From Candidatus Melainabacteria bacterium (lineage in GTDB: Bacteria; Cyanobacteriota; Vampirovibrionia; Obscuribacterales; Obscuribacteraceae): a stretch of DNA of 64,000 bases. The stretch covers positions 124,001 to 188,000 of the forward strand of contig DAIDIP010000001.1 in assembly GCA_027451745.1 (NCBI GenBank). Reading direction: 5' to 3'. The notes beneath the pieces were generated by a model, which was not told the DNA's origin, did no database searches, and saw nothing but the letters and a program-made list of their open reading frames with translations. Made by a program: the position numbers and the translations under genes. This document shows, piece by piece, positions 1 to 64,000 of this stretch; position 1 is the first letter of the stretch; every line of letters starts with the position of its first letter.

Positions 1-527
1 TGCTAGTTTACCTGGTACTGGTTGTACAGTTCCGCTCGCTATCAACCCCAATGCCAATTCTTGTTGCCATTCCGTTATCTCTGTTTGGGGTCTTCTTAGG
101 CCTTTGGTTGACACACACGCCTTTAAATATCTCATCATTTATGGGCGTAATTCTTTTGGTCGGGTTAGTTGTGAAGAATGGTATCATTCTGCTTACAAAG
201 GCAGAGCAACATCTTGCCGAAAAATCGGCAATCGAAGATGCATTGGTACTAGCGGTAAATGAAAGGCTGCGACCAATTATGATGACTACGATTTGTACTT
301 TGTTGGGACTTTCGCCGCTGGCACTGGGGATAGGCTCTGGCGCAGAGCTTCAAAAGCCTCTTGCAATAGCAGTCATAGCTGGGTTGAGCATTTCGACGCT
401 TATTACTCTAGTGGTTACACCAACATTGTTAATGATCATTCGAGAGCATCAAAGAACGCCTATCTTACTGCTCCAGCGCTTATACGCCAAACGCCCGCCA
501 GTTCGAACAAACAAACTTGAGGGATGA
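1..527 (+). CDS. RND efflux transporter, C-terminal fragment (cut by window edge)
   Basis: This is the last ~175 codons of an inner-membrane RND pump (AcrB/CusA superfamily). The reading frame is open from base 3, so the gene begins outside the window. The visible part has the hydrophobic run LVYLVLVVQF, then helices containing VAIPLSLFG, MGVILLVGLVVKNGIIL and TTICTLLGLSPLALGIGSGA, which is the usual last transmembrane block of RND proteins (TM10-12). The charged tail after the final helix is short. The pump would take substrates from periplasm or membrane and pass them to a channel using the proton gradient; the substrate cannot be told from this fragment. The regulator and kinase genes 212 bases downstream probably control it. 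I am sure of the superfamily and unsure of the subfamily. Confidence 0.9.
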   Translation, partial: LVYLVLVVQFRSLSTPMPILVAIPLSLFGVFLGLWLTHTPLNISSFMGVILLVGLVVKNGIILLTKAEQHLAEKSAIEDALVLAVNERLRPIMMTTICTLLGLSPLALGIGSGAELQKPLAIAVIAGLSISTLITLVVTPTLLMIIREHQRTPILLLQRLYAKRPPVRTNKLEG

Positions 528-739
528 TTACAGCGAATGAACAGAATAACAAAAGCAGGTAAGAAATGGTGATCCTAGGCGCAAGTCAACCTCAATTGTC
601 ATTTAAACTAATAGTTGTTTCGCTCTGTATTGTGCTTGCTGCGTCAGTGTTACTCTTATATATGTATTGTATATGTATTGCTAGCCAAGGAGTTGGAACA
701 CACAGTATAGTTTGATATGTTTGGAGCTTAGTTTAGTCC

Positions 740-1420
740 ATGAAAATATTGATTGTTGAAGACGACAGTCGGATTTCAACTCCCATAGCCGAAGACCTAC
801 GTAATCAACACTATGTCGTCGATCTTGTCGAGAATGGAACAGCTGCATTATCAGCAAGTGAAGACACTGAATACGACTTGATTCTACTAGATCTTATGTT
901 GCCACAGGTAGATGGCATTGACGTGTGCCGAAGATTGCGAGCTTGTGGTTATAAGGGATATGTTTTAATGCTAACAGCACGTGCCACTAAACAAGATAAA
1001 GTTATAGGACTTGACTCAGGTGCAGATGATTACCTGGTTAAACCTTTTGATATAGATGAATTGAACGCGCGCATACGCGCACTTCTAAGACGTGGCAAAA
1101 ACGTGGATGGTGCAACACTTACCGTGGGTGACCTATCCGTTGATCTACGCAGTTGCACGGTCCGCTTTCACAAAAACGATCTTGCCATCACTCCAACGGA
1201 ATACCGGCTCCTGGTTCACTTTCTGCGAAATCCGAAACGTGTATTCACTAAAAATCAGCTCATTGAACAGCTCTGGGACAGCAGCGATGTGCCAACGAAT
1301 GCTGTAATTAAGGCTCACATCAAAGGACTCAGACAAAAATTGGAGGCAGCTGGAGCGGGAAGTGATGTGATCGAGACGGTTTATGGTTTTGGTTATCGGT
1401 TACGCGGCGATGCTGGATAA
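740..1420 (+). CDS. OmpR/PhoB-family response regulator
   Basis: A 226-residue cytoplasmic two-component regulator. The receiver domain (about residues 1-115) has the acidic pair E7-D8-D9, the phospho-acceptor D51 in LILLDLMLPQ, and the conserved Lys in YLVKPFD. A winged-helix DNA-binding domain follows (about 125-222), ending in the typical VIETVYGFGYRLRG hairpin. The length is normal for the family. The kinase gene starts inside its 3' end, so the two are translationally coupled. Its position behind an RND pump gene suggests that it controls efflux, as CusR or similar regulators do; this is inference. The start ATG has no strong Shine-Dalgarno sequence. Confidence 0.93.
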   Translation: MKILIVEDDSRISTPIAEDLRNQHYVVDLVENGTAALSASEDTEYDLILLDLMLPQVDGIDVCRRLRACGYKGYVLMLTARATKQDKVIGLDSGADDYLVKPFDIDELNARIRALLRRGKNVDGATLTVGDLSVDLRSCTVRFHKNDLAITPTEYRLLVHFLRNPKRVFTKNQLIEQLWDSSDVPTNAVIKAHIKGLRQKLEAAGAGSDVIETVYGFGYRLRGDAG

Positions 1421-2663
1421 GATTGAACGACGGTTGCTTGCTATACACATAGGCGTATTTCTTAGCGTACTGTCGATTCTTGCCATTGTAGTTTTTGCTT
1501 ATTTCAAGCATAGCATTTATGCGGAGGCTCGACGAGAACTGTCGACACTAGCAGATTCGATTATTTCTTCAATCGATTTTGATGAGGTTGGCCGGCATGA
1601 TGCCGGTATCCCAGATGCAATAGTCAACGCGTTACCGCTTAAATCTTCAGAATCGCTGATAAATATGCGGCTGCAATGGTTTAATCCTGCGCGGCGTTTG
1701 ATGGCACAGAGGGGACAGCTTATCATCTCTGTTCCCTTCATAAAGAATGGAGAATTTCAAGAGCAGAGCCATCCGCATGCATTAGTATTAACGAGATCAG
1801 CAATTTTAAATGGGAAGATATTCGGATATGTCAGAGTAGCACATCCTTTAGAATCCACGGACGAAGTGCTGCGACAACTTCTAACAGGCCTTATCTTTGG
1901 GATTATCATAAGTGCTGCAACCAGTACATTTGGTATCACATTATTAGTCCGTCAATCGATGGTGCCAATATTGGAGATGATCCGGCGCCTCAAGCAGTTT
2001 ACAGCCGATGCTTCACACGAACTCAGCAATCCGCTCATGGCTATACAGTCTAACAGTCGCGTAGCACTAAAATATTCAGATGGCATGCGAGAAACAGATA
2101 AAGAAAAGTTTGAGGCAATTGTTGATGCATCAAATCAAATGGCACGACTTACCGAAGTTTTACTGCGTATGGCGCAGCTAGAAAATAGGTCGAATGGATA
2201 TAGCGAACTTGCCGAAAGTATTAATATCTCGGAGATTTGCCAAAAAGAAATTGACAAGCAATTAGATCTGCATGGTGATACGCTAACAATCAAAAACCTG
2301 CTGCCGGACTTATTGATTTGCATTGCCGAAAAGGCTGATATAGAAGCACTTTTCTGCAATGTACTGGCAAATGCATTTCAGTATACTTCCCCAGGTGATA
2401 CAATCACGGTCGAAGGAAAGCGCGAAAATGGGAGCATTGTCGTCTCTATAAAAGACACAGGGATCGGCATATCATCAGGAGATCTGCTTCATATCTTCGA
2501 CCGTTTTTGGCGTGCTGATGAAGCTCGCAACCATAGGGACCGCGGCAATGGCTTAGGACTGGCGATAGTCAAAACTGTTGTTGAAAAGTATAACGGTACA
2601 ATTTCTGTTCAAAGTCAAGTTAATGTGGGGTCAGAGTTCACGGTTTGTCTGCCTACGAGTTGA
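1410..2663 (+). CDS. Sensor histidine kinase partnered with the preceding regulator
   Basis: A membrane sensor kinase of about 417 residues. The chosen ATG at 1410 gives MLDKIERRLLAIHIG and overlaps the regulator stop by 11 bases; an in-frame ATG at 1383 is also possible but lies deep inside the regulator gene. A first membrane helix (LLAIHIGVFLSVLSILAIVV) and a second (LLTGLIFGIIISAATSTFG) bracket a short periplasmic sensor domain of about 110 residues. The H-box ADASHELSNPL carries the phospho-accepting His near residue 203; the N-box (NVLANAFQYTSPG), G1 (DTGIGIS) and G2 (GNGLGLAIV) are all intact. It resembles CusS/BaeS-type kinases. It should phosphorylate D51 of the regulator; the signal is unknown. 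Confidence 0.92.
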   Translation: MLDKIERRLLAIHIGVFLSVLSILAIVVFAYFKHSIYAEARRELSTLADSIISSIDFDEVGRHDAGIPDAIVNALPLKSSESLINMRLQWFNPARRLMAQRGQLIISVPFIKNGEFQEQSHPHALVLTRSAILNGKIFGYVRVAHPLESTDEVLRQLLTGLIFGIIISAATSTFGITLLVRQSMVPILEMIRRLKQFTADASHELSNPLMAIQSNSRVALKYSDGMRETDKEKFEAIVDASNQMARLTEVLLRMAQLENRSNGYSELAESINISEICQKEIDKQLDLHGDTLTIKNLLPDLLICIAEKADIEALFCNVLANAFQYTSPGDTITVEGKRENGSIVVSIKDTGIGISSGDLLHIFDRFWRADEARNHRDRGNGLGLAIVKTVVEKYNGTISVQSQVNVGSEFTVCLPTS

Positions 2664-2735
2664 CTACTTGAAAATGAATCAGTCAATATTATCCAAAGTA
2701 ACGTGGGACGATGTTAGTGGCCAGCTACTTCAATC

Positions 2736-2749
2736 TTCTTACGTAAGAA
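2736..2749. repeat. Perfect 14-bp palindrome between convergent genes
   Basis: TTCTTACGTAAGAA is its own reverse complement and lies in the 91-base gap between the kinase and pyrophosphatase genes, which converge here. There is no loop or U-run, so it does not look like a standard terminator. It could be a protein site or chance. Confidence 0.3.
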
Positions 2750-2754
2750 ATGAT

Positions 2755-3387
2755 CTAATTCAATACATTGCTCAGATCTTCATAAGCAGCTCTATAATCC
2801 GCCATACTTCGTTCAATCACATTGTGTGCTTCATCTCCATTATATATATGAGTGATTTCAACAAATTTTTGGGTATCATTGGGTGCCTGCTTATAGCTAA
2901 GAAAATAATGCCTTAGTCGCTCTACAAGAGTTGGCGGACATTCATCAATAGTTTGAATATTCCCATATACCGAATCAGAATCAAGAACTGCAATAATTTT
3001 ATCGTCGGCTTGCTTCCTATCTATCATGCGCAATCCTCCAATTGGTCTCGCCTGAACAAAAATGTCTCCATGAGTAACCGGTCTTTCAGTAAGTATGCAT
3101 ATGTCCATTGGATCGCCATCACCCTCAATTCCTGCGTGTCCTGATCGTTGAGCACATAATTCGGCAAGTTTGGCACCACATAATGTCTGAGGTATAAAGC
3201 CATATAAGGTGGGACACATAGATGAAAATCTTTGTGGGCGATCTATACGCAGATGTCCACTAACTTTATCTAGCTCATATTTCAAAGCATCCGTTGGCAC
3301 AATTTCTATATAAACGTTCACCGTATCCGGTGCGTGCTCTCCTGCCGAGACACCGTGCCCAAGGATGAGCACGGAATAAAAGTCCAA
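2755..3387 (-). CDS. ppa: Family I inorganic pyrophosphatase
   Basis: A 210-residue soluble enzyme that hydrolyses pyrophosphate to two phosphates and so pulls biosynthetic reactions forward. The family I signature is clear: VNVYIEI near the N-terminus, KYELDK with substrate-contacting residues, then the metal-binding segment GDGDPMDICIL carrying the three active-site aspartates with a downstream D in DDKIIAVLDSD. YFLSYK near residue 165 is also typical. The length exceeds the E. coli enzyme by about 35 residues, mostly at the C-terminus. The first 15 residues before HGVSAGEHAPD are less conserved, and the start could be slightly further in. It is convergent with the kinase gene and is followed upstream by the GH57 gene on the same strand, 33 bases away. 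Confidence 0.92.
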   Translation of the reverse strand: MDFYSVLILGHGVSAGEHAPDTVNVYIEIVPTDALKYELDKVSGHLRIDRPQRFSSMCPTLYGFIPQTLCGAKLAELCAQRSGHAGIEGDGDPMDICILTERPVTHGDIFVQARPIGGLRMIDRKQADDKIIAVLDSDSVYGNIQTIDECPPTLVERLRHYFLSYKQAPNDTQKFVEITHIYNGDEAHNVIERSMADYRAAYEDLSNVLN

Positions 3388-3420
3388 GTACAGTGTTTAT
3401 CGATTTGCTGCTAATTATAA

Positions 3421-5097
3421 TCACACTCCTATTTGTCTGCATAACTCTGTGCTGCATAAAATATCTTCTTGCTTTAAATCAGGAAAGCAATTGTCGATGT
3501 CCTCCAATTCGGAAATTTCTGTTTCTCTCAGTTGTCCTGACTTAAGCATATCGGCTAGTGCCATAAAACGATCTTTATGAGTGTTAAAACGCTGAATAGC
3601 ATATTGGCTAGCTTGTCCAGTTGTAACCAAAAATGGCCAGTCACTAGACTGTAAAAGTAGTAGTTCTCGCGCTGCTTGTTTTTGTGCTCGTGCTATTAAA
3701 CTGTTATCTTCAACACTATTGTTTTTGATCGAAAGAATTTGTTCCATGCGCTGTTCAGCATGATGAATAATTGGCCACATCCAATTTGTGTCGTCGTTAA
3801 GCCACACTTGCCAGTGTCCACCGGCTCCCCAAGAAGATTCTGGAAGATCAATAGCTTGCTTAGCTGGATGTTGCTTTAAATATTCATTTGCTGTTTGCAT
3901 TGTCACCGCTGTATAAGTTTTCAGTTTACTAATGATTTCTTTTATCCAAACTATTCCCTCAAACCACCAGTGACCAAAAAGCTCGGTATCGAAACTAACC
4001 ATGATTAAGCCGGTTTTGCCATTAGATTTAAAATATTCCGTCAATAATTGTTGGATAGTACCGACATAATGGTCAGAATTTTCATGAATACGATTAAGTG
4101 CAGCCTCGGGATGGTAGATTTCTTTGAAACCAAGGTCAGTTTTTTTAGAAGTGAGCTTCCAATAATGAAGACCAGAAACATCGTCTTTTTTGTGGAACTC
4201 TCTATAACTTCCATCTCCGGGATAACCATGTTCAGCAGACCAGACCTGATAGCCTGCCACTTCATGCCTACCAAAGACGGCCACAGGATATTCTTTTAGC
4301 CAGTACGCCTCAAAGGTATCCAGTCCAGTAATTTTCCTACTAACTGTTGGTATGTATTCCAGATTGCCATAAGGTCCAAATATCCTTCTTGATTCAGCAC
4401 TTTTACCACCTTCTATTACAAACGATTCGGTAAAAAAATATTTGATTCCGACTTCATGTAGCCAATATTCAATACCTTGCCGTGTTTCACTTTTAGGGCG
4501 GTAAGCGCACTCAGGCAACCAAAAACCTTGAGGTGCTATACCAAAATGTCGTTTGTATGATTCAACGCCAACTTTATATTGCCGACGCAAAGAATTGTCG
4601 TTACTCAGCAAAGGTGAAAAACAGTGAGTCGCAGCTGAGGTGCAAATTTCTATTAGACCATTTTCTTGGCAACGACGAAAGCCATCAATAATGTTTCCGT
4701 GCCAACGTTCTAAGTAGGTCGTTTTTATTTGACTAAACCATCGTTTGTAGAAAGAAGCTAATTGTAGAAAATCCTGATTGGCTTTTTCCCCGTTATTACT
4801 AAATCGTTGCTCATCAAAGCGAGCAGCCTCTATCCGGTTATCTATATATTTCAGAAAACCCTCGTTGATATGCCGATCAGCCAGTTGTTCAACTAATATA
4901 GGAGTTATACCTATGGTTAAATTAGCCCTGATGCCCTCATTCCACAGCTCATCAATAATATTAAGTAGCGGAATGTAGGTTTCTGCCATACATTCATATA
5001 CGTTTTCTTCACCAAACGGCCACATTCCAGCCTTGCGATAAAATGGCAGGTGACTGTGCAACATCAAAACAAAAGAGCCAACACCCATTAAAGCCAC
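3421..5097 (-). CDS. GH57 family 1,4-alpha-glucan branching enzyme (DUF1957 C-terminal domain)
   Basis: A 558-residue cytoplasmic glycogen-branching enzyme of glycoside hydrolase family 57. The N-terminal barrel begins with GSFVLMLHSHLPFYRKAG, whose HSHLP is the GH57 motif 1. The segment GFWLPECAYRP carries the likely catalytic nucleophile Glu, and VSFDTELFGHWWFEG carries the general acid Asp. The C-terminal part containing SSWGAGGHWQVWLNDDTNWMW matches the DUF1957 region of bacterial and archaeal GH57 branching enzymes. Length is typical (520-570). It transfers alpha-1,4 chains to alpha-1,6 positions. No other glycogen gene is adjacent, so its pathway partners must lie elsewhere. Family assignment is firm; branching over amylase activity rests on the DUF1957 architecture. 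Confidence 0.9.
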   Translation of the reverse strand: MALMGVGSFVLMLHSHLPFYRKAGMWPFGEENVYECMAETYIPLLNIIDELWNEGIRANLTIGITPILVEQLADRHINEGFLKYIDNRIEAARFDEQRFSNNGEKANQDFLQLASFYKRWFSQIKTTYLERWHGNIIDGFRRCQENGLIEICTSAATHCFSPLLSNDNSLRRQYKVGVESYKRHFGIAPQGFWLPECAYRPKSETRQGIEYWLHEVGIKYFFTESFVIEGGKSAESRRIFGPYGNLEYIPTVSRKITGLDTFEAYWLKEYPVAVFGRHEVAGYQVWSAEHGYPGDGSYREFHKKDDVSGLHYWKLTSKKTDLGFKEIYHPEAALNRIHENSDHYVGTIQQLLTEYFKSNGKTGLIMVSFDTELFGHWWFEGIVWIKEIISKLKTYTAVTMQTANEYLKQHPAKQAIDLPESSWGAGGHWQVWLNDDTNWMWPIIHHAEQRMEQILSIKNNSVEDNSLIARAQKQAARELLLLQSSDWPFLVTTGQASQYAIQRFNTHKDRFMALADMLKSGQLRETEISELEDIDNCFPDLKQEDILCSTELCRQIGV

Positions 5098-6168
5098 TTG
5101 ACCTCCATTCAGAAAGATGCCTGATCAATCGACCAGGAGTCATCAGCCAAACGGCGGTTATAGGGTGAACTCCATCACCACAGCCTATCTTTACCACATT
5201 GAATACTAAATGTCTAATTCTTATGTCTATCAGTTAACCCTATAGCGAGCTAAAAATGGTCTTTAGAACCTTCAACAACTATCCATCTTTTTTACAAACA
5301 TGCAGAAGTCTGGAACCCAGGTAGTTTACGCCAGATCTGCCTTGAAAATCTTTTTCGGCGGCATGTCACGTATTCGCCCAATCATCTTCTTGCTGCATGT
5401 TTTTCAACAGCAGGATCTTTGAACAATAGGATGGCAGAACATAGCGCATGGCGGCAAACCTATTAAAGCTAATTTAGTTGACTATGATATATCGAGGTTT
5501 ATAATCAGCCATTAAGGTGATGAAGCTCACCAGGTTATTTTCAACCGAACCGCTTGCGAGCCGATAGCTTCTACTCTGGAGTAGTGGCTTGGCTTTAATA
5601 GAGTTCGGTATTTTTTTTAGCATAAAGCACTTCTCCTTAAATTTGTATTTTTACCATTAGGGGGAGTATGGCTAATCTGCGATTTTGAAATCAAACAAAT
5701 GTTTGTTGTGCTTAGTTGAACTCAGCACAACAGGACGATAATGTTTTAAAAAACCAAAGAACTTAAGACTTGCGTTGACGAAAAAATTGCGTCACCGCAT
5801 GTGGTGCTATTGAGCCTTTACTAAAATTCGATGCGATCCAAAATTATGGCGTCAGCCTGATGTCATTTCGAGTTTTGCAGGACGCTGTTAATTAATGTCA
5901 CTAGTCATTGTGGCTTTGATTAGATCGGCATCGGGCTAAATAATTCCGGTGATTTTCCCTAGTTTTCTAAGCTTATATGTGATTATAAATGCGCGAATGT
6001 ATATGTAAGCGCTATCGATTTGGCAATAATTGTGCGAGAATATGTGCGGAGTTCGGATCGTTGACTTGCCTGTAGCAGAGCATGCCTTCAGTTTATTTAT
6101 AGACGAGACATTAAGTTTAATGGGAATGCTCATATCCTCAACATTACTTTTGATAATTGGAGGAATTT
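5098..6168. other. 1.07-kb stretch without a convincing gene
   Basis: No frame here has a recognisable product. I see a 9-bp inverted repeat (TGTTGTGCT at 5704-5712, AGCACAACA at 5724-5732) and the conserved hairpin at 5514-5532. A short open minus-strand segment around 5350-5470 encodes RFAAMRYVLPSYCSKILLL and then stops; it might be a gene remnant but I cannot name it. The stretch separates housekeeping-type genes on the left from the region leading into the conjugative element. Confidence 0.5.
5514..5532. repeat. Intergenic hairpin, copy 1 of 3 (GGTGATGAAGCTCACC)
   Basis: A 5-bp stem GGTGA/TCACC around the loop TGAAGC. The same 19 bases occur as reverse complement at 44285-44303, and a variant with a compensating base pair change occurs at 40944-40959. 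All three are intergenic. Confidence 0.6.
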
Positions 6169-7419
6169 ATGATTCAACTGGCCCTCAATTTTGCCCATAG
6201 TGAAGGGCAAATTCACCTAGAAAGAACTATTTTTAGATCATCTTCGGACATAGAATTCATTGCTGTGCGGGGCAAAACCCCTGGTGCATACAGCTGCACT
6301 GGCTCGTTTCAATGGACGCCTGCCGTCAAGGCGGTCTGTGTCTTATTTATCCAAGCCTTAATCCACAGATTTGGACACGCTGATATGACCAGACCAATGA
6401 TCTCAGGAAGACGAGGTTCTCTTGCCTCCTCTCTCGACTATGCCATAGATAAAGAACCACAATGGTTGTGCGATATGTTTGGACTCGATGAGTCCGGAAA
6501 AACTAATTTGCGGCGGTTGATTTTCAGAAGTAATCCAGGTGGTAAACGTCCCGGCCCGGTGTCCATTACTCTTAATGAATCAGCTCTGCCACTGGATAAC
6601 ATTCAGGTGCTCGTCGATACGATGCCAGTGCATGACCCAGGATTTCTAGACAGCATCATTGCAAAACTCAGTGATGGATCGCCTGAATCTATCAATGCAC
6701 CAGAAGTAATTTCATTCGATTCATTAGTGTTACTCACGCAAACAAAACGAAACGATGTTTGGAAACACCATATGATGATTCCAGAAGACAGCAAATACGA
6801 TAACAGGATTCCACGCATCGCATCTGCTGACGACAACAATATTGAAGATATCTTCCAATACGAAGAGCAGGAATTTCCAGAACATCATGCTACCAAGGAC
6901 CGACTGCAAGAGTGGCGGAATCATGACCCGGCAAATTTTATCTGTATCAGGGCTGTCGGTGAGCCAGTTATGGGTTATTACATATTATTTTTTCTGAAGC
7001 CGGAATCAATGAAACGTTTCCTAGCGGGAGAGTTGCTGAAAGATGATGTGCGTGCAAGCGACTTGATAGATCCAACTGTCCACAGCTATGCACGACAGGC
7101 AGAGGCTCATATCGGCGTGTTTGCATCAACGCAACATTCCTCATTTTTTACCATCGATCTGCTCTGGCATTTGCTGGGACGCTTCGTTTATTTGGCGAAA
7201 TTCGGTTGCCTCTCCAGGGTTTATATGGAAGCCCCGACGCAAGAGGTCCAACGAATTTTAAAGCGCTTGAACTTTGAACTGGCCAAGAATCATAATCACA
7301 ATGGCGATCCATTATTCGAATGCATACTAACTCCAGAGATAATTGGGCAGTGGGAACAATGCTGTACTCGCAGAAGCTTCGTTCAATCTGCCACGGCACC
7401 ACCGCTAGTGCGTTGTTAG
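6169..7419 (+). CDS. Unrecognised protein with GNAT-like C-terminal half
   Basis: A 416-residue protein. The ATG at 6169 is chosen because GGAGG at 6159-6163 stands five bases before it; an in-frame TTG at 6157 lies in front of that site and is less likely. I do not recognise the N-terminal ~200 residues. Residues from about 225 on look like an N-acetyltransferase fold: a helix pair (EDIFQYEEQEFPEHH), then FICIRAVGEPVMGYYILFF with the pattern of GNAT strands, GELLKDDVRASDLIDP, a strand-rich HIGVFAS, and a final LKRLNFEL resembling the GNAT 'lGF' end. No clear acetyl-CoA loop (Q/RxxGxG/A) is visible, so activity is uncertain. It is the last plus-strand gene before the minus-strand tra genes, 67 bases from traM, and could belong to the element or to the host. 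Confidence 0.6.
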   Translation: MIQLALNFAHSEGQIHLERTIFRSSSDIEFIAVRGKTPGAYSCTGSFQWTPAVKAVCVLFIQALIHRFGHADMTRPMISGRRGSLASSLDYAIDKEPQWLCDMFGLDESGKTNLRRLIFRSNPGGKRPGPVSITLNESALPLDNIQVLVDTMPVHDPGFLDSIIAKLSDGSPESINAPEVISFDSLVLLTQTKRNDVWKHHMMIPEDSKYDNRIPRIASADDNNIEDIFQYEEQEFPEHHATKDRLQEWRNHDPANFICIRAVGEPVMGYYILFFLKPESMKRFLAGELLKDDVRASDLIDPTVHSYARQAEAHIGVFASTQHSSFFTIDLLWHLLGRFVYLAKFGCLSRVYMEAPTQEVQRILKRLNFELAKNHNHNGDPLFECILTPEIIGQWEQCCTRRSFVQSATAPPLVRC

Positions 7420-7486
7420 ATGAAGGCGCTGGTCCAAAAAATTAATCCAAATGCACAAACGCCCAAGCGCAATCGCAAGCATCTGT

Positions 7487-7939
7487 TCATTTCACGTGAC
7501 GAACAAGCGTGAACAGAAAATTTCCCATGCATGAACCGACAATGACACACGCGGAAACAATAATCAGAATCGCACCGACCCATGCCAACCAGGTGGCCCA
7601 GCGGACAGTTTTCTCGGTTTCCGCTTCTACTTGTTTCAGGCGTTCTTCCCAGCGCTGAGCCGCAAGATCCAGTTGTTTTTCAACATTATTCCCAGCGCAC
7701 AAGATCAGTTTTTCAGCAATAACCTCAGCGTTCTGCACTTGCTGTTCTGAAGCGGCAGTAAATTGATGAAGTGTCTCATCCAGATTCTTACGCATGAGAT
7801 GAACGTAGCTATCCAATGCGGTCTTATTTAAGAGGATTCCAGCATATATGGGATCATCCTTTTGAATCTGCTGTGCGAACGGCAGCCGCTGATTAATTTC
7901 AGCAAACAGTTCATCAATATCAAGCGTTTTATCCATCAA
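7487..7939 (-). CDS. traM: TraM-like conjugal transfer protein (RP4 Tra1 type)
   Basis: A 150-residue protein whose N-terminal stretch IDELFAEINQRLPFAQQI followed by DDPIYAGILLNK follows the start of RP4 TraM, which I recall as a Tra1-region protein of similar size encoded with traL and traK. The middle is a long helical, probably coiled-coil segment (about residues 45-115), and the C-terminus is a single membrane helix (WATWLAWVGAILIIVSACVI). It overlaps traL by four bases, so it is third in a traK-traL-traM transcript. Its biochemical role in RP4 is not well defined; it is an accessory of transfer. The identification rests on order plus N-terminal similarity. Confidence 0.75.
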   Translation of the reverse strand: MMDKTLDIDELFAEINQRLPFAQQIQKDDPIYAGILLNKTALDSYVHLMRKNLDETLHQFTAASEQQVQNAEVIAEKLILCAGNNVEKQLDLAAQRWEERLKQVEAETEKTVRWATWLAWVGAILIIVSACVIVGSCMGNFLFTLVRHVK

Positions 7940-8766
7940 ATCGCAATGTCTAGCTGTTCATAGATACTTCTTTCCACAATTTTAATGCGCTGCTTAGGCA
8001 TAAGGTGGAAAGCATCGCTTTGTAATGCTTCCTCAAACGTTAGATGCTGTTTCAACATAGTGTTAACATCCTTGCCGTAAGTATTCTCATTAAGTTTTGG
8101 CAGCCTGATAATGGCGATCACGCGGTGCCTATTGTCAATATAGGCCTTCATTTCCTCGAAGGTTTTACCGTTGAACTCAATAGGTCCAAGGTGTTCATTC
8201 AGCCATACAATAACGCTGACACCCTCTGGCAGTTGTGAAGTAAGAGCTGCAAAGTCACTTACTGTATTGTCTTGAGCTAAACCACCTGCAATGACGGAAT
8301 GGACTATAACTTGCTTGCCCGCTCTTTGGATGACGTCGAAGGCTTCATTGTCTATGAGGTAAGCGGACAGAGGCACATATGAAGCGGCTCCGTTATCAAT
8401 GATAACGTTGGAATCGCTTTTTATAATTTTCTCCATCATATTGTCAAAGCCACGCTCGTTGATCATATTATTGTCTTCCAGAAGCGCAATTGATTGCACA
8501 TGTAGAGCGGGGAAAGTGGAAAATGTTGCATTTATTGGGTCTGTGTCCAGGCAAAGCAAGTCAGGGTCTTGCCGTTTTATATACTGAGCAATCATGACGG
8601 AAATGAAACTCTTACCAATTCCACCTTTGCCTTGCAGCGTAATATGAACCTTTTTTATTGGTTGCCCGTTTCGATGTACCGAATCAATAAAGTTGCCTTG
8701 GATCTGGGACTCTGGGTCCTGGCTGGAACTTGACTGGTTTTCCTGTAGCTTTTGGTTTTTCGTCAT
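7936..8766 (-). CDS. traL: TraL-like ParA-family ATPase of the transfer region
   Basis: A 276-residue P-loop ATPase of the ParA/MinD superfamily. ITLQGKGGIGKSFISVMIAQ holds the deviant Walker A (GKGGIGKS), CLDTDPINATFS holds the ParA aspartate, and VIIDNGAASYVPLS is the Walker B region. These segments, and KSFEQ/KTFEEMKAY-type and TYGKD stretches further on, follow RP4 TraL closely. The first 37 residues are an extra polar extension. The start ATG at 8766 has AGGAGG seven to eight bases upstream, so the gene truly overlaps traK by 83 bases in another frame. In RP4 the TraL function is accessory to transfer. The role here is inferred from homology and order. Confidence 0.85.
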   Translation of the reverse strand: MTKNQKLQENQSSSSQDPESQIQGNFIDSVHRNGQPIKKVHITLQGKGGIGKSFISVMIAQYIKRQDPDLLCLDTDPINATFSTFPALHVQSIALLEDNNMINERGFDNMMEKIIKSDSNVIIDNGAASYVPLSAYLIDNEAFDVIQRAGKQVIVHSVIAGGLAQDNTVSDFAALTSQLPEGVSVIVWLNEHLGPIEFNGKTFEEMKAYIDNRHRVIAIIRLPKLNENTYGKDVNTMLKQHLTFEEALQSDAFHLMPKQRIKIVERSIYEQLDIAI

Positions 8767-9067
8767 TCGCAGGACCTCCTTGTCCTAATAATTCAGTAGC
8801 TTGTGCTCTTTCAGCGGGTTCAACAAATCCTTTGATTGCTTGATATTTTTTGCCGGACGACTTGCGTGCTGAATTGAAGTGCTTATGGACGTGGTTGGTA
8901 AACTGCCTATATGAGACCCCAGATAATGAATCTTTAACTCGCTGATACACAATGCTCATGGGCCAGCCTGCATCAAGCAGCTCTTTAATGGTTGGCAGAT
9001 TGGCAAGAAACGCGACGCGTCCAGTTCCCCAAGTAACACGATGGGAGCTATTTCTCAGTTTCTCCAA
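8684..9067 (-). CDS. traK: TraK-like oriT-binding protein
   Basis: A 127-residue basic protein. VAFLANLPTIKELLDAGW, then IVYQRVKDS and SYRQFTNHVHKHF, repeat the layout of RP4 TraK, which binds and wraps DNA at oriT and aids relaxosome formation. A proline- and lysine-rich tail follows. The likely start is TTG at 9067 (MEKLRNSSHR); the ribosome site in front of it (AAGGCGA) is weak. It is the first gene of a traK-traL-traM operon that reads away from the candidate oriT at 9345-9385, as in RP4. Upstream lie the repeat block at 9131-9181 and the phased motifs at 9209-9285, which could be its promoter control and binding sites. Confidence 0.8.
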   Translation of the reverse strand: MEKLRNSSHRVTWGTGRVAFLANLPTIKELLDAGWPMSIVYQRVKDSLSGVSYRQFTNHVHKHFNSARKSSGKKYQAIKGFVEPAERAQATELLGQGGPANDEKPKATGKPVKFQPGPRVPDPRQLY

Positions 9068-9130
9068 AGTTGCTTTCGCCTTTTATTGTTTGCCTACTCA
9101 GAGCGTATAACAATATAAACCAAGCTTGCA

Positions 9131-9181
9131 AAAGGCGCTTCCGGTTATAGATTCAGATACCGATTCAGATATGGATTCAGA
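9131..9181. promoter_or_regulatory. Iteron-like operator block upstream of traK (shared with trbB)
   Basis: Three copies of GATTCAG start at 9150, 9162 and 9174, exactly 12 bases apart. The whole 51-base block matches 43 of 51 positions of the block at 40014-40064 upstream of trbB, by my count. Each block ends about 50-65 bases before its gene start. The common repeat suggests a regulator that controls both transfer operons; no such regulator gene is recognised in the window. Confidence 0.65.
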
Positions 9182-9208
9182 TTAATAATTACAAGGAAGA
9201 TATTAGGT

Positions 9209-9285
9209 ATTGCAAGCTACCACCGACTATTGCAAACTTATACTTAATATCACAATCTAGTGCATAGTATTGCCATCTATTGCAA
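9209..9285. promoter_or_regulatory. Helically phased ATTGC(A/C)A motifs, candidate TraK-binding region
   Basis: ATTGCAA occurs at 9209, 9229 and 9279 and ATTGCCA at 9269, so successive copies are 20, 40 and 10 bases apart, close to whole helix turns. Weaker matches (ATCACAA at 9249, AGTGCAT at 9259) fall on the same phase. The array lies between traK and the nic-like site, which is where RP4 TraK binds its intrinsically bent target. The binding role is inference. Confidence 0.5.
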
Positions 9286-9344
9286 GGGCACGCGCTCGGT
9301 ATAAGTTTGTTGTATTTTGTCTAAGTTGGAATAAGATTTTGTTG

Positions 9345-9385
9345 GCAGGATGTGTGCTGTACCGGTACGCGACAAGTCGCATACC
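9345..9385 (-). other. Candidate origin of transfer (oriT): nic site plus TraJ-type inverted repeat
   Basis: On the minus strand CATCCTG (9352-9346) followed by C matches the IncP nic consensus YATCCTG|Y, placing the cut between 9346 and 9345. On the side away from traK, 11 bases from this heptamer, is an inverted repeat of 10-bp arms, GGTACGCGAC (9364-9373) and GTCGCATACC (9376-9385), with a 2-base loop and one mismatch. In RP4 the TraJ-binding inverted repeat sits just beside nic in the same relative position, with traK on the other side. The Tyr22 relaxase and TraJ-like protein encoded at 23.2-25.2 kb would act here. Confidence 0.75.
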
Positions 9386-9688
9386 AGTCCAATCACGGGG
9401 GAAGCTTACTTACAACTTCGTTGCTCGACGCGGCACAATACCCTACGAAAATTCACCAACGTAGCGTTAGCGAAGATGCCCTTCAGCATAAGCCGGTCGG
9501 GATTCAACATCAACATATAGAAGATATAGAGGGATGGCAACGATTCGTGAAAAATGCAATCACCCTCCTCTTAAGGCACACGCATCCGACAGATCATGAC
9601 TACTTCGTAAGCGTTCCAGGAAGCACATCTTTTGCAGAATAGATTTTCATTGTAGAAATAGCTGTGGCGGTTAGGCAGAGAGGTATAA

Positions 9689-10051
9689 GTGAAAACGAGC
9701 AGCAGAGATCCAGTAAAAGAGAGTTACTGGAGAGAGATAATTCAGCGCCAGAGGCAGAGTGGAAAAAACCAGACTCAATTTTGTAGAGAAGAAGGTTTAG
9801 CTGACGATAAATTTTCTTACTGGAAAAGAGCTTTACTCAAGCGGCAGAAAGAGAAGAAGCTTCCATCCATAGAAGGGAATAAAGTAGGGGTTCCATTTGT
9901 ACCTGTAAATATCCAAAGCAATTTAAGCTTTACCAATAAGGGGAATGTTGAACAGATAGAGATCAGCAAGATTGCTGTGCGAATCGCTGCCAATATCGAT
10001 AAAACAACATTGGCCTGCATACTTCAATCACTGGATAAATCGCAATGCTAA
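9689..10051 (+). CDS. tnpA: IS66 TnpA (small DNA-binding accessory protein)
   Basis: A 120-residue IS66 OrfA protein. The N-terminal region YWREIIQRQRQSGKNQTQFC followed by WKRALLKRQKEKK is the usual helix-turn-helix part that recognises IS ends; the C-terminal half is variable (FVPVNI is typical). It starts with GTG at 9689, preceded by GAGAGG. Its 3' end overlaps tnpB by seven bases, the normal coupled arrangement. IS66 elements need TnpA and TnpB besides the TnpC transposase for efficient movement. Nothing looks broken. Confidence 0.88.
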   Translation: MKTSSRDPVKESYWREIIQRQRQSGKNQTQFCREEGLADDKFSYWKRALLKRQKEKKLPSIEGNKVGVPFVPVNIQSNLSFTNKGNVEQIEISKIAVRIAANIDKTTLACILQSLDKSQC

Positions 10052-10485
10052 ATATTTCAGGACAGCAATTGCGTATTTTCCTGTGTACGACACCGACTGA
10101 CATGCGGAAAAACTCTAACGGGCTCACTGGAATAGTTAGAAAATCAATGATGCTTGATCCTCTCTCAGGTCATCTATTCATTTTTAAGAATCAACGCGGC
10201 GATAGATTGAAAGTACTCTATTGGGATGGAGATGGTATAGCCATCTGGTACAAGCAATTGCAGCGCGGCACCTTCCGCTTCCCAGACTTACAAAATTATT
10301 CCTCTGCCGGTCTAGAAATCGACCACTCCACCTTGCGCATGATCCTAGATGGCATAGACCTCTCAACTATCCGCCGTCAAAATCGCTTCAAAGTGAGCCC
10401 CGATAATTTCAATGCTCAAAACCCAGCCTTCACTAGAGGCGTCTACCAGCCTCTTGAACAAACTTTTCCAACTTCCATTGCATAA
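10045..10485 (+). CDS. tnpB: IS66 TnpB (Orf2) accessory protein
   Basis: A 146-residue IS66 Orf2 protein. It contains the family pattern TPTDMRKNSNGLTGIV, then GHLFIFKNQRGDRLKVLYWD and GIAIWYKQLQRGTF, in the normal order. The usual length is about 115 residues, so the tail after IRRQNRFKV is about 30 residues longer than usual and may be read-through into non-conserved sequence. It is the second gene of the element and is required with TnpA for transposition in this family; its biochemical function is not settled. Confidence 0.92.
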   Translation: MLNISGQQLRIFLCTTPTDMRKNSNGLTGIVRKSMMLDPLSGHLFIFKNQRGDRLKVLYWDGDGIAIWYKQLQRGTFRFPDLQNYSSAGLEIDHSTLRMILDGIDLSTIRRQNRFKVSPDNFNAQNPAFTRGVYQPLEQTFPTSIA

Positions 10486-10755
10486 TCCCCAAACACCAAA
10501 TATGGATTTTTACCAAAATCAGATGACAGATCCTACTGAAAACAACCATGTCCATATATAGCGTATAAGCATCGTTGTCATTAACACCTTTGCCTAGCCC
10601 CTCACCAACCCATATGTTCTTGACTGACCTTACCGGCTATTCCTAACCTCCATGAAACATAAAGTACGTTTTAAGACCCTCATATAAACCCTTTTAAACT
10701 TAAAAATCTTGACTCTTACTCATGACACCACTACCAGTGGCAGTATAATAACCTC

Positions 10756-12255
10756 ATGAGTATCAACGACTTACCTAAAGACCTAGACGCCTGCCACCAG
10801 CTAATACTTAAATTAGCCGCAGATAACGAACAACTCGGCCGCAGACTACAAGAATTACTAAGAAGCAAATTCGGCAAAAAATCAGAAGCCCTAAACCCAG
10901 ACCAACTCAACCTCTTCGCTAAAGAAATACTCGCCGAATACCAGGCCTCTCTATCAGAACAAAAACCACCCGCTTCTACAAAAGACAAAAAACAAACAGG
11001 CGGCGGTCGCAATATAAACCGCACAGAACTCCCTGTCGAAACTAAAGAATACAGGCTAGAAGATAACGCATTACCTTGCCCAGAGTGCAAACAACAAAGA
11101 CAAGAAATAGGCTACCAATCAGCTCAAGAACTAGAATTCATCCCTGCTACCTTCAAAATAATCAAACATGTCCAAGTTAAATATGCCTGCAAAAATTGCC
11201 AGGAACAAGTTGTCCTAGCTCCAAGGACAAACACCCAACCAATAGAAAAAGGTATGCCTGGCTTTGGCTTACTCGCTCAAATAATCACAAGCAAATACGT
11301 TGACCACCTTCCACTCTACAGACAAGAACAAATATACTGGAGGCAAGGTGCTGATATCGCACGCTCCAGCATGTGCCGCTGGCTCTCCGTCTGCTCAGAC
11401 AAACTAAAGCCACTAGCAGAATTGATGAAAACTAAAATTCTGCAATCAAAAATAATCAATGCAGATGAAACACCAGTTAAATTCCTGAAGCCTGGCGCCG
11501 GCAAAGCTCCTACCGGCTACGTCTGGACATATATCGGCGATAACGAAAATCCATACGTGATCTTTGACTTCCATACTAGCCGTAAATCTGAACATCCGGA
11601 AAAATTCCTGGATGGATACTCTGGCTACTTACAAACAGATGCTTACACAGGATATAACGGGTTGCATAAAGCTGGCAAAGTAAAAGCTGTAGCTTGCTTT
11701 GCTCATGCTAGAAGATATTTTGAAAAAGCTCTAAATAATGACAAAATACAAGCGGAAATTGCTTTAGCAAAAATAGCTGTACTCTACCAAATAGAAAGAA
11801 ACGCAGCTGAGCTCAGCGCAGAAGAACGCAAAAGCATCAGAGAGAAAGAATCTATTCCACGCCTACAGGAATTTAAAGAATGGCTGCAGCAAATGCAAAT
11901 TAAAACACTACCTAAAAGTAGTTTGGGTGAAGCAATAAATTATTCACTAAGCAATTGGGATAAACTGTGCAAATATACAGAGCAAGGATTCATATCAATT
12001 GATAACAACCTAGCAGAAAATAGCCTAAGACCAATTGCTCTAGGCAGAAAGAACTGGCTCTTCATTGGTGCAGAAGATAGCGGAGAAGTATTTTCTGTTT
12101 TAGCCAGCTTAGCTGCCTCATGCAAAAGACTCGGCATTGAACCATATAATTATTTCCGACATGTGCTTGAGCGACTGTCAGCTAAAGATTATTCTGACTT
12201 GGAAGATCTATTGCCAGATCAATTGGCTAAAATACCTGCCCAGGTCGCAGCTTAG
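10756..12255 (+). CDS. tnpC: IS66 TnpC DDE transposase
   Basis: The 499-residue catalytic transposase. A leucine-rich coiled-coil N-terminus (about 1-50) is followed by a zinc-finger-like segment with Cys pairs (PCPECKQQ and YACKNCQEQ). The catalytic core has Asp in NADETPVKFL, Asp in LQTDAYTGYNGL and Glu in NNLAENSLRPIALGRKNW, giving the DDE triad. An IS66 C-terminal domain ends the protein (about 455-499). Length is typical. It starts with ATG at 10756, after a small CCACT/AGTGG hairpin and TATAAT, 270 bases past tnpB, so it may have its own promoter inside the element. Confidence 0.95.
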   Translation: MSINDLPKDLDACHQLILKLAADNEQLGRRLQELLRSKFGKKSEALNPDQLNLFAKEILAEYQASLSEQKPPASTKDKKQTGGGRNINRTELPVETKEYRLEDNALPCPECKQQRQEIGYQSAQELEFIPATFKIIKHVQVKYACKNCQEQVVLAPRTNTQPIEKGMPGFGLLAQIITSKYVDHLPLYRQEQIYWRQGADIARSSMCRWLSVCSDKLKPLAELMKTKILQSKIINADETPVKFLKPGAGKAPTGYVWTYIGDNENPYVIFDFHTSRKSEHPEKFLDGYSGYLQTDAYTGYNGLHKAGKVKAVACFAHARRYFEKALNNDKIQAEIALAKIAVLYQIERNAAELSAEERKSIREKESIPRLQEFKEWLQQMQIKTLPKSSLGEAINYSLSNWDKLCKYTEQGFISIDNNLAENSLRPIALGRKNWLFIGAEDSGEVFSVLASLAASCKRLGIEPYNYFRHVLERLSAKDYSDLEDLLPDQLAKIPAQVAA

Positions 12256-12283
12256 CAACCTCGTGGAACGCTTACACTACTTC

Positions 12284-12523
12284 GTCGGACCGAATCGTTC
12301 GACATGCTAGCTGCCGTCGCGTCCGAAATAGATCGTCTGCATTAGGTAATGAATACCTCGTAGTGAGTGCAGTCGGACTCCATGATGTGCAGAGGAAATC
12401 TCGATAGTTAATCCGTCCCCGCTGGATGTCGGTTACAGCTTTTTTGACGGCACCGCCATCGAACTCTTTCGCAATTGCCGGGCCATCGAAGTTAAGCCTT
12501 TCGCTGTGCGTAGGAAGATGCAC
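12284..12523 (-). pseudogene. Decayed DUF1398-like gene next to the IS66 right end
   Basis: The minus strand from 12523 encodes FDGGAVKKAVTDIQRGRINY, then DFLC, which resembles the start of DUF1398-type proteins (G-V-K-x-A-I-x-D-I-Q-x-G). After about residue 45 the frame is lost. In the other frames THYEVFIT, IYFGRDGS and HVERFG can be read, separated by frameshifts and in-frame stops; these match the expected rest of such a protein. The family name is from memory of motifs and is tentative; that it is one broken gene is well supported. It ends against the target duplication of the IS66 element, which probably inserted near its 3' end. Confidence 0.6.
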
Positions 12524-12526
12524 CGG

Positions 12527-13390
12527 TCAGCGCACAATTTCAACTGAGCAATATGCATGTTTAGCAACCTCTTCTGAAACACTGGCGATTAAAAATTTAT
12601 CAATACCTTTGCGCTGATGGGGATTCATAACTATCAAATCCGCTTGCCAGGACTGGGCAGTTTCTAATATGGCATCAAGGGCGTCGAGCGCTTCAACGGC
12701 CTGGCCGTTTATTGAAGCGTTAGGGAAAAGCCCTTTTATATAAGCTACTTCATTTTCAACCAATTGAGTCATTTGCGTATGCCTGTTATTTAAAGCTTCC
12801 ATAAACATTTCGGCGTCTACCTTAGGATTTTCGCTTCCGTGTTCAACGGGTGGTTCTACTACATTCAGTATTAAAAATTCTCCACTAGTGTTCCAGATAT
12901 GTGTTTTTTTAAATATCCATGAATCAGCACTACCAGCGGTACTATCTGTACAAATAAGATATCTTTTCTCCGGCCTATAGTTTCCGTCGGTAGCAGTTCT
13001 TATAATTGTTACTGGACATCCACTTTTTTGTAGGATTGTTTGCGCAACACCTCCAAGGAACGGTTTATGCCACTCGGGTTGTGAATGCGCTCCAATAAAA
13101 AGCATATCAGCCTGCTGACTCTTTGCGGACTCCAGAATTTTTTGAGCAGGAGATCCTGAAACTATTTCGCTACTTTTGCTATAACTGCAATCCTTTAAAC
13201 TTTCCAAGGCGTTGTTTGCTGCCTTTTGCGCGTCTGTCTTGGTGAATGAACGTCCAAATGGACAAAAATCATATGGGTCGTAGACAGAAATTATATGAAT
13301 AGAAGTATCATTCGTACAAGAGCGAGTTTTTAGCGTCTCTATGGAAGCCATAGCACTTAGCGAACCGTCAGTAGCAATAAGAATGTTCAT
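12527..13390 (-). CDS. Tandem-domain universal stress protein
   Basis: A 287-residue cytoplasmic protein made of two UspA domains. The first begins MNILIATDGSLSA and ends with LFIGAHSQPEWHKPFLGGVA followed by CPVTIIR, the usual ATP-loop pattern (G-x-H plus G-x-x-x). The second begins YLICTDSTAGSADSW and ends LIVMNPHQRKGIDKFLIASV followed by YCSVEIVR, with a weaker nucleotide loop. Tandem USPs are often stress-induced and may bind ATP. It lies last in the RND efflux operon, 19 bases after the secreted-protein gene, so it is likely co-expressed with efflux. The function is not more precise than stress response. Confidence 0.88.
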   Translation of the reverse strand: MNILIATDGSLSAMASIETLKTRSCTNDTSIHIISVYDPYDFCPFGRSFTKTDAQKAANNALESLKDCSYSKSSEIVSGSPAQKILESAKSQQADMLFIGAHSQPEWHKPFLGGVAQTILQKSGCPVTIIRTATDGNYRPEKRYLICTDSTAGSADSWIFKKTHIWNTSGEFLILNVVEPPVEHGSENPKVDAEMFMEALNNRHTQMTQLVENEVAYIKGLFPNASINGQAVEALDALDAILETAQSWQADLIVMNPHQRKGIDKFLIASVSEEVAKHAYCSVEIVR

Positions 13391-13409
13391 GTTTTTCTCG
13401 ATTATAAAA

Positions 13410-13964
13410 TCAAAATCCTAATTTGTTTGAAGAATCAAAACTACCAAATTGCATCTTATCAGTTAGCGATGGCTGTTTATTGAAGGAAGGAAGATTTTCT
13501 AGAGCCGCGGAATCTGACTGTGTGCCAAAAGTCTTAGCACTTGTCACCGGACTGGATAATGCACTGCTGGACCCCGGTAAATGTGGTAAAGCAGGTGTGA
13601 ACGACTCAAAAGCCGGGTTAGGGGTACTTTCTGAAAAGGCTGACTCCAATTTTGGTAATCTAACCTGCGTGGTGCTTTGAGCAGCTGTAGGGACAGATAC
13701 AGGATTGGTCGCTGGCGAACTTTCAGAAGTTGGCGAGGTAGTTCCTAAAAATGAATTACCAATACCAGAATTATTTCCTCGACGATAGTGTCTGGTGCGA
13801 AATGTGCTCTGCGTACCGGTGGTTGGTGCTGCATTTATGCCATAATTACCTAATTGGCCTGCTGATGGAGCTATTGCACTGCCATTGCCAACAGTTTGCG
13901 CTCGTCCTTGTGAAATACAACAAATAAATACAAGAATTGAAACACTTAAATAATAAGACTTCAT
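13410..13964 (-). CDS. Secreted low-complexity protein of the efflux operon, unknown function
   Basis: A 184-residue protein with a signal peptide (MKSYYLSVSILVFICCI, cleavage likely after GRAQ). The mature part is rich in Ser, Thr, Pro, Ala and Gly with no recognised domain, so it is probably unstructured and periplasmic or surface-exposed. It lies between the adaptor gene (one-base overlap with its stop) and the universal stress protein gene, in the same direction. That position suggests a link to the pump. I do not recognise a family. Confidence 0.7.
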   Translation of the reverse strand: MKSYYLSVSILVFICCISQGRAQTVGNGSAIAPSAGQLGNYGINAAPTTGTQSTFRTRHYRRGNNSGIGNSFLGTTSPTSESSPATNPVSVPTAAQSTTQVRLPKLESAFSESTPNPAFESFTPALPHLPGSSSALSSPVTSAKTFGTQSDSAALENLPSFNKQPSLTDKMQFGSFDSSNKLGF

Positions 13965-15271
13965 TATTCGCCTCCAGCTGCACTATGCTTTCCAGAATTT
14001 TCTATATCAGTCTGGTCAGCGAGTTTGATATTTACGTTGGTCCCCGTTGATAGTTCATCAGTAGCCTTCAGTGCTACAAAATCACCTTCTTGTAAATCAC
14101 CTGATACCTCCATAAGGTTTTTCATACCTAGACCCCGTTGGACTTTAATACGCTCGGCAGTATTATCTTTAATTCGAATGACAAATGTTCCCTTTAAATC
14201 CGCAGTTACTGCTGAAGTAGGCACAAATAGAGTATTAATAGGACGCGTGACTATCCAGTAGACATCAGCAAACATTCCAGGCTCAAGTATGCCTTCCTTA
14301 TTAAATACGTTCAATTCAACGGGCATGGTGCGGGTAGCATCATTCAGAGCATATGCTGGCCTAGCGACTATGCCGGTAAATTTCCTACCCATGAAAGCTG
14401 GTACCGAAAATTTAAATTGTTGCCCTATTTTTGTACCTGATACCGCAGCTTCTGGAACGGCAACTACAAGCCGCAAAATATCTTCCTCTTGAATGCGTAC
14501 CAGTGGCAATGCTCCACGGGCTGCATCTATGGCTACGATGCTACCAACGTGCACATTTCTCTCAGTAATCACACCATCGAAAGGCGCTTCCACTGTTAGA
14601 TAAGAAGTCATATCGTACAAAGCATTTAAAACTTCGCTGGCAGCTTTGACATTATGTTTTTCGGCTGTAACTAAACTTGTTGCTGCTGCAATTTCTTGTT
14701 GAATTGAGGACACCCTAGCTTTATCAGATTCAACTGTTTTAAACTGTATGTCTACTTCGTTCTGCGCAATTGCGCCAGGCGTCTTCACTGCTTCCTGAAG
14801 CCTTGTTAAAGTTAAAGAGTCAGCATCAAGACGTGCCTGCGCTTCGACTAATTTCGATTTTATACTCTCTTCATTTGCTTGCGCTCTTCTATAAGAGGAC
14901 TCAGCAGACGCGAGTTTAGCAGCACCTTCTTTTGCTTTTTCATTAAGTTCCGGACAAAAAATAGTTATCATTTTTTGTCCCGTCTTAACTATAGATCCTC
15001 TGTCTACACCAATCCACTTTATATATCCCTCTACTTTCGCATGTATTGATACATCCTGATAAGCTAACAATTCTCCAGGGAGAATCAATTTGCTCTCTAA
15101 GCGTAAGCTTTGTACTTTCACGACAGGAACCGTTGGCAAATTTGCTTGCTGTTTTTTATTTGTTTCCTGCGTACTATGCGAAGAGAAGGTTTTATTGCCG
15201 CAAGAAGACAATAAAAGTGCCACCATGACATTGAGCCAAAGTATTGTTTTTACATTTGTTTTAGACAACAT
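13964..15271 (-). CDS. RND efflux periplasmic adaptor (membrane fusion lipoprotein)
   Basis: A 435-residue HlyD/AcrA-type adaptor. The signal peptide ends in a lipobox (LLLSSC, Cys24), so it is lipid-anchored, as many RND adaptors are. The biotinyl-lipoyl half (SIHAKVEGYIKWIGVDRGSIVKTG) is followed by a long coiled-coil hairpin (about 130-230), the second lipoyl half (VEAPFDGVITERNVHVGSIV) and a beta-barrel and membrane-proximal part (FVPTSAVTADLKGTFVIRI). All domains are in order and the length is normal. It bridges the pump at 15333-18515 and the TolC-like channel. It lacks the His- or Met-rich extra domain of many heavy-metal adaptors, so the substrate is open. Confidence 0.93.
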   Translation of the reverse strand: MLSKTNVKTILWLNVMVALLLSSCGNKTFSSHSTQETNKKQQANLPTVPVVKVQSLRLESKLILPGELLAYQDVSIHAKVEGYIKWIGVDRGSIVKTGQKMITIFCPELNEKAKEGAAKLASAESSYRRAQANEESIKSKLVEAQARLDADSLTLTRLQEAVKTPGAIAQNEVDIQFKTVESDKARVSSIQQEIAAATSLVTAEKHNVKAASEVLNALYDMTSYLTVEAPFDGVITERNVHVGSIVAIDAARGALPLVRIQEEDILRLVVAVPEAAVSGTKIGQQFKFSVPAFMGRKFTGIVARPAYALNDATRTMPVELNVFNKEGILEPGMFADVYWIVTRPINTLFVPTSAVTADLKGTFVIRIKDNTAERIKVQRGLGMKNLMEVSGDLQEGDFVALKATDELSTGTNVNIKLADQTDIENSGKHSAAGGE

Positions 15272-15332
15272 TTATTTGTTTTTCTCTCCTGCGCTCTAAT
15301 CTTCCAATGGCATTGCTGGGTTCTTTGATATA

Positions 15333-18300
15333 TCAATTAGTTTTCTCGTTTGTATTATCTTCGGGCAAAAGAGAAACGCCCTTTCTAGGCGCCTTTCTCT
15401 GCACCATGGCATAAACGATTGGCAAAACTAGCAGAACAGCATTGGTCGACACAAGTAGTCCTCCAATGACAGCTCTTCCTAAGGGTGTTGTTCTATCGCC
15501 ACCTTCACTCATCCCAAGAGCCATTGGTATCATACCGGCAATCATTGCAATGCTTGTCATCAATACAGGCCGTAATCTTGCGGCAGCGCCAGTTATAGCT
15601 GCCGCTTTAGATGAGATACCTAAAGCACGACGTTCTTCGGCAAATACTACTACCAGAATACTATTCGCCACTCCTACCCCCACAGCCATAATTGCGCCCA
15701 TAAATGACTGCACGTTTAAGGTAGTGTGTGTTAAGAACAGTGCGAGCAATGCACCAAAAAGGATGGCTGGAATTACTGAAATAATAATTAGTGCCAGTCT
15801 TACAGATTGGAAGAAGGACACGAGTAAAAGCAATATAGCTACAATTGCAAATAGTACACCGAGGCTAAGAGCAAAAAATGTTTCGTTCATAGTGGGGTAT
15901 TGCCCGCGGATTGTTACTTTAACACCACGTGGAACCTCACCCAATTTATCAATAGCCGCTTGTGCTTGTTTAGCAGCCCCACCTAGATCATCACTGGCAA
16001 GGTTTGCTGAAATCGCAATAGTGCGCCGCATATTATAATGATCAAACTCTCCAGGCATTGTACCAAAGCCTATGTCAGCCACATCACGCAGAAAAGGTCC
16101 GGCGTAATTGCCTGTTTTAACAGGTATGCTGCCTACAGTCTCTACGGAGTCAAGATCGCCCTGAGGAACTTGCACTTGAACCTGATATGAAAGCCCACTT
16201 TTAGAATCACGCCAATATACGGGAGTAACAAAACGACTGGAATAGGTCGATGCAACCACAGCATGTCCGATGTCTCTTACTGAAACACCTAATTGCCCAG
16301 CTCTAACTCTGTCTATTGCAATATTTAGAGTGGGATAATCTAAAGGCTGGACAATGCCTACATCACGTAAAGATTTGAGGTGAGCTAAGGTAGCGAGAAG
16401 TTTGTAAGAATAGTCCGTGATTTTGTCGTATTCAGGTCCATCAACATCCACTTCTATTGGAGTTGAGGCGCCAAAATTCATTACTTTATTTACAATGTCT
16501 CCTGCTTCAAATGTGAAATTACAATCTGGATATTTCTTAGCAAATTCATCGCGCAGACGTTCTTCTAACGGCTTAATTTGAACTTTTGCTTCATCTTTAA
16601 AAGAAACGAGCATTACTGCTTCTTGCGGTCCACTTGTCCACATATATGCATTACTGTTGGCATAGCTTGGTGGTTGCGAGCCGACATAACTAATCGAAAC
16701 TTCTACATTGTCCGGACCAACATCGTCTCCAATAGTTTTAAGTACACTTTTTGTTATAATTTCTGTTTTTTCAAATCGCGTTCCAACAGGAGCCTTTAGG
16801 CGCAATTGAAATCCTTTGGGATTGCCAGCAGGAAATATTTCTCTGCCAAGATTGGGATAAATAAGAAACGAGATTAAACAGGCTAGTATAAAAACTGCGA
16901 AAACAACAAAGCGGACGCTAAATAGACTAATAAGAACACGTTGATATTTAGCACGAACTTTAGCCATAATCCCTTTCTCTTGATGCGGACTATGCTGATT
17001 CGAATTTGTTGAATGTTTTCCAGGATCATTGGAAGAATGGGCCTTTAAAAGCCACCCCGCCATTACAGGCACGAATGTCCCCGAAAGAATATACGAGGCG
17101 AACATGGCTAAGCCAACTGCAAGAGATAAAGGCACAAATAGTGACTTTGTGGGACCAACCATAAAAAATGATGGCATAAAAACAGAAACAACTGACAGCA
17201 TGGCTAAAAGACGAGGTATGACTACCTCTAATGAAGCATCGTATATTGAACCGAGCAAAGGCCTTCCTTGTCCTAAGTGACTATGGATGTTTTCTATAGT
17301 GACGGTGGCCTCGTCAACCAGAATACCCACTGCTAAAGAAAGTCCGCTCAATGTCATAAGGTTTATTGTTTGGCCACCTATCCATAACCCGACCACTGCG
17401 GCCAGTAAAGCAAATGGAATATTTAAAACTACAATTAATGAACTACGTAAATCGCCTAAAAATAGTAAGACAACTCCGCCGGTCAAAAGGGCACCAATGC
17501 CTCCCTCCATTAACAAACCGGACAGAGCTTCTGTAACATAAATAGATTGGTCAAATTCAAAAGAAACTTTTATATCTTCGGGCAAAAGTGATTGCATATA
17601 AGAAATGTTCTTTTTAATTCCTTCCACTACTGATACAGTAGAAGCACTTGCTTGCTTCGAAATAGCCATGTATATAGTTCGCCGACCGTTAACCAAAGCG
17701 TAGCCAGTCAGAATATCGGTAGTGTCTTCAAAAGAAGCAATGTCTCTTAAATAAACTACCTCTGGACCGGATACTTTTTCGAGTGGTATTTTGCCAAGAT
17801 TTTGGATATTATCAACCACCGAATTGGTGGATGCTATACGCTGAATATCGCCTGTGCGAACGATACCGGAAGGCATGATAACGTTACCATTGTTGATTGC
17901 TTTTACAATATCTTCAATAGATAAATGGTATTCAGACAATTTTCTAGCATCAACACTAATAACGATTGAACGCTGATTACCGCCGAATGGCGGTGGTGTG
18001 GATACACCTGGGGTAGTGGAAACAACTGGTCGAACACGGGCATAAACAAGATCTTGAATCTCGCCCAAACTGCGGGTTGGGCTGGAAAAAACAAGGTAGC
18101 CAACGGGTACGCTCCCAACGTCATATCGTAATATAAAGGGTGTAACTGTGCCTGGTGGCATGTATGCACGCGATCTTTCCACTTGAGCAACAACCTGTGC
18201 CATAGCATCAGACATGTCTGATCCTGGCTGGAAATACACATCCATAACAGCTGCACTTTGAATAGATCGAGAAGAAACATGATCCACTCCACTGATATAA

Positions 18301-18515
18301 AAAAAATGCTGTTCGTAAAACGTGACTAGATAGCCTTCCATTTGTGAAGGGTCCATGCCACCATAAGGCTGTATTACTGTGACCCGTGGAAGATCGATAG
18401 TAGGAAAAATGTCTACCTTCATTCGGGTTATTGCTAGTACTGCAAACAGAACGGTAGCAACAACTGCCACGATGATTGTGACAGGCCTTCCCATTGCTAA
18501 TCTAATTAACCACAT
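15333..18515 (-). CDS. RND inner-membrane efflux pump (AcrB/HAE superfamily)
   Basis: A 1,060-residue, apparently complete RND transporter. TM1 follows MWLIRLAMGRPVTIIVAVVA; the periplasmic pore and docking domains precede the TM2-6 block (LSGLLMEGGIGALLTGGVVL). TM4 has VGILVDEATVTIENI, where the proton-relay Asp is kept and the second acidic residue is Glu. The second half repeats the layout and ends with the TM10-12 block MGAIMAVGVGVANSILVV and GGDRTTPLGRAVIGG. It belongs with the adaptor and the TolC-type gene as a tripartite pump. Substrate class (drug, solvent or metal) cannot be fixed from sequence alone. Confidence 0.94.
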   Translation of the reverse strand: MWLIRLAMGRPVTIIVAVVATVLFAVLAITRMKVDIFPTIDLPRVTVIQPYGGMDPSQMEGYLVTFYEQHFFYISGVDHVSSRSIQSAAVMDVYFQPGSDMSDAMAQVVAQVERSRAYMPPGTVTPFILRYDVGSVPVGYLVFSSPTRSLGEIQDLVYARVRPVVSTTPGVSTPPPFGGNQRSIVISVDARKLSEYHLSIEDIVKAINNGNVIMPSGIVRTGDIQRIASTNSVVDNIQNLGKIPLEKVSGPEVVYLRDIASFEDTTDILTGYALVNGRRTIYMAISKQASASTVSVVEGIKKNISYMQSLLPEDIKVSFEFDQSIYVTEALSGLLMEGGIGALLTGGVVLLFLGDLRSSLIVVLNIPFALLAAVVGLWIGGQTINLMTLSGLSLAVGILVDEATVTIENIHSHLGQGRPLLGSIYDASLEVVIPRLLAMLSVVSVFMPSFFMVGPTKSLFVPLSLAVGLAMFASYILSGTFVPVMAGWLLKAHSSNDPGKHSTNSNQHSPHQEKGIMAKVRAKYQRVLISLFSVRFVVFAVFILACLISFLIYPNLGREIFPAGNPKGFQLRLKAPVGTRFEKTEIITKSVLKTIGDDVGPDNVEVSISYVGSQPPSYANSNAYMWTSGPQEAVMLVSFKDEAKVQIKPLEERLRDEFAKKYPDCNFTFEAGDIVNKVMNFGASTPIEVDVDGPEYDKITDYSYKLLATLAHLKSLRDVGIVQPLDYPTLNIAIDRVRAGQLGVSVRDIGHAVVASTYSSRFVTPVYWRDSKSGLSYQVQVQVPQGDLDSVETVGSIPVKTGNYAGPFLRDVADIGFGTMPGEFDHYNMRRTIAISANLASDDLGGAAKQAQAAIDKLGEVPRGVKVTIRGQYPTMNETFFALSLGVLFAIVAILLLLVSFFQSVRLALIIISVIPAILFGALLALFLTHTTLNVQSFMGAIMAVGVGVANSILVVVFAEERRALGISSKAAAITGAAARLRPVLMTSIAMIAGMIPMALGMSEGGDRTTPLGRAVIGGLLVSTNAVLLVLPIVYAMVQRKAPRKGVSLLPEDNTNEKTN

Positions 18516-18518
18516 ATC

Positions 18519-20185
18519 TTAATTACCTCTTTGAACACGATCTGCCTCCTGGAGCAAAGGTTTTAAGTCACCATGTACTGAGGCAACAAATAATAATGCT
18601 CGCCAGACACCTACTTTCGCGATTGCTTCCTGCACGCGGGATTGGGCAAGCGTTTCGGTCGCCTGAGCTACTTGTGCGACTGAGCCTAATCCAGTTTTAT
18701 ATCTAGCTTCAGCTTGCCGGGAAGCTACTTCAGCAGCATGTACCTGGATAGGCATATTCTCTGCCAAGGCAAGCGCTGCTTGAACTCTTGCGCGGGATTG
18801 AATATCTTCGGTGCGCAAATTTTGCAATACTAAATTGTAATCCTGTTGCTGCTGATATATACGCTCCATTTGCACTTTCTTTTCTTGGCGTAACCGGATG
18901 ATATCAAGAAAATTCCAATTGATAATCATGGCTAATTGATAGTTAGGAATAGTTGGTAATACGCCGCTAACATTTGCAGACTGTGTTTGCCCTGCCACGG
19001 TGGGGCTTAACCCAGAACCTCTTAAATTAAATCCTGCCAGAAAATGAAAAACTGGAGCATATTCCTTATCCAAAACTTTCTTCTGAGCTACAGCCGATTG
19101 TAATACCGCATTTGATGCCTTTAAGATTGGCACTTCTTCAAATACTGGTTGGCTTTTTTGAATATTTGCTGGTTCGGATTTTTCTGCAATGCCTCTTGGA
19201 TCAATATCGATCATTGTTCCACCTAGTCCTATAGAATTGGCAAGCGTGGCAAAAGTAAGATCGCGCGATAATCTTGCACGAATCAGATTATTACGAGCAT
19301 TAGCTAGCTGGGCTAAAGATAGAGATTCATCTGCTCCTGGCTTCAACGAAGCAGCTACTTGAGCATGCACTATATTATAAAATTGTTCGAACGAGGCAAC
19401 ATTCTGTTCGGCCGCTTTAATTTGTTCGACCGCGATAACGGCATCTAAATAAGCATTTGCACACGTTAACGCAACGTCCAACTGTGTAGAAGCATATCTA
19501 GAAGTTGCCTGCGATGCAAAGGTTTTAGCCAAATTAATTCGCGCTTTATGTAAACCAAAATCTAACGGTGCCCAGTCGATACTCAAACCACCTGAGGCAA
19601 AAAATATTGGCTCCAAAGAATTAGCAGTTGACGCTGGCCCAGAAACTGCGGGAAAAACCGGGCTACCAAAAAAGACTTGTGTTAACTTATTATGACTGGC
19701 TAAGATTTCTTGATATTGAAGTAGAGAGTCAGGCAAATATTCATTCAATTTTTGTACAGTTACATTTTTTTTGCTGCGCGAATTTCTGATTGTCCTTTCA
19801 GAATTTGAGGATAATTTTGTTGAGAATACTGAATTGCCCCACTGAGAGTAAATGGTTTATCGATTGCCACTTGTTGTATTTTCGGATGGAGAAATATTGG
19901 TGGCTGATAATCCGGGACTCCTGTAGGTTCAGGACTTTTAGAGTAAGAAGGGTTATTTTGTCGCCCAGCAACATCGCTTGGAAATAGTCGATCTGGATGA
20001 GCGAGGCTTTCCGGTGCGGACGGTTCGCCTAATCCGCTTAAGCCAGAACTTTCGGCAATTGCTGTGTTGTTTACGATGATGAGTGTGAAGAGTGCACAAA
20101 TAAATCGGGTAAAAAGTCTGGGTCTAAGCCATATTTTGATACCAGTAAATGCAATTCGAATATTGTTTGACGGAAACCTAATCAA
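18519..20185 (-). pseudogene. TolC-family outer-membrane channel split by a frameshift in an A8 tract
   Basis: Two adjacent open frames together make one TolC-type protein of about 555 residues. The first (19760-20185) has a signal peptide and ends FTLSGAIQYSQQNYP...SEIRAAKKM, then a stop. The second (18519-19748) continues with NEYLPDSLLQYQEIL and the rest of both TolC repeats. The shift lies in eight A on the minus strand (T8 at 19765-19772); one added A would give AAKKNVTVQKLNEYLPD, the expected join. It is the first gene of the efflux operon, four bases before the pump gene. Possible causes are a real mutation, transcriptional slippage or a sequencing error. Confidence 0.85.
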
Positions 20186-20583
20186 TCTACTAATAGTTCC
20201 ACTAATCAGCTACCAGACCTATGATATGCGCCAAAGAAAATGCAAGAAGCAATGGACGTATATCATCTTTAGTTTACAAATTGTCTATAGGCAATTGTGG
20301 AAAAAGTGTGTAATAGATTAGCCTTCGCAAATCGACGGACAACTGCTGTAAATGGCTATCTACCAGCTCAATAAAGACAGTGCGCTCCTTAACTAAATAG
20401 TGGTAAATGTATTATAAATTTATACAAATGCTAGAAAAGTTAAGCACATTGACACTATCCTGCCAAACTTCACTTATTATCTTCTTTGACAAGGACTAAC
20501 TCATAACAATATACTCTGATTTTAAATTCTATAATTAACGTGAAAAATAGCACGATGCATTTTCTAAAATTACTGGTGAACAT
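20186..20583. other. Divergent intergenic region of the efflux operon and the DUF202 gene
   Basis: About 400 bases separate the minus-strand efflux operon from the plus-strand DUF202 gene. I see a strong plus-strand promoter at 20486-20515 but no protein-coding segment. The operon's own promoter must also lie here, since no gene is upstream, but I cannot point to one. Confidence 0.5.
20486..20515 (+). promoter_or_regulatory. Sigma-70 type promoter for the DUF202 gene
   Basis: TTGACA at 20486-20491 and TATACT at 20510-20515 are separated by 18 bases. Transcription would start near 20522, about 60 bases before the ATG at 20584. The -35 box is perfect and the -10 box has one mismatch. Confidence 0.6.
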
Positions 20584-20964
20584 ATGGTGAATGAAGAACA
20601 TTCAAATGATGATGATAGGGTTCGTGATCATTTAGCCAACGAAAGAACATTTTTAGCCTGGCTAAGGACAGGGGTAGCGGCCATGGGATTAGGGATTGTA
20701 ATTGCTAAGCTACGCTATATTCTTGGTGCTAATTATCCGGCATCTGGCGGCATTGTTCATGCAGCAAATATCGGTATAATCTTTGCCTTAGTTGGGATAA
20801 GTACGATTATCTTTTCTGTATTTTTCTTTTTGCAAATCCGTAGTCAAATTCGGACTAGGACTTATGTTTCAAAAACTAAATGGGTTCTAGGATCGGCAAT
20901 TATAATGGTAGCGTTAGGATTAATAATACTCTGGTATCTTATTCAGCCGACTGCTGGGCGTTAA
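20584..20964 (+). CDS. DUF202 (YidH-type) membrane protein
   Basis: A 126-residue inner-membrane protein. Residues 13-40 carry DHLANERTFLAWLRTGVAAM, the diagnostic start of DUF202. Three membrane segments follow (about 25-45, 57-83, 100-119). Length is typical. The function of the family is unknown, though some members are linked to stress or metal transport. It is divergent from the efflux operon and directly precedes the regulator/kinase pair, so it may be part of the same response. The start has GGTGAACATATGG in front but a weak Shine-Dalgarno sequence. Confidence 0.88.
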   Translation: MVNEEHSNDDDRVRDHLANERTFLAWLRTGVAAMGLGIVIAKLRYILGANYPASGGIVHAANIGIIFALVGISTIIFSVFFFLQIRSQIRTRTYVSKTKWVLGSAIIMVALGLIILWYLIQPTAGR

Positions 20965-21048
20965 CATATTCGACCATCATTTTTGATTCACTCATGGGTA
21001 AGCATCAACCATTTATGAAAGTCACATATTCTATTATGAAGGATCGTC

Positions 21049-21728
21049 ATGGCTAAAATTTACTCGTCGAAGACGAATCGGGTTTATCAGGTGCTATTGA
21101 GACATGGCTTAGTGATGAATATCATATTGTTGAAATTGCTATTAACGGCAAAGAGGCCTTAGAAAAAATCGCTATTACTCAATATGATGTTATTTTGCTT
21201 GATTGGATGTTACCAGAGTTAAGCGGAATTGAAGTTTGTAAAAGCTACAGAGCACAAGGTGGATCAGCACCTGTTCTTATGCTAACAGCCAAGAAATCTT
21301 TACTTTCTAAAGAAATAGGATTGGACAGCGGAGCTGACGACTATCTCACCAAACCATTTCATCTGCGGGAGCTATCTGCACGCGTAAGAGCTTTATTGCG
21401 CAGACCGGCGGTTGCTCCTGCTCTGACTTTCAAAATTGCAGGTATTATTCTCGATCGTACTAAACTTACGGTGACACGAAACGACGAACTAATTCACTTA
21501 TTACCAAAAGAGTTCGCGCTGCTTGAACTACTTCTGCGCAATAGTGGCAAAACAATGACAACCGGTGATTTACTTGATCAGCTTTGGGGAACCGACACAA
21601 ATGTTACCGTAAACACACTACGTTCAAATGTTAAAACTCTTCGTAGAAAAATTGACGTGATCGATAAACCTTCTCTTATAACGACAGTACATGGTATTGG
21701 GTATCGAATTGAAGATTTTTCCTATTAG
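21049..21728 (+). pseudogene. OmpR-family response regulator with a frameshift at codon 5
   Basis: The open frame begins only at 21195, but the complete gene starts at ATG 21049 behind AAGGATCGTC. MAKI can be read, then one missing base near 21058-21062 shifts the frame; adding one T gives MAKILLVEDESG and an uninterrupted receiver with D52 in VILLDWMLP and the YLTKPF lysine, then a winged-helix domain ending HGIGYRIEDFSY. As written, full-length protein cannot be made. A short protein from an internal start would lack the first strand and the acidic pocket. The cause could be a real mutation or a homopolymer error, since the site is next to a run of T. It resembles the regulator at 740-1420. 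Confidence 0.8.
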
Positions 21729-22974
21729 TAACGTTAGATGGCGCATAGCGCTTTTGTTTGTAACGCTTTCCGGCGTGCTTTATATAGTTATTGCCGTCCT
21801 TACTGTGTTAGCCTTTCACTGGATTTTAGATTATTCAACCGATGGACAGCTTAATGTATTGGCGTCAGATTTGGGCCATGCAATTGAACTTAATAGTGGT
21901 GCGCCGCATTTTAGAGATTGGCTACGTGTGGTGAAAACGAAGCCAGCTAAATCATTAGCCTCTATTCAACTCTACAATCCGAATGGAAATTTGCTAGAGC
22001 ATTATGGACCTATTGGGCCTGCCAGTTTGATAAAAAACTCCAACCAAACCAAAGATTTTAGGTTAATAGTCAGTCCGTTAATCCATGATTCGCAAACGGT
22101 GGGATTTTTGCAAATAGCTTTGCCAACCGCATATAAAGATGAAGCCTTGCAGAAGCTAGAACTTATTATTGTTCTACTAGCACCGATTTGTCTGCTGGGT
22201 TTGGGAATAACTAGCTATTTGGTTTCCGATGTAGCCACCGCACCTATTCGTGAAAATCTCAATATGCTAAAGCAATTTATAGCAGATGCTTCGCATGAGT
22301 TAAATACGCCACTAAGCATTTTTCAAGCACGAACGGATGTTCTTGAAAAGAAACTTAAGCGCTCCAATTTAGATGTTGAAGACATCCATATCATGAATTC
22401 AGCTACGGAGAGGATGGCAAAAATTGTAAACGATCTTATGCTCTTAGCCGAAATAGAAGGTAGTCCTCAAGGTTCTGTCGACGAAATATTCCAGGTCAAT
22501 GATAGTATCGAACAAATCATCTCAGGGTTTCAATCCAAATTTGATGAGAAGGGAATTCTGCTGCAAAAGGAGACTTGTTTGCCGGTCTCGGTATATGTTT
22601 CTGAGGAATTTTTTCATAATATTATTTCTAACCTTGTAGAAAATGCTTGGCGCTATACCGAGCCCGGCGGAGCCGTCAGCATTTCGGTGAATTGTGATAG
22701 ACAGTATGCCAAAATCCAAGTAAAAGATACCGGAATTGGTATTTCTGCGGAAAATCTGCCATTTATATTCGATCGCTTTTATCGCGTAGACAAGTCTCGT
22801 AGTAGAGCCTCCGGTGGATCTGGACTTGGTCTTTCTATCGTAAAAGCACTTATCGATTCACAAAAAGGCTATGTTAATGTTCACAGTAAGCTTGGTGAAG
22901 GTAGCATTTTCACTGTATTTTTGCGACTTAGCCCCCCAATTTCGATTACACAGCAACGATCCTGGAAAAAATGA
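21709..22974 (+). CDS. Sensor histidine kinase of the efflux cargo
   Basis: A kinase of about 421 residues. I favour TTG 21709 (then KIFPISNVRWRIALLF), which overlaps the regulator end by 20 bases; an ATG at 21691 in the same frame is possible. Membrane helix 1 covers IALLFVTLSGVLYIVIAVLT, a short periplasmic domain follows, and helix 2 covers LELIIVLLAPICLLGLGITS. The H-box ADASHELNTPL puts the His near residue 196; the N-box (NLVENAWRYTEPGG), G1 (DTGIGIS) and G2 (GSGLGLSIV) are intact. It looks like a paralogue of the kinase at 1410-2663. It would act on the frameshifted regulator beside it. Confidence 0.9.
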   Translation: MKIFPISNVRWRIALLFVTLSGVLYIVIAVLTVLAFHWILDYSTDGQLNVLASDLGHAIELNSGAPHFRDWLRVVKTKPAKSLASIQLYNPNGNLLEHYGPIGPASLIKNSNQTKDFRLIVSPLIHDSQTVGFLQIALPTAYKDEALQKLELIIVLLAPICLLGLGITSYLVSDVATAPIRENLNMLKQFIADASHELNTPLSIFQARTDVLEKKLKRSNLDVEDIHIMNSATERMAKIVNDLMLLAEIEGSPQGSVDEIFQVNDSIEQIISGFQSKFDEKGILLQKETCLPVSVYVSEEFFHNIISNLVENAWRYTEPGGAVSISVNCDRQYAKIQVKDTGIGISAENLPFIFDRFYRVDKSRSRASGGSGLGLSIVKALIDSQKGYVNVHSKLGEGSIFTVFLRLSPPISITQQRSWKK

Positions 22975-23200
22975 CCCACAACGTACATGACAACATTTTG
23001 AAGCTAGGAAAACAGTCACATAAACGAACATTTTTGCCACTAATATGCACTGGGTTTTTAGTACCACAAGACCGGACTGTCTGCAAACGTCAAAGCACGT
23101 CTTGGAATCAAAGTCTTGAAACAGAAGAGAGTGGTTGAGTTTTAAGATCTCAAGATACTTATGGGTCAAAATGGATCGAATCGTGGCCGAATACTATATA

Positions 23201-24898
23201 CTATCTACCTCGTGTTTCTTGACTTGAGTCGTATTTCGATTGCTTATTGTTTTCTATAGTTTCTTTGAGCCCTTTCCGACTGAGTTCTTTTACCATTACA
23301 TGACGTTGCCGATCTTTTTCTAATACTGGATCAGCAAAGCGAATGGACAGCCCCTCAAAGGCAGATAGTCTTGCTACGTGGAGCTTGAATTCATCCGAAC
23401 CTTCTACTATCACTGCTTTGCCGTGAAACCGCTCATCTGCCAGGGATAAGGCTAATAATGTGGCTGCTTCTGTTACTTGCGGTACGCTGATTGCAGTTGC
23501 CTCATCAGAAACGACACCACCATCCTGCGCCCGATAAATAACTTTGCCGTTTCGCAGAACGGTCGGTCTGAAGTGAGTCTTTATAATATCCCGCGCTTCT
23601 TCAAAACTTTCAATTGTCAACAATGTTTCGGAAATTTCTTTTCTATATGTTTTGCGTCTTCTGAGAATCCGCAATGCTTCGCTATCACCTTCTTCAGCAC
23701 GGCTGGCAAGAAACTCATCCCAGGTCTGCGTTGGCAATTCTTCTCGAATAGTCAACTTTTGTTCCCGCTCATACTGTTTCAACTGCACAAAATCTTTTTT
23801 CATTTCCTGAGAAAGCTCATGATATGCAGCTCTTTTTGTTCTTTTATCCATCACTATGTTCGATCTCACAGAGGCTCGCCTTTGACGGTACCAATTTTTT
23901 AGGTTAGCGCGCTTTTCGTTGTGTTCAGAGCGCAGTTCGGTTAATGCTTTTGTTCGCGCCTGGCAATTTATCTCTCGACCCTTTTTGAACTCTACATAAA
24001 GGGCACTCATTCCTGGCGGCTTTCCTAAACCAAGCTGATATTGCTTGTGAATTTTCTTTTTGTCTTGAGGCGACTGATATTCCCCAAAACGATCAGTCAA
24101 CGATTTGAAAGATAGTTTTCTATCTAAAGAACTGGCTTTAATTCCAACTTTGCCATCCAGTGTGGCAATTGCCAAACCAGCACCTCTAGGCTTAATTTCG
24201 GCACCATATGCACCGAACAAATCATGAACGTCTTGCCAGTGCTGAGCTTTTTGCAGCACTTCTTTCAGTTGGTCGCCGATGTTCTCATGCAGCCAACGCA
24301 AAAATGATTCTTCCTGCTGATGTACTTCCATCTCGCCAACTTTGGCAAAATGCTTTCCTTGTCCAATCCGGTTATCCTGGTACAGCCCGTGCTTGATCTC
24401 AAGCTCCTTCGCCAAATTATCCAACTTGTAATATGGATAATACGGCTCAATGCAATGGAAAGTTGTAGGATGGATTTTGTTAATTGCAATGTGTAAGTGA
24501 AAATGATCTGTATTCTGGTGCACAGCACTTATACGCTGATGATCTGAGAAACCTAAACCGGCACAAATAGTATCCTCTATATCTGCTGCTTGTTCGCGCG
24601 TCAAACTTTCCCAATGTGGTACCGAAACAACGAGATGGTATGTCTTGTCTGACTTCGTTCGTTTGTTTGCTGATTGTGTCGCCAGGACTTCCGCAATTGC
24701 AATTGCCGGTGTCTCTGATTGACAGTTGGAGATGCGATACCAGGCAACTTTCTCACCATCTCCCTTCACATCCATAACGTATTCGGCGGTGTGGGTAAAT
24801 AAGATAGGGCTGTTATGCTTGGCATTCAAAATATAACGCCCAAGCCGATCAAAACCGGATCGTTCACTTGTCTTGCGCTTGATTACTTTGATAATCAC
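23201..24898 (-). CDS. traI: MOBP relaxase of the RP4 TraI type, with LPD7-like C-terminal domain
   Basis: The 565-residue nickase that would cut oriT and lead the strand into the recipient. Motif I FDRLGRYIL has the catalytic Tyr22, the same position as in RP4 TraI. Motif III, VHQNTDHFHLHIAIN (residues 126-140), has the metal-binding His residues. A helical middle region (about 300-400) links to a domain with GKVIYRAQDGGVVSDEAT and LADERFHGKAVIVEGSDEF, which matches the LPD7 domain of mobile-element proteins. It overlaps traJ by four bases. RP4 TraI is longer, 732 residues, so the C-terminus differs. It reads toward the cargo, not away from oriT as in RP4. Confidence 0.9.
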   Translation of the reverse strand: MIIKVIKRKTSERSGFDRLGRYILNAKHNSPILFTHTAEYVMDVKGDGEKVAWYRISNCQSETPAIAIAEVLATQSANKRTKSDKTYHLVVSVPHWESLTREQAADIEDTICAGLGFSDHQRISAVHQNTDHFHLHIAINKIHPTTFHCIEPYYPYYKLDNLAKELEIKHGLYQDNRIGQGKHFAKVGEMEVHQQEESFLRWLHENIGDQLKEVLQKAQHWQDVHDLFGAYGAEIKPRGAGLAIATLDGKVGIKASSLDRKLSFKSLTDRFGEYQSPQDKKKIHKQYQLGLGKPPGMSALYVEFKKGREINCQARTKALTELRSEHNEKRANLKNWYRQRRASVRSNIVMDKRTKRAAYHELSQEMKKDFVQLKQYEREQKLTIREELPTQTWDEFLASRAEEGDSEALRILRRRKTYRKEISETLLTIESFEEARDIIKTHFRPTVLRNGKVIYRAQDGGVVSDEATAISVPQVTEAATLLALSLADERFHGKAVIVEGSDEFKLHVARLSAFEGLSIRFADPVLEKDRQRHVMVKELSRKGLKETIENNKQSKYDSSQETRGR

Positions 24899-25245
24899 AG
24901 ATTACTGGACTGTTCTATTACCAATTTTGCAATGACCATCTGCAAGTCTTCAATCTTATGCAGAAGTGCGCGCACATTGTTGATAGGAGCGCCCTCACCT
25001 TTCTTTTCAGATAACCAGAGCTTTAATAACCCGCCTAAGCGCCCTTGATCAGCATGTAATTTTGCAAGCTCTGCTATCGCTTCTCTATCAAAGGTACTTT
25101 TGGGTTCATAGCCATTCCCAAGACTTCGTAAAAACTCGGAATTCGATAGCCTAGTATTTTCTGCATTCACTTTGATCCTAGCTAATTCATGGTCATTGCA
25201 CCAGACCTCAATACGATTTTTTCGTGGACGGGTTCCTCGCGTCAT
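24895..25245 (-). CDS. traJ: TraJ-like relaxosome accessory protein (MobC/RHH type)
   Basis: A 116-residue protein. The N-terminal ribbon-helix-helix-like part is RIEVWCNDHELARIKVNAEN with SNSEFLRSLGNGYEP; the downstream ADQGRLGGLLKLWLSEKK is almost the sequence context of RP4 TraJ (GRLGGLLKLWL). TraJ binds the inverted repeat beside nic and brings in TraI. The likely target here is the inverted repeat at 9364-9385, some 15 kb away on this DNA. The gene overlaps traI by four bases. The ribosome site AGGGGGAAAA lies before the ATG. In RP4 it would be adjacent to oriT; here it is not. Confidence 0.88.
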   Translation of the reverse strand: MTRGTRPRKNRIEVWCNDHELARIKVNAENTRLSNSEFLRSLGNGYEPKSTFDREAIAELAKLHADQGRLGGLLKLWLSEKKGEGAPINNVRALLHKIEDLQMVIAKLVIEQSSNL

Positions 25246-25299
25246 GACTTAATTTTCCCCCTATGACATAAAACAGCTAAAGAGAACCTTTCACTTCAA

Positions 25300-27558
25300 T
25301 TACAAACTATTCACGCTTGCCGATTGGACAATTCCTTTTTCGAGTTCAGGACGATTGACCAATTGTTTCTCTGTTTTCTGATTCTGAATTTCGGCATTAG
25401 AGGCTAAGCTTGCCGCCATGACTTTTCGTTCAATGTTTTTTAGACCAACGCCTAATTCAAATTTCAGTTCGTCTGGTCCTTTAAGCTTTGCAATATCGTT
25501 CCAGTCACTTCCAGAAGCACCTGGTTCAAATTCAGGCAGCAAAACGTGTCCTCCGACAATCAAAGCAGCTTGTTCCGCTTTTTGCCGACCGACATTTTTA
25601 TCTATTGGTTTGCTGTGATCATTATCGCCAGCTAGGATGATCGTTTTCTCTTGATATTTCTCTCTGTAAGCTTGCGCAACCGTGGGAAGATTACCGGCAT
25701 TGAAGGCGACAACAACCGGCAGTCCGGTTGCCTCGTGCAGAGTTGCTGCTGTAGCATATCCTTCTGCTATTAGCATTTTATTGGACGATCCAATGGTTCC
25801 AAGCACATGATGTCCACCTAGCATCCGTCCACCACGAGGGAAAATTTTTCGCCCGCTATTATCAATGGATTGAGCGCCAAGCAGGTTTCCGTCAATGTCC
25901 TGAATGGGAACTAGTAGTTGTCCTTTTCCACTCCATTGTTGAGGCTTCTCGTTTGTCTTACTCCCAGTTAATTCAATTGGGCCAACTGTGTTTATTTTTA
26001 GGCCATACGCCTGAACACCTTTAGCTTTCAAATAGGGGTGCGTCTGCGCTGATTCGCAGTCTGCCAGAAGCTTTGCCACTGCGTCGGCAGTTTGCTTATT
26101 GACGCTATCTCGCTCTTTTTCTCTTGCTGATTTTCGATCCAGATTTTGTACTTCTAGTGTTACTATTTCTTTTGTGCTGATCGTGTTTTCCCGGCTAGTC
26201 GACTTCCATGTTTTTTCATAGCCGGTCTTATAATTGTGGATGTAACCGGCAGGGTGGCCATCGAGATAGCCAACATAAGCCCCGGATTTTTTCGCTCCGC
26301 TATCACCCTCGACCGGAACCCGATATAAGTTGCCGTCCATCTTTGGCATTTCATTTAAAATTAGCCCGGCAGCTCTAAGCGCTTCTGAAAATTCCACTTC
26401 TGGATTTTGTTTCAACTCAATATGCAACGGTTGTTTTGGTCCCATCCATTTTTTCAATGGTTCCAGTGCAATGCCTTCCGGTACATACCATGATTTTTCA
26501 ATGGGGTCCCATTTAGCACCTAATTTTTCAGCAGAATCTTTTTCTACATACGGCACTTCAAGATAAGTTTGTTGAGGATTGGTTCTTAGAGCCATATCAG
26601 TAGCAGAAGCCATAACAGGCATAAGAACTTGTTCGGTAATCTTTTGTTCTTCTATTTTTTCTTGGAGCATTTCTCGTCCATGGATATATTTCGTGATCCT
26701 TTCTGCGTCGGCAGTAGCCCGGAAAATCTCGCGTGGGTCTTCCTGCAATATCTTTATCCATGAAGCGATGTAGGCAACATGCTGTTCTGGATCATGACCG
26801 ATACCGAGCTGTTCACCGAGCATCAAAGAAGCGATTTCTGCACGCAATTCTTCTTTTGCGTATCCTTCTGAACCAAAAGGGTGTGCCAGATCACGATTTA
26901 AACGATTATGATGACCCGTCCAGTGCCCGAGCTCGTGCAAAGCCGTGGCGTAGAAACTATCCATTGAAGTGAATTGCGCGCGTTGCGGCAATGTGATGAT
27001 ATCAGTTGACGGACTATAGAAAGCTCGATTGCTTGGCTGATAATTGATATTAGCCAGAGAGTCATTTAGAATGGCTTCCGCCTGCTGATGTCGTTCCCAT
27101 TCTGGAAGAACTGGCTGCTGCTCCATTTCCGGCAGTCCTAATATCTGGCTGGCATTGAATACGGTGGCAGACCAAACTCTCGGCTTCTGCAAACGAACAG
27201 ATTGTCTTAACGCTTTACCGGAGTCGTCCGTCAAAGGTCTACCGTTTTCATCCACAGCATTAACGTCTTCAGTCCATTTCCAATATTGAATTTGAGTACC
27301 TTTTTCTCCGCGTTTAACCTGAGCATCAAGATTACCGGCCTGCTTGTATGTTAACCAGCGATTGTCAGAATACCCACGATCTTCCGTGACGCACATAAGC
27401 CAGACGGCATTCATGCCGTGATAGTCGTTTCCGGTGGTAGGGTTAAATGGCATAAAGCGCTCTCCTGCCTTCCAGGGTTTTATCCAAGGAGCAGTCCCCT
27501 TTTCCAGTTGACGGATAATAGAGTTTGCAACAGTTTCAACGTATTCATTAGAAGCCAT
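25300..27558 (-). CDS. traC: TraC-like DNA primase with ArdC N-terminus (ArdC-DUF5710-Toprim)
   Basis: A 752-residue multi-domain protein. Residues 1-300 are an ArdC/antirestriction module: [27 protein letters not shown] and a metallopeptidase motif HELGH (208-212). A DUF5710-like piece follows ([20 protein letters not shown], about 335-365), then a region with [18 protein letters not shown] and a Toprim-type primase end ([28 protein letters not shown]). RP4 TraC is a primase carried into the recipient to prime the complementary strand; ArdC-type domains protect incoming single-stranded DNA. Both jobs would suit early establishment. The upstream 63-residue gene overlaps its start by 11 bases. 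Domain calls are from motifs seen here. Confidence 0.85.
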
Positions 27559-27739
27559 TGTTATCCTCCTTTATGTCGGTTACGTCGATGTTTGCTTCCC
27601 AAGCATCGTCCTCGGAAAGCGCGGACTCTTCAAAGGCACCTAACGATTCTGCTTCATCAGGATCTAGCTCAATTTGAACACCGGGTATCTGAAAATTTTC
27701 AGTATCTAGACTTATTACTGGATCAAACTTAGGCCCCAT
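27548..27739 (-). CDS. Small acidic protein of the transfer operon, unknown
   Basis: A 63-residue strongly acidic protein (many Asp and Glu, e.g. [15 protein letters not shown]) with no recognised domain. The ATG at 27739 follows AAGGAGGAATT, an excellent ribosome site, and the 3' end overlaps traC by 11 bases, so it is translated with the primase. RP4 has a small traD gene next to traC in a comparable place, but I cannot claim homology. Confidence 0.7.
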
Positions 27740-27766
27740 AATTCCTCCTTTTTCACTGGTGTGAAA

Positions 27767-28381
27767 CTATTCAAATTGCAATTTGGCTGTGCCGGCATTG
27801 GCATCTGTGGGTTGATACTGTGAAATGTCTTGTGTATTGCTTGTAATTGGCAATTTCACCTGTCCATAAACCATTAATTCAGCGGTGTAGGGATTGATCA
27901 CCTCTTCTTTAGAAGTGACAATGTATATTGATGCAGGTAGGTAATAATATTTAGCGACATAGCCATTCTTGAAACCTTGCTGATAATTGCCAGTGTTATA
28001 GGCAGATAAAGCTGCTTTTAGAGCATCTTGACCCGGGCCATATCGTTTAATTGCACCACGATAACCGCGAATCAAGATCTTCGCTCCTGCTTGGATATTG
28101 ATAGCAGGATCAAAGGCTTGCTCTATTGTGATCCCCAGCCAAGGCAAATTTCGGCTATTGATTTGCATCAATCCGAGATCGACGCTATAACCCTTTGAAA
28201 TAAAATAACGTGCTTCTGCCGCGGCCTCTTTATCTGATCTTGGACAAACTCGTCTTTTAAACGGACCATTGATCCCTATAGCATATTGATTTCCGCCGCT
28301 TTCCACTTGAATAATGGCTGCAATGGTTTGCGGTGCTACATTAGGAGCGGACTGCTGCATCATATCGACAGACGGCATCAT
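27767..28381 (-). CDS. VirB1-like lytic transglycosylase (RP4 TrbN-like)
   Basis: A lytic transglycosylase of about 204 residues that opens the murein for the secretion channel. IAAIIQVESGGNQYAIG carries the catalytic Glu, DLGLMQINSRNL is the second SLT motif, and LSAYNTGNYQQG the third. The start is put at ATG 28381, because that codon overlaps the traF stop (ATGA) and GGAGG stands in front; the longer in-frame ATG at 28402 lies inside traF. I see no clear signal peptide at the N-terminus, which is unusual for this family and may mean another export path or a wrong start. It lies between traF and the small acidic gene. Confidence 0.82.
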   Translation of the reverse strand: MMPSVDMMQQSAPNVAPQTIAAIIQVESGGNQYAIGINGPFKRRVCPRSDKEAAAEARYFISKGYSVDLGLMQINSRNLPWLGITIEQAFDPAINIQAGAKILIRGYRGAIKRYGPGQDALKAALSAYNTGNYQQGFKNGYVAKYYYLPASIYIVTSKEEVINPYTAELMVYGQVKLPITSNTQDISQYQPTDANAGTAKLQFE

Positions 28382-28938
28382 TGTTTTAATCCTCCAATCC
28401 AAATTGGTTTTGCAGTGCCTATAATATTCGTAGTAGGAAGTGGGCCAAAATAACGACTGTCAAAGCTATGAGGATGGCTAGAAACAAGCCACACGGTGCC
28501 AGGGGCAACGGTATAAATACCTGCTTTCAAAAAAGGCATAGGACGACCGATACTATCTTCATTTAATGCCTTGCTGTTTGGAACGAGAACACCATTAATG
28601 GAGATTCCATCACTGGATATTGCAACGCGATCGCCGGCAATTGCCGCGACTGGTTTTAATAAAGATCCATAACCACCTGGATACAAGCCCCAGCTCAAAT
28701 AACGTCTTGAAAGGGCTGTTTTAAAGGTAGCGGTATCGGTGGGATAAATACTCACAATCTGCCCTCGTTGCACTGGTCCGGTTAAGGCAGTTACTTTCCA
28801 AAGACCTTCTGGGAGGGAAGGGGTTGAATTAAACCGAAGCCCTAGTTGCGAAGCTATAACGCAAGTGGTAACGAAAAGGAACAATGTGTAGAAACCTACT
28901 TTTGCCATATAATCTGAACGGTTATGAATTGGTGGCAT
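28378..28938 (-). CDS. traF: TraF-like S26 peptidase (pilin maturation)
   Basis: A signal-peptidase-like protein of about 186 residues. One membrane helix (YTLFLFVTTCVIASQLGL) is followed by the S26 Ser motif FNSTPSLPEGLWKV, the Lys motif GSLLKPVAAIAGDRV, and the SHPHSFDSRYFGPLP box of the TraF family. In RP4 TraF processes and cyclises TrbC pilin; a TrbC homologue is encoded at 38641-38979. The ATG at 28938 lies five bases after the traG stop, with GGAGG upstream; an ATG at 28908 is the alternative, and the longer open frame is inside traG. Active-site residues appear intact. Confidence 0.87.
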   Translation of the reverse strand: MPPIHNRSDYMAKVGFYTLFLFVTTCVIASQLGLRFNSTPSLPEGLWKVTALTGPVQRGQIVSIYPTDTATFKTALSRRYLSWGLYPGGYGSLLKPVAAIAGDRVAISSDGISINGVLVPNSKALNEDSIGRPMPFLKAGIYTVAPGTVWLVSSHPHSFDSRYFGPLPTTNIIGTAKPIWIGGLKQ

Positions 28939-28942
28939 TTGA

Positions 28943-30850
28943 TTAACTTGCCTCCAAATAGGTATGAATCGCAACTTGTAAGTTGTCTGTTTGCGTTGGG
29001 GCAGGTATTTTGGCTCGCTCTCTAAATTCTGGGTCTTGGAAATAAAGTATTTGCTTGCCGTAAATTGGAGAGAAACCAGCGGTAAAAATGAGCATATCAC
29101 CGGCTTTGAGAATGTAATCGCTGCCTTCCTTTCTCGTTGCCCCTGGTAAAGTCATGCATTCATCCGGTGTAAGCAATGAACGTCCTACAGAGTGTATGGA
29201 TTGGTTTACGTTCTGCAAGACTGCTCCAAATCTGTGCCCCGAAGTCGAAGTGTCCATTACAGAAACTGTTGTTGTGCCGACCATATCTGAGAGCCATTTA
29301 GCAGTTTCGGGTTTATTTGGTGCGTATGCTACTCGAATGTGACAATTTGACAATATACTTTCGTCATGACTATATGCGGCACGAAGCTGCGAAATATCTT
29401 GCATGATGAGATAGGCTTTAATTCCATAGCCCGCGATGAATGCTAGGGCTTCTTGAAAAACATCCAAACGACCGAACGAAGGAAATTCGTCGAGCATCAA
29501 TAGCAAACGATGCTTGTACCCTTTCTCCGACTGCCCATCTTTAAACTTCATTTCTTCACGAGTTAAAACGCGAACAATTTGATTGAGTAGCAAACGCATC
29601 AGTGGCTTAAGACGGTCTTTATCTGCTGGACGTACTACTAAGTAAAGTGACAAGGGCATCTCATTGTTCATAAGGTCATTGATGCTAAAGTCGCCTCTTG
29701 CGGTATTGGTGGCAACTAACGGATCGCGATAGAGCATCAAATAGGACATCGCAGATGAAAGAACTGAGCCACGTTCTTGCTCCGGGCGGTTCATCATGTC
29801 GCGAGCCGCTGCTGCAACTACCGGGTGCGGAATTTTCTGGCTCTTATTATTTGGATCGACGATATGCTTTGTTGTTAGCATCTCTTCATAGAGGTCGCTA
29901 ATTGGTCTTTTGGGGTCAGAGAGAGCATAGGCTACATCGTATAAGCAGGCTGTATTTAATTCTGCTTTTGGATTTTTCTTGAGCTTAGTGATGTTTTCAT
30001 TGCTCGCCTTATATAGCAAATGCAGCGTAACACCAGTTAAGAAGGCATGAGCCGTTTTTGTCCAGTGATCGTTTAGTCCTCTTCCATCAGGATCTACCAT
30101 AATGGTCACTAGATTTTGAACATCAGCGACTTCTGAGCTGCTTCCCAGTCGGATTTCCTGCAATGGGTTAAACCGGCAGCTTCCAGATTCTGCTGCTGGA
30201 TCAAATTTCAAGACCTTATTCTTGGCTTTCTTCTGACGCCAACCGGCAGTCAATGACCATAACTCTCCTTTCATATCGTGAACAACAACCGAATGCGGCC
30301 AAGAAAGTAATGTTGGTATGACTAAACCCACACCTTTACCGGAACGAGTCGGCGCAATAGCTGCAATATGTTCCGGTCCATTATGCCGCAAATAGCGGTG
30401 TACGCCGTCTTTGTCCTCCCAGGCGCCCACATAGACGCCTTCCCCTGCCTCTCCGGGCGGAGGAAGCAGCCCTGTTTTATAGATTTCGACTTCGCTGGCC
30501 CAGTGGGCTGTCCCGTGAATCCAGTTATGTTTTTTGGTACGTCTGGCTACAAAGCCGATAGTCAGTGAATAAACTAGAAGGGTTGTGATGTAGAGCACTA
30601 CAGAAACAACATAGGCGATATTCCAAGTTGTCTTGCCGTTTTCATAAGAGCGTATTGACCAGTCGATCCAGGCGAAAGGCGCATAACAATGCCCGAATAA
30701 TGGCTGCCCCAGAGTGTCTTGATAATCGAGCCTAGCAGCAAAGAATTGAGTGAAGGCACTGTTAATCAGGACCACTATAAAACAAAGAATGAGGATTCCC
30801 CATATCGGAGCTTGAGAGCGTGGAACATTGATTGACTGTGGATAAATCAT
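28943..30850 (-). CDS. traG: VirD4/TraG type IV coupling protein
   Basis: A 635-residue inner-membrane ATPase that hands the relaxosome to the mating channel; the length equals that of RP4 TraG as I recall it. Two N-terminal membrane helices (WGILILCFIVVLINSAFTQ and VSVVLYITTLLVYSLTIGFV) precede a Walker A APTRSGKGVGLVIPT near residue 170 and a Walker B LLLMLDEFPSFG; MQDISQL and the GHRF region complete the T4CP signatures. It overlaps trbI by four bases and traF follows after four bases, so it is translated with them. There is no sign of truncation. Confidence 0.95.
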   Translation of the reverse strand: MIYPQSINVPRSQAPIWGILILCFIVVLINSAFTQFFAARLDYQDTLGQPLFGHCYAPFAWIDWSIRSYENGKTTWNIAYVVSVVLYITTLLVYSLTIGFVARRTKKHNWIHGTAHWASEVEIYKTGLLPPPGEAGEGVYVGAWEDKDGVHRYLRHNGPEHIAAIAPTRSGKGVGLVIPTLLSWPHSVVVHDMKGELWSLTAGWRQKKAKNKVLKFDPAAESGSCRFNPLQEIRLGSSSEVADVQNLVTIMVDPDGRGLNDHWTKTAHAFLTGVTLHLLYKASNENITKLKKNPKAELNTACLYDVAYALSDPKRPISDLYEEMLTTKHIVDPNNKSQKIPHPVVAAAARDMMNRPEQERGSVLSSAMSYLMLYRDPLVATNTARGDFSINDLMNNEMPLSLYLVVRPADKDRLKPLMRLLLNQIVRVLTREEMKFKDGQSEKGYKHRLLLMLDEFPSFGRLDVFQEALAFIAGYGIKAYLIMQDISQLRAAYSHDESILSNCHIRVAYAPNKPETAKWLSDMVGTTTVSVMDTSTSGHRFGAVLQNVNQSIHSVGRSLLTPDECMTLPGATRKEGSDYILKAGDMLIFTAGFSPIYGKQILYFQDPEFRERAKIPAPTQTDNLQVAIHTYLEAS

Positions 30851-32094
30851 TCATCACTCCCATAAGCCAGATGCTCCGGCTGCCAGACCGGCAAGATCAT
30901 GTCTTTATTAATCAGCACATTAAAAACATAACCGGGGCGAATCTCAATTGTTGGAGGTTGATTCAAATTTCTCATAAGAGACTGCTGTCCCAGATTATTC
31001 ATTTGCATCCCCATTGCAGCAGCTATCATTTGTTGGCTCGAATAGCCGCCGTTGCTGGTCAGTGCTTGCGGCTGAGATAATTGAACACCTGCAGTTATAG
31101 CGGAAAGCATTATTGCGCTTCTAAATGCAGTCCAGAAATGTGTATTAGTTTTGTCCCCAAAGCCTGCATAGCCGCTTTGATCCGCTCCATTCATATTTTC
31201 AAGATTGACTGTGGATGCATCGGGATAGATCAGTCGGTGCCAGACGACAAAAACGCGCTTATGCCCAAGTGCCACTTGGTGGTCGTAATTACCAACTAAT
31301 TTAGAACCCTGGGGGATAAGTAAATATCGACCTGTGGCTGTGTCATACACATTTTGAGAGACTTGCGCCATGATTTGACCAGGCAAATCACTATTGATTC
31401 CACCCAGCATCACAGAAGGAATAACAGTTCCAGCTTTTAGTTCAAATGGTGAGACTGGTTGAACACGAGTATGTAAAACATAGCCTGCGTCCGTCTCCTT
31501 CGGGATGTTTACGGTTGTCCGCTGAGGTTGAAGAAAGTTCGTTTCTTCTTTCACGGAACCATATAACAACGGCTGGTGGTTTATGCTTGCCTGATTGTCT
31601 GTGTAAGTTGTTGTTTCGGCATTCAATGCATGTTTTAATTCGGCACGCTTGGCTTGTTCCAATTGGAGCTTTTCTTGTTCCCGTTGTTGCCACATTTGAA
31701 ATTCAGCATCTGCATAAGGGTCTCTGGCATTTGTAATGTCACCAGGAGGCGGTGGGGGCACCAGAAGTATGTTATTTTCTTTTGCCTTATTTAAGACGAT
31801 ACTTCTCGAACCCCCAATAATTCCGTCTCTTGGTTTTTTCTCTAAAAGAGGAATAACGTTTGTCAATGAATCATTTTGTTTGCCATCTTCTTCATTAAGA
31901 CTTTGGGCGACAATAGATTTCATGACAAGCGTATAGGTCATCACGCCAGCAACAATACTTAGACCTAATCCGACACAGATTAAAGGCTTCCTCCCAATTC
32001 TAACTACACCATCATTGGCATTAGCATTAGGTTTGTGCCCCAGATAATCAGGACTTTTAATTTCTGTTTTGGAAAAGGTCTGTCTAAGATTCAT
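30847..32094 (-). CDS. trbI: TrbI/VirB10 channel protein
   Basis: A 415-residue protein spanning the envelope. A cytoplasmic stretch, one membrane helix (GLSIVAGVMTYTLVMKS), a Pro-rich linker (VPPPPPGD) and a C-terminal OMC domain with LKAGTVIPSVMLGGINSDLPG, YLLIPQGSKLVG and FWTAFRSAIMLSAI are in the VirB10 order. The ATG at 32094 is chosen because MNLRQTFSK follows GAAGGCAG; the longer frame to 32196 lies inside trbG. It couples inner-membrane ATP use to the outer-membrane core. A 15-base tandem repeat overlaps its ribosome site (32099-32128). Confidence 0.92.
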   Translation of the reverse strand: MNLRQTFSKTEIKSPDYLGHKPNANANDGVVRIGRKPLICVGLGLSIVAGVMTYTLVMKSIVAQSLNEEDGKQNDSLTNVIPLLEKKPRDGIIGGSRSIVLNKAKENNILLVPPPPPGDITNARDPYADAEFQMWQQREQEKLQLEQAKRAELKHALNAETTTYTDNQASINHQPLLYGSVKEETNFLQPQRTTVNIPKETDAGYVLHTRVQPVSPFELKAGTVIPSVMLGGINSDLPGQIMAQVSQNVYDTATGRYLLIPQGSKLVGNYDHQVALGHKRVFVVWHRLIYPDASTVNLENMNGADQSGYAGFGDKTNTHFWTAFRSAIMLSAITAGVQLSQPQALTSNGGYSSQQMIAAAMGMQMNNLGQQSLMRNLNQPPTIEIRPGYVFNVLINKDMILPVWQPEHLAYGSDE

Positions 32095-32110
32095 ATTAAC
32101 TGCCTTCTCG

Positions 32111-33046
32111 TTAACTGCCTTCTCGAAGAATCTCAACACGTTCCTGACGACGACCAACCCCTCGAATAAGAGCCGCCTTGTCGATAATTTGATCAACTAC
32201 ATAACAGTCGTCCAACATGCGATAATTGACCATTTGCTTTTGATTTGCTGAGTCCAAAATAACCAAAGCAGGAACCTGTCCGTTCTTCACGCTTGCGGGA
32301 AATTGGATGTAAGTTTTGTCTTTATCTGAATAGACTCTAACTGGTTTCCAGTTAGTCGAATCACCCTTGATTCGATAATTGAAGTTCAATTCAGCGTTAG
32401 TCGGTAGTCCAGAGTAACTTACACTAGCTTTTAACTGCTGCTTCTTTTGCAGATCTTGATAAGAGTTCCACTGTGCCTGGGTATCCTCGGGGTAGGAAAA
32501 GGAGACAAGAGGCATCCACTGATCTTTCTTGCTTACTAGCCGTATGTTATAGCTTCTGCGATCTGTGTAAATAACTAAATTTGTGGATAGTCCAACGTCA
32601 GCAGGCTTGATAACTAAATGCGTAACAATGGTCTCGCCGCTGGAACTAGTACCAGGAGATACCTTCCATCTGCTTGAATCACCTAACATAACTTGCCGTA
32701 CTACTTCCCCCGGCTGTAAGGCAACATCGCAAACATATAAGGGGGCGCAAACAATTGATGGGAATGTGGCGCCATAGACGAACTGGATTGAACCGTCTTC
32801 GCCCAAGAAAGGCATTGTAGACTTATTTTTCCACTCCGCGGCAAGTGAAACACCTTTTTGTTGTCTTGGATCTAACTTGACCGTATCATTGGATAAAACT
32901 GGCACCGCAGGCACATATTTACTGATATAGCCCATTTGTCGAGTCGGCCATTGCTTTATGGCAGGTACTTCTTGAGCTAAAGCGCATGAGAAACTGTTCA
33001 GCGCTAACATGATACCGATAGTAGTGACACGAAAAGTCTTGGTCAT
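32111..33046 (-). CDS. trbG: TrbG/VirB9 outer-membrane core protein
   Basis: A 311-residue periplasmic and outer-membrane-core protein. A signal peptide (TIGIMLALNSFSCALA) precedes a VirB9 N-terminal domain with the pattern IQFVYGATFPSIVCAPLYVC, DVALQPGEVV and a C-terminal domain including NYRIKGDSTNWKPVRVYSD, YIQFPAS and MVNYRMLDDCYVVDQI. These match TrbG/VirB9 closely. It would form the core ring with VirB10/TrbI. The start overlaps trbF by four bases. Its last codons take part in the 15-base tandem duplication before trbI. Confidence 0.92.
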   Translation of the reverse strand: MTKTFRVTTIGIMLALNSFSCALAQEVPAIKQWPTRQMGYISKYVPAVPVLSNDTVKLDPRQQKGVSLAAEWKNKSTMPFLGEDGSIQFVYGATFPSIVCAPLYVCDVALQPGEVVRQVMLGDSSRWKVSPGTSSSGETIVTHLVIKPADVGLSTNLVIYTDRRSYNIRLVSKKDQWMPLVSFSYPEDTQAQWNSYQDLQKKQQLKASVSYSGLPTNAELNFNYRIKGDSTNWKPVRVYSDKDKTYIQFPASVKNGQVPALVILDSANQKQMVNYRMLDDCYVVDQIIDKAALIRGVGRRQERVEILREGS

Positions 33047-33774
33047 TTTCTTTCCTCCTTTATTAGCCTTTCGGACCAGTCGTAGTTCTTAATGTAGATA
33101 CCCATTGGATTGCGTAATAGTGTGGCTTCTTTTGTAGGCGGATCTATAGCTATAGTTATATTCGCCTGATACTCCGTGTTATTGACTATTTCTCCTTTGC
33201 TAGAATGTGTAGTTTCCTTCCATTGAATTCCCCAAGTATTGTCAGTAATTGGAATTACTGAACCAATCTGGACGCCTATGCCTTCAGATTTCGCACGTTC
33301 AAATGGATCATGATTAGCCAGGTATTCGTTTAACCTGACAAAAGCTGGATCTGTCCGGCGAAGCATTGCGTATGCGTATTCAATATTGACTCGTTCAGCA
33401 CTGGCGTCCTGATATACGCTACGCACATTCTCAATCCAACGGGCTAATTGAGCGCGTATTACTCGCGCATCCGGCTTTGCTGCAATATCGGCCCGCTGTA
33501 CTCCTACGGCAGAGCCAAGTTTGTCGACAGCTACAACGTAGGGCACAAACTTGCTCTGGCAACTGGTGTAAGCCATTCCAGCAGTACAAATTATGGAAAT
33601 CAAACCCATAATAAAAAATCCCATTTTCCAGGCGTGCTCGCGGGCTATATAGTCGCCGTACCGTTCATTCCATTCACGGCGACCTTCCAGATAGATACTG
33701 TGCTGATCAATAGCAGGAGCATTCTGTTGTTCCCAGGCTTTTATATGCGGGCTAATTTGTGTTGTCTGATTCAT
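33043..33774 (-). CDS. trbF: TrbF/VirB8 inner-membrane assembly protein
   Basis: A 243-residue bitopic protein with a short cytoplasmic N-terminus including YLEGRREWNERYGDYI, one membrane helix (GFFIMGLISIICTAGMAYT) and a periplasmic VirB8 domain (VPYVVAVDKLGSAV, VRSVYQDASAERVNIEYAYA, NPMGIYIKNYDWSERL). The family fold and length are normal. It nucleates the inner-membrane part of the channel. The gene overlaps trbG by four bases and follows trbL at 27 bases. Confidence 0.93.
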   Translation of the reverse strand: MNQTTQISPHIKAWEQQNAPAIDQHSIYLEGRREWNERYGDYIAREHAWKMGFFIMGLISIICTAGMAYTSCQSKFVPYVVAVDKLGSAVGVQRADIAAKPDARVIRAQLARWIENVRSVYQDASAERVNIEYAYAMLRRTDPAFVRLNEYLANHDPFERAKSEGIGVQIGSVIPITDNTWGIQWKETTHSSKGEIVNNTEYQANITIAIDPPTKEATLLRNPMGIYIKNYDWSERLIKEERK

Positions 33775-33801
33775 ACTCCGATTCCAATTTTATTTATGTG
33801 C

Positions 33802-35121
33802 TTACCCTTGCTCTTGTGCATAGATGCGATTGCCACCATTGCCGTTATTGCCAGATGAACTGGTTGCAGCACTAGCTGGCATCCCCTCACCTTGTCCTTC
33901 ACGAAGTTCTTTTAGTTTTGCCGCCGACTGTCTCATTGAATAGCCCATTTGTGCACCTATACTGCCATGTCGAATCTCGCCTCTGAAGCGCTGACCGAGA
34001 TTGCTGCCTAAATGTGATGCTGAGCCTTTCATGGCTTCACCTGTCAATGCTGCCAAATGAGAATGAGTAGACCTACGTTGATAACTCTGATCGGATTTCA
34101 GCATTTCTGATGCTAAACTATAGCCGCCGTGTGCAGCAGAAGCTGCGCCAGCAATTCCTGTAGCACCGCCTGCCGCTATTCCAGCAGAAACCGCGGCCAT
34201 AGTGCCAATTGCTTCGGCAACCATGCCACTTAATGCACCTCCTGTCGCCAATGAAGACCCATTAATTAGTCCCTGCACCATGTCAGGAATAGCTTTGGTA
34301 ATCACCACAAATACTATTGATGCTGCCGCAATCATCAAAACATCGTCGGTACCAAAGTTTGTTGTCTGCATTTGTGTGGCCCAGTCCTGTATTATCGATT
34401 GACCAAGACCGATCACTAATTGCACCATGAAGAGCTTAGCCCCTACTGATACGGCATACCGAATGGTATTAATGGCGAACTGATTAGTCCACTGTGAGCC
34501 ACCAAAACCCATTAAGATGACACCAGAGGAAATTATGAAGTAGCTTTCAACCAGAGCTATGATCATTAAAGCGGTCATAAACGCAAAAGAAATTAAAATA
34601 ACCAGAGCCGCAAGCGCAATGATCATGCTATCACCTGGGTCCCACAAGCTCATCGATGCTACCACCTGTTTGAGAATCAGCCACCCAGCATCCAACACAT
34701 TTGAGGGAGCGATGCCACCGGTTCCGCCGGCAGCCGAAACGGCAGCGCTTCCAGCTTGCCGGAAGCTGTTCACAATGGCTGTCGACCAAGCTGAAGAATT
34801 CAGTAAAAGAGTAAGAAAAAATCCTATATATAAAATTCTATTGAGAAGTTCGGCCAAAAACTCGCTGAGATCAGCTCCTTTAATCGCTAATTTAAGTGAA
34901 CTCCAAATAAATTCAATTATCGCCAAAGTCCAAAACAGATTCAGTGCAAAGTTTTGGAGCACTCCTTCCCAGGCACTTGTTTTTGATTGATAAGTGTCTA
35001 CTACTTGATCGAGAAAGTTATTTGTGGCTAGGGCGTGCGATGCTGGAACAGCTGCGATTAGCGCAAGCAATAATGATGTACCATAAAGACAAGTGAGAAA
35101 ATATACTGATCGCTTTTTCAT
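33802..35121 (-). CDS. trbL: TrbL/VirB6 polytopic membrane protein
   Basis: A 439-residue inner-membrane channel protein. A signal-like first helix is followed by five or more hydrophobic segments (LFWTLAIIEFIWSSLKLAI, ILYIGFFLTLLLNS, MIIALAALVILISFAFMTAL, IISSGVILMGFGGSQWTN, VLMIAAASIVFVVITKAI), a small-residue region (GIAAGGATGIAGAASAAHGG) and a hydrophilic C-terminal tail. FFLTLLLNSSAWSTAIVNSF and the GGS-W motif fit TrbL. It is the least conserved part of T4SS, so the call rests on topology and order. Confidence 0.9.
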   Translation of the reverse strand: MKKRSVYFLTCLYGTSLLLALIAAVPASHALATNNFLDQVVDTYQSKTSAWEGVLQNFALNLFWTLAIIEFIWSSLKLAIKGADLSEFLAELLNRILYIGFFLTLLLNSSAWSTAIVNSFRQAGSAAVSAAGGTGGIAPSNVLDAGWLILKQVVASMSLWDPGDSMIIALAALVILISFAFMTALMIIALVESYFIISSGVILMGFGGSQWTNQFAINTIRYAVSVGAKLFMVQLVIGLGQSIIQDWATQMQTTNFGTDDVLMIAAASIVFVVITKAIPDMVQGLINGSSLATGGALSGMVAEAIGTMAAVSAGIAAGGATGIAGAASAAHGGYSLASEMLKSDQSYQRRSTHSHLAALTGEAMKGSASHLGSNLGQRFRGEIRHGSIGAQMGYSMRQSAAKLKELREGQGEGMPASAATSSSGNNGNGGNRIYAQEQG

Positions 35122-35148
35122 GATAAAGACCTGCCTTGCGTACTGAAC

Positions 35149-35874
35149 CTAAAAAACCTGTCCGTCCGTATCTGGTGTATTCTTCCAATTTGTGTAAAGG
35201 TTAACTCTGTTTGCTTCGTGCGCGGACTCTTTATCTTGCTGCATAGCCAAATAATCGGCTTGCATCTGAAGCTGTGCCATCATGAGTTGTTGCAGCTTCT
35301 GTATTTGGCTTACATTTTGAGCAGCCATCATGTTGGCGACCTGAAGAGCTTCCATTCGGCCCTGGGCGGTACTTGCCAATGCTTGAAGTTGTTGCATGAC
35401 GGCCTGGTCATTGCCTAGTTGAGAAGCCTGAAGTCCCAAAGTCTGGTAGGCGGTAAGAGCATTGTTACTAGCCTCAGTCGACCATTGAGAATATTTAGCA
35501 TTCCAGGTTGTCGCTGTCATTTGCTGGGCAAGGTATGAATTATAGGTGCCGTATTTAGTGGCAAATTGCTGATCGAGATTGCTGGCAGTATAGGCTAAAG
35601 ATTGGCTTTGTTGGAGAAGCGATTTTAATTGATTAAAATCTGCAATCGCTGTACCCCATATTTGAGCTGGTACACTATTGGTGTTAAGCACCATATTTGC
35701 AAGCTGACTTATCTCATTTTGAAGTTGCTGGGACTGATCAGATAGTTGCTCTCCCAGAAGAATCTTGTTTGCTAGCTGAGTTATCTCCGTAGCCATTTGA
35801 GCAGATGCTGGCTGAAAGCTTGTGGCTGATATGGTAATGATCAAAGCGCTAATAAAACTATAGAAGCGTTTCAT
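35149..35874 (-). CDS. trbJ: TrbJ/VirB5-type minor pilus protein
   Basis: A 241-residue exported protein. It begins MKRFYSFISALIITISATS, a signal peptide ending near PASAQ, followed by a long helical region rich in Gln, with QLANKILLGEQLSDQSQQLQ and NSLAYTASNLDQQFATKYGT-type stretches that fit P-type TrbJ. ATG 35874 has AGGAGAG in front, so I prefer it over an ATG at 35904. It overlaps trbE by 17 bases. As VirB5, it may form part of the pilus tip; the family is not catalytic. Confidence 0.88.
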   Translation of the reverse strand: MKRFYSFISALIITISATSFQPASAQMATEITQLANKILLGEQLSDQSQQLQNEISQLANMVLNTNSVPAQIWGTAIADFNQLKSLLQQSQSLAYTASNLDQQFATKYGTYNSYLAQQMTATTWNAKYSQWSTEASNNALTAYQTLGLQASQLGNDQAVMQQLQALASTAQGRMEALQVANMMAAQNVSQIQKLQQLMMAQLQMQADYLAMQQDKESAHEANRVNLYTNWKNTPDTDGQVF

Positions 35875-38320
35875 AATCAACTCTCCTTTCCTTGAGCCAT
35901 TCATAGGGCCATTCGCTACCTTTGCTTGCCTTCAATTCACGCAGATGAGCCAGGGTCGCCTTATCCGATACGGCTACAAAAGACAGGGCTACCGGTCCTA
36001 GTCCCAAGTCAAACAAACGCCGTCCTTCCGGCGAAACATAATAGTAGTGTCGCTTTTTCATTGCTGTTTCTAAAATATGAATCTGGGCATCATTTAAGCC
36101 CATCACCGTATAAAGATCCTTTGGCCCTGGATGGTGCTCTGTACCGCCCTTATTTGCCTCTTCGTTCGGCAAAAGAATTTTTGTAGGGCATGATTCAATG
36201 AGGACATCAAAAATGCCCGATTTAACAGCGTCTGAAAGGCTTTGTGTGGCAAGTACAACTGCACAATTTGCTTTACGCAGAACTTTTAGCCATTCACGAA
36301 TCTTTTCTCTAAAAACCGGATGACCAAGCATTACCCAGGCTTCATCCAGTACCAGCAACGCCGGTTGTCCTTTGAGCGACTTCTCGAAGCGCCGGAAAAG
36401 ATATAGAAGCACCGGAATCGCAGCTTTATCGCCTAGCGCCATTAACTCTTCAATTTCTAAGACAGTAAACGTGTCATGTTGTAGTCCATCATCATGGCTA
36501 TCGAGCAGGCGTCCCAGAGAACCAGCAACGGTGTAATAATTCAATGCATCACGAAGAGCCTTGTCTTGTACCGTAGTAGTGAACTCGCTGAGCGATCGAT
36601 ATTCAGATGTGCTTGCATCCCGTTGAAGAATCATTGCACGGTGGATTTCTTGCCGTTGATTCGGAGTAGGACGCTGACCGGTTTGCAATTCATAGCAATT
36701 AGCAACCCACTCTTCAGCCCACATCATGTCTGAGTCGGTACTCAATACCGAAAGCGGGGCAAAGTTCGGTGTCGAATCAGAGGCAATATCGTAATGTCGG
36801 CCTCCGGTAGCGTTAGCCAAAGCCCATAATGAATTACCTTTATCGAAAGCAAAGATGCTGGCGTTACGATAGCGCCGGAACTGGGCGATGATTGTTGCCA
36901 GTAAAGTAGATTTGCCAGCTCCCGTCGGCCCAAAAATCAATGTATGTCCTACATCGCCGACATGAAGATTCAATCGAAATGGAGTTGATCCAGATGTGGC
37001 GCCATGAAGAAGGGCCGGGGAACCGGTCGGGTACAAGGGGCACGGACAGGATTCATTCCCGGGCCAGACGGTAGATAAGGGCAAGATATCTGCCAAATTT
37101 AACGTATGAATCATACTGCGACGTATATTGGGATACGTATGTCCAGGAAAGGTTCCTAACCAGGACTCCATTGTGTTAATTGTCTCAATTCGACAAGTAA
37201 AGCCTTCACGTTGCACTTCACGCAAAACAAGGCGGGCATTTTCATATAGCTCTTTCTTATCTGGACCCATCAGAACGATAATGCTTGTGAAATAGCCAAA
37301 AGCGACAAGTCCGGCATTTGAATCATTGATTGCTGCTTCGGTCTCTTTCGACATTAGAACAGCATCTTCATTGACCATGCCACCATTGATCTTGAAGACC
37401 TGAGACAGAAATCCACGTTGCTTCTGTCTCCACTTTCGCCTTTTCTTCATCAGCTCTTCAACACTTTCATGTTGATCTAGCATAATCATGCGATTTGACC
37501 AGCGATAAGCGATAGGCAGATGTTCCAAGACTTCTAAGATGTTAGGATGTGATTGAGAGGGAAACCCTTCCAAAGACACGCAACATATAAAGTTGTCACC
37601 GATTTTTGGCATATCACCCACCCAAAGCTCTTGCCCACAGATATATTCGTCTGCATACATCGGGACAGCGGGAATGTTTACTGGATGGGACAATCCGGTG
37701 CAAACAAAGTGCAGATAATTGACTAACTCATCTCGTAGATGCTGTTTTCCAAACCGATCAGTGTGTGTGTAACTGCCCATTTTCTTTAGCGTTAAGACGC
37801 CATTCAGTGAGTCCATAAGGTCTTCTAACGTCTTGTTAAAATAGGCTAAATGTTTATCTCCTAGCGATTCGTCATTCTCTAAATTGACATCATACATAAG
37901 GCGCGCCAATCTAGAATGACGGCTCAGAGGCGGTCTGTAAGCCAATATCAGCACATAGTAAGTCTCAAAATGGTTTCCTTCTGCAAGAAATTTGTTGCGA
38001 TTCTCAGTCTCAATCATTTGGGTAATTGGATCTGGGAAATGCGACAAATGTTCAGCAGGGTATTCGGATGATGGCATACGAACAGCATCTTGTGTGATAG
38101 TCCAATGATTATCTAGACGGGCTAGTGCTGCGTTGACACGGGCAGTAATGTAGTTTCGCTCTGCCTCTGTCGAACTAGCTGTATCCTTGCCGCTATAGAA
38201 AAATCCGCCGATGATTTCTCCGTCTTTACATAGGACTCTGCCATCATCGATAAGAGCAGCCCAATTCAATAGATCTGAAACTCCTTTGGATTTATCGCGA
38301 TAGACTTTCAGAGCATGCAT
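35858..38320 (-). CDS. trbE: TrbE/VirB4 ATPase
   Basis: An 820-residue cytoplasmic or membrane-associated ATPase that powers pilus and channel assembly. The N-terminal domain with LNWAALIDDGRVLCKDGEII is typical of TrbE. FGPTGAGKSTLLATIIAQF (near residue 470) is Walker A, LLVLDEAWVMLGHPVF is Walker B, and LATQSLSDAVKSGIFDVLIE is the VirB4 motif further on. The length is normal. It follows trbD on the same strand with a 29-base gap. All key motifs are intact. Confidence 0.95.
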   Translation of the reverse strand: MHALKVYRDKSKGVSDLLNWAALIDDGRVLCKDGEIIGGFFYSGKDTASSTEAERNYITARVNAALARLDNHWTITQDAVRMPSSEYPAEHLSHFPDPITQMIETENRNKFLAEGNHFETYYVLILAYRPPLSRHSRLARLMYDVNLENDESLGDKHLAYFNKTLEDLMDSLNGVLTLKKMGSYTHTDRFGKQHLRDELVNYLHFVCTGLSHPVNIPAVPMYADEYICGQELWVGDMPKIGDNFICCVSLEGFPSQSHPNILEVLEHLPIAYRWSNRMIMLDQHESVEELMKKRRKWRQKQRGFLSQVFKINGGMVNEDAVLMSKETEAAINDSNAGLVAFGYFTSIIVLMGPDKKELYENARLVLREVQREGFTCRIETINTMESWLGTFPGHTYPNIRRSMIHTLNLADILPLSTVWPGNESCPCPLYPTGSPALLHGATSGSTPFRLNLHVGDVGHTLIFGPTGAGKSTLLATIIAQFRRYRNASIFAFDKGNSLWALANATGGRHYDIASDSTPNFAPLSVLSTDSDMMWAEEWVANCYELQTGQRPTPNQRQEIHRAMILQRDASTSEYRSLSEFTTTVQDKALRDALNYYTVAGSLGRLLDSHDDGLQHDTFTVLEIEELMALGDKAAIPVLLYLFRRFEKSLKGQPALLVLDEAWVMLGHPVFREKIREWLKVLRKANCAVVLATQSLSDAVKSGIFDVLIESCPTKILLPNEEANKGGTEHHPGPKDLYTVMGLNDAQIHILETAMKKRHYYYVSPEGRRLFDLGLGPVALSFVAVSDKATLAHLRELKASKGSEWPYEWLKERRVDYETLL

Positions 38321-38349
38321 AATCCCGTTGGTCCTCCGTTAATTCTCAG

Positions 38350-38637
38350 TTAATCTTCTCGCCACGCTGTAGAACGTGGCGCATAATAGTCCTGATATTT
38401 AAGATGGCGCAAGTAGACTCTTACTAAATAAGGGTCAATCTTTGCCATCATGCGAAATACACCAATGCCTACGCCCCAAATGGAAAGGCCTACAATGGTG
38501 GCAGGCCAATTTTGTGAGCTAACGACGAGTCCTGCGCAAAGAATGCCCGTAGACATGACCAATTCACGTTCGCCTCCGAGAAAAAGATTCGGGCGATGTA
38601 AAGCTCGGTAGAATGGAGTATGGCGCAGACTACTCAT
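38350..38637 (-). CDS. trbD: TrbD/VirB3 membrane protein
   Basis: A 95-residue inner-membrane protein with the TrbD/VirB3 start TPFYRALHRPNLFLGGERE, two adjacent hydrophobic segments (LVMSTGILCAGLVVSS and ATIVGLSIWGVGIGVF) and a C-terminal DPYLVRVYLRHLKYQDYYAP. Length and order, next to trbC and trbE, are as in RP4. The role is pilus assembly together with TrbE. Confidence 0.92.
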   Translation of the reverse strand: MSSLRHTPFYRALHRPNLFLGGERELVMSTGILCAGLVVSSQNWPATIVGLSIWGVGIGVFRMMAKIDPYLVRVYLRHLKYQDYYAPRSTAWRED

Positions 38638-38640
38638 TTG

Positions 38641-38979
38641 TCAGATTATTGCTCCGCTTGTGTTAAATAACGAAGTCATCAAGTTTGTCGCGAAGATAAT
38701 CAAAGAAATAACTAAGACTAAGAGGATGCCCTTGCGCAAGAATTCATTGATTTCACCACCCCATACTAAGGTGCCACCACAGCCAATCAAAGACAGCAAT
38801 GATATTCCATAGGCTACGGGCCCTTGAATGCTCCGGGTAATCGTTTGTAGAGGTGCTTCCCATGGGAGTCCAGCACCAGCAGTAGCAGCCTGAGCTTGTT
38901 CCGCAAATATCAATGAGATTGCGAGAACACCCAGGACGCCTTGAGCAGCAATTGCATATTGACGTTTTCTTGTCACCAC
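38641..38979 (-). CDS. trbC: TrbC/VirB2 major pilin
   Basis: A 112-residue pilin precursor. A long signal sequence ending near AEQAQAATAGAG is followed by GLPWEAPLQTI and two hydrophobic helices (GPVAYGISLLSLIGCGGTL and GILLVLVISLIIFATNLM) around GGEINEF, as in TrbC. RP4 TrbC is cyclised by TraF; a TraF-like protein is encoded at 28378-28938. The gene overlaps nothing and stops three bases before trbD. A two-cysteine or cyclic form cannot be told here. Confidence 0.92.
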   Translation of the reverse strand: MVTRKRQYAIAAQGVLGVLAISLIFAEQAQAATAGAGLPWEAPLQTITRSIQGPVAYGISLLSLIGCGGTLVWGGEINEFLRKGILLVLVISLIIFATNLMTSLFNTSGAII

Positions 38980-38991
38980 TTTCTCTCCTTC

Positions 38992-39963
38992 TTAAGCAAG
39001 TATGTAATCCCCATTCTCAAACCCTTTGACAGAGAGTATTTCATCGATTTTTCTGCCGTCAGGAGTTTTTACAATCGAAACTATTAAGTCAACCGCCTCC
39101 GCAATAAGTTTTTCCATCGGACTGTTAGAAGATTCGGCAATTAATTGTTCAAGCCGAATCAATCCTGCTCTTGCTCCATTAGCATGGACGGTCGCAGCGC
39201 CCCCTGGGTGTCCTGTATTCCAGGCTTTTAGTAAAGCTAACGCTTCTGGTCCTCTTACTTCACCCACCAGGATACGATCTGGCCTCAATCGCATGGTTGC
39301 TTTGAGCAAGCGCAACATATCCACTGTATCGGTCGAATGAAGTAGATTCGCATTTTTAGCCGAACACTGAATTTCAGCAGTATCTTCTATTATAATGAGC
39401 CTGTGCTGAGGGGTTAGGCGCTCAATAGCATTGATAATGGCATTTGTAAGAGTTGTCTTTCCAGTTCCGGTTCCACCGACAACCAGAATATTTTGTCGGT
39501 TTAAAACGGCAGATTCGATCACTTCTTTCTGGTGCTCATTCATGATCCCAGCTTTAACGTATTCAGCCAGAGTGAAAACTTTCGAAGCTTTTAAACGGAT
39601 GGTGAAGACTGGGGCAGAGACTGCTGGTGGAATAAGAGCTTCGAAGCGCTCGCCATTGAGAGGTAACTCACCTTCAAAAATGGGATTGTCCCTAGTCACT
39701 ATCTCTTTATGATAAGCAGCAACGCTGCATATAACTGATTCTGCTTGAGACGGTTGCATAGTGCCAAAGCATTCCATCTCAGCGGAAAGGCGTTCTACCC
39801 ACAAAGTTCCATCCGCATTGAGCATTATTTCGACTATTCCGGGTTCTTCTAAAAACTGACAAATTCTTGTACCGAGGACGCGCCGAATTTTTTCTACAAG
39901 CCTCAGTGCTGGCTCTATGGAGGAAATGTTGGCTGATATATTGATGGGGGCGGTTATTGTCAT
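38992..39963 (-). CDS. trbB: TrbB/VirB11 ATPase
   Basis: A 323-residue hexameric ATPase for pilus and substrate switching. The N-terminal domain has VEIMLNADGTLWVER; Walker A is VVGGTGTGKTTLTNAI, the Asp box is RLIIIEDTAEIQC, the His box AATVHANGARAGLIRLEQL, and RPDRILVGEVRGPEALAL the Walker B region. All are intact and the length is right. It is the first gene of the trb operon; its start is 50 bases from the repeat block at 40014-40064. The ribosome site in front is weak. Confidence 0.95.
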   Translation of the reverse strand: MTITAPINISANISSIEPALRLVEKIRRVLGTRICQFLEEPGIVEIMLNADGTLWVERLSAEMECFGTMQPSQAESVICSVAAYHKEIVTRDNPIFEGELPLNGERFEALIPPAVSAPVFTIRLKASKVFTLAEYVKAGIMNEHQKEVIESAVLNRQNILVVGGTGTGKTTLTNAIINAIERLTPQHRLIIIEDTAEIQCSAKNANLLHSTDTVDMLRLLKATMRLRPDRILVGEVRGPEALALLKAWNTGHPGGAATVHANGARAGLIRLEQLIAESSNSPMEKLIAEAVDLIVSIVKTPDGRKIDEILSVKGFENGDYILA

Positions 39964-40013
39964 CGGTGTTACTTGCCAGTGGTATTTCCCTAGTATTTAA
40001 ACAACAATTTGAA

Positions 40014-40064
40014 AAAGGGGATTCCAGTGATAGATTCAGCCACCGATTCAGAGATAGATTCAGA
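40014..40064. promoter_or_regulatory. Iteron-like operator block upstream of trbB (shared with traK)
   Basis: GATTCAG occurs at 40033, 40045 and 40057, exactly 12 bases apart, with a looser copy GATTCCAG at 40020. The block is a near copy of 9131-9181 in front of traK, in the same orientation relative to the genes. It probably controls the trb operon; the regulator is not identified. Confidence 0.65.
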
Positions 40065-40509
40065 ACGTCGCTAACACACATTTGTATTTCGCCCAACAAC
40101 TGAACACATTCAATCCCGCAAAAGCTTTTTTGCATTTGCAGCAAAGGTTAACCTGATAGGTCCGAAAATTTTGTCGGAACGAATCTGACACTGGCTTGGG
40201 ATTGGCTATTTGTAAACGTCACCACTTATGGTGATGAAATGAGATACCACCGCCCATTCTTCACTCCCTTAAGGATGACGAAAATGTCTTTTAGCTTCAG
40301 CTGCCAATAAAAAAGGGACACGAGACTGATTTGCTATGCGTGATGGCCCGACTTCGTATTTGGGCAATTCTCACCTGGTGGACCTATATATAGGTAGTAA
40401 ACCACAATCAAGCATAGGAATATTGTCGTCATTTTTTTTCGGTTTTTATAAGACAACAAATTCAGTAATATTTGCATAAGACGGTTCCTCGTGTATCTGT
40501 ATTATCGCT
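40065..40509. other. Gene-free stretch upstream of the trb operon
   Basis: No coding frame stands out. I see a TCACCA/TGGTGA hairpin at about 40218-40233, TCCGA/TCGGA arms near 40161-40178 and a perfect 14-bp palindrome ACCTATATATAGGT at 40382-40395. Any of these may be regulatory or chance. The junction of the conjugative element with chromosomal genes probably lies in or near this region. Confidence 0.4.
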
Positions 40510-40731
40510 TCATAAGCGAATACATTCGTCTATGTCTGTTACTAATGTTGATGGCATATACTCCAGTTCAATAGAGGCACCTTCAAGTCTGTGTTGGATC
40601 TCGTCCAAACGTGATTGCAGCCATTGGGTGTATTCAAGTAATGCTTCTACCGAAGACACATCATAGAAGCCTTTATGTAGCATTGAAGAATCAAGTAGTT
40701 CTCTTGCTTGTCTCAATGATCTTATTTGCAT
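40510..40731 (-). CDS. Small hypothetical protein
   Basis: A 73-residue, mostly helical, charged protein (SLRQARELLDSSMLHKGF, YTQWLQSRLDEIQHRLEGAS) with no family that I recognise. ATG 40731 has GGGAG in front but at an unusual 10-base distance. It lies alone between the element and the MutS-like genes, so neither context nor sequence tells its role. It could be spurious. Confidence 0.4.
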   Translation of the reverse strand: MQIRSLRQARELLDSSMLHKGFYDVSSVEALLEYTQWLQSRLDEIQHRLEGASIELEYMPSTLVTDIDECIRL

Positions 40732-40943
40732 AATGAATCATCTCCCGATCTTCGCTTCTCAATACAAGCGACTTACTATTAGATCACATGGGCAGAGAGA
40801 TGTTCAATGAAACAATCAGCTCAGAAACTTAAGTAAGAATATCTAACACAACAAAGAGACTAATCTTTTCCATAAAACAAGGTCCTGCCTTCGATAACTG
40901 ACAGAAGCCATTGGCCTTGCTCGGCTGTTTAGTCTAAAAACTG

Positions 40944-40959
40944 GGTGGGCTTCACCACC
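40944..40959. terminator. Hairpin, copy 3 (GGTGGTGAAGCCCACC), possible terminator of the MutS-like operon
   Basis: On the minus strand GGTGG/CCACC closes around TGAAGC and is followed by CAGTTTTTAG, which would serve as a terminator about 190 bases after the stop of the gene at 41147. Compared with the other two copies, a base pair changed in compensation (A-T to G-C). Confidence 0.45.
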
Positions 40960-41146
40960 TCTGTTTAAATTATAATTCCGACGCTAGCTCGATTCCTATT
41001 TCTTCTAACAAATTTAATCTGAAATTCCGAGTATGCTCGACCAATATTAATAAAGAGATAGTTGCGCATTGGCTAGACTATCTGGGCGTAGCGTTGCTTG
41101 AATTAATCTCTAGCGTGAATCCTGAAAATAATGAAGCGATTGCATG

Positions 41147-42667
41147 TCAATTAAAATCGTCTCCAGCAATTCTATCACTGTTTTTAAAAATCTTTGCATA
41201 CAGGTCGACACCGAAACTGGTCTGCAAAGGTTCACCCAAAGATATCTTGAAAGGTCGTCTCCCATCCTTTTGTCTTTCGGCACGTAAAAACAATATTTCG
41301 TTCAATTTATCTCTCCAAAATCCATGCGCAAATTCATAAAGATGCGTTACGAAAAAGATTTTCGCCCCGGTTTCCAACAAGGCTTGAATAATTTGCTTGG
41401 CAATAGCGGAGCCTTCCCGCTCATTCGTTGCAGCAAATGATTCATTGAACAATAATAAGGAGTTCGGCGTCACCGCATCGGCAATTACACTCATCCGGTT
41501 TAGCTCTTCTTCAAATTTGCCATGCTCCATGGTCACATCTTCTTCACGCCTGTAATGAGTAAATAAGCCGCGAAAAATATTAGAGCGGAAAGAATTCGCC
41601 ACCACGAACATGCCGCATTGCATCATCAGTTGTGCCATACCTATACTGCGCAGGAAAGTTGATTTGCCGCCCTGGTTAGCGCCGGTGATGATTACCAGAT
41701 TCTTTCCGTCCGCATCTAGATCATTGCTAATAACTTCATCGAGGATTAGAGAAAAACTGACATCACGCAATCCCGTACACGAGTACTCGTGAATACCTTC
41801 AGGTCTAGGAATCGGAAAACACACTGGTACTCCCTTATCACTGAGGTGTACGTGTAAATTTACACAAGCGAGATAAAAGGCGATTTCTGTTCGCAAGAGA
41901 TTAAAGAAACTAGAAACATGATCAGCCGATTGTGCTACCACCTTTGCTACTGGGTTAATGACTCTGTCTCGTAATTCCCCTAAAGCACGAGCACCTATCA
42001 AATCGCTAGGATCAATGTGATATGTGTAGTCATCCTTTCGCAAGAAATCTGGCCAACGCCAAGGTAATTTGCCGGTCGGCGTGCTATGCAGCACATAATT
42101 AGCACCTCGATTGCCTGCACCCAATTCAGCGCTTACCAGAACGCCTTTGTTGAACTCAAGTTCCTTAAGATGGGCTTTGACGTGGTCAAAGTATTCATCT
42201 GTCAATTCCGCCTTGATCATAGCAAAAAAGGTTGTGAAACCTTCCGACTCAAATTGATCACTATAGTCGTCAGCAATAAGTCGTAGGCGGCTGAACAGCT
42301 CAATCAATATATTTAAAAAACGAATAGACTCACTTAGAATGCTACCAGGATAATGAGTAAAAATGCCTAACCATTGTTCTTTTTTCTTTTCGATCAGCTC
42401 AGTAGTGAGATCATAAATTCGTTTGACAATAGAGTAATTACGCAGGCAATCTTTAAGGACAGCTTGGCGATATAAGATGGTTTCAAGTTCTTCCTGCAGA
42501 CCTGTTAGTAGAGCCTGTTTTGCTACCTGAAATAAAAAACTATCTCCATCAGACATGGCATTTAATATGGTATCCAATTGCAAATCCTGCATCAGTGTTT
42601 GTTCATTTTGCGGCAAGTTTTGCCGCAAATCGAAATCACGTTTCCGATACATTAGATGTACCTTCAC
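41147..42667 (-). CDS. MutS-like ATPase, second of a tandem pair
   Basis: A 506-residue protein with a C-terminal MutS-type ABC ATPase domain and a helical core in front, without the N-terminal mismatch-recognition domain. Walker A is ITGANQGGKSTFLRSIGMAQ (about 330), and HGKFEEELNRM is a MutS-like signature. The Walker B region reads LLLFNESFAATNEREGS: the usual Asp-Glu is Asn-Glu. The C-terminus keeps the FVTHLYEFAHGF His loop. It overlaps the upstream MutS-like gene by four bases. Lack of mismatch and clamp parts suggests a role other than MutS repair; partner-dependent DNA or protein binding is inference. I know no function for it. Confidence 0.8.
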   Translation of the reverse strand: MKVHLMYRKRDFDLRQNLPQNEQTLMQDLQLDTILNAMSDGDSFLFQVAKQALLTGLQEELETILYRQAVLKDCLRNYSIVKRIYDLTTELIEKKKEQWLGIFTHYPGSILSESIRFLNILIELFSRLRLIADDYSDQFESEGFTTFFAMIKAELTDEYFDHVKAHLKELEFNKGVLVSAELGAGNRGANYVLHSTPTGKLPWRWPDFLRKDDYTYHIDPSDLIGARALGELRDRVINPVAKVVAQSADHVSSFFNLLRTEIAFYLACVNLHVHLSDKGVPVCFPIPRPEGIHEYSCTGLRDVSFSLILDEVISNDLDADGKNLVIITGANQGGKSTFLRSIGMAQLMMQCGMFVVANSFRSNIFRGLFTHYRREEDVTMEHGKFEEELNRMSVIADAVTPNSLLLFNESFAATNEREGSAIAKQIIQALLETGAKIFFVTHLYEFAHGFWRDKLNEILFLRAERQKDGRRPFKISLGEPLQTSFGVDLYAKIFKNSDRIAGDDFN

Positions 42668-44217
42668 TGGTTTAACCGATCCTTCAACAAGTTATAAGTA
42701 AGTCTATATTTCTGGGCAAGCGCCATAGCGTAAGCAATTCCATCGGCTTGCCGTCTTTCTATCTTAAAAGTACGCAATGTCGGATTATCTATCATCACAC
42801 CAGCTGCGACACTAATGATTTTTTCGTCCAAGACAGAAAGCTCATCTAAGAATGTTACGCAGACGCCAAGCAAGTCGAGTTCTAAGAGAGCTTTCAACAC
42901 CTTAGCGCCTAAGTCAATTCCATCTTTCAAACTGGTAGAAGAAAAAATCTCATTCAAGATAACAATACTGTTTGATGTAGCATTTTCCAGAATGTGATGA
43001 ATCCTTAGCAAGTCATCTTCAAGTTTGCCGTGTAGCGTTGTCGCTTTCTCCTCGCGCTCGAAATGAGTAAAGAGCTTATCAAATAAAAAGAGTTTTGCTC
43101 TTGAACCGGGCACCGGACAACCCAGACTGGCAAAATAATGCAGTTGTCCAAACATGCGTGCGAAGGTTGTCTTTCCGCCTTGATTTGGTCCTGTGACAAC
43201 CAAGATTCGCTCCGCCCCGTTTAGTAAGAAATCATTGCAGACGATATCTTTGTTTTCGCGTATGAGCTTGCTGGCTAAAGCCATATCAAAGCTATTGCAG
43301 CTGCTAACACTCTTACAGTTATCCGAGATTTTGGGCAGGCAAAACTTTAACCCGCGCTGTTTGAACTTTTCTGCGTATTGTAGATAAGCGAGGTAGAACT
43401 GAATTTCATGCTCGAACTCAATTATAGTCCTGTTAACGAAAAATTCGTTCTTAATGCAAAAATCGCTCAGGGTTTGAAAAGTTCTCGGGTTCAAACGTGC
43501 TACTCCCTCCAATATCGCGGCATCGATGTGACTCATGCCTGATAAATCCGACAGTTTCATACTGTAATCCTTCACATCGCCTTGCCTGAATTTAGCGAAT
43601 GTTTTTTCTACCTCTACAACATAGTTAGCTTCAGATCGATAGTTCCACACCCTAAAACCATTTTTCTTGATTAATAGACAATACTGGACTGATAGCAGTT
43701 CGGATTTAACTTTTCGAGTTTCCTGAAGAAGTGTGTGGAAATGATCTGAATCAGCATATTTTTCCAGATAATCCTTAAATCCGAGCAGTCCATGCGATGT
43801 CAGATTAATGTCATTTAGTTGCGCCAGTAACTTTAGGACTGCCTCACAGTAGATTTCTGCTGTATCCAAAAACCACCGCTCGCCTGAGTATTTATGATGC
43901 GAATTTCTTGCGATAGCCTGATAATTTCGTATGGTGTGCATCTGTTGCGAGAAGATTGTAATGCTTTCAAACAATTCTTTGCTTTCGAGATCCCGCATCA
44001 CTTCCTGTCGATATAAGACAGTTGCTATATGGGCGAGAGGAGTATAAAACCACGGCTTGAGATTATATTCTTCGCGCCCGACTACAATGGCATCTACAAT
44101 CTGATCGAGATGCAAATCTCGAAAATAACTTGGAGGCTCGACTTTCTCTGCTACCGTTCCAGGAGCAAAAAAGCGCTTATTAGCCTCTATAGTCGAAGGA
44201 AAAATGATTGAAGCCAT
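42664..44217 (-). CDS. MutS-like ATPase, first of a tandem pair
   Basis: A 517-residue paralogue of the next gene. Walker A is VTGPNQGGKTTFARMFGQLH, the signature HGKLEDDLLRI, and the Walker B region IVILNEIFSSTSLKDG, again with Asn-Glu in place of Asp-Glu. The D/H-loop part VTFLDELSVLD differs from its partner, where His is present. The N-terminal half is helical with no mismatch domain. The ATG at 44217 is the first gene of the two-gene unit; the hairpin at 44285-44303 lies upstream. A heterodimer with the second protein is likely since MutS ATPases act as dimers, but is not shown. Confidence 0.8.
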   Translation of the reverse strand: MASIIFPSTIEANKRFFAPGTVAEKVEPPSYFRDLHLDQIVDAIVVGREEYNLKPWFYTPLAHIATVLYRQEVMRDLESKELFESITIFSQQMHTIRNYQAIARNSHHKYSGERWFLDTAEIYCEAVLKLLAQLNDINLTSHGLLGFKDYLEKYADSDHFHTLLQETRKVKSELLSVQYCLLIKKNGFRVWNYRSEANYVVEVEKTFAKFRQGDVKDYSMKLSDLSGMSHIDAAILEGVARLNPRTFQTLSDFCIKNEFFVNRTIIEFEHEIQFYLAYLQYAEKFKQRGLKFCLPKISDNCKSVSSCNSFDMALASKLIRENKDIVCNDFLLNGAERILVVTGPNQGGKTTFARMFGQLHYFASLGCPVPGSRAKLFLFDKLFTHFEREEKATTLHGKLEDDLLRIHHILENATSNSIVILNEIFSSTSLKDGIDLGAKVLKALLELDLLGVCVTFLDELSVLDEKIISVAAGVMIDNPTLRTFKIERRQADGIAYAMALAQKYRLTYNLLKDRLNQ

Positions 44218-44284
44218 ATATCGCTGAGCCTACATAGAGTTTCTAGTAGAAGCTATCAGCCTTGATGGCGGTTTTATTAATTGA

Positions 44285-44303
44285 TGGTGAGCTTCATCAC
44301 CTT
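44285..44303. repeat. Intergenic hairpin, copy 2 of 3 (reverse complement of copy 1)
   Basis: GGTGAGCTTCATCACC is the reverse complement of the sequence at 5514-5532, identical over 19 bases. It lies between the small gene at 44407 and the MutS-like pair. On the minus strand it is not followed by a T-run, so a terminator role is weak. Confidence 0.6.
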
Positions 44304-44406
44304 GTCCGATTATAACAATCTCTGCTTAATGGTCAATCAGGGTTCAATGTTACAGATTAAAACTATCTGGAGCGCTCTTATAGAGAAAAAACTTGCGTCC
44401 TGAGTG

Positions 44407-44616
44407 CTACGCTCCCCAGTGGCGACGATGCCAACAGTTCCGCCAAGCTTGGTGCCAAGGTTTATGTTGATCTACAGTTTTGGACCCTTTCTTCAAATGC
44501 TTTTTGAGAATCTCATTGATTGTGTCTGATATCAGTTCCGGTTTAAGCTCATCGAGAAGCTCTTTTGTCTTCGGGTCGGCTTCGAAGGTGACCTGAAACG
44601 TGTCTTTCATCTGCAT
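44407..44616 (-). CDS. Small basic-tailed hypothetical protein
   Basis: A 69-residue protein. Its first half (VTFEADPKTKELLDELKPEL and INEILKKHLKK) looks like a small dimerising helix pair; its tail HQAWRNCWHRRHWGA is rich in Trp, His and Arg. ATG 44616 has GGGAG five bases upstream, a good ribosome site. I recognise no family. It sits between enolase and the MutS-like pair on the same strand. Confidence 0.6.
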   Translation of the reverse strand: MQMKDTFQVTFEADPKTKELLDELKPELISDTINEILKKHLKKGSKTVDQHKPWHQAWRNCWHRRHWGA

Positions 44617-44720
44617 AAATTCTCCCTATGGCTTTTTTAGCCAAAACTATACCAAAGAATATACGTATATACTAGCGGCTTCGCAAAAGCAAATCCGCGG
44701 CCCAAAACAAGTGTTTTTCT

Positions 44721-46094
<1,374 letters not shown>

Positions 46095-46118
46095 TTATGT
46101 CAGTATTCTCTTTTATTA

Positions 46119-47897
46119 TCAAAAATCACTGCATGCTGCCAAAGACTTAACTTGTTTAATGGTTGATAGCTCTTCTGTAAGCCGCTTTTCAGCAGTTGCT
46201 TGGTCAGCTAGGACGCTCTTCTGGCGCTCAATCGCTTGTTTGATCACTTGTTCTATTTGTCCGAGAGCCGCCGCTATTTGTCCACGGAATTTGATAAGAA
46301 ACTGGCGAGTGCTAACATCGATCCGTTCTTGATAATCTGCCCTCAGTCGCCCGGCATTCCGTAATAATTCAGATTCGGCAGCTTCAAGAAAACGAGAGCG
46401 AATGATCCACTTAGAAATCGGATCTGGCAAAATCAGAGGCAAGGTCTGAATTGCTAGCGTAAATGGATTGTCTACCGCATAATAGTGCCGGCTTTTACTC
46501 GTTAATGCCTCTATTTCAAAGTTAACGGTAACTTCCATCTTCAGTAGATCCCGAGTTACTTTTTTGACTTCGTTAATGACTTGATTTTCCCGATCTACAA
46601 AGCGTTTTGTCAGCTTTTCGAAGGTAACATTTATCTTTCGGTCCTCGTTTTCTCGCCATTCATTGAAGATTGTCTCTATGCGCTCTTTGAGTGCTGACCT
46701 AAGCGTATCGATCAACTCTTCTTTGCCTAGTCCTTTGTACTTCTCATAAGTTTCGTTCACCGTCTTTACTAAAAGCGATTTGTTAGCGGCGACGACAGGC
46801 TTAAGATCCTCTTCCACTGCACTTATTAAAGCTGCTATTTCACCACGAACTATGTGCTCAGCATCGCTTTGTTGACTAATAATTTCTTCTCCAGCTTCTC
46901 GGAACCTGAATAAACAATTTTCTAGATCGGCAGCCGGTACTTGAACCATCTGACGCTCAAGTTTAATCAAGTTCTCAGTTTCAAGCGCCAATGATCGAAC
47001 ACGGGCCGATGTTGAGCTAATAAAAGTTTTGGCTTTTTCATTGACCAAAAACTTAAGCAAATCTGTCTCAAAGAGTCGAAAGCCACTTGCTCCAAGTTTT
47101 TCTAAATCTTCGTTATCTGATAACTTAGCCTCCAGCGCTCTTTTAGCTGAAAGAGGATACACGAAGCAGGGTTCGCAGAGTTCCCTCTCTAATGTTTGTT
47201 GTAGAAACGAAAGTGACTCGGATAGATTGGTTTCATCTAAATAATCGATTTTATTTTGTACTAAAAATAGACGCTTCGCAAACTTACGGGCTTCGCGCAG
47301 AAGATCCAATTCGCCACGGCTAGCTGGTTGATCGGCTGAAAAGACAAATATTCCAGCGTCTGCTTCCGGCAAAAATTTGTAAGTAGTCTCTGTATTGTGC
47401 AAATGGACCGAACCTGTACCGGGTGTATCCACTATACGAACACCCTCTTGCAAAATCCCTGCTGGGAAATCTACCTCTACAACTTGCACGTTGCGCCTAT
47501 TTTCAGGATTGCCTCGCTCGGTAACATAGCTCTCAATCTCCGAGATAGGCAAATCCAGTAACTGTCCTGTGCCCAATGTCACACGCAGCCGTGGTTCTGC
47601 ACCATAGCGAACAACAGTTGTCACGGAAGTAAGTGGTATCGTGGCTGTTGGTAAGACTGATTTTCCAATCAGCGCATTCACTAATGTAGACTTACCGCGC
47701 TTGAACTCTCCCAGCAAGACAAGATTGAAATGGAAGCTCTCCAACTTGGCCGATAGGACATCAGCTCGTTGCTTTAGCTGATTGTTTTGCTTCTCGGCTC
47801 CGAATTCTGCTAAAATTGTTGCTGCTTCAATTAGGCTCTTACGCGAGTCTTGAAACCAGCGAAGAGATTGTGTATCTCTACTAAGCACGTCGATCAC
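46119..47897 (-). CDS. Dynamin-like GTPase
   Basis: A 592-residue large GTPase of the bacterial dynamin-like family. The G1 loop is LGEFKRGKSTLVNALIG, G2 is probably the Thr in IPLTSVTTVVRYG, G3 is VDTPGTGSV and G4 LVQNKID. The rest is long helical middle and stalk-like regions, and a hydrophobic patch NPFTLAIQTLPLILPD near residue 470 that could be a membrane paddle. Such proteins remodel membranes or help in envelope stress. It is monocistronic, upstream of enolase by 64 bases on the same strand. Confidence 0.87.
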   Translation of the reverse strand: MIDVLSRDTQSLRWFQDSRKSLIEAATILAEFGAEKQNNQLKQRADVLSAKLESFHFNLVLLGEFKRGKSTLVNALIGKSVLPTATIPLTSVTTVVRYGAEPRLRVTLGTGQLLDLPISEIESYVTERGNPENRRNVQVVEVDFPAGILQEGVRIVDTPGTGSVHLHNTETTYKFLPEADAGIFVFSADQPASRGELDLLREARKFAKRLFLVQNKIDYLDETNLSESLSFLQQTLERELCEPCFVYPLSAKRALEAKLSDNEDLEKLGASGFRLFETDLLKFLVNEKAKTFISSTSARVRSLALETENLIKLERQMVQVPAADLENCLFRFREAGEEIISQQSDAEHIVRGEIAALISAVEEDLKPVVAANKSLLVKTVNETYEKYKGLGKEELIDTLRSALKERIETIFNEWRENEDRKINVTFEKLTKRFVDRENQVINEVKKVTRDLLKMEVTVNFEIEALTSKSRHYYAVDNPFTLAIQTLPLILPDPISKWIIRSRFLEAAESELLRNAGRLRADYQERIDVSTRQFLIKFRGQIAAALGQIEQVIKQAIERQKSVLADQATAEKRLTEELSTIKQVKSLAACSDF

Positions 47898-48108
47898 CGC
47901 CTTCTAACGGATTATAATCTGGCTTGGCAGAATATGAGGTACGTTCAGGAGAAGTTCTTCTAGCGAGTTTGTCATCATCACACGAAAGAAAAATCGGTCG
48001 GCAGTGGTTATATTATCCATGCCTATCTCTAACTTTCTATTTCTATCGCTAATTTTCTTTTGGGAGTAGCAGGCTAGTAGCATTTAGAAATTGCCTGATC
48101 CCTGAAAG

Positions 48109-48183
48109 TGGTGGGCGGTGAGGGATTCGAACCCCCAACCACCTCGGTGTAAACGAGGTGCTCTACCGTTGAGCCAACCGCCC
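48109..48183 (-). tRNA. tRNA-Val, anticodon TAC
   Basis: The minus strand folds into a normal cloverleaf: acceptor GGGCGGT pairs with ACCGCCC, the anticodon loop TTTACAC shows TAC (Val, reading GTA), and the T-arm has GGTTCGAATCC. After discriminator A the CCA end is encoded (48109-48111). The gene is 75 bases long including CCA. Confidence 0.96.
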
Positions 48184-48318
48184 ATTAGCAATTGCTAAAT
48201 ATAGCTGCTAAGACAGTTTAGCAATTTAACATTATTTAGGCGATTGCAACAGCCATTCTTGGTCTCATGTAAATAAGGCTTATAAATACTTACATTAATC
48301 AAATCTATTTGATAATAT

Positions 48319-48333
48319 TGAAAATCATTTTCA
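48319..48333. promoter_or_regulatory. Fur/Zur-type operator before the Fur-family gene
   Basis: TGAAAATCATTTTCA is a perfect 7-1-7 inverted repeat, the form of Fur-family boxes, 21 bases before the ATG of the regulator gene. It suggests autoregulation, with the MerC-like gene in the same unit. Confidence 0.7.
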
Positions 48334-48354
48334 TATTCACAAGTCAAGATTGCA

Positions 48355-48780
48355 ATGAGCAAAATGCAGGCAAATAAATTAGATTTGCGCCTCACAAAAG
48401 GGGCTAAAAAGGTGCTGGAAGCCATGGGTGGCATTAGAACCTTAGCCACTGCTCAAGATATTCACAGCCTTTTAAGAACAGATGGGGATGAAGCGCCTGG
48501 GCTTACTACTGTATACCGGGCATTAGACGCTTTAGTGAGCCAAGGACTGGTCCAAGCAGTTGAGCTTGGAGATGGCGAAAAACGGTATGAGCTCATTAAG
48601 CCAGGAGAACATCACCACCACCTTATTTGCAGTAGCTGCAAAGATAGTGTGCACCTAGATCAATGCCTTATTAAAGACCTCGATACTTTGATTAAGTCTA
48701 AGTATGGATTTCAGGTAAGTTCTCATTTATTAGAAATTTTTGGTACTTGCAAAAAATGCAGCGAAAAAAAGACTCGCTAA
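48355..48780 (+). CDS. Fur-family metal-responsive repressor (Zur-like)
   Basis: A 141-residue DNA-binding regulator. The N-terminal winged helix (about 10-85) has TVYRALDALVSQGLVQ. The metal region is HHHHLICSSCKDSVHLD with a CxxC pair, and a second CxxC (GTCKKC) near the C-terminus. This gives the structural zinc site and the sensing His cluster of the family. Its adjacency to a MerC-like transporter and its double CxxC fit a zinc regulator better than an iron one; that is inference. The operator at 48319-48333 lies in front. No strong ribosome site is visible. Confidence 0.9.
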   Translation: MSKMQANKLDLRLTKGAKKVLEAMGGIRTLATAQDIHSLLRTDGDEAPGLTTVYRALDALVSQGLVQAVELGDGEKRYELIKPGEHHHHLICSSCKDSVHLDQCLIKDLDTLIKSKYGFQVSSHLLEIFGTCKKCSEKKTR

Positions 48781-48797
48781 AACGTTAGGAAAGACAG

Positions 48798-49247
48798 ATG
48801 GAAACAATGACAAACGCTATTGAACATATAGATAATTCGGAGCAAAGTATGGGTCTGACTGCTCAAAATATTGCATCTTTGGATATGCTGGGAATTGCTG
48901 CTTCGTCTATTTGTTTAGTACATTGTTTAGCAATGCCTTTTGTAATTACATTTTTGCCATTGATGGGTTGGCAATTTTTGGATGGCAAATTAACCCATAA
49001 TATTTTGGCTGCATTTGTGTTCTCTTTTGCACTATTTGGCATTGTGCCTGGCTATTTAAAGCATCATGAGCGACCAATATTGATCGGGATGCTGCTTGGT
49101 TTAACATTGGTTTTAATTGCTACATTCTGCTGTGGAGCTACGTTGCCTGAAAAATGGGAATTGCCATTAATTACTATTGGTAATTTAATTTTGGTTATAA
49201 CCCATTGGCATAATCATCATTTAGCTTCATGCAATCATCATCACTAA
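48798..49247 (+). CDS. MerC-domain membrane protein
   Basis: A 149-residue inner-membrane protein. The MerC-type part starts at LDMLGIAASSICLVHCLAMP, with the paired-cysteine region typical of the family (SICLVHC), and has four membrane segments; a second Cys pair, ATFCCGAT, lies in the third. The C-terminus is a His-rich tail (THWHNHHLASCNHHH) suited to binding divalent metal. It is the gene after the Fur-family repressor, 18 bases away, and so is likely controlled by it. Mercury transport is the family's classical role; zinc is my guess because of the context. Confidence 0.85.
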   Translation: METMTNAIEHIDNSEQSMGLTAQNIASLDMLGIAASSICLVHCLAMPFVITFLPLMGWQFLDGKLTHNILAAFVFSFALFGIVPGYLKHHERPILIGMLLGLTLVLIATFCCGATLPEKWELPLITIGNLILVITHWHNHHLASCNHHH

Positions 49248-49419
49248 GTAGATTAAATTATTTGGCAGGCTAATTTTAATAAAAAATTCTATGTAAAAGA
49301 GAAATTGAGTGCTAGTATAAGTACTTGATATCCGCGGTTTTCATGGTGGGCAGAAGTTTTTGTCGAATCAATCATTAAAATTCTCGATAGCTTTTGCTGT
49401 TTACAGAAAGAATTATTTT

Positions 49420-50025
49420 GTGAAAGCAATATTAGTATTATTGTTCCTTTGTTTGATTGCACCGCCGATGGTGCAGGCATTTGAAGTTGATCAAGTTATG
49501 GTAGAAGGACCTAGTCTACCAATAAGTAATTTCGGACTAGTTTCTAAATCTATTTGGCGCGGCGGTGTTCCATCTAACCACGCTCTAAAACAATTAGCTG
49601 AGCATGGTGTAAAAACAGTAATCGATTTACGCTACGATGGTTCAGGTTGTAAGCAAGAAGAAAACTTTGCTTCTATGCTTGGGATGAATTATATACATAT
49701 ACCTATTGGCTTTCACAGGGCTGATTCCAGTTATATAGTGCAATTCCTTAAGATAGTAAGTAATCCAGTGAATTTGCCAGTATATATTCATTGTCATCAA
49801 GGTGCTGATCGTACAGGTACGTTAATAGGAATCTATAGAGTTTTTGTGCAGCACTGGAGCTTCGACAAAACATATAATGAAATGAGAACATATCATTTCA
49901 AACCATGGTTATTTGGTATGAAGAAAAGCGTATCGTCTGTAGCAGATAATCAAATTACCAGACATGCCATCGAGCTTGCTTTAAGTAGTAATGCTGAGAA
50001 TAAAGCAGGTATTCCAACAGAATAA
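49420..50025 (+). CDS. Exported dual-specificity/tyrosine phosphatase
   Basis: A ~201-residue protein. From GTG 49420 the N-terminus is a clean signal peptide (ending PPMVQA); a TTG start at 49360 would add 20 residues. The catalytic loop is HCHQGADRTGT, a C-x5-R signature, and WRGGVPSNHALKQLAEHGVK with VIDLR is the dual-specificity phosphatase start. It matches the small bacterial DSP/PTPMT-like family, which acts on phospho-tyrosine or phospho-lipids in the periplasm. Substrate is unknown. It is monocistronic. Confidence 0.88.
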   Translation: MKAILVLLFLCLIAPPMVQAFEVDQVMVEGPSLPISNFGLVSKSIWRGGVPSNHALKQLAEHGVKTVIDLRYDGSGCKQEENFASMLGMNYIHIPIGFHRADSSYIVQFLKIVSNPVNLPVYIHCHQGADRTGTLIGIYRVFVQHWSFDKTYNEMRTYHFKPWLFGMKKSVSSVADNQITRHAIELALSSNAENKAGIPTE

Positions 50026-50034
50026 TTGTTTTGA

Positions 50035-50361
50035 TTATTTCTCTTGGCGACTGATAATTTCTGCAGTAATTATCTGGTTTGAGTGAATGGGGTTTTCTTT
50101 TGCTTTGTTAGGATTATTGAGGGACTTCAATCCTTCATCAAGTTCGTATAGACCATATAGAGGGGCTATTGAGGTTTCGATCATTTTTAGAAGATTACCT
50201 ACTTCAGTGCCTATTAAATTAAAAGCCTTTTTAGCCTGTTCGGTTTCGGCATAATTGTCTATATCATCAGCTAAACGAACAATGCGATCTGTTTCTCGTA
50301 CCAAGCGAGTGAGTAATTGCAAAACTGCTAGATCTCTTGTTTTATCGTCCATAAAAGGCAA
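50035..50361 (-). CDS. Hypothetical helical protein
   Basis: A 108-residue, mostly helical protein (LAVLQLLTRLVRETDRIVRL, YAETEQAKKAFNLIGTEVGN) without a family that I recognise. TTG 50361 has GGAG seven bases upstream, whereas ATG 50352 lies 16 bases from it, so TTG is slightly favoured. It converges with the phosphatase gene. Confidence 0.6.
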   Translation of the reverse strand: MPFMDDKTRDLAVLQLLTRLVRETDRIVRLADDIDNYAETEQAKKAFNLIGTEVGNLLKMIETSIAPLYGLYELDEGLKSLNNPNKAKENPIHSNQIITAEIISRQEK

Positions 50362-50489
50362 AGTGGTTCTCCGTTTGTTTGACCTGCAATTTTAATTCTG
50401 GCATGATTGGTTCAGGTTGAAGGATAACAATCAATGCCTTCAATTGTATTATGTGCCACAACTTTTAGTAAAAATCTCATTTTATTGTC

Positions 50490-51473
50490 ATGTCCCTTCT
50501 GAGTATAAGAAATCTTAGTGTGCATTTTCCGACGCAAGCCGGTACTGCACGGGCTGTTGAAGAATTAAGCTTTGTAATTAACAAAAGTGAGGTATTGGGG
50601 CTAGTAGGCGAGTCTGGTTGTGGTAAGTCGATAAGCGCTTTGTCTATATTAAGATTGATTCCCAGCCCAGGGCAAATTACAGCTGGACAAATTTTATACA
50701 ATGATGTCGATTTACTTGAGCTGCCTGAAGAGCAAATGCGCAAGTATCGGGGCAAAAAGATTGCTCTTATTCCACAAGATCCAATGACCTCTCTGAATCC
50801 TGTATATACAGTAGGCTTCCAGACTATAGAAGCTATACAGGCTCATGAAAAAATTGGCCATAAAGAAGCCCGCCAAAGAACTGTTGAATTGTTTGAGCTG
50901 GTTCGTATTCCTCAAGCAAAAGATCGTATTGACGAATATCCTCATCAATTTTCTGGTGGTATGCGGCAGCGAGTGATGATTGCCATGGCTCTATCATGTA
51001 GTCCAGAACTACTAATTGCCGATGAGCCTACAACGGCACTTGACGTGACAGTACAAGCCCAAATTCTAGAACTTTTACGTTCGATTCAAAAAGAAAAGGG
51101 TATGTCAATTTTGTTGATAACTCATGATTTAGGCGTTGTGGCAGAACTGTGCGATCGAGTTGCAGTTATGTATGCTGGTTCGTTAGTTGAAGAAGCTTCG
51201 GTGCAGGAATTATTTAGCAACCCGCTTCATCCTTATACAGTTGGATTAATGAATTGTTTGCCAAAACCTGGCACAGATCGCTTGGTACCTATTGATGGTC
51301 AGCCACCAGATTTAGTGCATTTGCCTGCTGGTTGTCGCTTTGCCGATCGTTGTGTATTGGTAGAGCCTCGTAGCAAAGAAGCTATTCCTCCATTTGAAGA
51401 AAAATTACCTGGTCATTTTGTGCGCTGTGTAGTTGTTGGTACTCGAACACCGGTTTTAGTAAAAAATGCTTAG
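50490..51473 (+). CDS. Oligopeptide/dipeptide-type ABC transporter ATPase (OppD/DppD family)
   Basis: A 327-residue cytoplasmic ABC ATPase. Walker [13 protein letters not shown] (about 41-50), the Q loop [12 protein letters not shown], the signature [12 protein letters not shown], Walker [15 protein letters not shown] and the switch His in THDLGVV are all present. The C-terminal oligopeptide-ABC extension has [12 protein letters not shown] with its iron-sulfur-type Cys pattern, as in OppD/DppD. No permease or binding protein is adjacent, so this ATPase is separated from its partners. It overlaps the next gene by eight bases. Confidence 0.9.
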
Positions 51474-53082
51474 TGTTGCCACAACAAGTCAGATAAGAAA
51501 GCTCGAATCCGAATGGATTAGTGCTTGTGATAGTAATTGGGGGCAAGTCCTCATGGAATTGGCCGGTCATCAGGCAGCAAAAGTTGCTTATGATTTATGG
51601 CAAAGTAATCCTTATAAAGTAAATGTTGTTTGCGGTAGCGGCAATAATGGTGGAGATGGATTAGTTGTCGCTCGTTATTTACATCTATGGAAAGTGCCGG
51701 TAAGTATAAGTTTTATCAGTTCAAAAAATAACAAAAACGATCATCAAATGACAAGTAAAGAAGCAAATGTGAATAAAACGATTGCTCAAAATCTAGGCAT
51801 TGAAATGAGGTTGGTAGATAAGGTTAGCGCACTTGATTTAAAAGAAGTGGCGCTGGTTGTTGACGCTTTGCTTGGTACAGGCTTAGATCGCAATGTTGAT
51901 GGGTTATACAAAGAGATTATCGAGCGTATAAACGATATCCGTTTAGCTAAAGAATTAACTGTTCTTGCAATAGACGTTCCCTCAGGAGTCAATACAGACA
52001 ATGGGCAAATAATGGGTACAGCTGTGAGAGCAGATGCTACTGCTACTTTTGGCTATTTAAAAGCCGGTCTTCTGTGTCATCCAGCAGCTGAGTTATGCGG
52101 CAATCTGAACTTAATTGATATCGGATTACCTCCCTTAGGAAATAGAGCTCCAGAAATTTATTTGAGCACTGTAGAGTATATTAGTTCTCTAATACCCGAG
52201 CGACAAGCAAATTCGAATAAGGGTACTTTTGGCACCCTGTTAACAGTGGCTGGCAGTACAGGTATGAGTGGTGCTGCTTTTCTGAGCAGTCGAAGTTCGC
52301 TAAGATCTGGGGCTGGTCTGGTTCTTCTAGCCACTGCTAAATCGGTGCTAGAACATTTGCCTCCTGGAGAAGTTATTTATAAACCACTTCCTGAAACGCC
52401 AGAACAAAGTATTGATGAAAAGGCCGTCACTGAAGTTTTAGCACTCATGAAAACCGCATCAGCTGTAGTAGTTGGTCCTGGACTGACTACTCATGATCAA
52501 ACAGTTGCTTTTGTAAAACAATTCCTGATTGACTTAATGGGGCAAAAAGATATTTTGCCGTGTTTAATAGATGCTGATGCTCTCAATTCTCTAGCTAAAT
52601 TTACTGACATTATGGATAGTAAACCAAAACCTTTCGTACTCACTCCGCACCCAAAAGAATTATCGAGACTCACTGGTCAAAACACTCAAGAGATACAAGA
52701 AGATCGTATTAGCGCAGCATTAGCTGCAGCCAAAAAATTTGGCAGCATCGTTGTATTAAAAGGAGCGCGTTCTATAGTGGCAAGCTATGATGGACGCGTA
52801 TTTGTCAATCCTACTGGAAATGCCAGTATGGCAAAAGCAGGAGCGGGCGATGTATTATCTGGAATCATTGGCGGTTTATTAGCTCAGAAAATATCACCGT
52901 TTTCAGCCGCCGTAGCTGGTACTTACATCCACGGTTTAGCTGGCGAAATAGCTAGTTTAGAATTAGGTATGTCGAGTGTTTTAGCCAATGATATATCAAT
53001 GAATATTTCTGGCGCTTTAGATCAAATTGCCAACAAAGAACCATCGACGTTTGAAGAAACTCTATTTACATGGACAGTTTAA
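51466..53082 (+). CDS. nnr: Bifunctional NAD(P)H-hydrate repair enzyme Nnr
   Basis: A 538-residue fusion of two repair enzymes for hydrated NAD(P)H. The N-terminal YjeF-N epimerase has CGSGNNGGDGLVVARYL, the AIDVPSG loop and DATATFGYLKAGL. The C-terminal dehydratase (YjeF-C, from about residue 235) has GTFGTLLTVAGSTGMSG, LTPHPKELSRLTG and GNASMAKAGAGDVLSGII, the last being the phosphate-binding and catalytic segment of the ADP-dependent enzyme. Length is typical. It overlaps both neighbours (8 and 13 bases), which makes an operon likely. Confidence 0.95.
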   Translation: MLSVATTSQIRKLESEWISACDSNWGQVLMELAGHQAAKVAYDLWQSNPYKVNVVCGSGNNGGDGLVVARYLHLWKVPVSISFISSKNNKNDHQMTSKEANVNKTIAQNLGIEMRLVDKVSALDLKEVALVVDALLGTGLDRNVDGLYKEIIERINDIRLAKELTVLAIDVPSGVNTDNGQIMGTAVRADATATFGYLKAGLLCHPAAELCGNLNLIDIGLPPLGNRAPEIYLSTVEYISSLIPERQANSNKGTFGTLLTVAGSTGMSGAAFLSSRSSLRSGAGLVLLATAKSVLEHLPPGEVIYKPLPETPEQSIDEKAVTEVLALMKTASAVVVGPGLTTHDQTVAFVKQFLIDLMGQKDILPCLIDADALNSLAKFTDIMDSKPKPFVLTPHPKELSRLTGQNTQEIQEDRISAALAAAKKFGSIVVLKGARSIVASYDGRVFVNPTGNASMAKAGAGDVLSGIIGGLLAQKISPFSAAVAGTYIHGLAGEIASLELGMSSVLANDISMNISGALDQIANKEPSTFEETLFTWTV

Positions 53083-54227
53083 AAGAACAGACTATCAATG
53101 ATATTAATTATGAGTTGTTCTCTGCTCAACAACTAAAGTGGCACACCCTGGCAAAAAACTTTGCTAATCAGATAGATCCGGATCTTATTATAAGAAGCGA
53201 TCGAGACAATCAATTTTATCGCGATCTATTTAATGCAGCCTGTCATAAGGGTTTTGGCGCCTTACCTTTTGAGAATACCTATGGTGGTACAGGTGGTGAT
53301 TATGTTAGTTTTTGTCTTGTAAATGAAGAATTTGGCCGTCGCTGTGTTCCGATTATGAGCAGTCTTGGTGTGCACGTTTTATGTCAAGAATCAATTTATA
53401 AATTCGGTACTGCAGACCAAAAAGCAAAGTATTTATCCGATTGCGCTAAAGGCAACATTTTAGCTGCTTTTGCTCTTACCGAGCCTGGAGCAGGCTCTGA
53501 CACTGCAGCTATGGAAACCAGCGCAAAGCTAGCAGGAAATAATTATGTTCTTAATGGCAGCAAAATATTTATTACAAGTGGCAGTGTTGCTGATATTTTT
53601 ATTGTCTTTACCCGAGTTGAAGATGGCACTGCTGCTTTTATTGTTGAGCGCGATTTTAAAGGCTTAAGTATTGGTCAAAAATTCGACATGCTAGGTATGC
53701 GTGGGTATGGCACTTCTGAAATAGTGTTTAGTGATTGTGTGGTTCCCAAAGCTAATTTATTGGGTGAGTTTGGGAAGGGCAGAAAAGTAGCTCTATCAAG
53801 CTTAGCAAAAGGACGAGTAACCATTGCTGCTCAAGCTTTAGGGTGGGCGCGGGGCGCTTTAGACGGTTTAAGGAAAGTATTGCAAGATGATAAGATCGAG
53901 CATAGTGATAGTCAGACTTATATAATTGGGAACCTATTAATTGATATTGAGGCTGCAAGTTCTTTAACCTATGAAGCTGCTAGATCGATTGATAGAGGAG
54001 AAAATAATACAACTCTGGCGGCTATGGCAAAACTAAAGTCTACTGATATAGCAATGAAAACTGCAGATTGTGTTTTAGGACTAGTCGGAATCGAGGGCTC
54101 CAAGCCTAAATATTTAATTGAGCGAATCTTTAGAGACGCTAAAGCCGGACAAATTTATGAAGGGACGAATCAAATTCAAAGAATGCTTATTGCTCGAGAC
54201 ATACTTGGCGATACAGTTAAGGTATGA
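53070..54227 (+). CDS. Acyl-CoA dehydrogenase
   Basis: A 385-residue flavoenzyme of beta-oxidation or related pathways. AFALTEPGAGSDTAAMET is the flavin and substrate loop signature, GSKIFITSG the adenine-binding strand, and GQIYEGTNQIQRMLIARDIL the C-terminal signature with the usual catalytic Glu in the EGTNQ motif. Length and order are normal. Substrate chain is unknown. It is read in the Nnr operon, overlapping the preceding gene by 13 bases and the next by four. Confidence 0.95.
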   Translation: MDSLKEQTINDINYELFSAQQLKWHTLAKNFANQIDPDLIIRSDRDNQFYRDLFNAACHKGFGALPFENTYGGTGGDYVSFCLVNEEFGRRCVPIMSSLGVHVLCQESIYKFGTADQKAKYLSDCAKGNILAAFALTEPGAGSDTAAMETSAKLAGNNYVLNGSKIFITSGSVADIFIVFTRVEDGTAAFIVERDFKGLSIGQKFDMLGMRGYGTSEIVFSDCVVPKANLLGEFGKGRKVALSSLAKGRVTIAAQALGWARGALDGLRKVLQDDKIEHSDSQTYIIGNLLIDIEAASSLTYEAARSIDRGENNTTLAAMAKLKSTDIAMKTADCVLGLVGIEGSKPKYLIERIFRDAKAGQIYEGTNQIQRMLIARDILGDTVKV

Positions 54228-54820
54228 CAAATAATATGACCAATGTTCAAAAACAGTCTCGTTTCAGTTTAGCCAATTTAATTGGCATAATTTGGAGCGT
54301 TCATATTTTGATAGCAGCTCTTTTATATCCCCGTCCACTTTTACCCACTGATGAAGAGTCGAGGAAGCAGCAGATCTTTAGACTCTTTAGTTTTTTCATT
54401 GGTACTTTGATTTTATTCATCAATATTGCTAGCTTGTTCGTTATGTTTACTCGTCATTCTTGGGTGGATGCGGCAAAAGTGTTTTTTATATTTTTTACTT
54501 GGGCACTAATAGGGGTGATTTATATCGCCTTCAATCATTTGCGCGATATTTATAACTTGTTTTCTGCTTTAGAAGACGAGGCTTTACAAAGCAGAGACCA
54601 ATCGGTAATGCTCATACGAGCAGGACAAGCAGCCCTTCAAGCTGGCAATAGAAAACTCTTCCCCGAAGAAGAAATCGATTTTTCCTTTAGTTCTCTTTTG
54701 CGCAAAATAGGACCTTTAGCTTTATTATTTTTGCGCAAAGAAAAAAATATTTTGCACATAGGAATAGAAACTTTCAAATTATTTTTTGTTGGTACACGTA
54801 TGTTTAAAAATTTGTTCTAG
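54224..54820 (+). CDS. Hypothetical membrane protein
   Basis: A 198-residue protein with three predicted membrane segments: LIGIIWSVHILIAALLYP, FFIGTLILFINIASLFVMF and KVFFIFFTWALIGVIYIAF, then a charged C-terminal half. I recognise no family. The four-base overlap with the acyl-CoA dehydrogenase gene and the 15-base gap to the polyprenyl synthase gene suggest co-expression, and a role in membrane or lipid work is possible but not shown. Confidence 0.75.
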   Translation: MTNNMTNVQKQSRFSLANLIGIIWSVHILIAALLYPRPLLPTDEESRKQQIFRLFSFFIGTLILFINIASLFVMFTRHSWVDAAKVFFIFFTWALIGVIYIAFNHLRDIYNLFSALEDEALQSRDQSVMLIRAGQAALQAGNRKLFPEEEIDFSFSSLLRKIGPLALLFLRKEKNILHIGIETFKLFFVGTRMFKNLF

Positions 54821-54835
54821 GTATTGTTTAACAGA

Positions 54836-55810
54836 ATGAACCGTATGCAAACCGTTGATAGTTCTCAAATCGAATTTAATTTTGCTGCTTATATCAAGGA
54901 GCGGCGGCAGCTCATAGAAAATAAATTAGCTCATTGCTTGGATGGGAAAATACCAGATAACCTTTGGGATTCTATGCGTTATTCGGTGTTATCTGGAGGA
55001 AAAAGACTACGAGCTCTTTTATGTTTAGCCTCTGCTGAAGCCATAATTGGTCTAGATGAAGACTTAGAAGCGTTTTTACCATTGTGTTGTGCTATTGAAA
55101 TGATCCATGCAATGAGCTTAATTCATGATGATTTGCCAGCTCTTGATAATGACGATTATCGCAGAGGAAAATTGACTAATCACAAAGTATTTGGTGAAGC
55201 AATTGCCCTGCTGGCAGGAGATGCATTGCTAATGTTAGCAATCGAGACTTTGATTGAAAAAACACCAAAGACCATAGACAGTGGATTGTTATTGGATATT
55301 GTACGCCAGCTGTGTCAGGCAACAGGAGCTCCAGGTATGGTTGGAGGACAGGTGCTTGACCTGGCTTTCACAGGAAAATTGACAGATTTACAGAACAGTA
55401 ATGCATCAGATCAAAAAATAAAAGCAGACACTATTGAGACCATCCACAGAGGTAAAACTGGCGCATTGATAAAATTTGCCGTTCGATCGGGTGCCAGCCT
55501 GGCAGGAGCTAATAGCAAGCAGTTAACTTTACTCGAAGACTTTGCCGATAAACTTGGTTATGCTTTCCAAATTGCTGATGATTTACTAGACAGTACGGGT
55601 AATTTAATAACATTAGGTAAAACTCCTGGTAAAGATCAGGCATCTTGCAAAGTTACATGGGTAACTGTATTTGGTGAAAAACAAGCTTTAGAGAAATTAC
55701 AAAATTTAGAGAAAGAAGGCATGGCTATATTAAACAGTTCAGAATTAGCAGGACATAATACTGCTCCCCTTAAGGAATTACTCAAATACGCAATCAACAG
55801 GACAAATTAA
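54836..55810 (+). CDS. ispA: Polyprenyl diphosphate synthase (geranylgeranyl/farnesyl type)
   Basis: A 324-residue all-helical prenyltransferase. The first Asp-rich motif is HDDLPALDNDDYRRG (DDxxxxD), the second is FQIADDLLDSTG (DDxxD). GGKRLRALLCLAS is the substrate-binding Arg segment. Residues before the first motif (AMSLIHDDLP) have Met and Ser at the chain-length positions, so a C15-C20 product is likely. ATG 54836 is chosen over an in-frame TTG at 54824. It feeds isoprenoid lipids, quinone tails or undecaprenol. The gene symbol is tentative because chain length is not settled. Confidence 0.9.
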   Translation: MNRMQTVDSSQIEFNFAAYIKERRQLIENKLAHCLDGKIPDNLWDSMRYSVLSGGKRLRALLCLASAEAIIGLDEDLEAFLPLCCAIEMIHAMSLIHDDLPALDNDDYRRGKLTNHKVFGEAIALLAGDALLMLAIETLIEKTPKTIDSGLLLDIVRQLCQATGAPGMVGGQVLDLAFTGKLTDLQNSNASDQKIKADTIETIHRGKTGALIKFAVRSGASLAGANSKQLTLLEDFADKLGYAFQIADDLLDSTGNLITLGKTPGKDQASCKVTWVTVFGEKQALEKLQNLEKEGMAILNSSELAGHNTAPLKELLKYAINRTN

Positions 55811-55814
55811 CCCT

Positions 55815-56381
55815 ATGGACTTTTTTTTACCCCTTCTACAGTCTCTGAACCCCGTTATAGATGGCTTAATTATGCCTGCTACAAATTTAGGACTGAGTAA
55901 TGCAGTAATATCAGTCACTGCAGATAGTAATGAGCGCGGCTGGCAAGTTATTGTAGTTACAATTCTTTGCAGCGCCTTTGCCCAAACGGTCAAGATTATC
56001 GGCAAGCTGATTAAGACTGGTCGACTGGACTTACGCGTACTATCAAAAACTGGCGGTATGCCATCTAGTCATAGTTGCTGCACCGTAGGTATGGCTATTT
56101 CGGTGGGGCTGATAGATGGTTTCAATTCTGTTACGTTTGCCATAGCTTTTTGCTTGGCAATCATCGTTATGTACGACGCTGCTGGCGTACGCCGTACTGT
56201 AGGACATCAGGCTCGTATTGTTAACGAAATAATGGGAGAACTGTTTTCAGATCACCCAAGGCTTTCTTCAGAACGAATTAAAGAATTTCTAGGTCATACT
56301 CCAGTTGAAGTTTTGGTGGGGGCCGCACTAGGTGCTGCAATCGCGTATATCTTCAACAGTTGGGCTTTAGGCAAATTGTAA
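55815..56381 (+). CDS. DUF212 membrane protein (divergent PAP2-like)
   Basis: A 188-residue inner-membrane protein. The central motif KTGGMPSSHSCCTVGMAISV and the later YDAAGVRRTVGHQA are the DUF212 signature, related to PAP2/vanadium haloperoxidase phosphatases. Membrane segments cover about 40-60, 85-115 and 160-180. Its neighbour, a prenyl synthase, may indicate lipid-diphosphate dephosphorylation; this is inference. It follows that gene by four bases. Confidence 0.9.
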   Translation: MDFFLPLLQSLNPVIDGLIMPATNLGLSNAVISVTADSNERGWQVIVVTILCSAFAQTVKIIGKLIKTGRLDLRVLSKTGGMPSSHSCCTVGMAISVGLIDGFNSVTFAIAFCLAIIVMYDAAGVRRTVGHQARIVNEIMGELFSDHPRLSSERIKEFLGHTPVEVLVGAALGAAIAYIFNSWALGKL

Positions 56382-56522
56382 AGAATGTCTGAAAATATAT
56401 CCAAAAGATAGATGGGCTCTGGATTACATGAGAAGACTGTAATACATGACTTCCACGCATTTTGAAAACTATGCTCTATAATCAAGGTCTTGGAAAGGGT
56501 TGGCAATAGCAGGAGGTTATAT

Positions 56523-56669
56523 TTGACAAAAAGAACAGGAAAATCCAAGCGATATACATCGCAATTGAATTTTTTAAGTTCAATAGTCAAAGAAGCCACT
56601 GCCAGTAAAGTTAATTGTTACGTAGCAAAAGGAAACTTTTGCTGGGTTGCATCCGCTTGCTGTCCCTGA
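56523..56669 (+). CDS. 48-residue small ORF with a Cys-containing C-terminus
   Basis: A short frame starting with TTG at 56523. AGGAGG lies at 56511-56516, six bases before it, the best ribosome site in this region. The N-terminal half is basic (TKRTGKSKRYTSQLNFL), and the last 17 residues NCYVAKGNFCWVASACC hold all four cysteines (32, 40, 46, 47). That split could fit a leader and core peptide, a metal- or disulfide-bearing peptide, or a regulatory leader. No modification gene is adjacent. A weak hairpin (TGACT/AGTCA) sits at its end. It is my prediction, with no family support. Confidence 0.45.
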   Translation: MTKRTGKSKRYTSQLNFLSSIVKEATASKVNCYVAKGNFCWVASACCP

Positions 56670-56836
56670 CTTTAACCAGTCATATAGCAAAGACTATGTG
56701 ATAAATGGTTTTAAAAGAAGCGTTGGATACTTAAAGGCTATAAGTTAGTAATACAAATAGCGAGTTAGACATTTAGTAATTCTAGTTTTTCCAATCAAGT
56801 AAAAAAGGAGGAAAGGCAGCATCAAATCTCCAAACA

Positions 56837-57463
56837 ATGGAGCAAGACAGTTGCCGAAGAGTGATGAGTACAACGGTGCAAATTAACACTACCCCCAAAA
56901 CCACTTCGCCTCGGCGTTCGCGCTTTCCAGGCAAGGAGTCAGGATCGGTTTCGTTTAACTTAACTGCGCTTGGAAGGCAGTTACTTAAAGAGCAAGCTGC
57001 TAATGCCGGTGTATCAAATGGTGACTATGTCGAAATGCTCATTCGTGAGCGTGCTGGCCTATCACCGTTAAAGCTACCTGCTTCCGCCAAGCAAACTGGA
57101 CCTAAAGGTGGCGCCAAATCCTATTTCTTTGGCAAAAACCGTGGAACAACCACTGCTGTGTGCGTAACACCAATGGCACATCGCATGCTTGATGAACAAG
57201 TAGCAGCTTCTCGTATGAGCAGAGGCGATTATATCGAATATCTGCTTAGAGATAAGGCTGGCGTACTAATCGACAGTCCAATGGCTGAAGAAGCAGCTCC
57301 TGAAGCTACTACCCAAACAGTAGAAACAGAAAGCTTTGCTCCTCAAGCCACTGTTCAGGTGCAAGAGACACCAGTTCAACAACAACAAGAACAAGAAGTT
57401 GAAGAACCGGTAACTGCTTTTGCAAATCCTGCTCAGTCAGTTCCTAACACTTGGGGCAATTAA
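56837..57463 (+). CDS. Protein with two repeated CopG/RHH-like segments
   Basis: A 208-residue protein. Two segments of about 38 residues repeat: SVSFNLTALGRQLLKEQAAN...SNGDYVEMLIRERAG and TAVCVTPMAHRMLDEQVAAS...SRGDYIEYLLRDKAG. Both follow a beta-helix-helix pattern like one half of a ribbon-helix-helix DNA-binding fold. The Arg/Thr-rich N-terminus and the Gln/Glu-rich tail are low complexity. The ATG at 56837 lacks a near ribosome site, and ATG 56864 is an alternative. A strong terminator (57487-57523) follows the stop. Function is inferred as DNA binding only. Confidence 0.65.
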   Translation: MEQDSCRRVMSTTVQINTTPKTTSPRRSRFPGKESGSVSFNLTALGRQLLKEQAANAGVSNGDYVEMLIRERAGLSPLKLPASAKQTGPKGGAKSYFFGKNRGTTTAVCVTPMAHRMLDEQVAASRMSRGDYIEYLLRDKAGVLIDSPMAEEAAPEATTQTVETESFAPQATVQVQETPVQQQQEQEVEEPVTAFANPAQSVPNTWGN

Positions 57464-57486
57464 GCTCTCTAGTTAATCAAAATGAA

Positions 57487-57523
57487 AAACAAGGAGGAAT
57501 GCAATATGTATTCCTCCTTGTTT
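57487..57523 (+). terminator. Strong hairpin terminator after the RHH-repeat gene
   Basis: AAACAAGGAGGAAT pairs perfectly with ATTCCTCCTTGTTT across a 9-base loop, and ends in T's. It lies 24 bases past the stop. The reverse orientation could also end the small gene on the minus strand. Confidence 0.85.
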
Positions 57524-57554
57524 ATAGTCAGTGTTATTTGGTATCTAAACTCGT

Positions 57555-57758
57555 TCAATCTATAATTAACTCAGCCTTTAGCCTTCTAACTGCGTAGTTG
57601 TATTTTTCAAATTTCCTAATAGATCTTGCATTGAAGTAATACGCTTCACCTTTTACAATAAAACCGCAACCAAGATGCCTGGGGATAATTGATTCGATAA
57701 GTCCATATTCCTCGCATTTCTGCGTTCTAGCTAAATTAACTTTGTACTGGCGTGACAA
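57555..57758 (-). CDS. Small hypothetical protein
   Basis: A 67-residue basic protein (ends SIRKFEKYNYAVRRLKAELI) with no recognised family. It begins with TTG at 57758 and no good ribosome site is visible, so the start and the gene itself are doubtful. It is convergent with the RHH-repeat gene. Confidence 0.35.
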   Translation of the reverse strand: MSRQYKVNLARTQKCEEYGLIESIIPRHLGCGFIVKGEAYYFNARSIRKFEKYNYAVRRLKAELIID

Positions 57759-57931
57759 AAGTTATCAGAACTTTATTATCTTCACTAATAGAAAATAAAT
57801 GCGTGGCTCTTGTCGTTTACAATATAAAAACTTGGAATTGCTCATCTAATTAAAGAATTTTCGACAGATAGCAATTCCTACATGTCATTATTTGCAAGCA
57901 AATTTCTCTATTGTATAGAGAGGGAGGAAGA

Positions 57932-58372
57932 ATGAAACGTAAAGCATCTGCAGTTTGGCAAGGTGACTTAAAAACCGGAACAGGCAAAATCTCTACCGAT
58001 AGCGGTGTTTTGTCTAATACACAATATTCGTTTTCTACACGTTTCGAAGAAGGTAAAGGCACCAATCCAGAAGAATTAATCGCAGCTGCGCATGCTGGTT
58101 GTTTTTCTATGGCTTTTTCTGCTCAACTAGGTGAAGCTGGTTTGAAGCCAGAAAGTATTAACACTACTGCCACAGTTGCTCTAGAAAAACTTGCTGATGG
58201 CTTTGCTATTCCAGAAATTGTATTGGATGTAGTAGCCCGCGTTCCAAATGCTGACGAAGCAGCTGTAAAAAAGGCAGCTGAAAACGCCAAAACAGGTTGC
58301 CCAATTTCAAAGCTTTTCAAAGCTAATATCGTAATGAATCTCAAGGTAGAAACAACTGCCAAAGTTGGTTAA
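57932..58372 (+). CDS. OsmC-family peroxidase
   Basis: A 146-residue thiol peroxidase. GTNPEELIAAAHAGCFSMAFS carries the first Cys and NAKTGCPISKLFK the second; both lie in the normal OsmC places. It reduces organic hydroperoxides in the cytosol. The ATG at 57932 has GGAGG four bases upstream. The longer frame back to 57911 is not needed. It is alone with a strong terminator behind it. Confidence 0.93.
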   Translation: MKRKASAVWQGDLKTGTGKISTDSGVLSNTQYSFSTRFEEGKGTNPEELIAAAHAGCFSMAFSAQLGEAGLKPESINTTATVALEKLADGFAIPEIVLDVVARVPNADEAAVKKAAENAKTGCPISKLFKANIVMNLKVETTAKVG

Positions 58373-58390
58373 GTAATAGTCTTAAAAGCA

Positions 58391-58420
58391 GAAAGGTCGA
58401 GACAAACGTCTCGACCTTTC
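58391..58420 (+). terminator. Strong hairpin terminator after the OsmC gene
   Basis: GAAAGGTCGAGAC pairs perfectly with GTCTCGACCTTTC around a 4-base loop and is followed by TTATT. It lies 18 bases after the stop. Confidence 0.85.
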
Positions 58421-58444
58421 TTATTGGTTAATTGCTTATTCAAG

Positions 58445-59170
58445 TTATTCAATTCGTATAGGTGTTGATTCCTTTCCCTTTAACTGAACTTCTCGAATTA
58501 TATCTGTAGCCTTTTCTCGAGCTTTCTCCAGCTTCCCACCTATTTTGTATATAGCAACAGCATTTTTTGCTATAGCAATATTGTCAGGTTCATCTTCATT
58601 GGCCAGACTGTATATGTCGCTTAAATGATCGTTCATACGTTTTATGCCAGCAGACCACTCAGCCCATAATGGAGAAACATCCTCTTTTGCTGCAGCGGGA
58701 ACAAATATTTTTGTCATGCCAGTTTTACTATCGCTTATATCATCAGTAAAAAGACGAATGATGGGTTCCATAGTACCAACATAAAAATAAAGCCACTCTA
58801 TTCGAGGTGGTAAATAACAAGTTCCTTTGGTCAACTCGTTAGTAGATATTGATTTTGGATACGGAAAAACAGAAGGATCTTGGGGCTGAACATCTGTTCG
58901 AGTGGCTTCCAGATAAATATTTATTGCCTGTTGTTTTATTTGTTGGAGCGACAAAGCTGAATCTCTCAAACAATTTAAAGTCAGTATCCTTTGGTCATTA
59001 TTTTTTTTACCCGTAAGACTGGATGGAATTGTTCTTGTGTGCGACTCCTGCTTTATCTGGGTAATAGCAGTACTGGTTTCAGTTTTTCCAACTGAACCTT
59101 GTCCCATAATTAGGATAAGTCCAGCAAAGCAAAATATCATAGTTTGTTTTTTCATTCTTGTTATTCTCAT
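58445..59170 (-). CDS. Secreted hypothetical protein
   Basis: A 241-residue protein with a signal peptide (MIFCFAGLILIMGQGSVG). The mature part has no family that I know; it is helical with CYLPPRIEWLYFYVGTMEP in the middle and two cysteines. Its start overlaps the following upstream gene (59167-59895) by four bases, so the two are made together and may work together. Confidence 0.7.
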   Translation of the reverse strand: MRITRMKKQTMIFCFAGLILIMGQGSVGKTETSTAITQIKQESHTRTIPSSLTGKKNNDQRILTLNCLRDSALSLQQIKQQAINIYLEATRTDVQPQDPSVFPYPKSISTNELTKGTCYLPPRIEWLYFYVGTMEPIIRLFTDDISDSKTGMTKIFVPAAAKEDVSPLWAEWSAGIKRMNDHLSDIYSLANEDEPDNIAIAKNAVAIYKIGGKLEKAREKATDIIREVQLKGKESTPIRIE

Positions 59171-59895
59171 AATGTAAATTGGTCGTCTTGTAGTCCTAAA
59201 TTAGGGGTAAAGTTCTCAAATACAGTAATTGATTGTCTGTTACCATCCCGAAAGTTATCCCATTCCAGAGGCGTAGCCGATTGTGGATCGATAAAGATAC
59301 GATCGGTAATTTCGTTGTCACCATTATTAGGCTTAACTAGTTGCAGTACAGTGACAGCTTGTCCGAATCTAGCCAATGTAATTGGCCCTGAAGTTACAAG
59401 TGCCTTGTTACCAGCTGCTATAGCTGTTTTCATACGGGCAAATAAGCTAGCAAAGTCTGACTTAATTACGTTATATCCATTGGGAGCCTGCAACATTCGC
59501 GAGTCTGGATCTAGATTCATTTTGAGAAAATGTAATTTAGGACCTCCGGCAATGCGAATTTTGCCATCCGGCTGTCGAACAACTACCGTTCCATTTTTTA
59601 TGCCGTTAGACTTTATTTGTAAGCGTACTAAATTAGGTCTTTTAAAATAATATGTGCCACCGCCACTTTCTTTTGGCACTGGTTTGCATATGTACAAGGT
59701 AGAGTCAAATTTGTAGTCTCTAAATTCGGAAGCATTCTGATAAAGCTGTTCGACCAGTTTTGTGCCGTCTATAGTTATTTTTTCAAATACTTGTTCATCG
59801 CCAGACAAGTCAAGAGGCGTCGTGCAATTGCCTGCATTGAAGTTAATCAGCAATAAAAGAGTTGCTGTAAAACTAGCGCGAGATATATGGAGCAT
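59167..59895 (-). CDS. LolA-like exported protein
   Basis: A 242-residue exported protein. The signal peptide (RASFTATLLLLINFNAG) is followed by a beta-rich fold with YKFDSTLYICKPVPKESGGG, YYFKRPNLVRLQIKSNGI and KIRIAGGPKLHFLKMNLDPD, which resembles the strands of LolA/outer-membrane lipoprotein carrier or DUF1571-type proteins. A Lol role is plausible but not shown; the lipid-binding signature cannot be checked by eye. It is the first gene of the pair. Confidence 0.6.
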   Translation of the reverse strand: MLHISRASFTATLLLLINFNAGNCTTPLDLSGDEQVFEKITIDGTKLVEQLYQNASEFRDYKFDSTLYICKPVPKESGGGTYYFKRPNLVRLQIKSNGIKNGTVVVRQPDGKIRIAGGPKLHFLKMNLDPDSRMLQAPNGYNVIKSDFASLFARMKTAIAAGNKALVTSGPITLARFGQAVTVLQLVKPNNGDNEITDRIFIDPQSATPLEWDNFRDGNRQSITVFENFTPNLGLQDDQFTL

Positions 59896-60046
59896 ATTTT
59901 TATTATAGTAGGCTTAATTGGGCTATTTGCGCCATTTATAGGACATGTTTAAGTATCTTGACTAAATACACAAGTCACAGGTTCTAGGACTACAATGACG
60001 ACATAGAAAGTTTAGACGATAGCTTGGTATCTGGAAGAGGTATGGC

Positions 60047-61534
60047 ATGCATTTAGACGTAGTTACATTGGCTCGACTGCAATTTGCCTTAACTCTAATG
60101 TTCCATTATTTATTTCCGCCTTTAACTATAGGACTTAGTCTGTTTATGGTTATTGTTGAAAGTGTTTGGCTTAAAACTGGCAATCATGCGTATAAAGCTA
60201 TGTCTTTATTTTGGACGAAGCTTTTTGCCATTAACTTTGCTCTAGGCGTTGCCACTGGAATAGTAATGGAATTTCAATTTGGTACAAATTGGGCAACGTA
60301 CTCTCGCTTTGTTGGCGATGTTTTTGGATCAGCACTTGCAGCCGAAGCAATATTTGCATTTTTTCTTGAATCTGGCTTTTTAGCAATTTTAGTCTTTGGC
60401 TGGGATCGTGTGTCGCCAAGAATGCATTTTTTTTCTACTTGTATGGTGGCGCTTGGTTCTATTTTTTCGTCAATATGGATTACAGTGGCGAATTCTTGGC
60501 AGCAAACCCCAGCCGGCTATCATATCGTCAAAACAGCTGCTGGTTTTTACAGAGCAGAAATTACTGACTTTTGGGCTATGGTGTTTAACCCGTCAAGCGT
60601 CAATAGATTAATTCATGTATGGATAGGTGCATTTATACTCGGTGCTTTTTTTGTTCTCAGTATTGCTGCTTATTATATCCTTAGAAATATACACAATGAG
60701 TTTGCTCATAAAACTTTCAAAATGGCACTTATTTATGCGGCCATAGCCTCATGTGCAGACTTAGTATCAGGTGATCTACAAGCTAAAGAAGTTGCTCATT
60801 GTCAACCGGCAAAATTAGCTGCCTTTGAAGGACATTTCAAAACCGACACAGACGGGGCAAGCCTTTGTTTGTTTGGTATACCAGATACTGAAACTGAAAC
60901 CATTAAATATGAAATAGCTATTCCAAAACTGCTTAGTTGGCTAGTTCATATGAATCCCAATAAGCCTGTTATTGGCTTAGATCAATTTGCGCCAGAAGAC
61001 AGACCGCCTGTAGCAATTCCTTTTTATTCTTTTCATATGATGGTTGTTATTGGTTCGTTGTTGATTTTATTATCTATGGGTGGATTGATACTTCTACGCT
61101 TAGGGATTCTTTTCCAACAACGTTGGCTTATGTGGATATATGTCTTTTCTGTACTTGCTGCTTATGGGGCGAATCAATTAGGTTGGATTGCTGCTGAAGT
61201 GGGCAGACAGCCGTGGGTTGTTTATGGTCTCCTTAAAACTAAGGATGCAGTTTCACACTCAGTTCCAGGAGAACATATTGTTGCATCGATGATTATGTTT
61301 GGTATTGTTTATGCATTTTTGTTTGCTGTTTGGGTGCATGTGATGAATCATAGAATTCATGTTGGTCCTCAAACTGTAAAAGAAACAGCAGACGAACATA
61401 ATAAGCAGCCACCAGCAAAGAGTCTTATTGCTACTTTGTCTTCTTTTCTTATGCGAGGACCTGCACCCCTTAGTGAGACTTGGCGAGATGAATCAGGAGA
61501 AAACAGCTCTAAACTGGGTGGGGAGGCGAAATGA
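60047..61534 (+). CDS. cydA: Cytochrome bd oxidase subunit I
   Basis: A 495-residue integral membrane subunit that oxidises quinol and reduces O2. [19 protein letters not shown] holds the heme b595 His, and the quinol loop is short: [18 protein letters not shown], with the conserved Lys and Glu. [18 protein letters not shown] is the CydA signature. The C-terminal Q-loop insertion of E. coli is absent, so it is of the short-loop class. The ATG has GAGGT five bases upstream. It overlaps cydB by four bases. Confidence 0.96.
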
Positions 61535-62556
61535 CACACTTACCACTTAATTTTATATGGTTCAATCTGCTGGGTGTTTTATTAACCGGTTATGGGATTT
61601 TAGATGGCTTCGATCTAGGAGTTGGTATATTGCATTTATTTGCCAAAGAAGACAAAGAAAGACGGATATTTTTAAATTCGATAGGACCGCTTTGGGATGG
61701 AAACGAAGTGTGGCTAGTAACTTTTGCTGGAGCCTTATTTGCTGCTTTTCCAAATGCGTATGCTCTTGCCTTTTCTGGGTTTTATCTACTGATAATGCTC
61801 ATTTTATGCTGTTTGATTTTTCGAGCTGTATCAATTGAGTTTAGAAGCAAGCAAGAAGCAAAAATTTGGAGACATTTTTGGGATCTAGGTTTTTGTGCAT
61901 CAAGTACAGCTGCCACTTTTTTGTTTGGCATGATTGTCGGACACTTATTCATTGGTATTCCAGTAGGACCAAGCATGGAATTTACAGGACGATTACCAAA
62001 TCTATTAAAGTTATTTCCTGTTTTGACTGGTTTATTGGCGATATCAGCCGCGGCTCTGCATGGGTCGATTTTTTTATATCTCAAAACGGAAGGCGATTTG
62101 CGATCTAAAGTCAGAAGCTGGATTTGGAATACGTATACTTTGTTTTTGTGTTTTTATATGGTCACTACTATAGTGACACTTATAAAAGTGCCTACTGCCA
62201 TAGTGAATTTACAGAAATATCCAGCATTATGGGTAGTGGTTGTGCTCAATGTAGTAGCAATAGCTACAATACCTCGCATGCTAATTCTCAAAAAGCCAGG
62301 CTGGGCTTTTGTTGCGTCAATGTGTACTTTGAGCGCACTAGCCGCATTATTTGGAATAGCAATGTATCCAAATTTAATAGTCTCTAGCGTGAGTCCTGCT
62401 TACAATCTTGATATTTTTAACGCTGCATCATCTCCGGCAACATTAGCAATTATGCTTACAGTAGCCTGCTTAGGGTTACCGTTTGTTTTAGCCTACACGT
62501 TCGTTGTTTATTGGGTATTCCACGGCAAAGTAGAATTAGGCAAGTTTAGTTATTAA
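61531..62556 (+). CDS. cydB: Cytochrome bd oxidase subunit II
   Basis: A 341-residue membrane subunit with about eight to nine helices. GYGILDGFDLGVGILHLFA at the N-terminus and GPLWDGNEVWLVTFAGALFAAFP, including the conserved GNEVWL, are CydB signatures, and the C-terminus has the usual SSPATLAIMLTVACLGLPFV. Length is typical. It is co-translated with cydA by the ATGA overlap. No cydX or cydDC is seen next to it. Confidence 0.96.
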   Translation: MTHLPLNFIWFNLLGVLLTGYGILDGFDLGVGILHLFAKEDKERRIFLNSIGPLWDGNEVWLVTFAGALFAAFPNAYALAFSGFYLLIMLILCCLIFRAVSIEFRSKQEAKIWRHFWDLGFCASSTAATFLFGMIVGHLFIGIPVGPSMEFTGRLPNLLKLFPVLTGLLAISAAALHGSIFLYLKTEGDLRSKVRSWIWNTYTLFLCFYMVTTIVTLIKVPTAIVNLQKYPALWVVVVLNVVAIATIPRMLILKKPGWAFVASMCTLSALAALFGIAMYPNLIVSSVSPAYNLDIFNAASSPATLAIMLTVACLGLPFVLAYTFVVYWVFHGKVELGKFSY

Positions 62557-62576
62557 TTTGCCTGACCACAAATTGA

Positions 62577-64000
62577 TTACGATGATGGAGCAGTTGTCGT
62601 TGCGCTTACAACTTTAGTTACAGAATCAATAGGAATCATTTTTAACGATTGATCTGCGCGTGTACGTAATTCAACTTCGCCTTTGTCTATAGATTTACCA
62701 ACGACTAATCTATAGGGAATGCCTATAAGGTCGGCGTCTTTGAATTTTACTCCTGGTCTTTCATCTCTATCATCAAGCAAAACATCAATACCAGCGGTGT
62801 TTAATTCATTATAGATATTTGTCGCAATTTCCATTTGTTTTTGATCTGTATTATTTACTGGTGTTATGACAATAGAAAATGGAGCGATAGATAGTGGCCA
62901 AATAATGCCATTATCGTCATGATAAAGTTCCACAGCTGAAGCCATAATACGCTCAACACCAATTCCATAACATCCCATTATGATTGGATTTGAACTACCA
63001 TCAGGTAAAAGAGCATTCGCCTTAAAAGCTTCGGAGTATTTAGTACCAAGTTTGAAAATGTGTCCTATTTCAAGACCTTTGAACATCTCAAGCTTATGAT
63101 CGCAATTGATACATAGAGCATTTTCTTTTACTACGTGAATATCAGCCCATTCGTCTACTTTAATGTCGCGATCAACTGAAACACCGCGCCAGTGAACATC
63201 GTCTATATTTGCGCCTGTTACCATATTTTTTCGTGATTTTAAGTGAGTATCAGCAATGATTTTTTTTATCTTTGGATGACTTTGTTTGCTAACATTTACT
63301 GCACCCAAAGAGCCCGGCAAAGCACCCAGAGCATCTTTTATTTCATGCTCCACAGCAGGGCGAATTTCATTTGTGCCCAATACACTTTGTAATTTTGCTT
63401 CGTTTAACTCATGATCACCACGCAATAGAATTATTACTAATTCACTGTTCGTCAAATAAACCAACGATTTAATCTGTTTTTGCGCACTGGCATCTTTATT
63501 GAATTTAGCTAATTGTTCTATAGTTCTTATTCCAGGGGTGGGGAATTGCTCAAGTGACAATGTCTCATTGCCATTATCTTCGTGCAAAAGTATTTTAGCT
63601 ACAGCCTTTTCAATATTCGCCGCATAGTCACATTTATTACAAAGAACAATTTTGTCTTCGCCAGCTTCTGTCCGAACCATAAATTCGGTTGATTCATTTC
63701 CGCCCATAGCTCCTGAGCTGGCTTGTACTGGAATAAATGTTAGCCCACAACGTTCATATATTTTGCTATAGGCTTCAAAATGAGCCTGATAGGATTTGTC
63801 GAGTCCTGTTTGATCAATATCGAATGAATAGGCATCTTTCATTGTAAATTCACGTACACGCAAAAGTCCAGATTTGGGACGTGCTTCATCTCTAAACTTA
63901 GTTTGTATTTGGTACCATATTTGGGGCAATTGCCTATAAGAATTAATACTTTGACTAGCAATTTGAGTAAAAGCTTCCTCATGAGTCAAACCAAGAGCCA
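62577..64000 (-). CDS. proS: Prolyl-tRNA synthetase, 3' part (cut by window edge)
   Basis: The frame is open to base 64000, so the start lies outside. Residues seen include GLTHEEAFTQIA (class II motif), FRDEARPKSGLLRVREFTMKDAYSF (motif 2), the insertion with the editing-type YbaK fold (about 220-380 of the fragment) and GCYGIGVERIMASAVE (motif 3), then a C-terminal anticodon domain. This is the bacterial type ProRS with the editing insertion. It charges tRNA-Pro. It is convergent with cydB. Confidence 0.95.
   Translation of the reverse strand, partial: ALGLTHEEAFTQIASQSINSYRQLPQIWYQIQTKFRDEARPKSGLLRVREFTMKDAYSFDIDQTGLDKSYQAHFEAYSKIYERCGLTFIPVQASSGAMGGNESTEFMVRTEAGEDKIVLCNKCDYAANIEKAVAKILLHEDNGNETLSLEQFPTPGIRTIEQLAKFNKDASAQKQIKSLVYLTNSELVIILLRGDHELNEAKLQSVLGTNEIRPAVEHEIKDALGALPGSLGAVNVSKQSHPKIKKIIADTHLKSRKNMVTGANIDDVHWRGVSVDRDIKVDEWADIHVVKENALCINCDHKLEMFKGLEIGHIFKLGTKYSEAFKANALLPDGSSNPIIMGCYGIGVERIMASAVELYHDDNGIIWPLSIAPFSIVITPVNNTDQKQMEIATNIYNELNTAGIDVLLDDRDERPGVKFKDADLIGIPYRLVVGKSIDKGEVELRTRADQSLKMIPIDSVTKVVSATTTAPSS

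Follow-up and report, generated by a model that had tools for sequence, protein, structure and literature searches.

The window analyzed here (a stretch of DNA of 64,000 nucleotides) carries, with a probability of roughly 0.87 as judged from sequence comparison, the oriT of an integrated conjugative element of the IncP/RP4 type (MOBP, T-type T4SS), whose traJ-traI genes have been inverted away from it. This reading is carried by the homology, geometry, gene order, uniqueness and conservation of the site; binding by TraJ and TraK, nicking by TraI, the direction of transfer and transfer itself are inferred by analogy. As a prediction, an RP4-type oriT is new for the host lineage; the type of site is a known one, and its split arrangement is unusual. 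An earlier note had reconstructed an RP4-type oriT at 9345-9385 beside traK. The order of traK, nic and repeat given there was correct; the extent was too short, as the core covers about 9338-9396.

Structure of the oriT core

The core comprises the following features (^ marks the predicted nick).

about 9338..9396, minus strand: conserved oriT core, 56/59 identical to the core of a second element; flanks 37/55 and 32/93
9345..9352, minus strand: nic region, CATCCTG^C, with the TraI cut predicted at 9346/9345; ATC(C/T)TG^C at the matching place in 12 plasmid homologues
9354..9395, minus strand: imperfect inverted repeat of the TraJ type, with arms at 9395-9376 and 9373-9354 and a TT loop at 9375-9374

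CATCCTG is found on the minus strand at 9352-9346, which confirms from the sequence the position of the nick proposed earlier, between 9346 and 9345. The earlier note was also right about the 10-bp arms and the 2 bases between them: GGTATGCGAC (9385-9376) and GTCGCGTACC (9373-9364), separated by TT (9375-9374), pair by nine Watson-Crick pairs and one G-T pair. They belong to a longer imperfect inverted repeat, with 20-nt arms and a 2-nt loop, of which they form the inner half. The repeat stops exactly 8 nt ahead of the predicted nick, the spacer being ACATCCTG, and the minus strand from 9395 to 9345 reads TGATTGGACTGGTATGCGAC-TT-GTCGCGTACCGGTACAGCAC-ACATCCTG^CC. The geometry of RP4 is a repeat of the 19-bp type with 8 bp to nic (PMC7314908), and the imperfect repeat of the window oriT, of this type (~19 bp), is likewise separated from nic by 8 bp; CATCCTG^C (9352-9345, minus strand) agrees with the nic consensus YATCCTG^Y. 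IncP oriTs lie between divergent traJ and traK operons; in the window the traK side of this arrangement is present and the traJ side is not. In its outer part, the repeat is weaker than those of pSRRSH1521 and similar plasmids.

Uniqueness of the site

The nic heptamer by itself is uninformative, with three copies of CATCCTG in the window versus about seven expected by chance. The hairpin was not matched in any of 2000 base shuffles (p=0.0005), and its folding energy as single-stranded DNA was -12.2 kcal/mol (z=-3.1), with 0/200 shuffles as good. A position matrix derived from proteobacterial oriTs was scanned over the 281-kb contig; the window unit scored 33.6 bits, compared with 21.4 bits for the best unrelated site and a maximum of 17.1 bits over 20 shuffled 281-kb contigs.

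A profile was then built from 12 proteobacterial IncP-like oriTs, none from the host genome. The 12 plasmid loci came from DNA matches, TraI matches and R751, and the traK-traJ interval was taken from each. ATC(C/T)TG^C was found in the equivalent position in all 12 intervals. A significant stem was found in 11 of the 12 loci; the exception, the Acidisoma plasmid, has the nic but yielded no significant stem in this search. By the stem scoring used, then, not every homologue has the hairpin. RNAalifold returned no consensus pairs on the oriT alignment because loop lengths differ among oriTs; the profile therefore holds sequence information only, and stems were assessed in scoring runs of their own. 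The profile was searched against a set made up of the window, the second-element locus and a locus on contig C39 (99 kb together), and gave matches at the window site (E=1.1e-6), the second element on contig C1 (E=3.3e-7) and C39 (E=4.5e-6). Only these three sites were found when the profile was searched against the 3.0-Mb genome, where the next best hit had E=0.3. The exact oriT core pattern had no match in IMG/VR.

Relaxosome and transfer genes

The genes on both sides of the oriT are as follows.

9068..9344, minus strand: nic-to-traK leader, putative TraK-binding region, with 10/20-bp phased repeats
8684..9067, minus strand: traK (Pfam DUF5338, E=3.7e-6; 33% over 49 aa with R751 TraK, E=7e-8)
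7936..8766, minus strand: traL, ParA-like ATPase (NCBIfam PRK13886 TraL, E=1.6e-89, below the curated cut-off)
7487..7939, minus strand: traM-position gene, named by position and size alone; no family match
23201..24898, minus strand: traI, MOBP relaxase (NF041893, 436.8 bits, cut-off 250)
24895..25245, minus strand: traJ, NikA-like DNA-binding protein (PF21983, E=4.3e-14; PRK13877 TraJ, E=8.9e-24, below the curated cut-off)
25300..39963, minus strand: transfer block, with traC-like primase/ArdC, lytic transglycosylase, traF, traG, trbI, trbG, trbF, trbL, trbJ, trbE, trbC-like and trbB

The self-match excess of the leader at lags 10/20/30 was 0.091, a value reached by only 0.1% of random contig 280-mers. 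Phasing at the 0.2% level or better was found in 16 of 18 oriT leaders, R751 and Comamonas being the exceptions, and the periodicity of the window leader is weaker than that in C39 or the 72-kb plasmid of Vampirovibrio chlorellavorus. Because the leader of RP4 contains an intrinsically curved stretch of some 200 bp to which TraK binds (PMC7314908), the phased repeats may plausibly be a signature of TraK binding or wrapping.

In TraI, Tyr22, His127, His134 and His136 are invariant among homologues; the NF041893 score, Tyr22 and the retained HxH motif place the protein among the TraI/MobA(P) relaxases (MOBP). Sequence comparison of TraI with solved structures gave no match at E<=0.001. In the transfer block, traG, traF, trbE and trbB were tested by family, and all four products match IncP-type families; the other genes were assigned by position and size. 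All examined transfer genes have open reading frames. The RP4-type assignment in the earlier note is borne out by the profile made without the host genome, by the gene order of the sibling element, by the V. chlorellavorus units, and by the matches of TraI (above the NF041893 cut-off), TraJ, TraK and TraL. That note rightly placed traJ and a traI with Tyr22 and HxH in the same element, but did not mention that they lie 14 kb away in inverted orientation.

A second enolase gene (44721-46055; 55% identical to the enolase of contig C3) is located between trbB and tRNA-Val, beside two MutS-like genes and a dynamin-like gene, and could be element cargo. The tRNA-Val gene is at 48109-48183; the right end of the window element may lie there or nearer 40 kb.

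Separation of traJ-traI from the oriT

Two further features bear on the gene order.

25277..25321, no strand: junction of the inverted traJ-traI block against the traC-like gene; partner breakpoint after 9432
9607..12275, plus strand: IS66-family insertion, termini GTAAGCGTTCC / GGAACGCTTAC, three-gene layout

The second element on C1 has its oriT at C1:50795-50838, in the textbook order traM-traL-traK, oriT, traJ-traI. Its oriT block (C1:50764-50895) matches window 9307-9432 in (+) orientation, and its segment from the traJ leader to traI (C1:50921-52943) matches window 25276-23256 in (-). These opposite directions indicate that traJ-traI was inverted or relocated; in the window the two genes sit 14 kb from the oriT, inverted, within one element. 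One breakpoint falls no more than 25 bp past the downstream end of the oriT block; the other lies at 25277-25321 by the traC-like gene. Since the relatives show the unsplit order (traK, oriT, traJ-traI), comparison of gene orders identifies it as ancestral and the split as a derived rearrangement. Because the two elements carry different cargo between oriT and traI, a single inversion and a relocation look alike here. In the window, this interval (12527-22974) contains several RND efflux, UspA-like and two-component genes, parts of which recur at C1:230699-236523 with 71-76% identity.

The IS66 insertion point is 0.25 kb from the oriT core and is flanked by an 8-bp target duplication, ACTACTTC, at 9599-9606 and 12276-12283. 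IS66 was considered as the cause of the split and rejected, as the clean duplication lies inside an already rearranged stretch; it is a separate, later insertion beside the oriT.

The core was conserved (56/59) while its flanks, TraJ (69% identical to that of the second element) and TraI (70%) diverged, which would imply continued selection and use of the oriT. In RP4 mobilisation, the oriT works with TraI supplied in trans; because TraI can act in this way, the position of oriT between the two operons is usual and not required. The traJ promoter of RP4 lies in the oriT, and TraJ represses traJ. In the window element this coupling is broken, so traJ-traI is probably transcribed by read-through from the traC-side operon, as suggested by orientation and spacing.

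Related sites in the genome and in other bacteria

Identical 45-bp direct repeats (C1:40270-40314 and 78770-78814) flank the second element and resemble the 3' part of tRNA-Val; a tyrosine integrase gene follows each (C1:40516 and 79122). This layout suggests a tandem arrangement of the two conjugative elements on C1. The ends of C1 (1-105 and 281287-281392) are inverted copies, 99% identical over 106 bp, and this repeat perhaps stopped the assembly. The third oriT is solitary (C39:5304-5349), accompanied by a truncated traJ remnant, and may be mobilised in trans. Near it are a type I restriction-modification locus and, at 2910-4603, genes resembling AbiEi/AbiEii; these names were all assigned by eye.

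The repeat and nic unit is present in 3/3 TraI loci of V. chlorellavorus and in 65 of 80 TraI loci of named genomes, on the opposite strand and 412-618 bp upstream of traI; several of the other 15 loci are short contigs. Three of the 65 are Nitrospira loci, so an RP4-type oriT outside Proteobacteria is not unique to this host. Eight TraI sequences were used to search the genome contigs. No full-length TraI of this kind was found in the other 49 family genomes searched, and elsewhere in the class sample such a TraI was limited to two Vampirovibrio genomes; one other genome gave a weaker match (E=8e-37). A literature search found no paper linking Obscuribacter with integrative conjugative elements. 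Kinship searches place the host, a non-photosynthetic relative of cyanobacteria, in the class Vampirovibrionia (Cyanobacteriota), to which V. chlorellavorus also belongs, in agreement with the earlier suggestion of a host outside Proteobacteria. Its family, whose genomes range from 2.3 to 9.2 Mb, is probably Obscuribacteraceae. The description of the site as a rare mapped oriT goes too far and is right only in part: such sites also occur in V. chlorellavorus and Nitrospira, and the present one is predicted rather than mapped.

Alternative explanations

The displacement of traJ-traI could mean that the element is decaying, and the oriT would then be a once functional RP4-type site left behind when the operon moved, with transfer poor or dependent on the sibling. 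The inversion over 14 kb, the IS66 insertion 0.25 kb from the core, the solitary oriT with its broken traJ on C39, and a leader periodicity below that of C39 and the V. chlorellavorus 72-kb plasmid are consistent with such a relic, whereas a core kept at 56/59 between diverged flanks, open transfer genes and retained catalytic residues of TraI argue for a functional site; we consider a relic unlikely. The split could instead be an artefact of assembly between two homologous elements whose true order is the usual one, since the contig is a draft containing two related elements in tandem. Short-read misjoining is unlikely because the elements differ by about 25-30% in DNA; traJ-traI (25245-23201) is a separate set, sharing only 70% identity with the copy in the sibling, and the target duplications of IS66 are intact. 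An artefact is thus very improbable. A chance coincidence of motif and hairpin, to which the expected seven heptamers in the window might point, was ruled out by the profile and synteny tests: the independent profile gave E=1.1e-6, the matrix score of 33.6 bits exceeds the shuffled maximum of 17.1 bits, and the unit is syntenic and conserved in relatives, leaving this explanation with a negligible probability.

Proposed function and significance

In the RP4 model, TraJ binds the repeat and TraK the leader, TraI nicks and keeps the 5' end, and TraG couples the complex to the channel (PMC7314908). If the window site is an RP4-type oriT with displaced traJ-traI, TraJ would occupy the repeat (9395-9354), and TraK would bind and bend the phased-repeat leader toward traK. 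Tyr22 of TraI would cut the minus strand at 9346/9345 and remain on the new 5' end, and the strand would exit by its 5' end via TraG and the Trb channel, led by the traK-traL-traM side. In this element TraI and TraJ would act on the oriT at a distance, and the RP4-like oriT promoter would no longer drive traJ. Tentatively, the three nearly identical RP4-type oriT cores could form a cross-mobilising set, one of which is selected even though its relaxase operon was inverted away, with relaxase expression freed from oriT control. The window site and the sibling oriT have identical right repeat arms, from which cross-recognition is predicted. The element also shows an IncP-type transfer origin that has retained its core after the relaxase operon moved off.

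Genetic tools are almost lacking for Vampirovibrionia; the predictions provide oriT coordinates for conjugative elements of this class, and the oriT/TraI/TraJ set is a candidate tool. For Vampirovibrionia, it has been proposed that a T4SS transfers DNA into algae (PMC4451040).

Comparison with known systems

Like the oriT of the IncP-1 plasmids RP4 and R751, the window oriT has a ~19-bp imperfect repeat, an 8-nt spacer and a YATCCTG^C nic, with traK on the nic side and a set of TraK-TraL-TraM and TraJ-TraI proteins (PMC7314908, PMC2848598). The nic region of R751 reads CACACATCCTG^CCCGCC. The repeat sequence differs from theirs, as it does between IncP subgroups; RP4 and R751 have traJ on the repeat side, whereas traJ-traI of the window is away from the oriT, and the window element is located in the chromosome and has a tyrosine integrase. 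The nearest DNA match is with pSRRSH1521-type and Rhodospirillum rubrum plasmids (85.7% over 49 bp), which share GTACCGGTAC in the repeat and CACACATCCTG^CC with the window oriT; however, their TraI is only about 35% identical and their flanks are unrelated. A T-type T4SS has been reported for the V. chlorellavorus plasmids (PMC4451040), and the main text of that report does not mention an oriT. The plasmids of V. chlorellavorus NCIMB 11383 come from the host's class, encode the closest named TraI (42-47%) and carry a traK, oriT, traJ-traI unit; they differ from the window element in a nic region of CTGTCCTG^CC and in their usual gene order.
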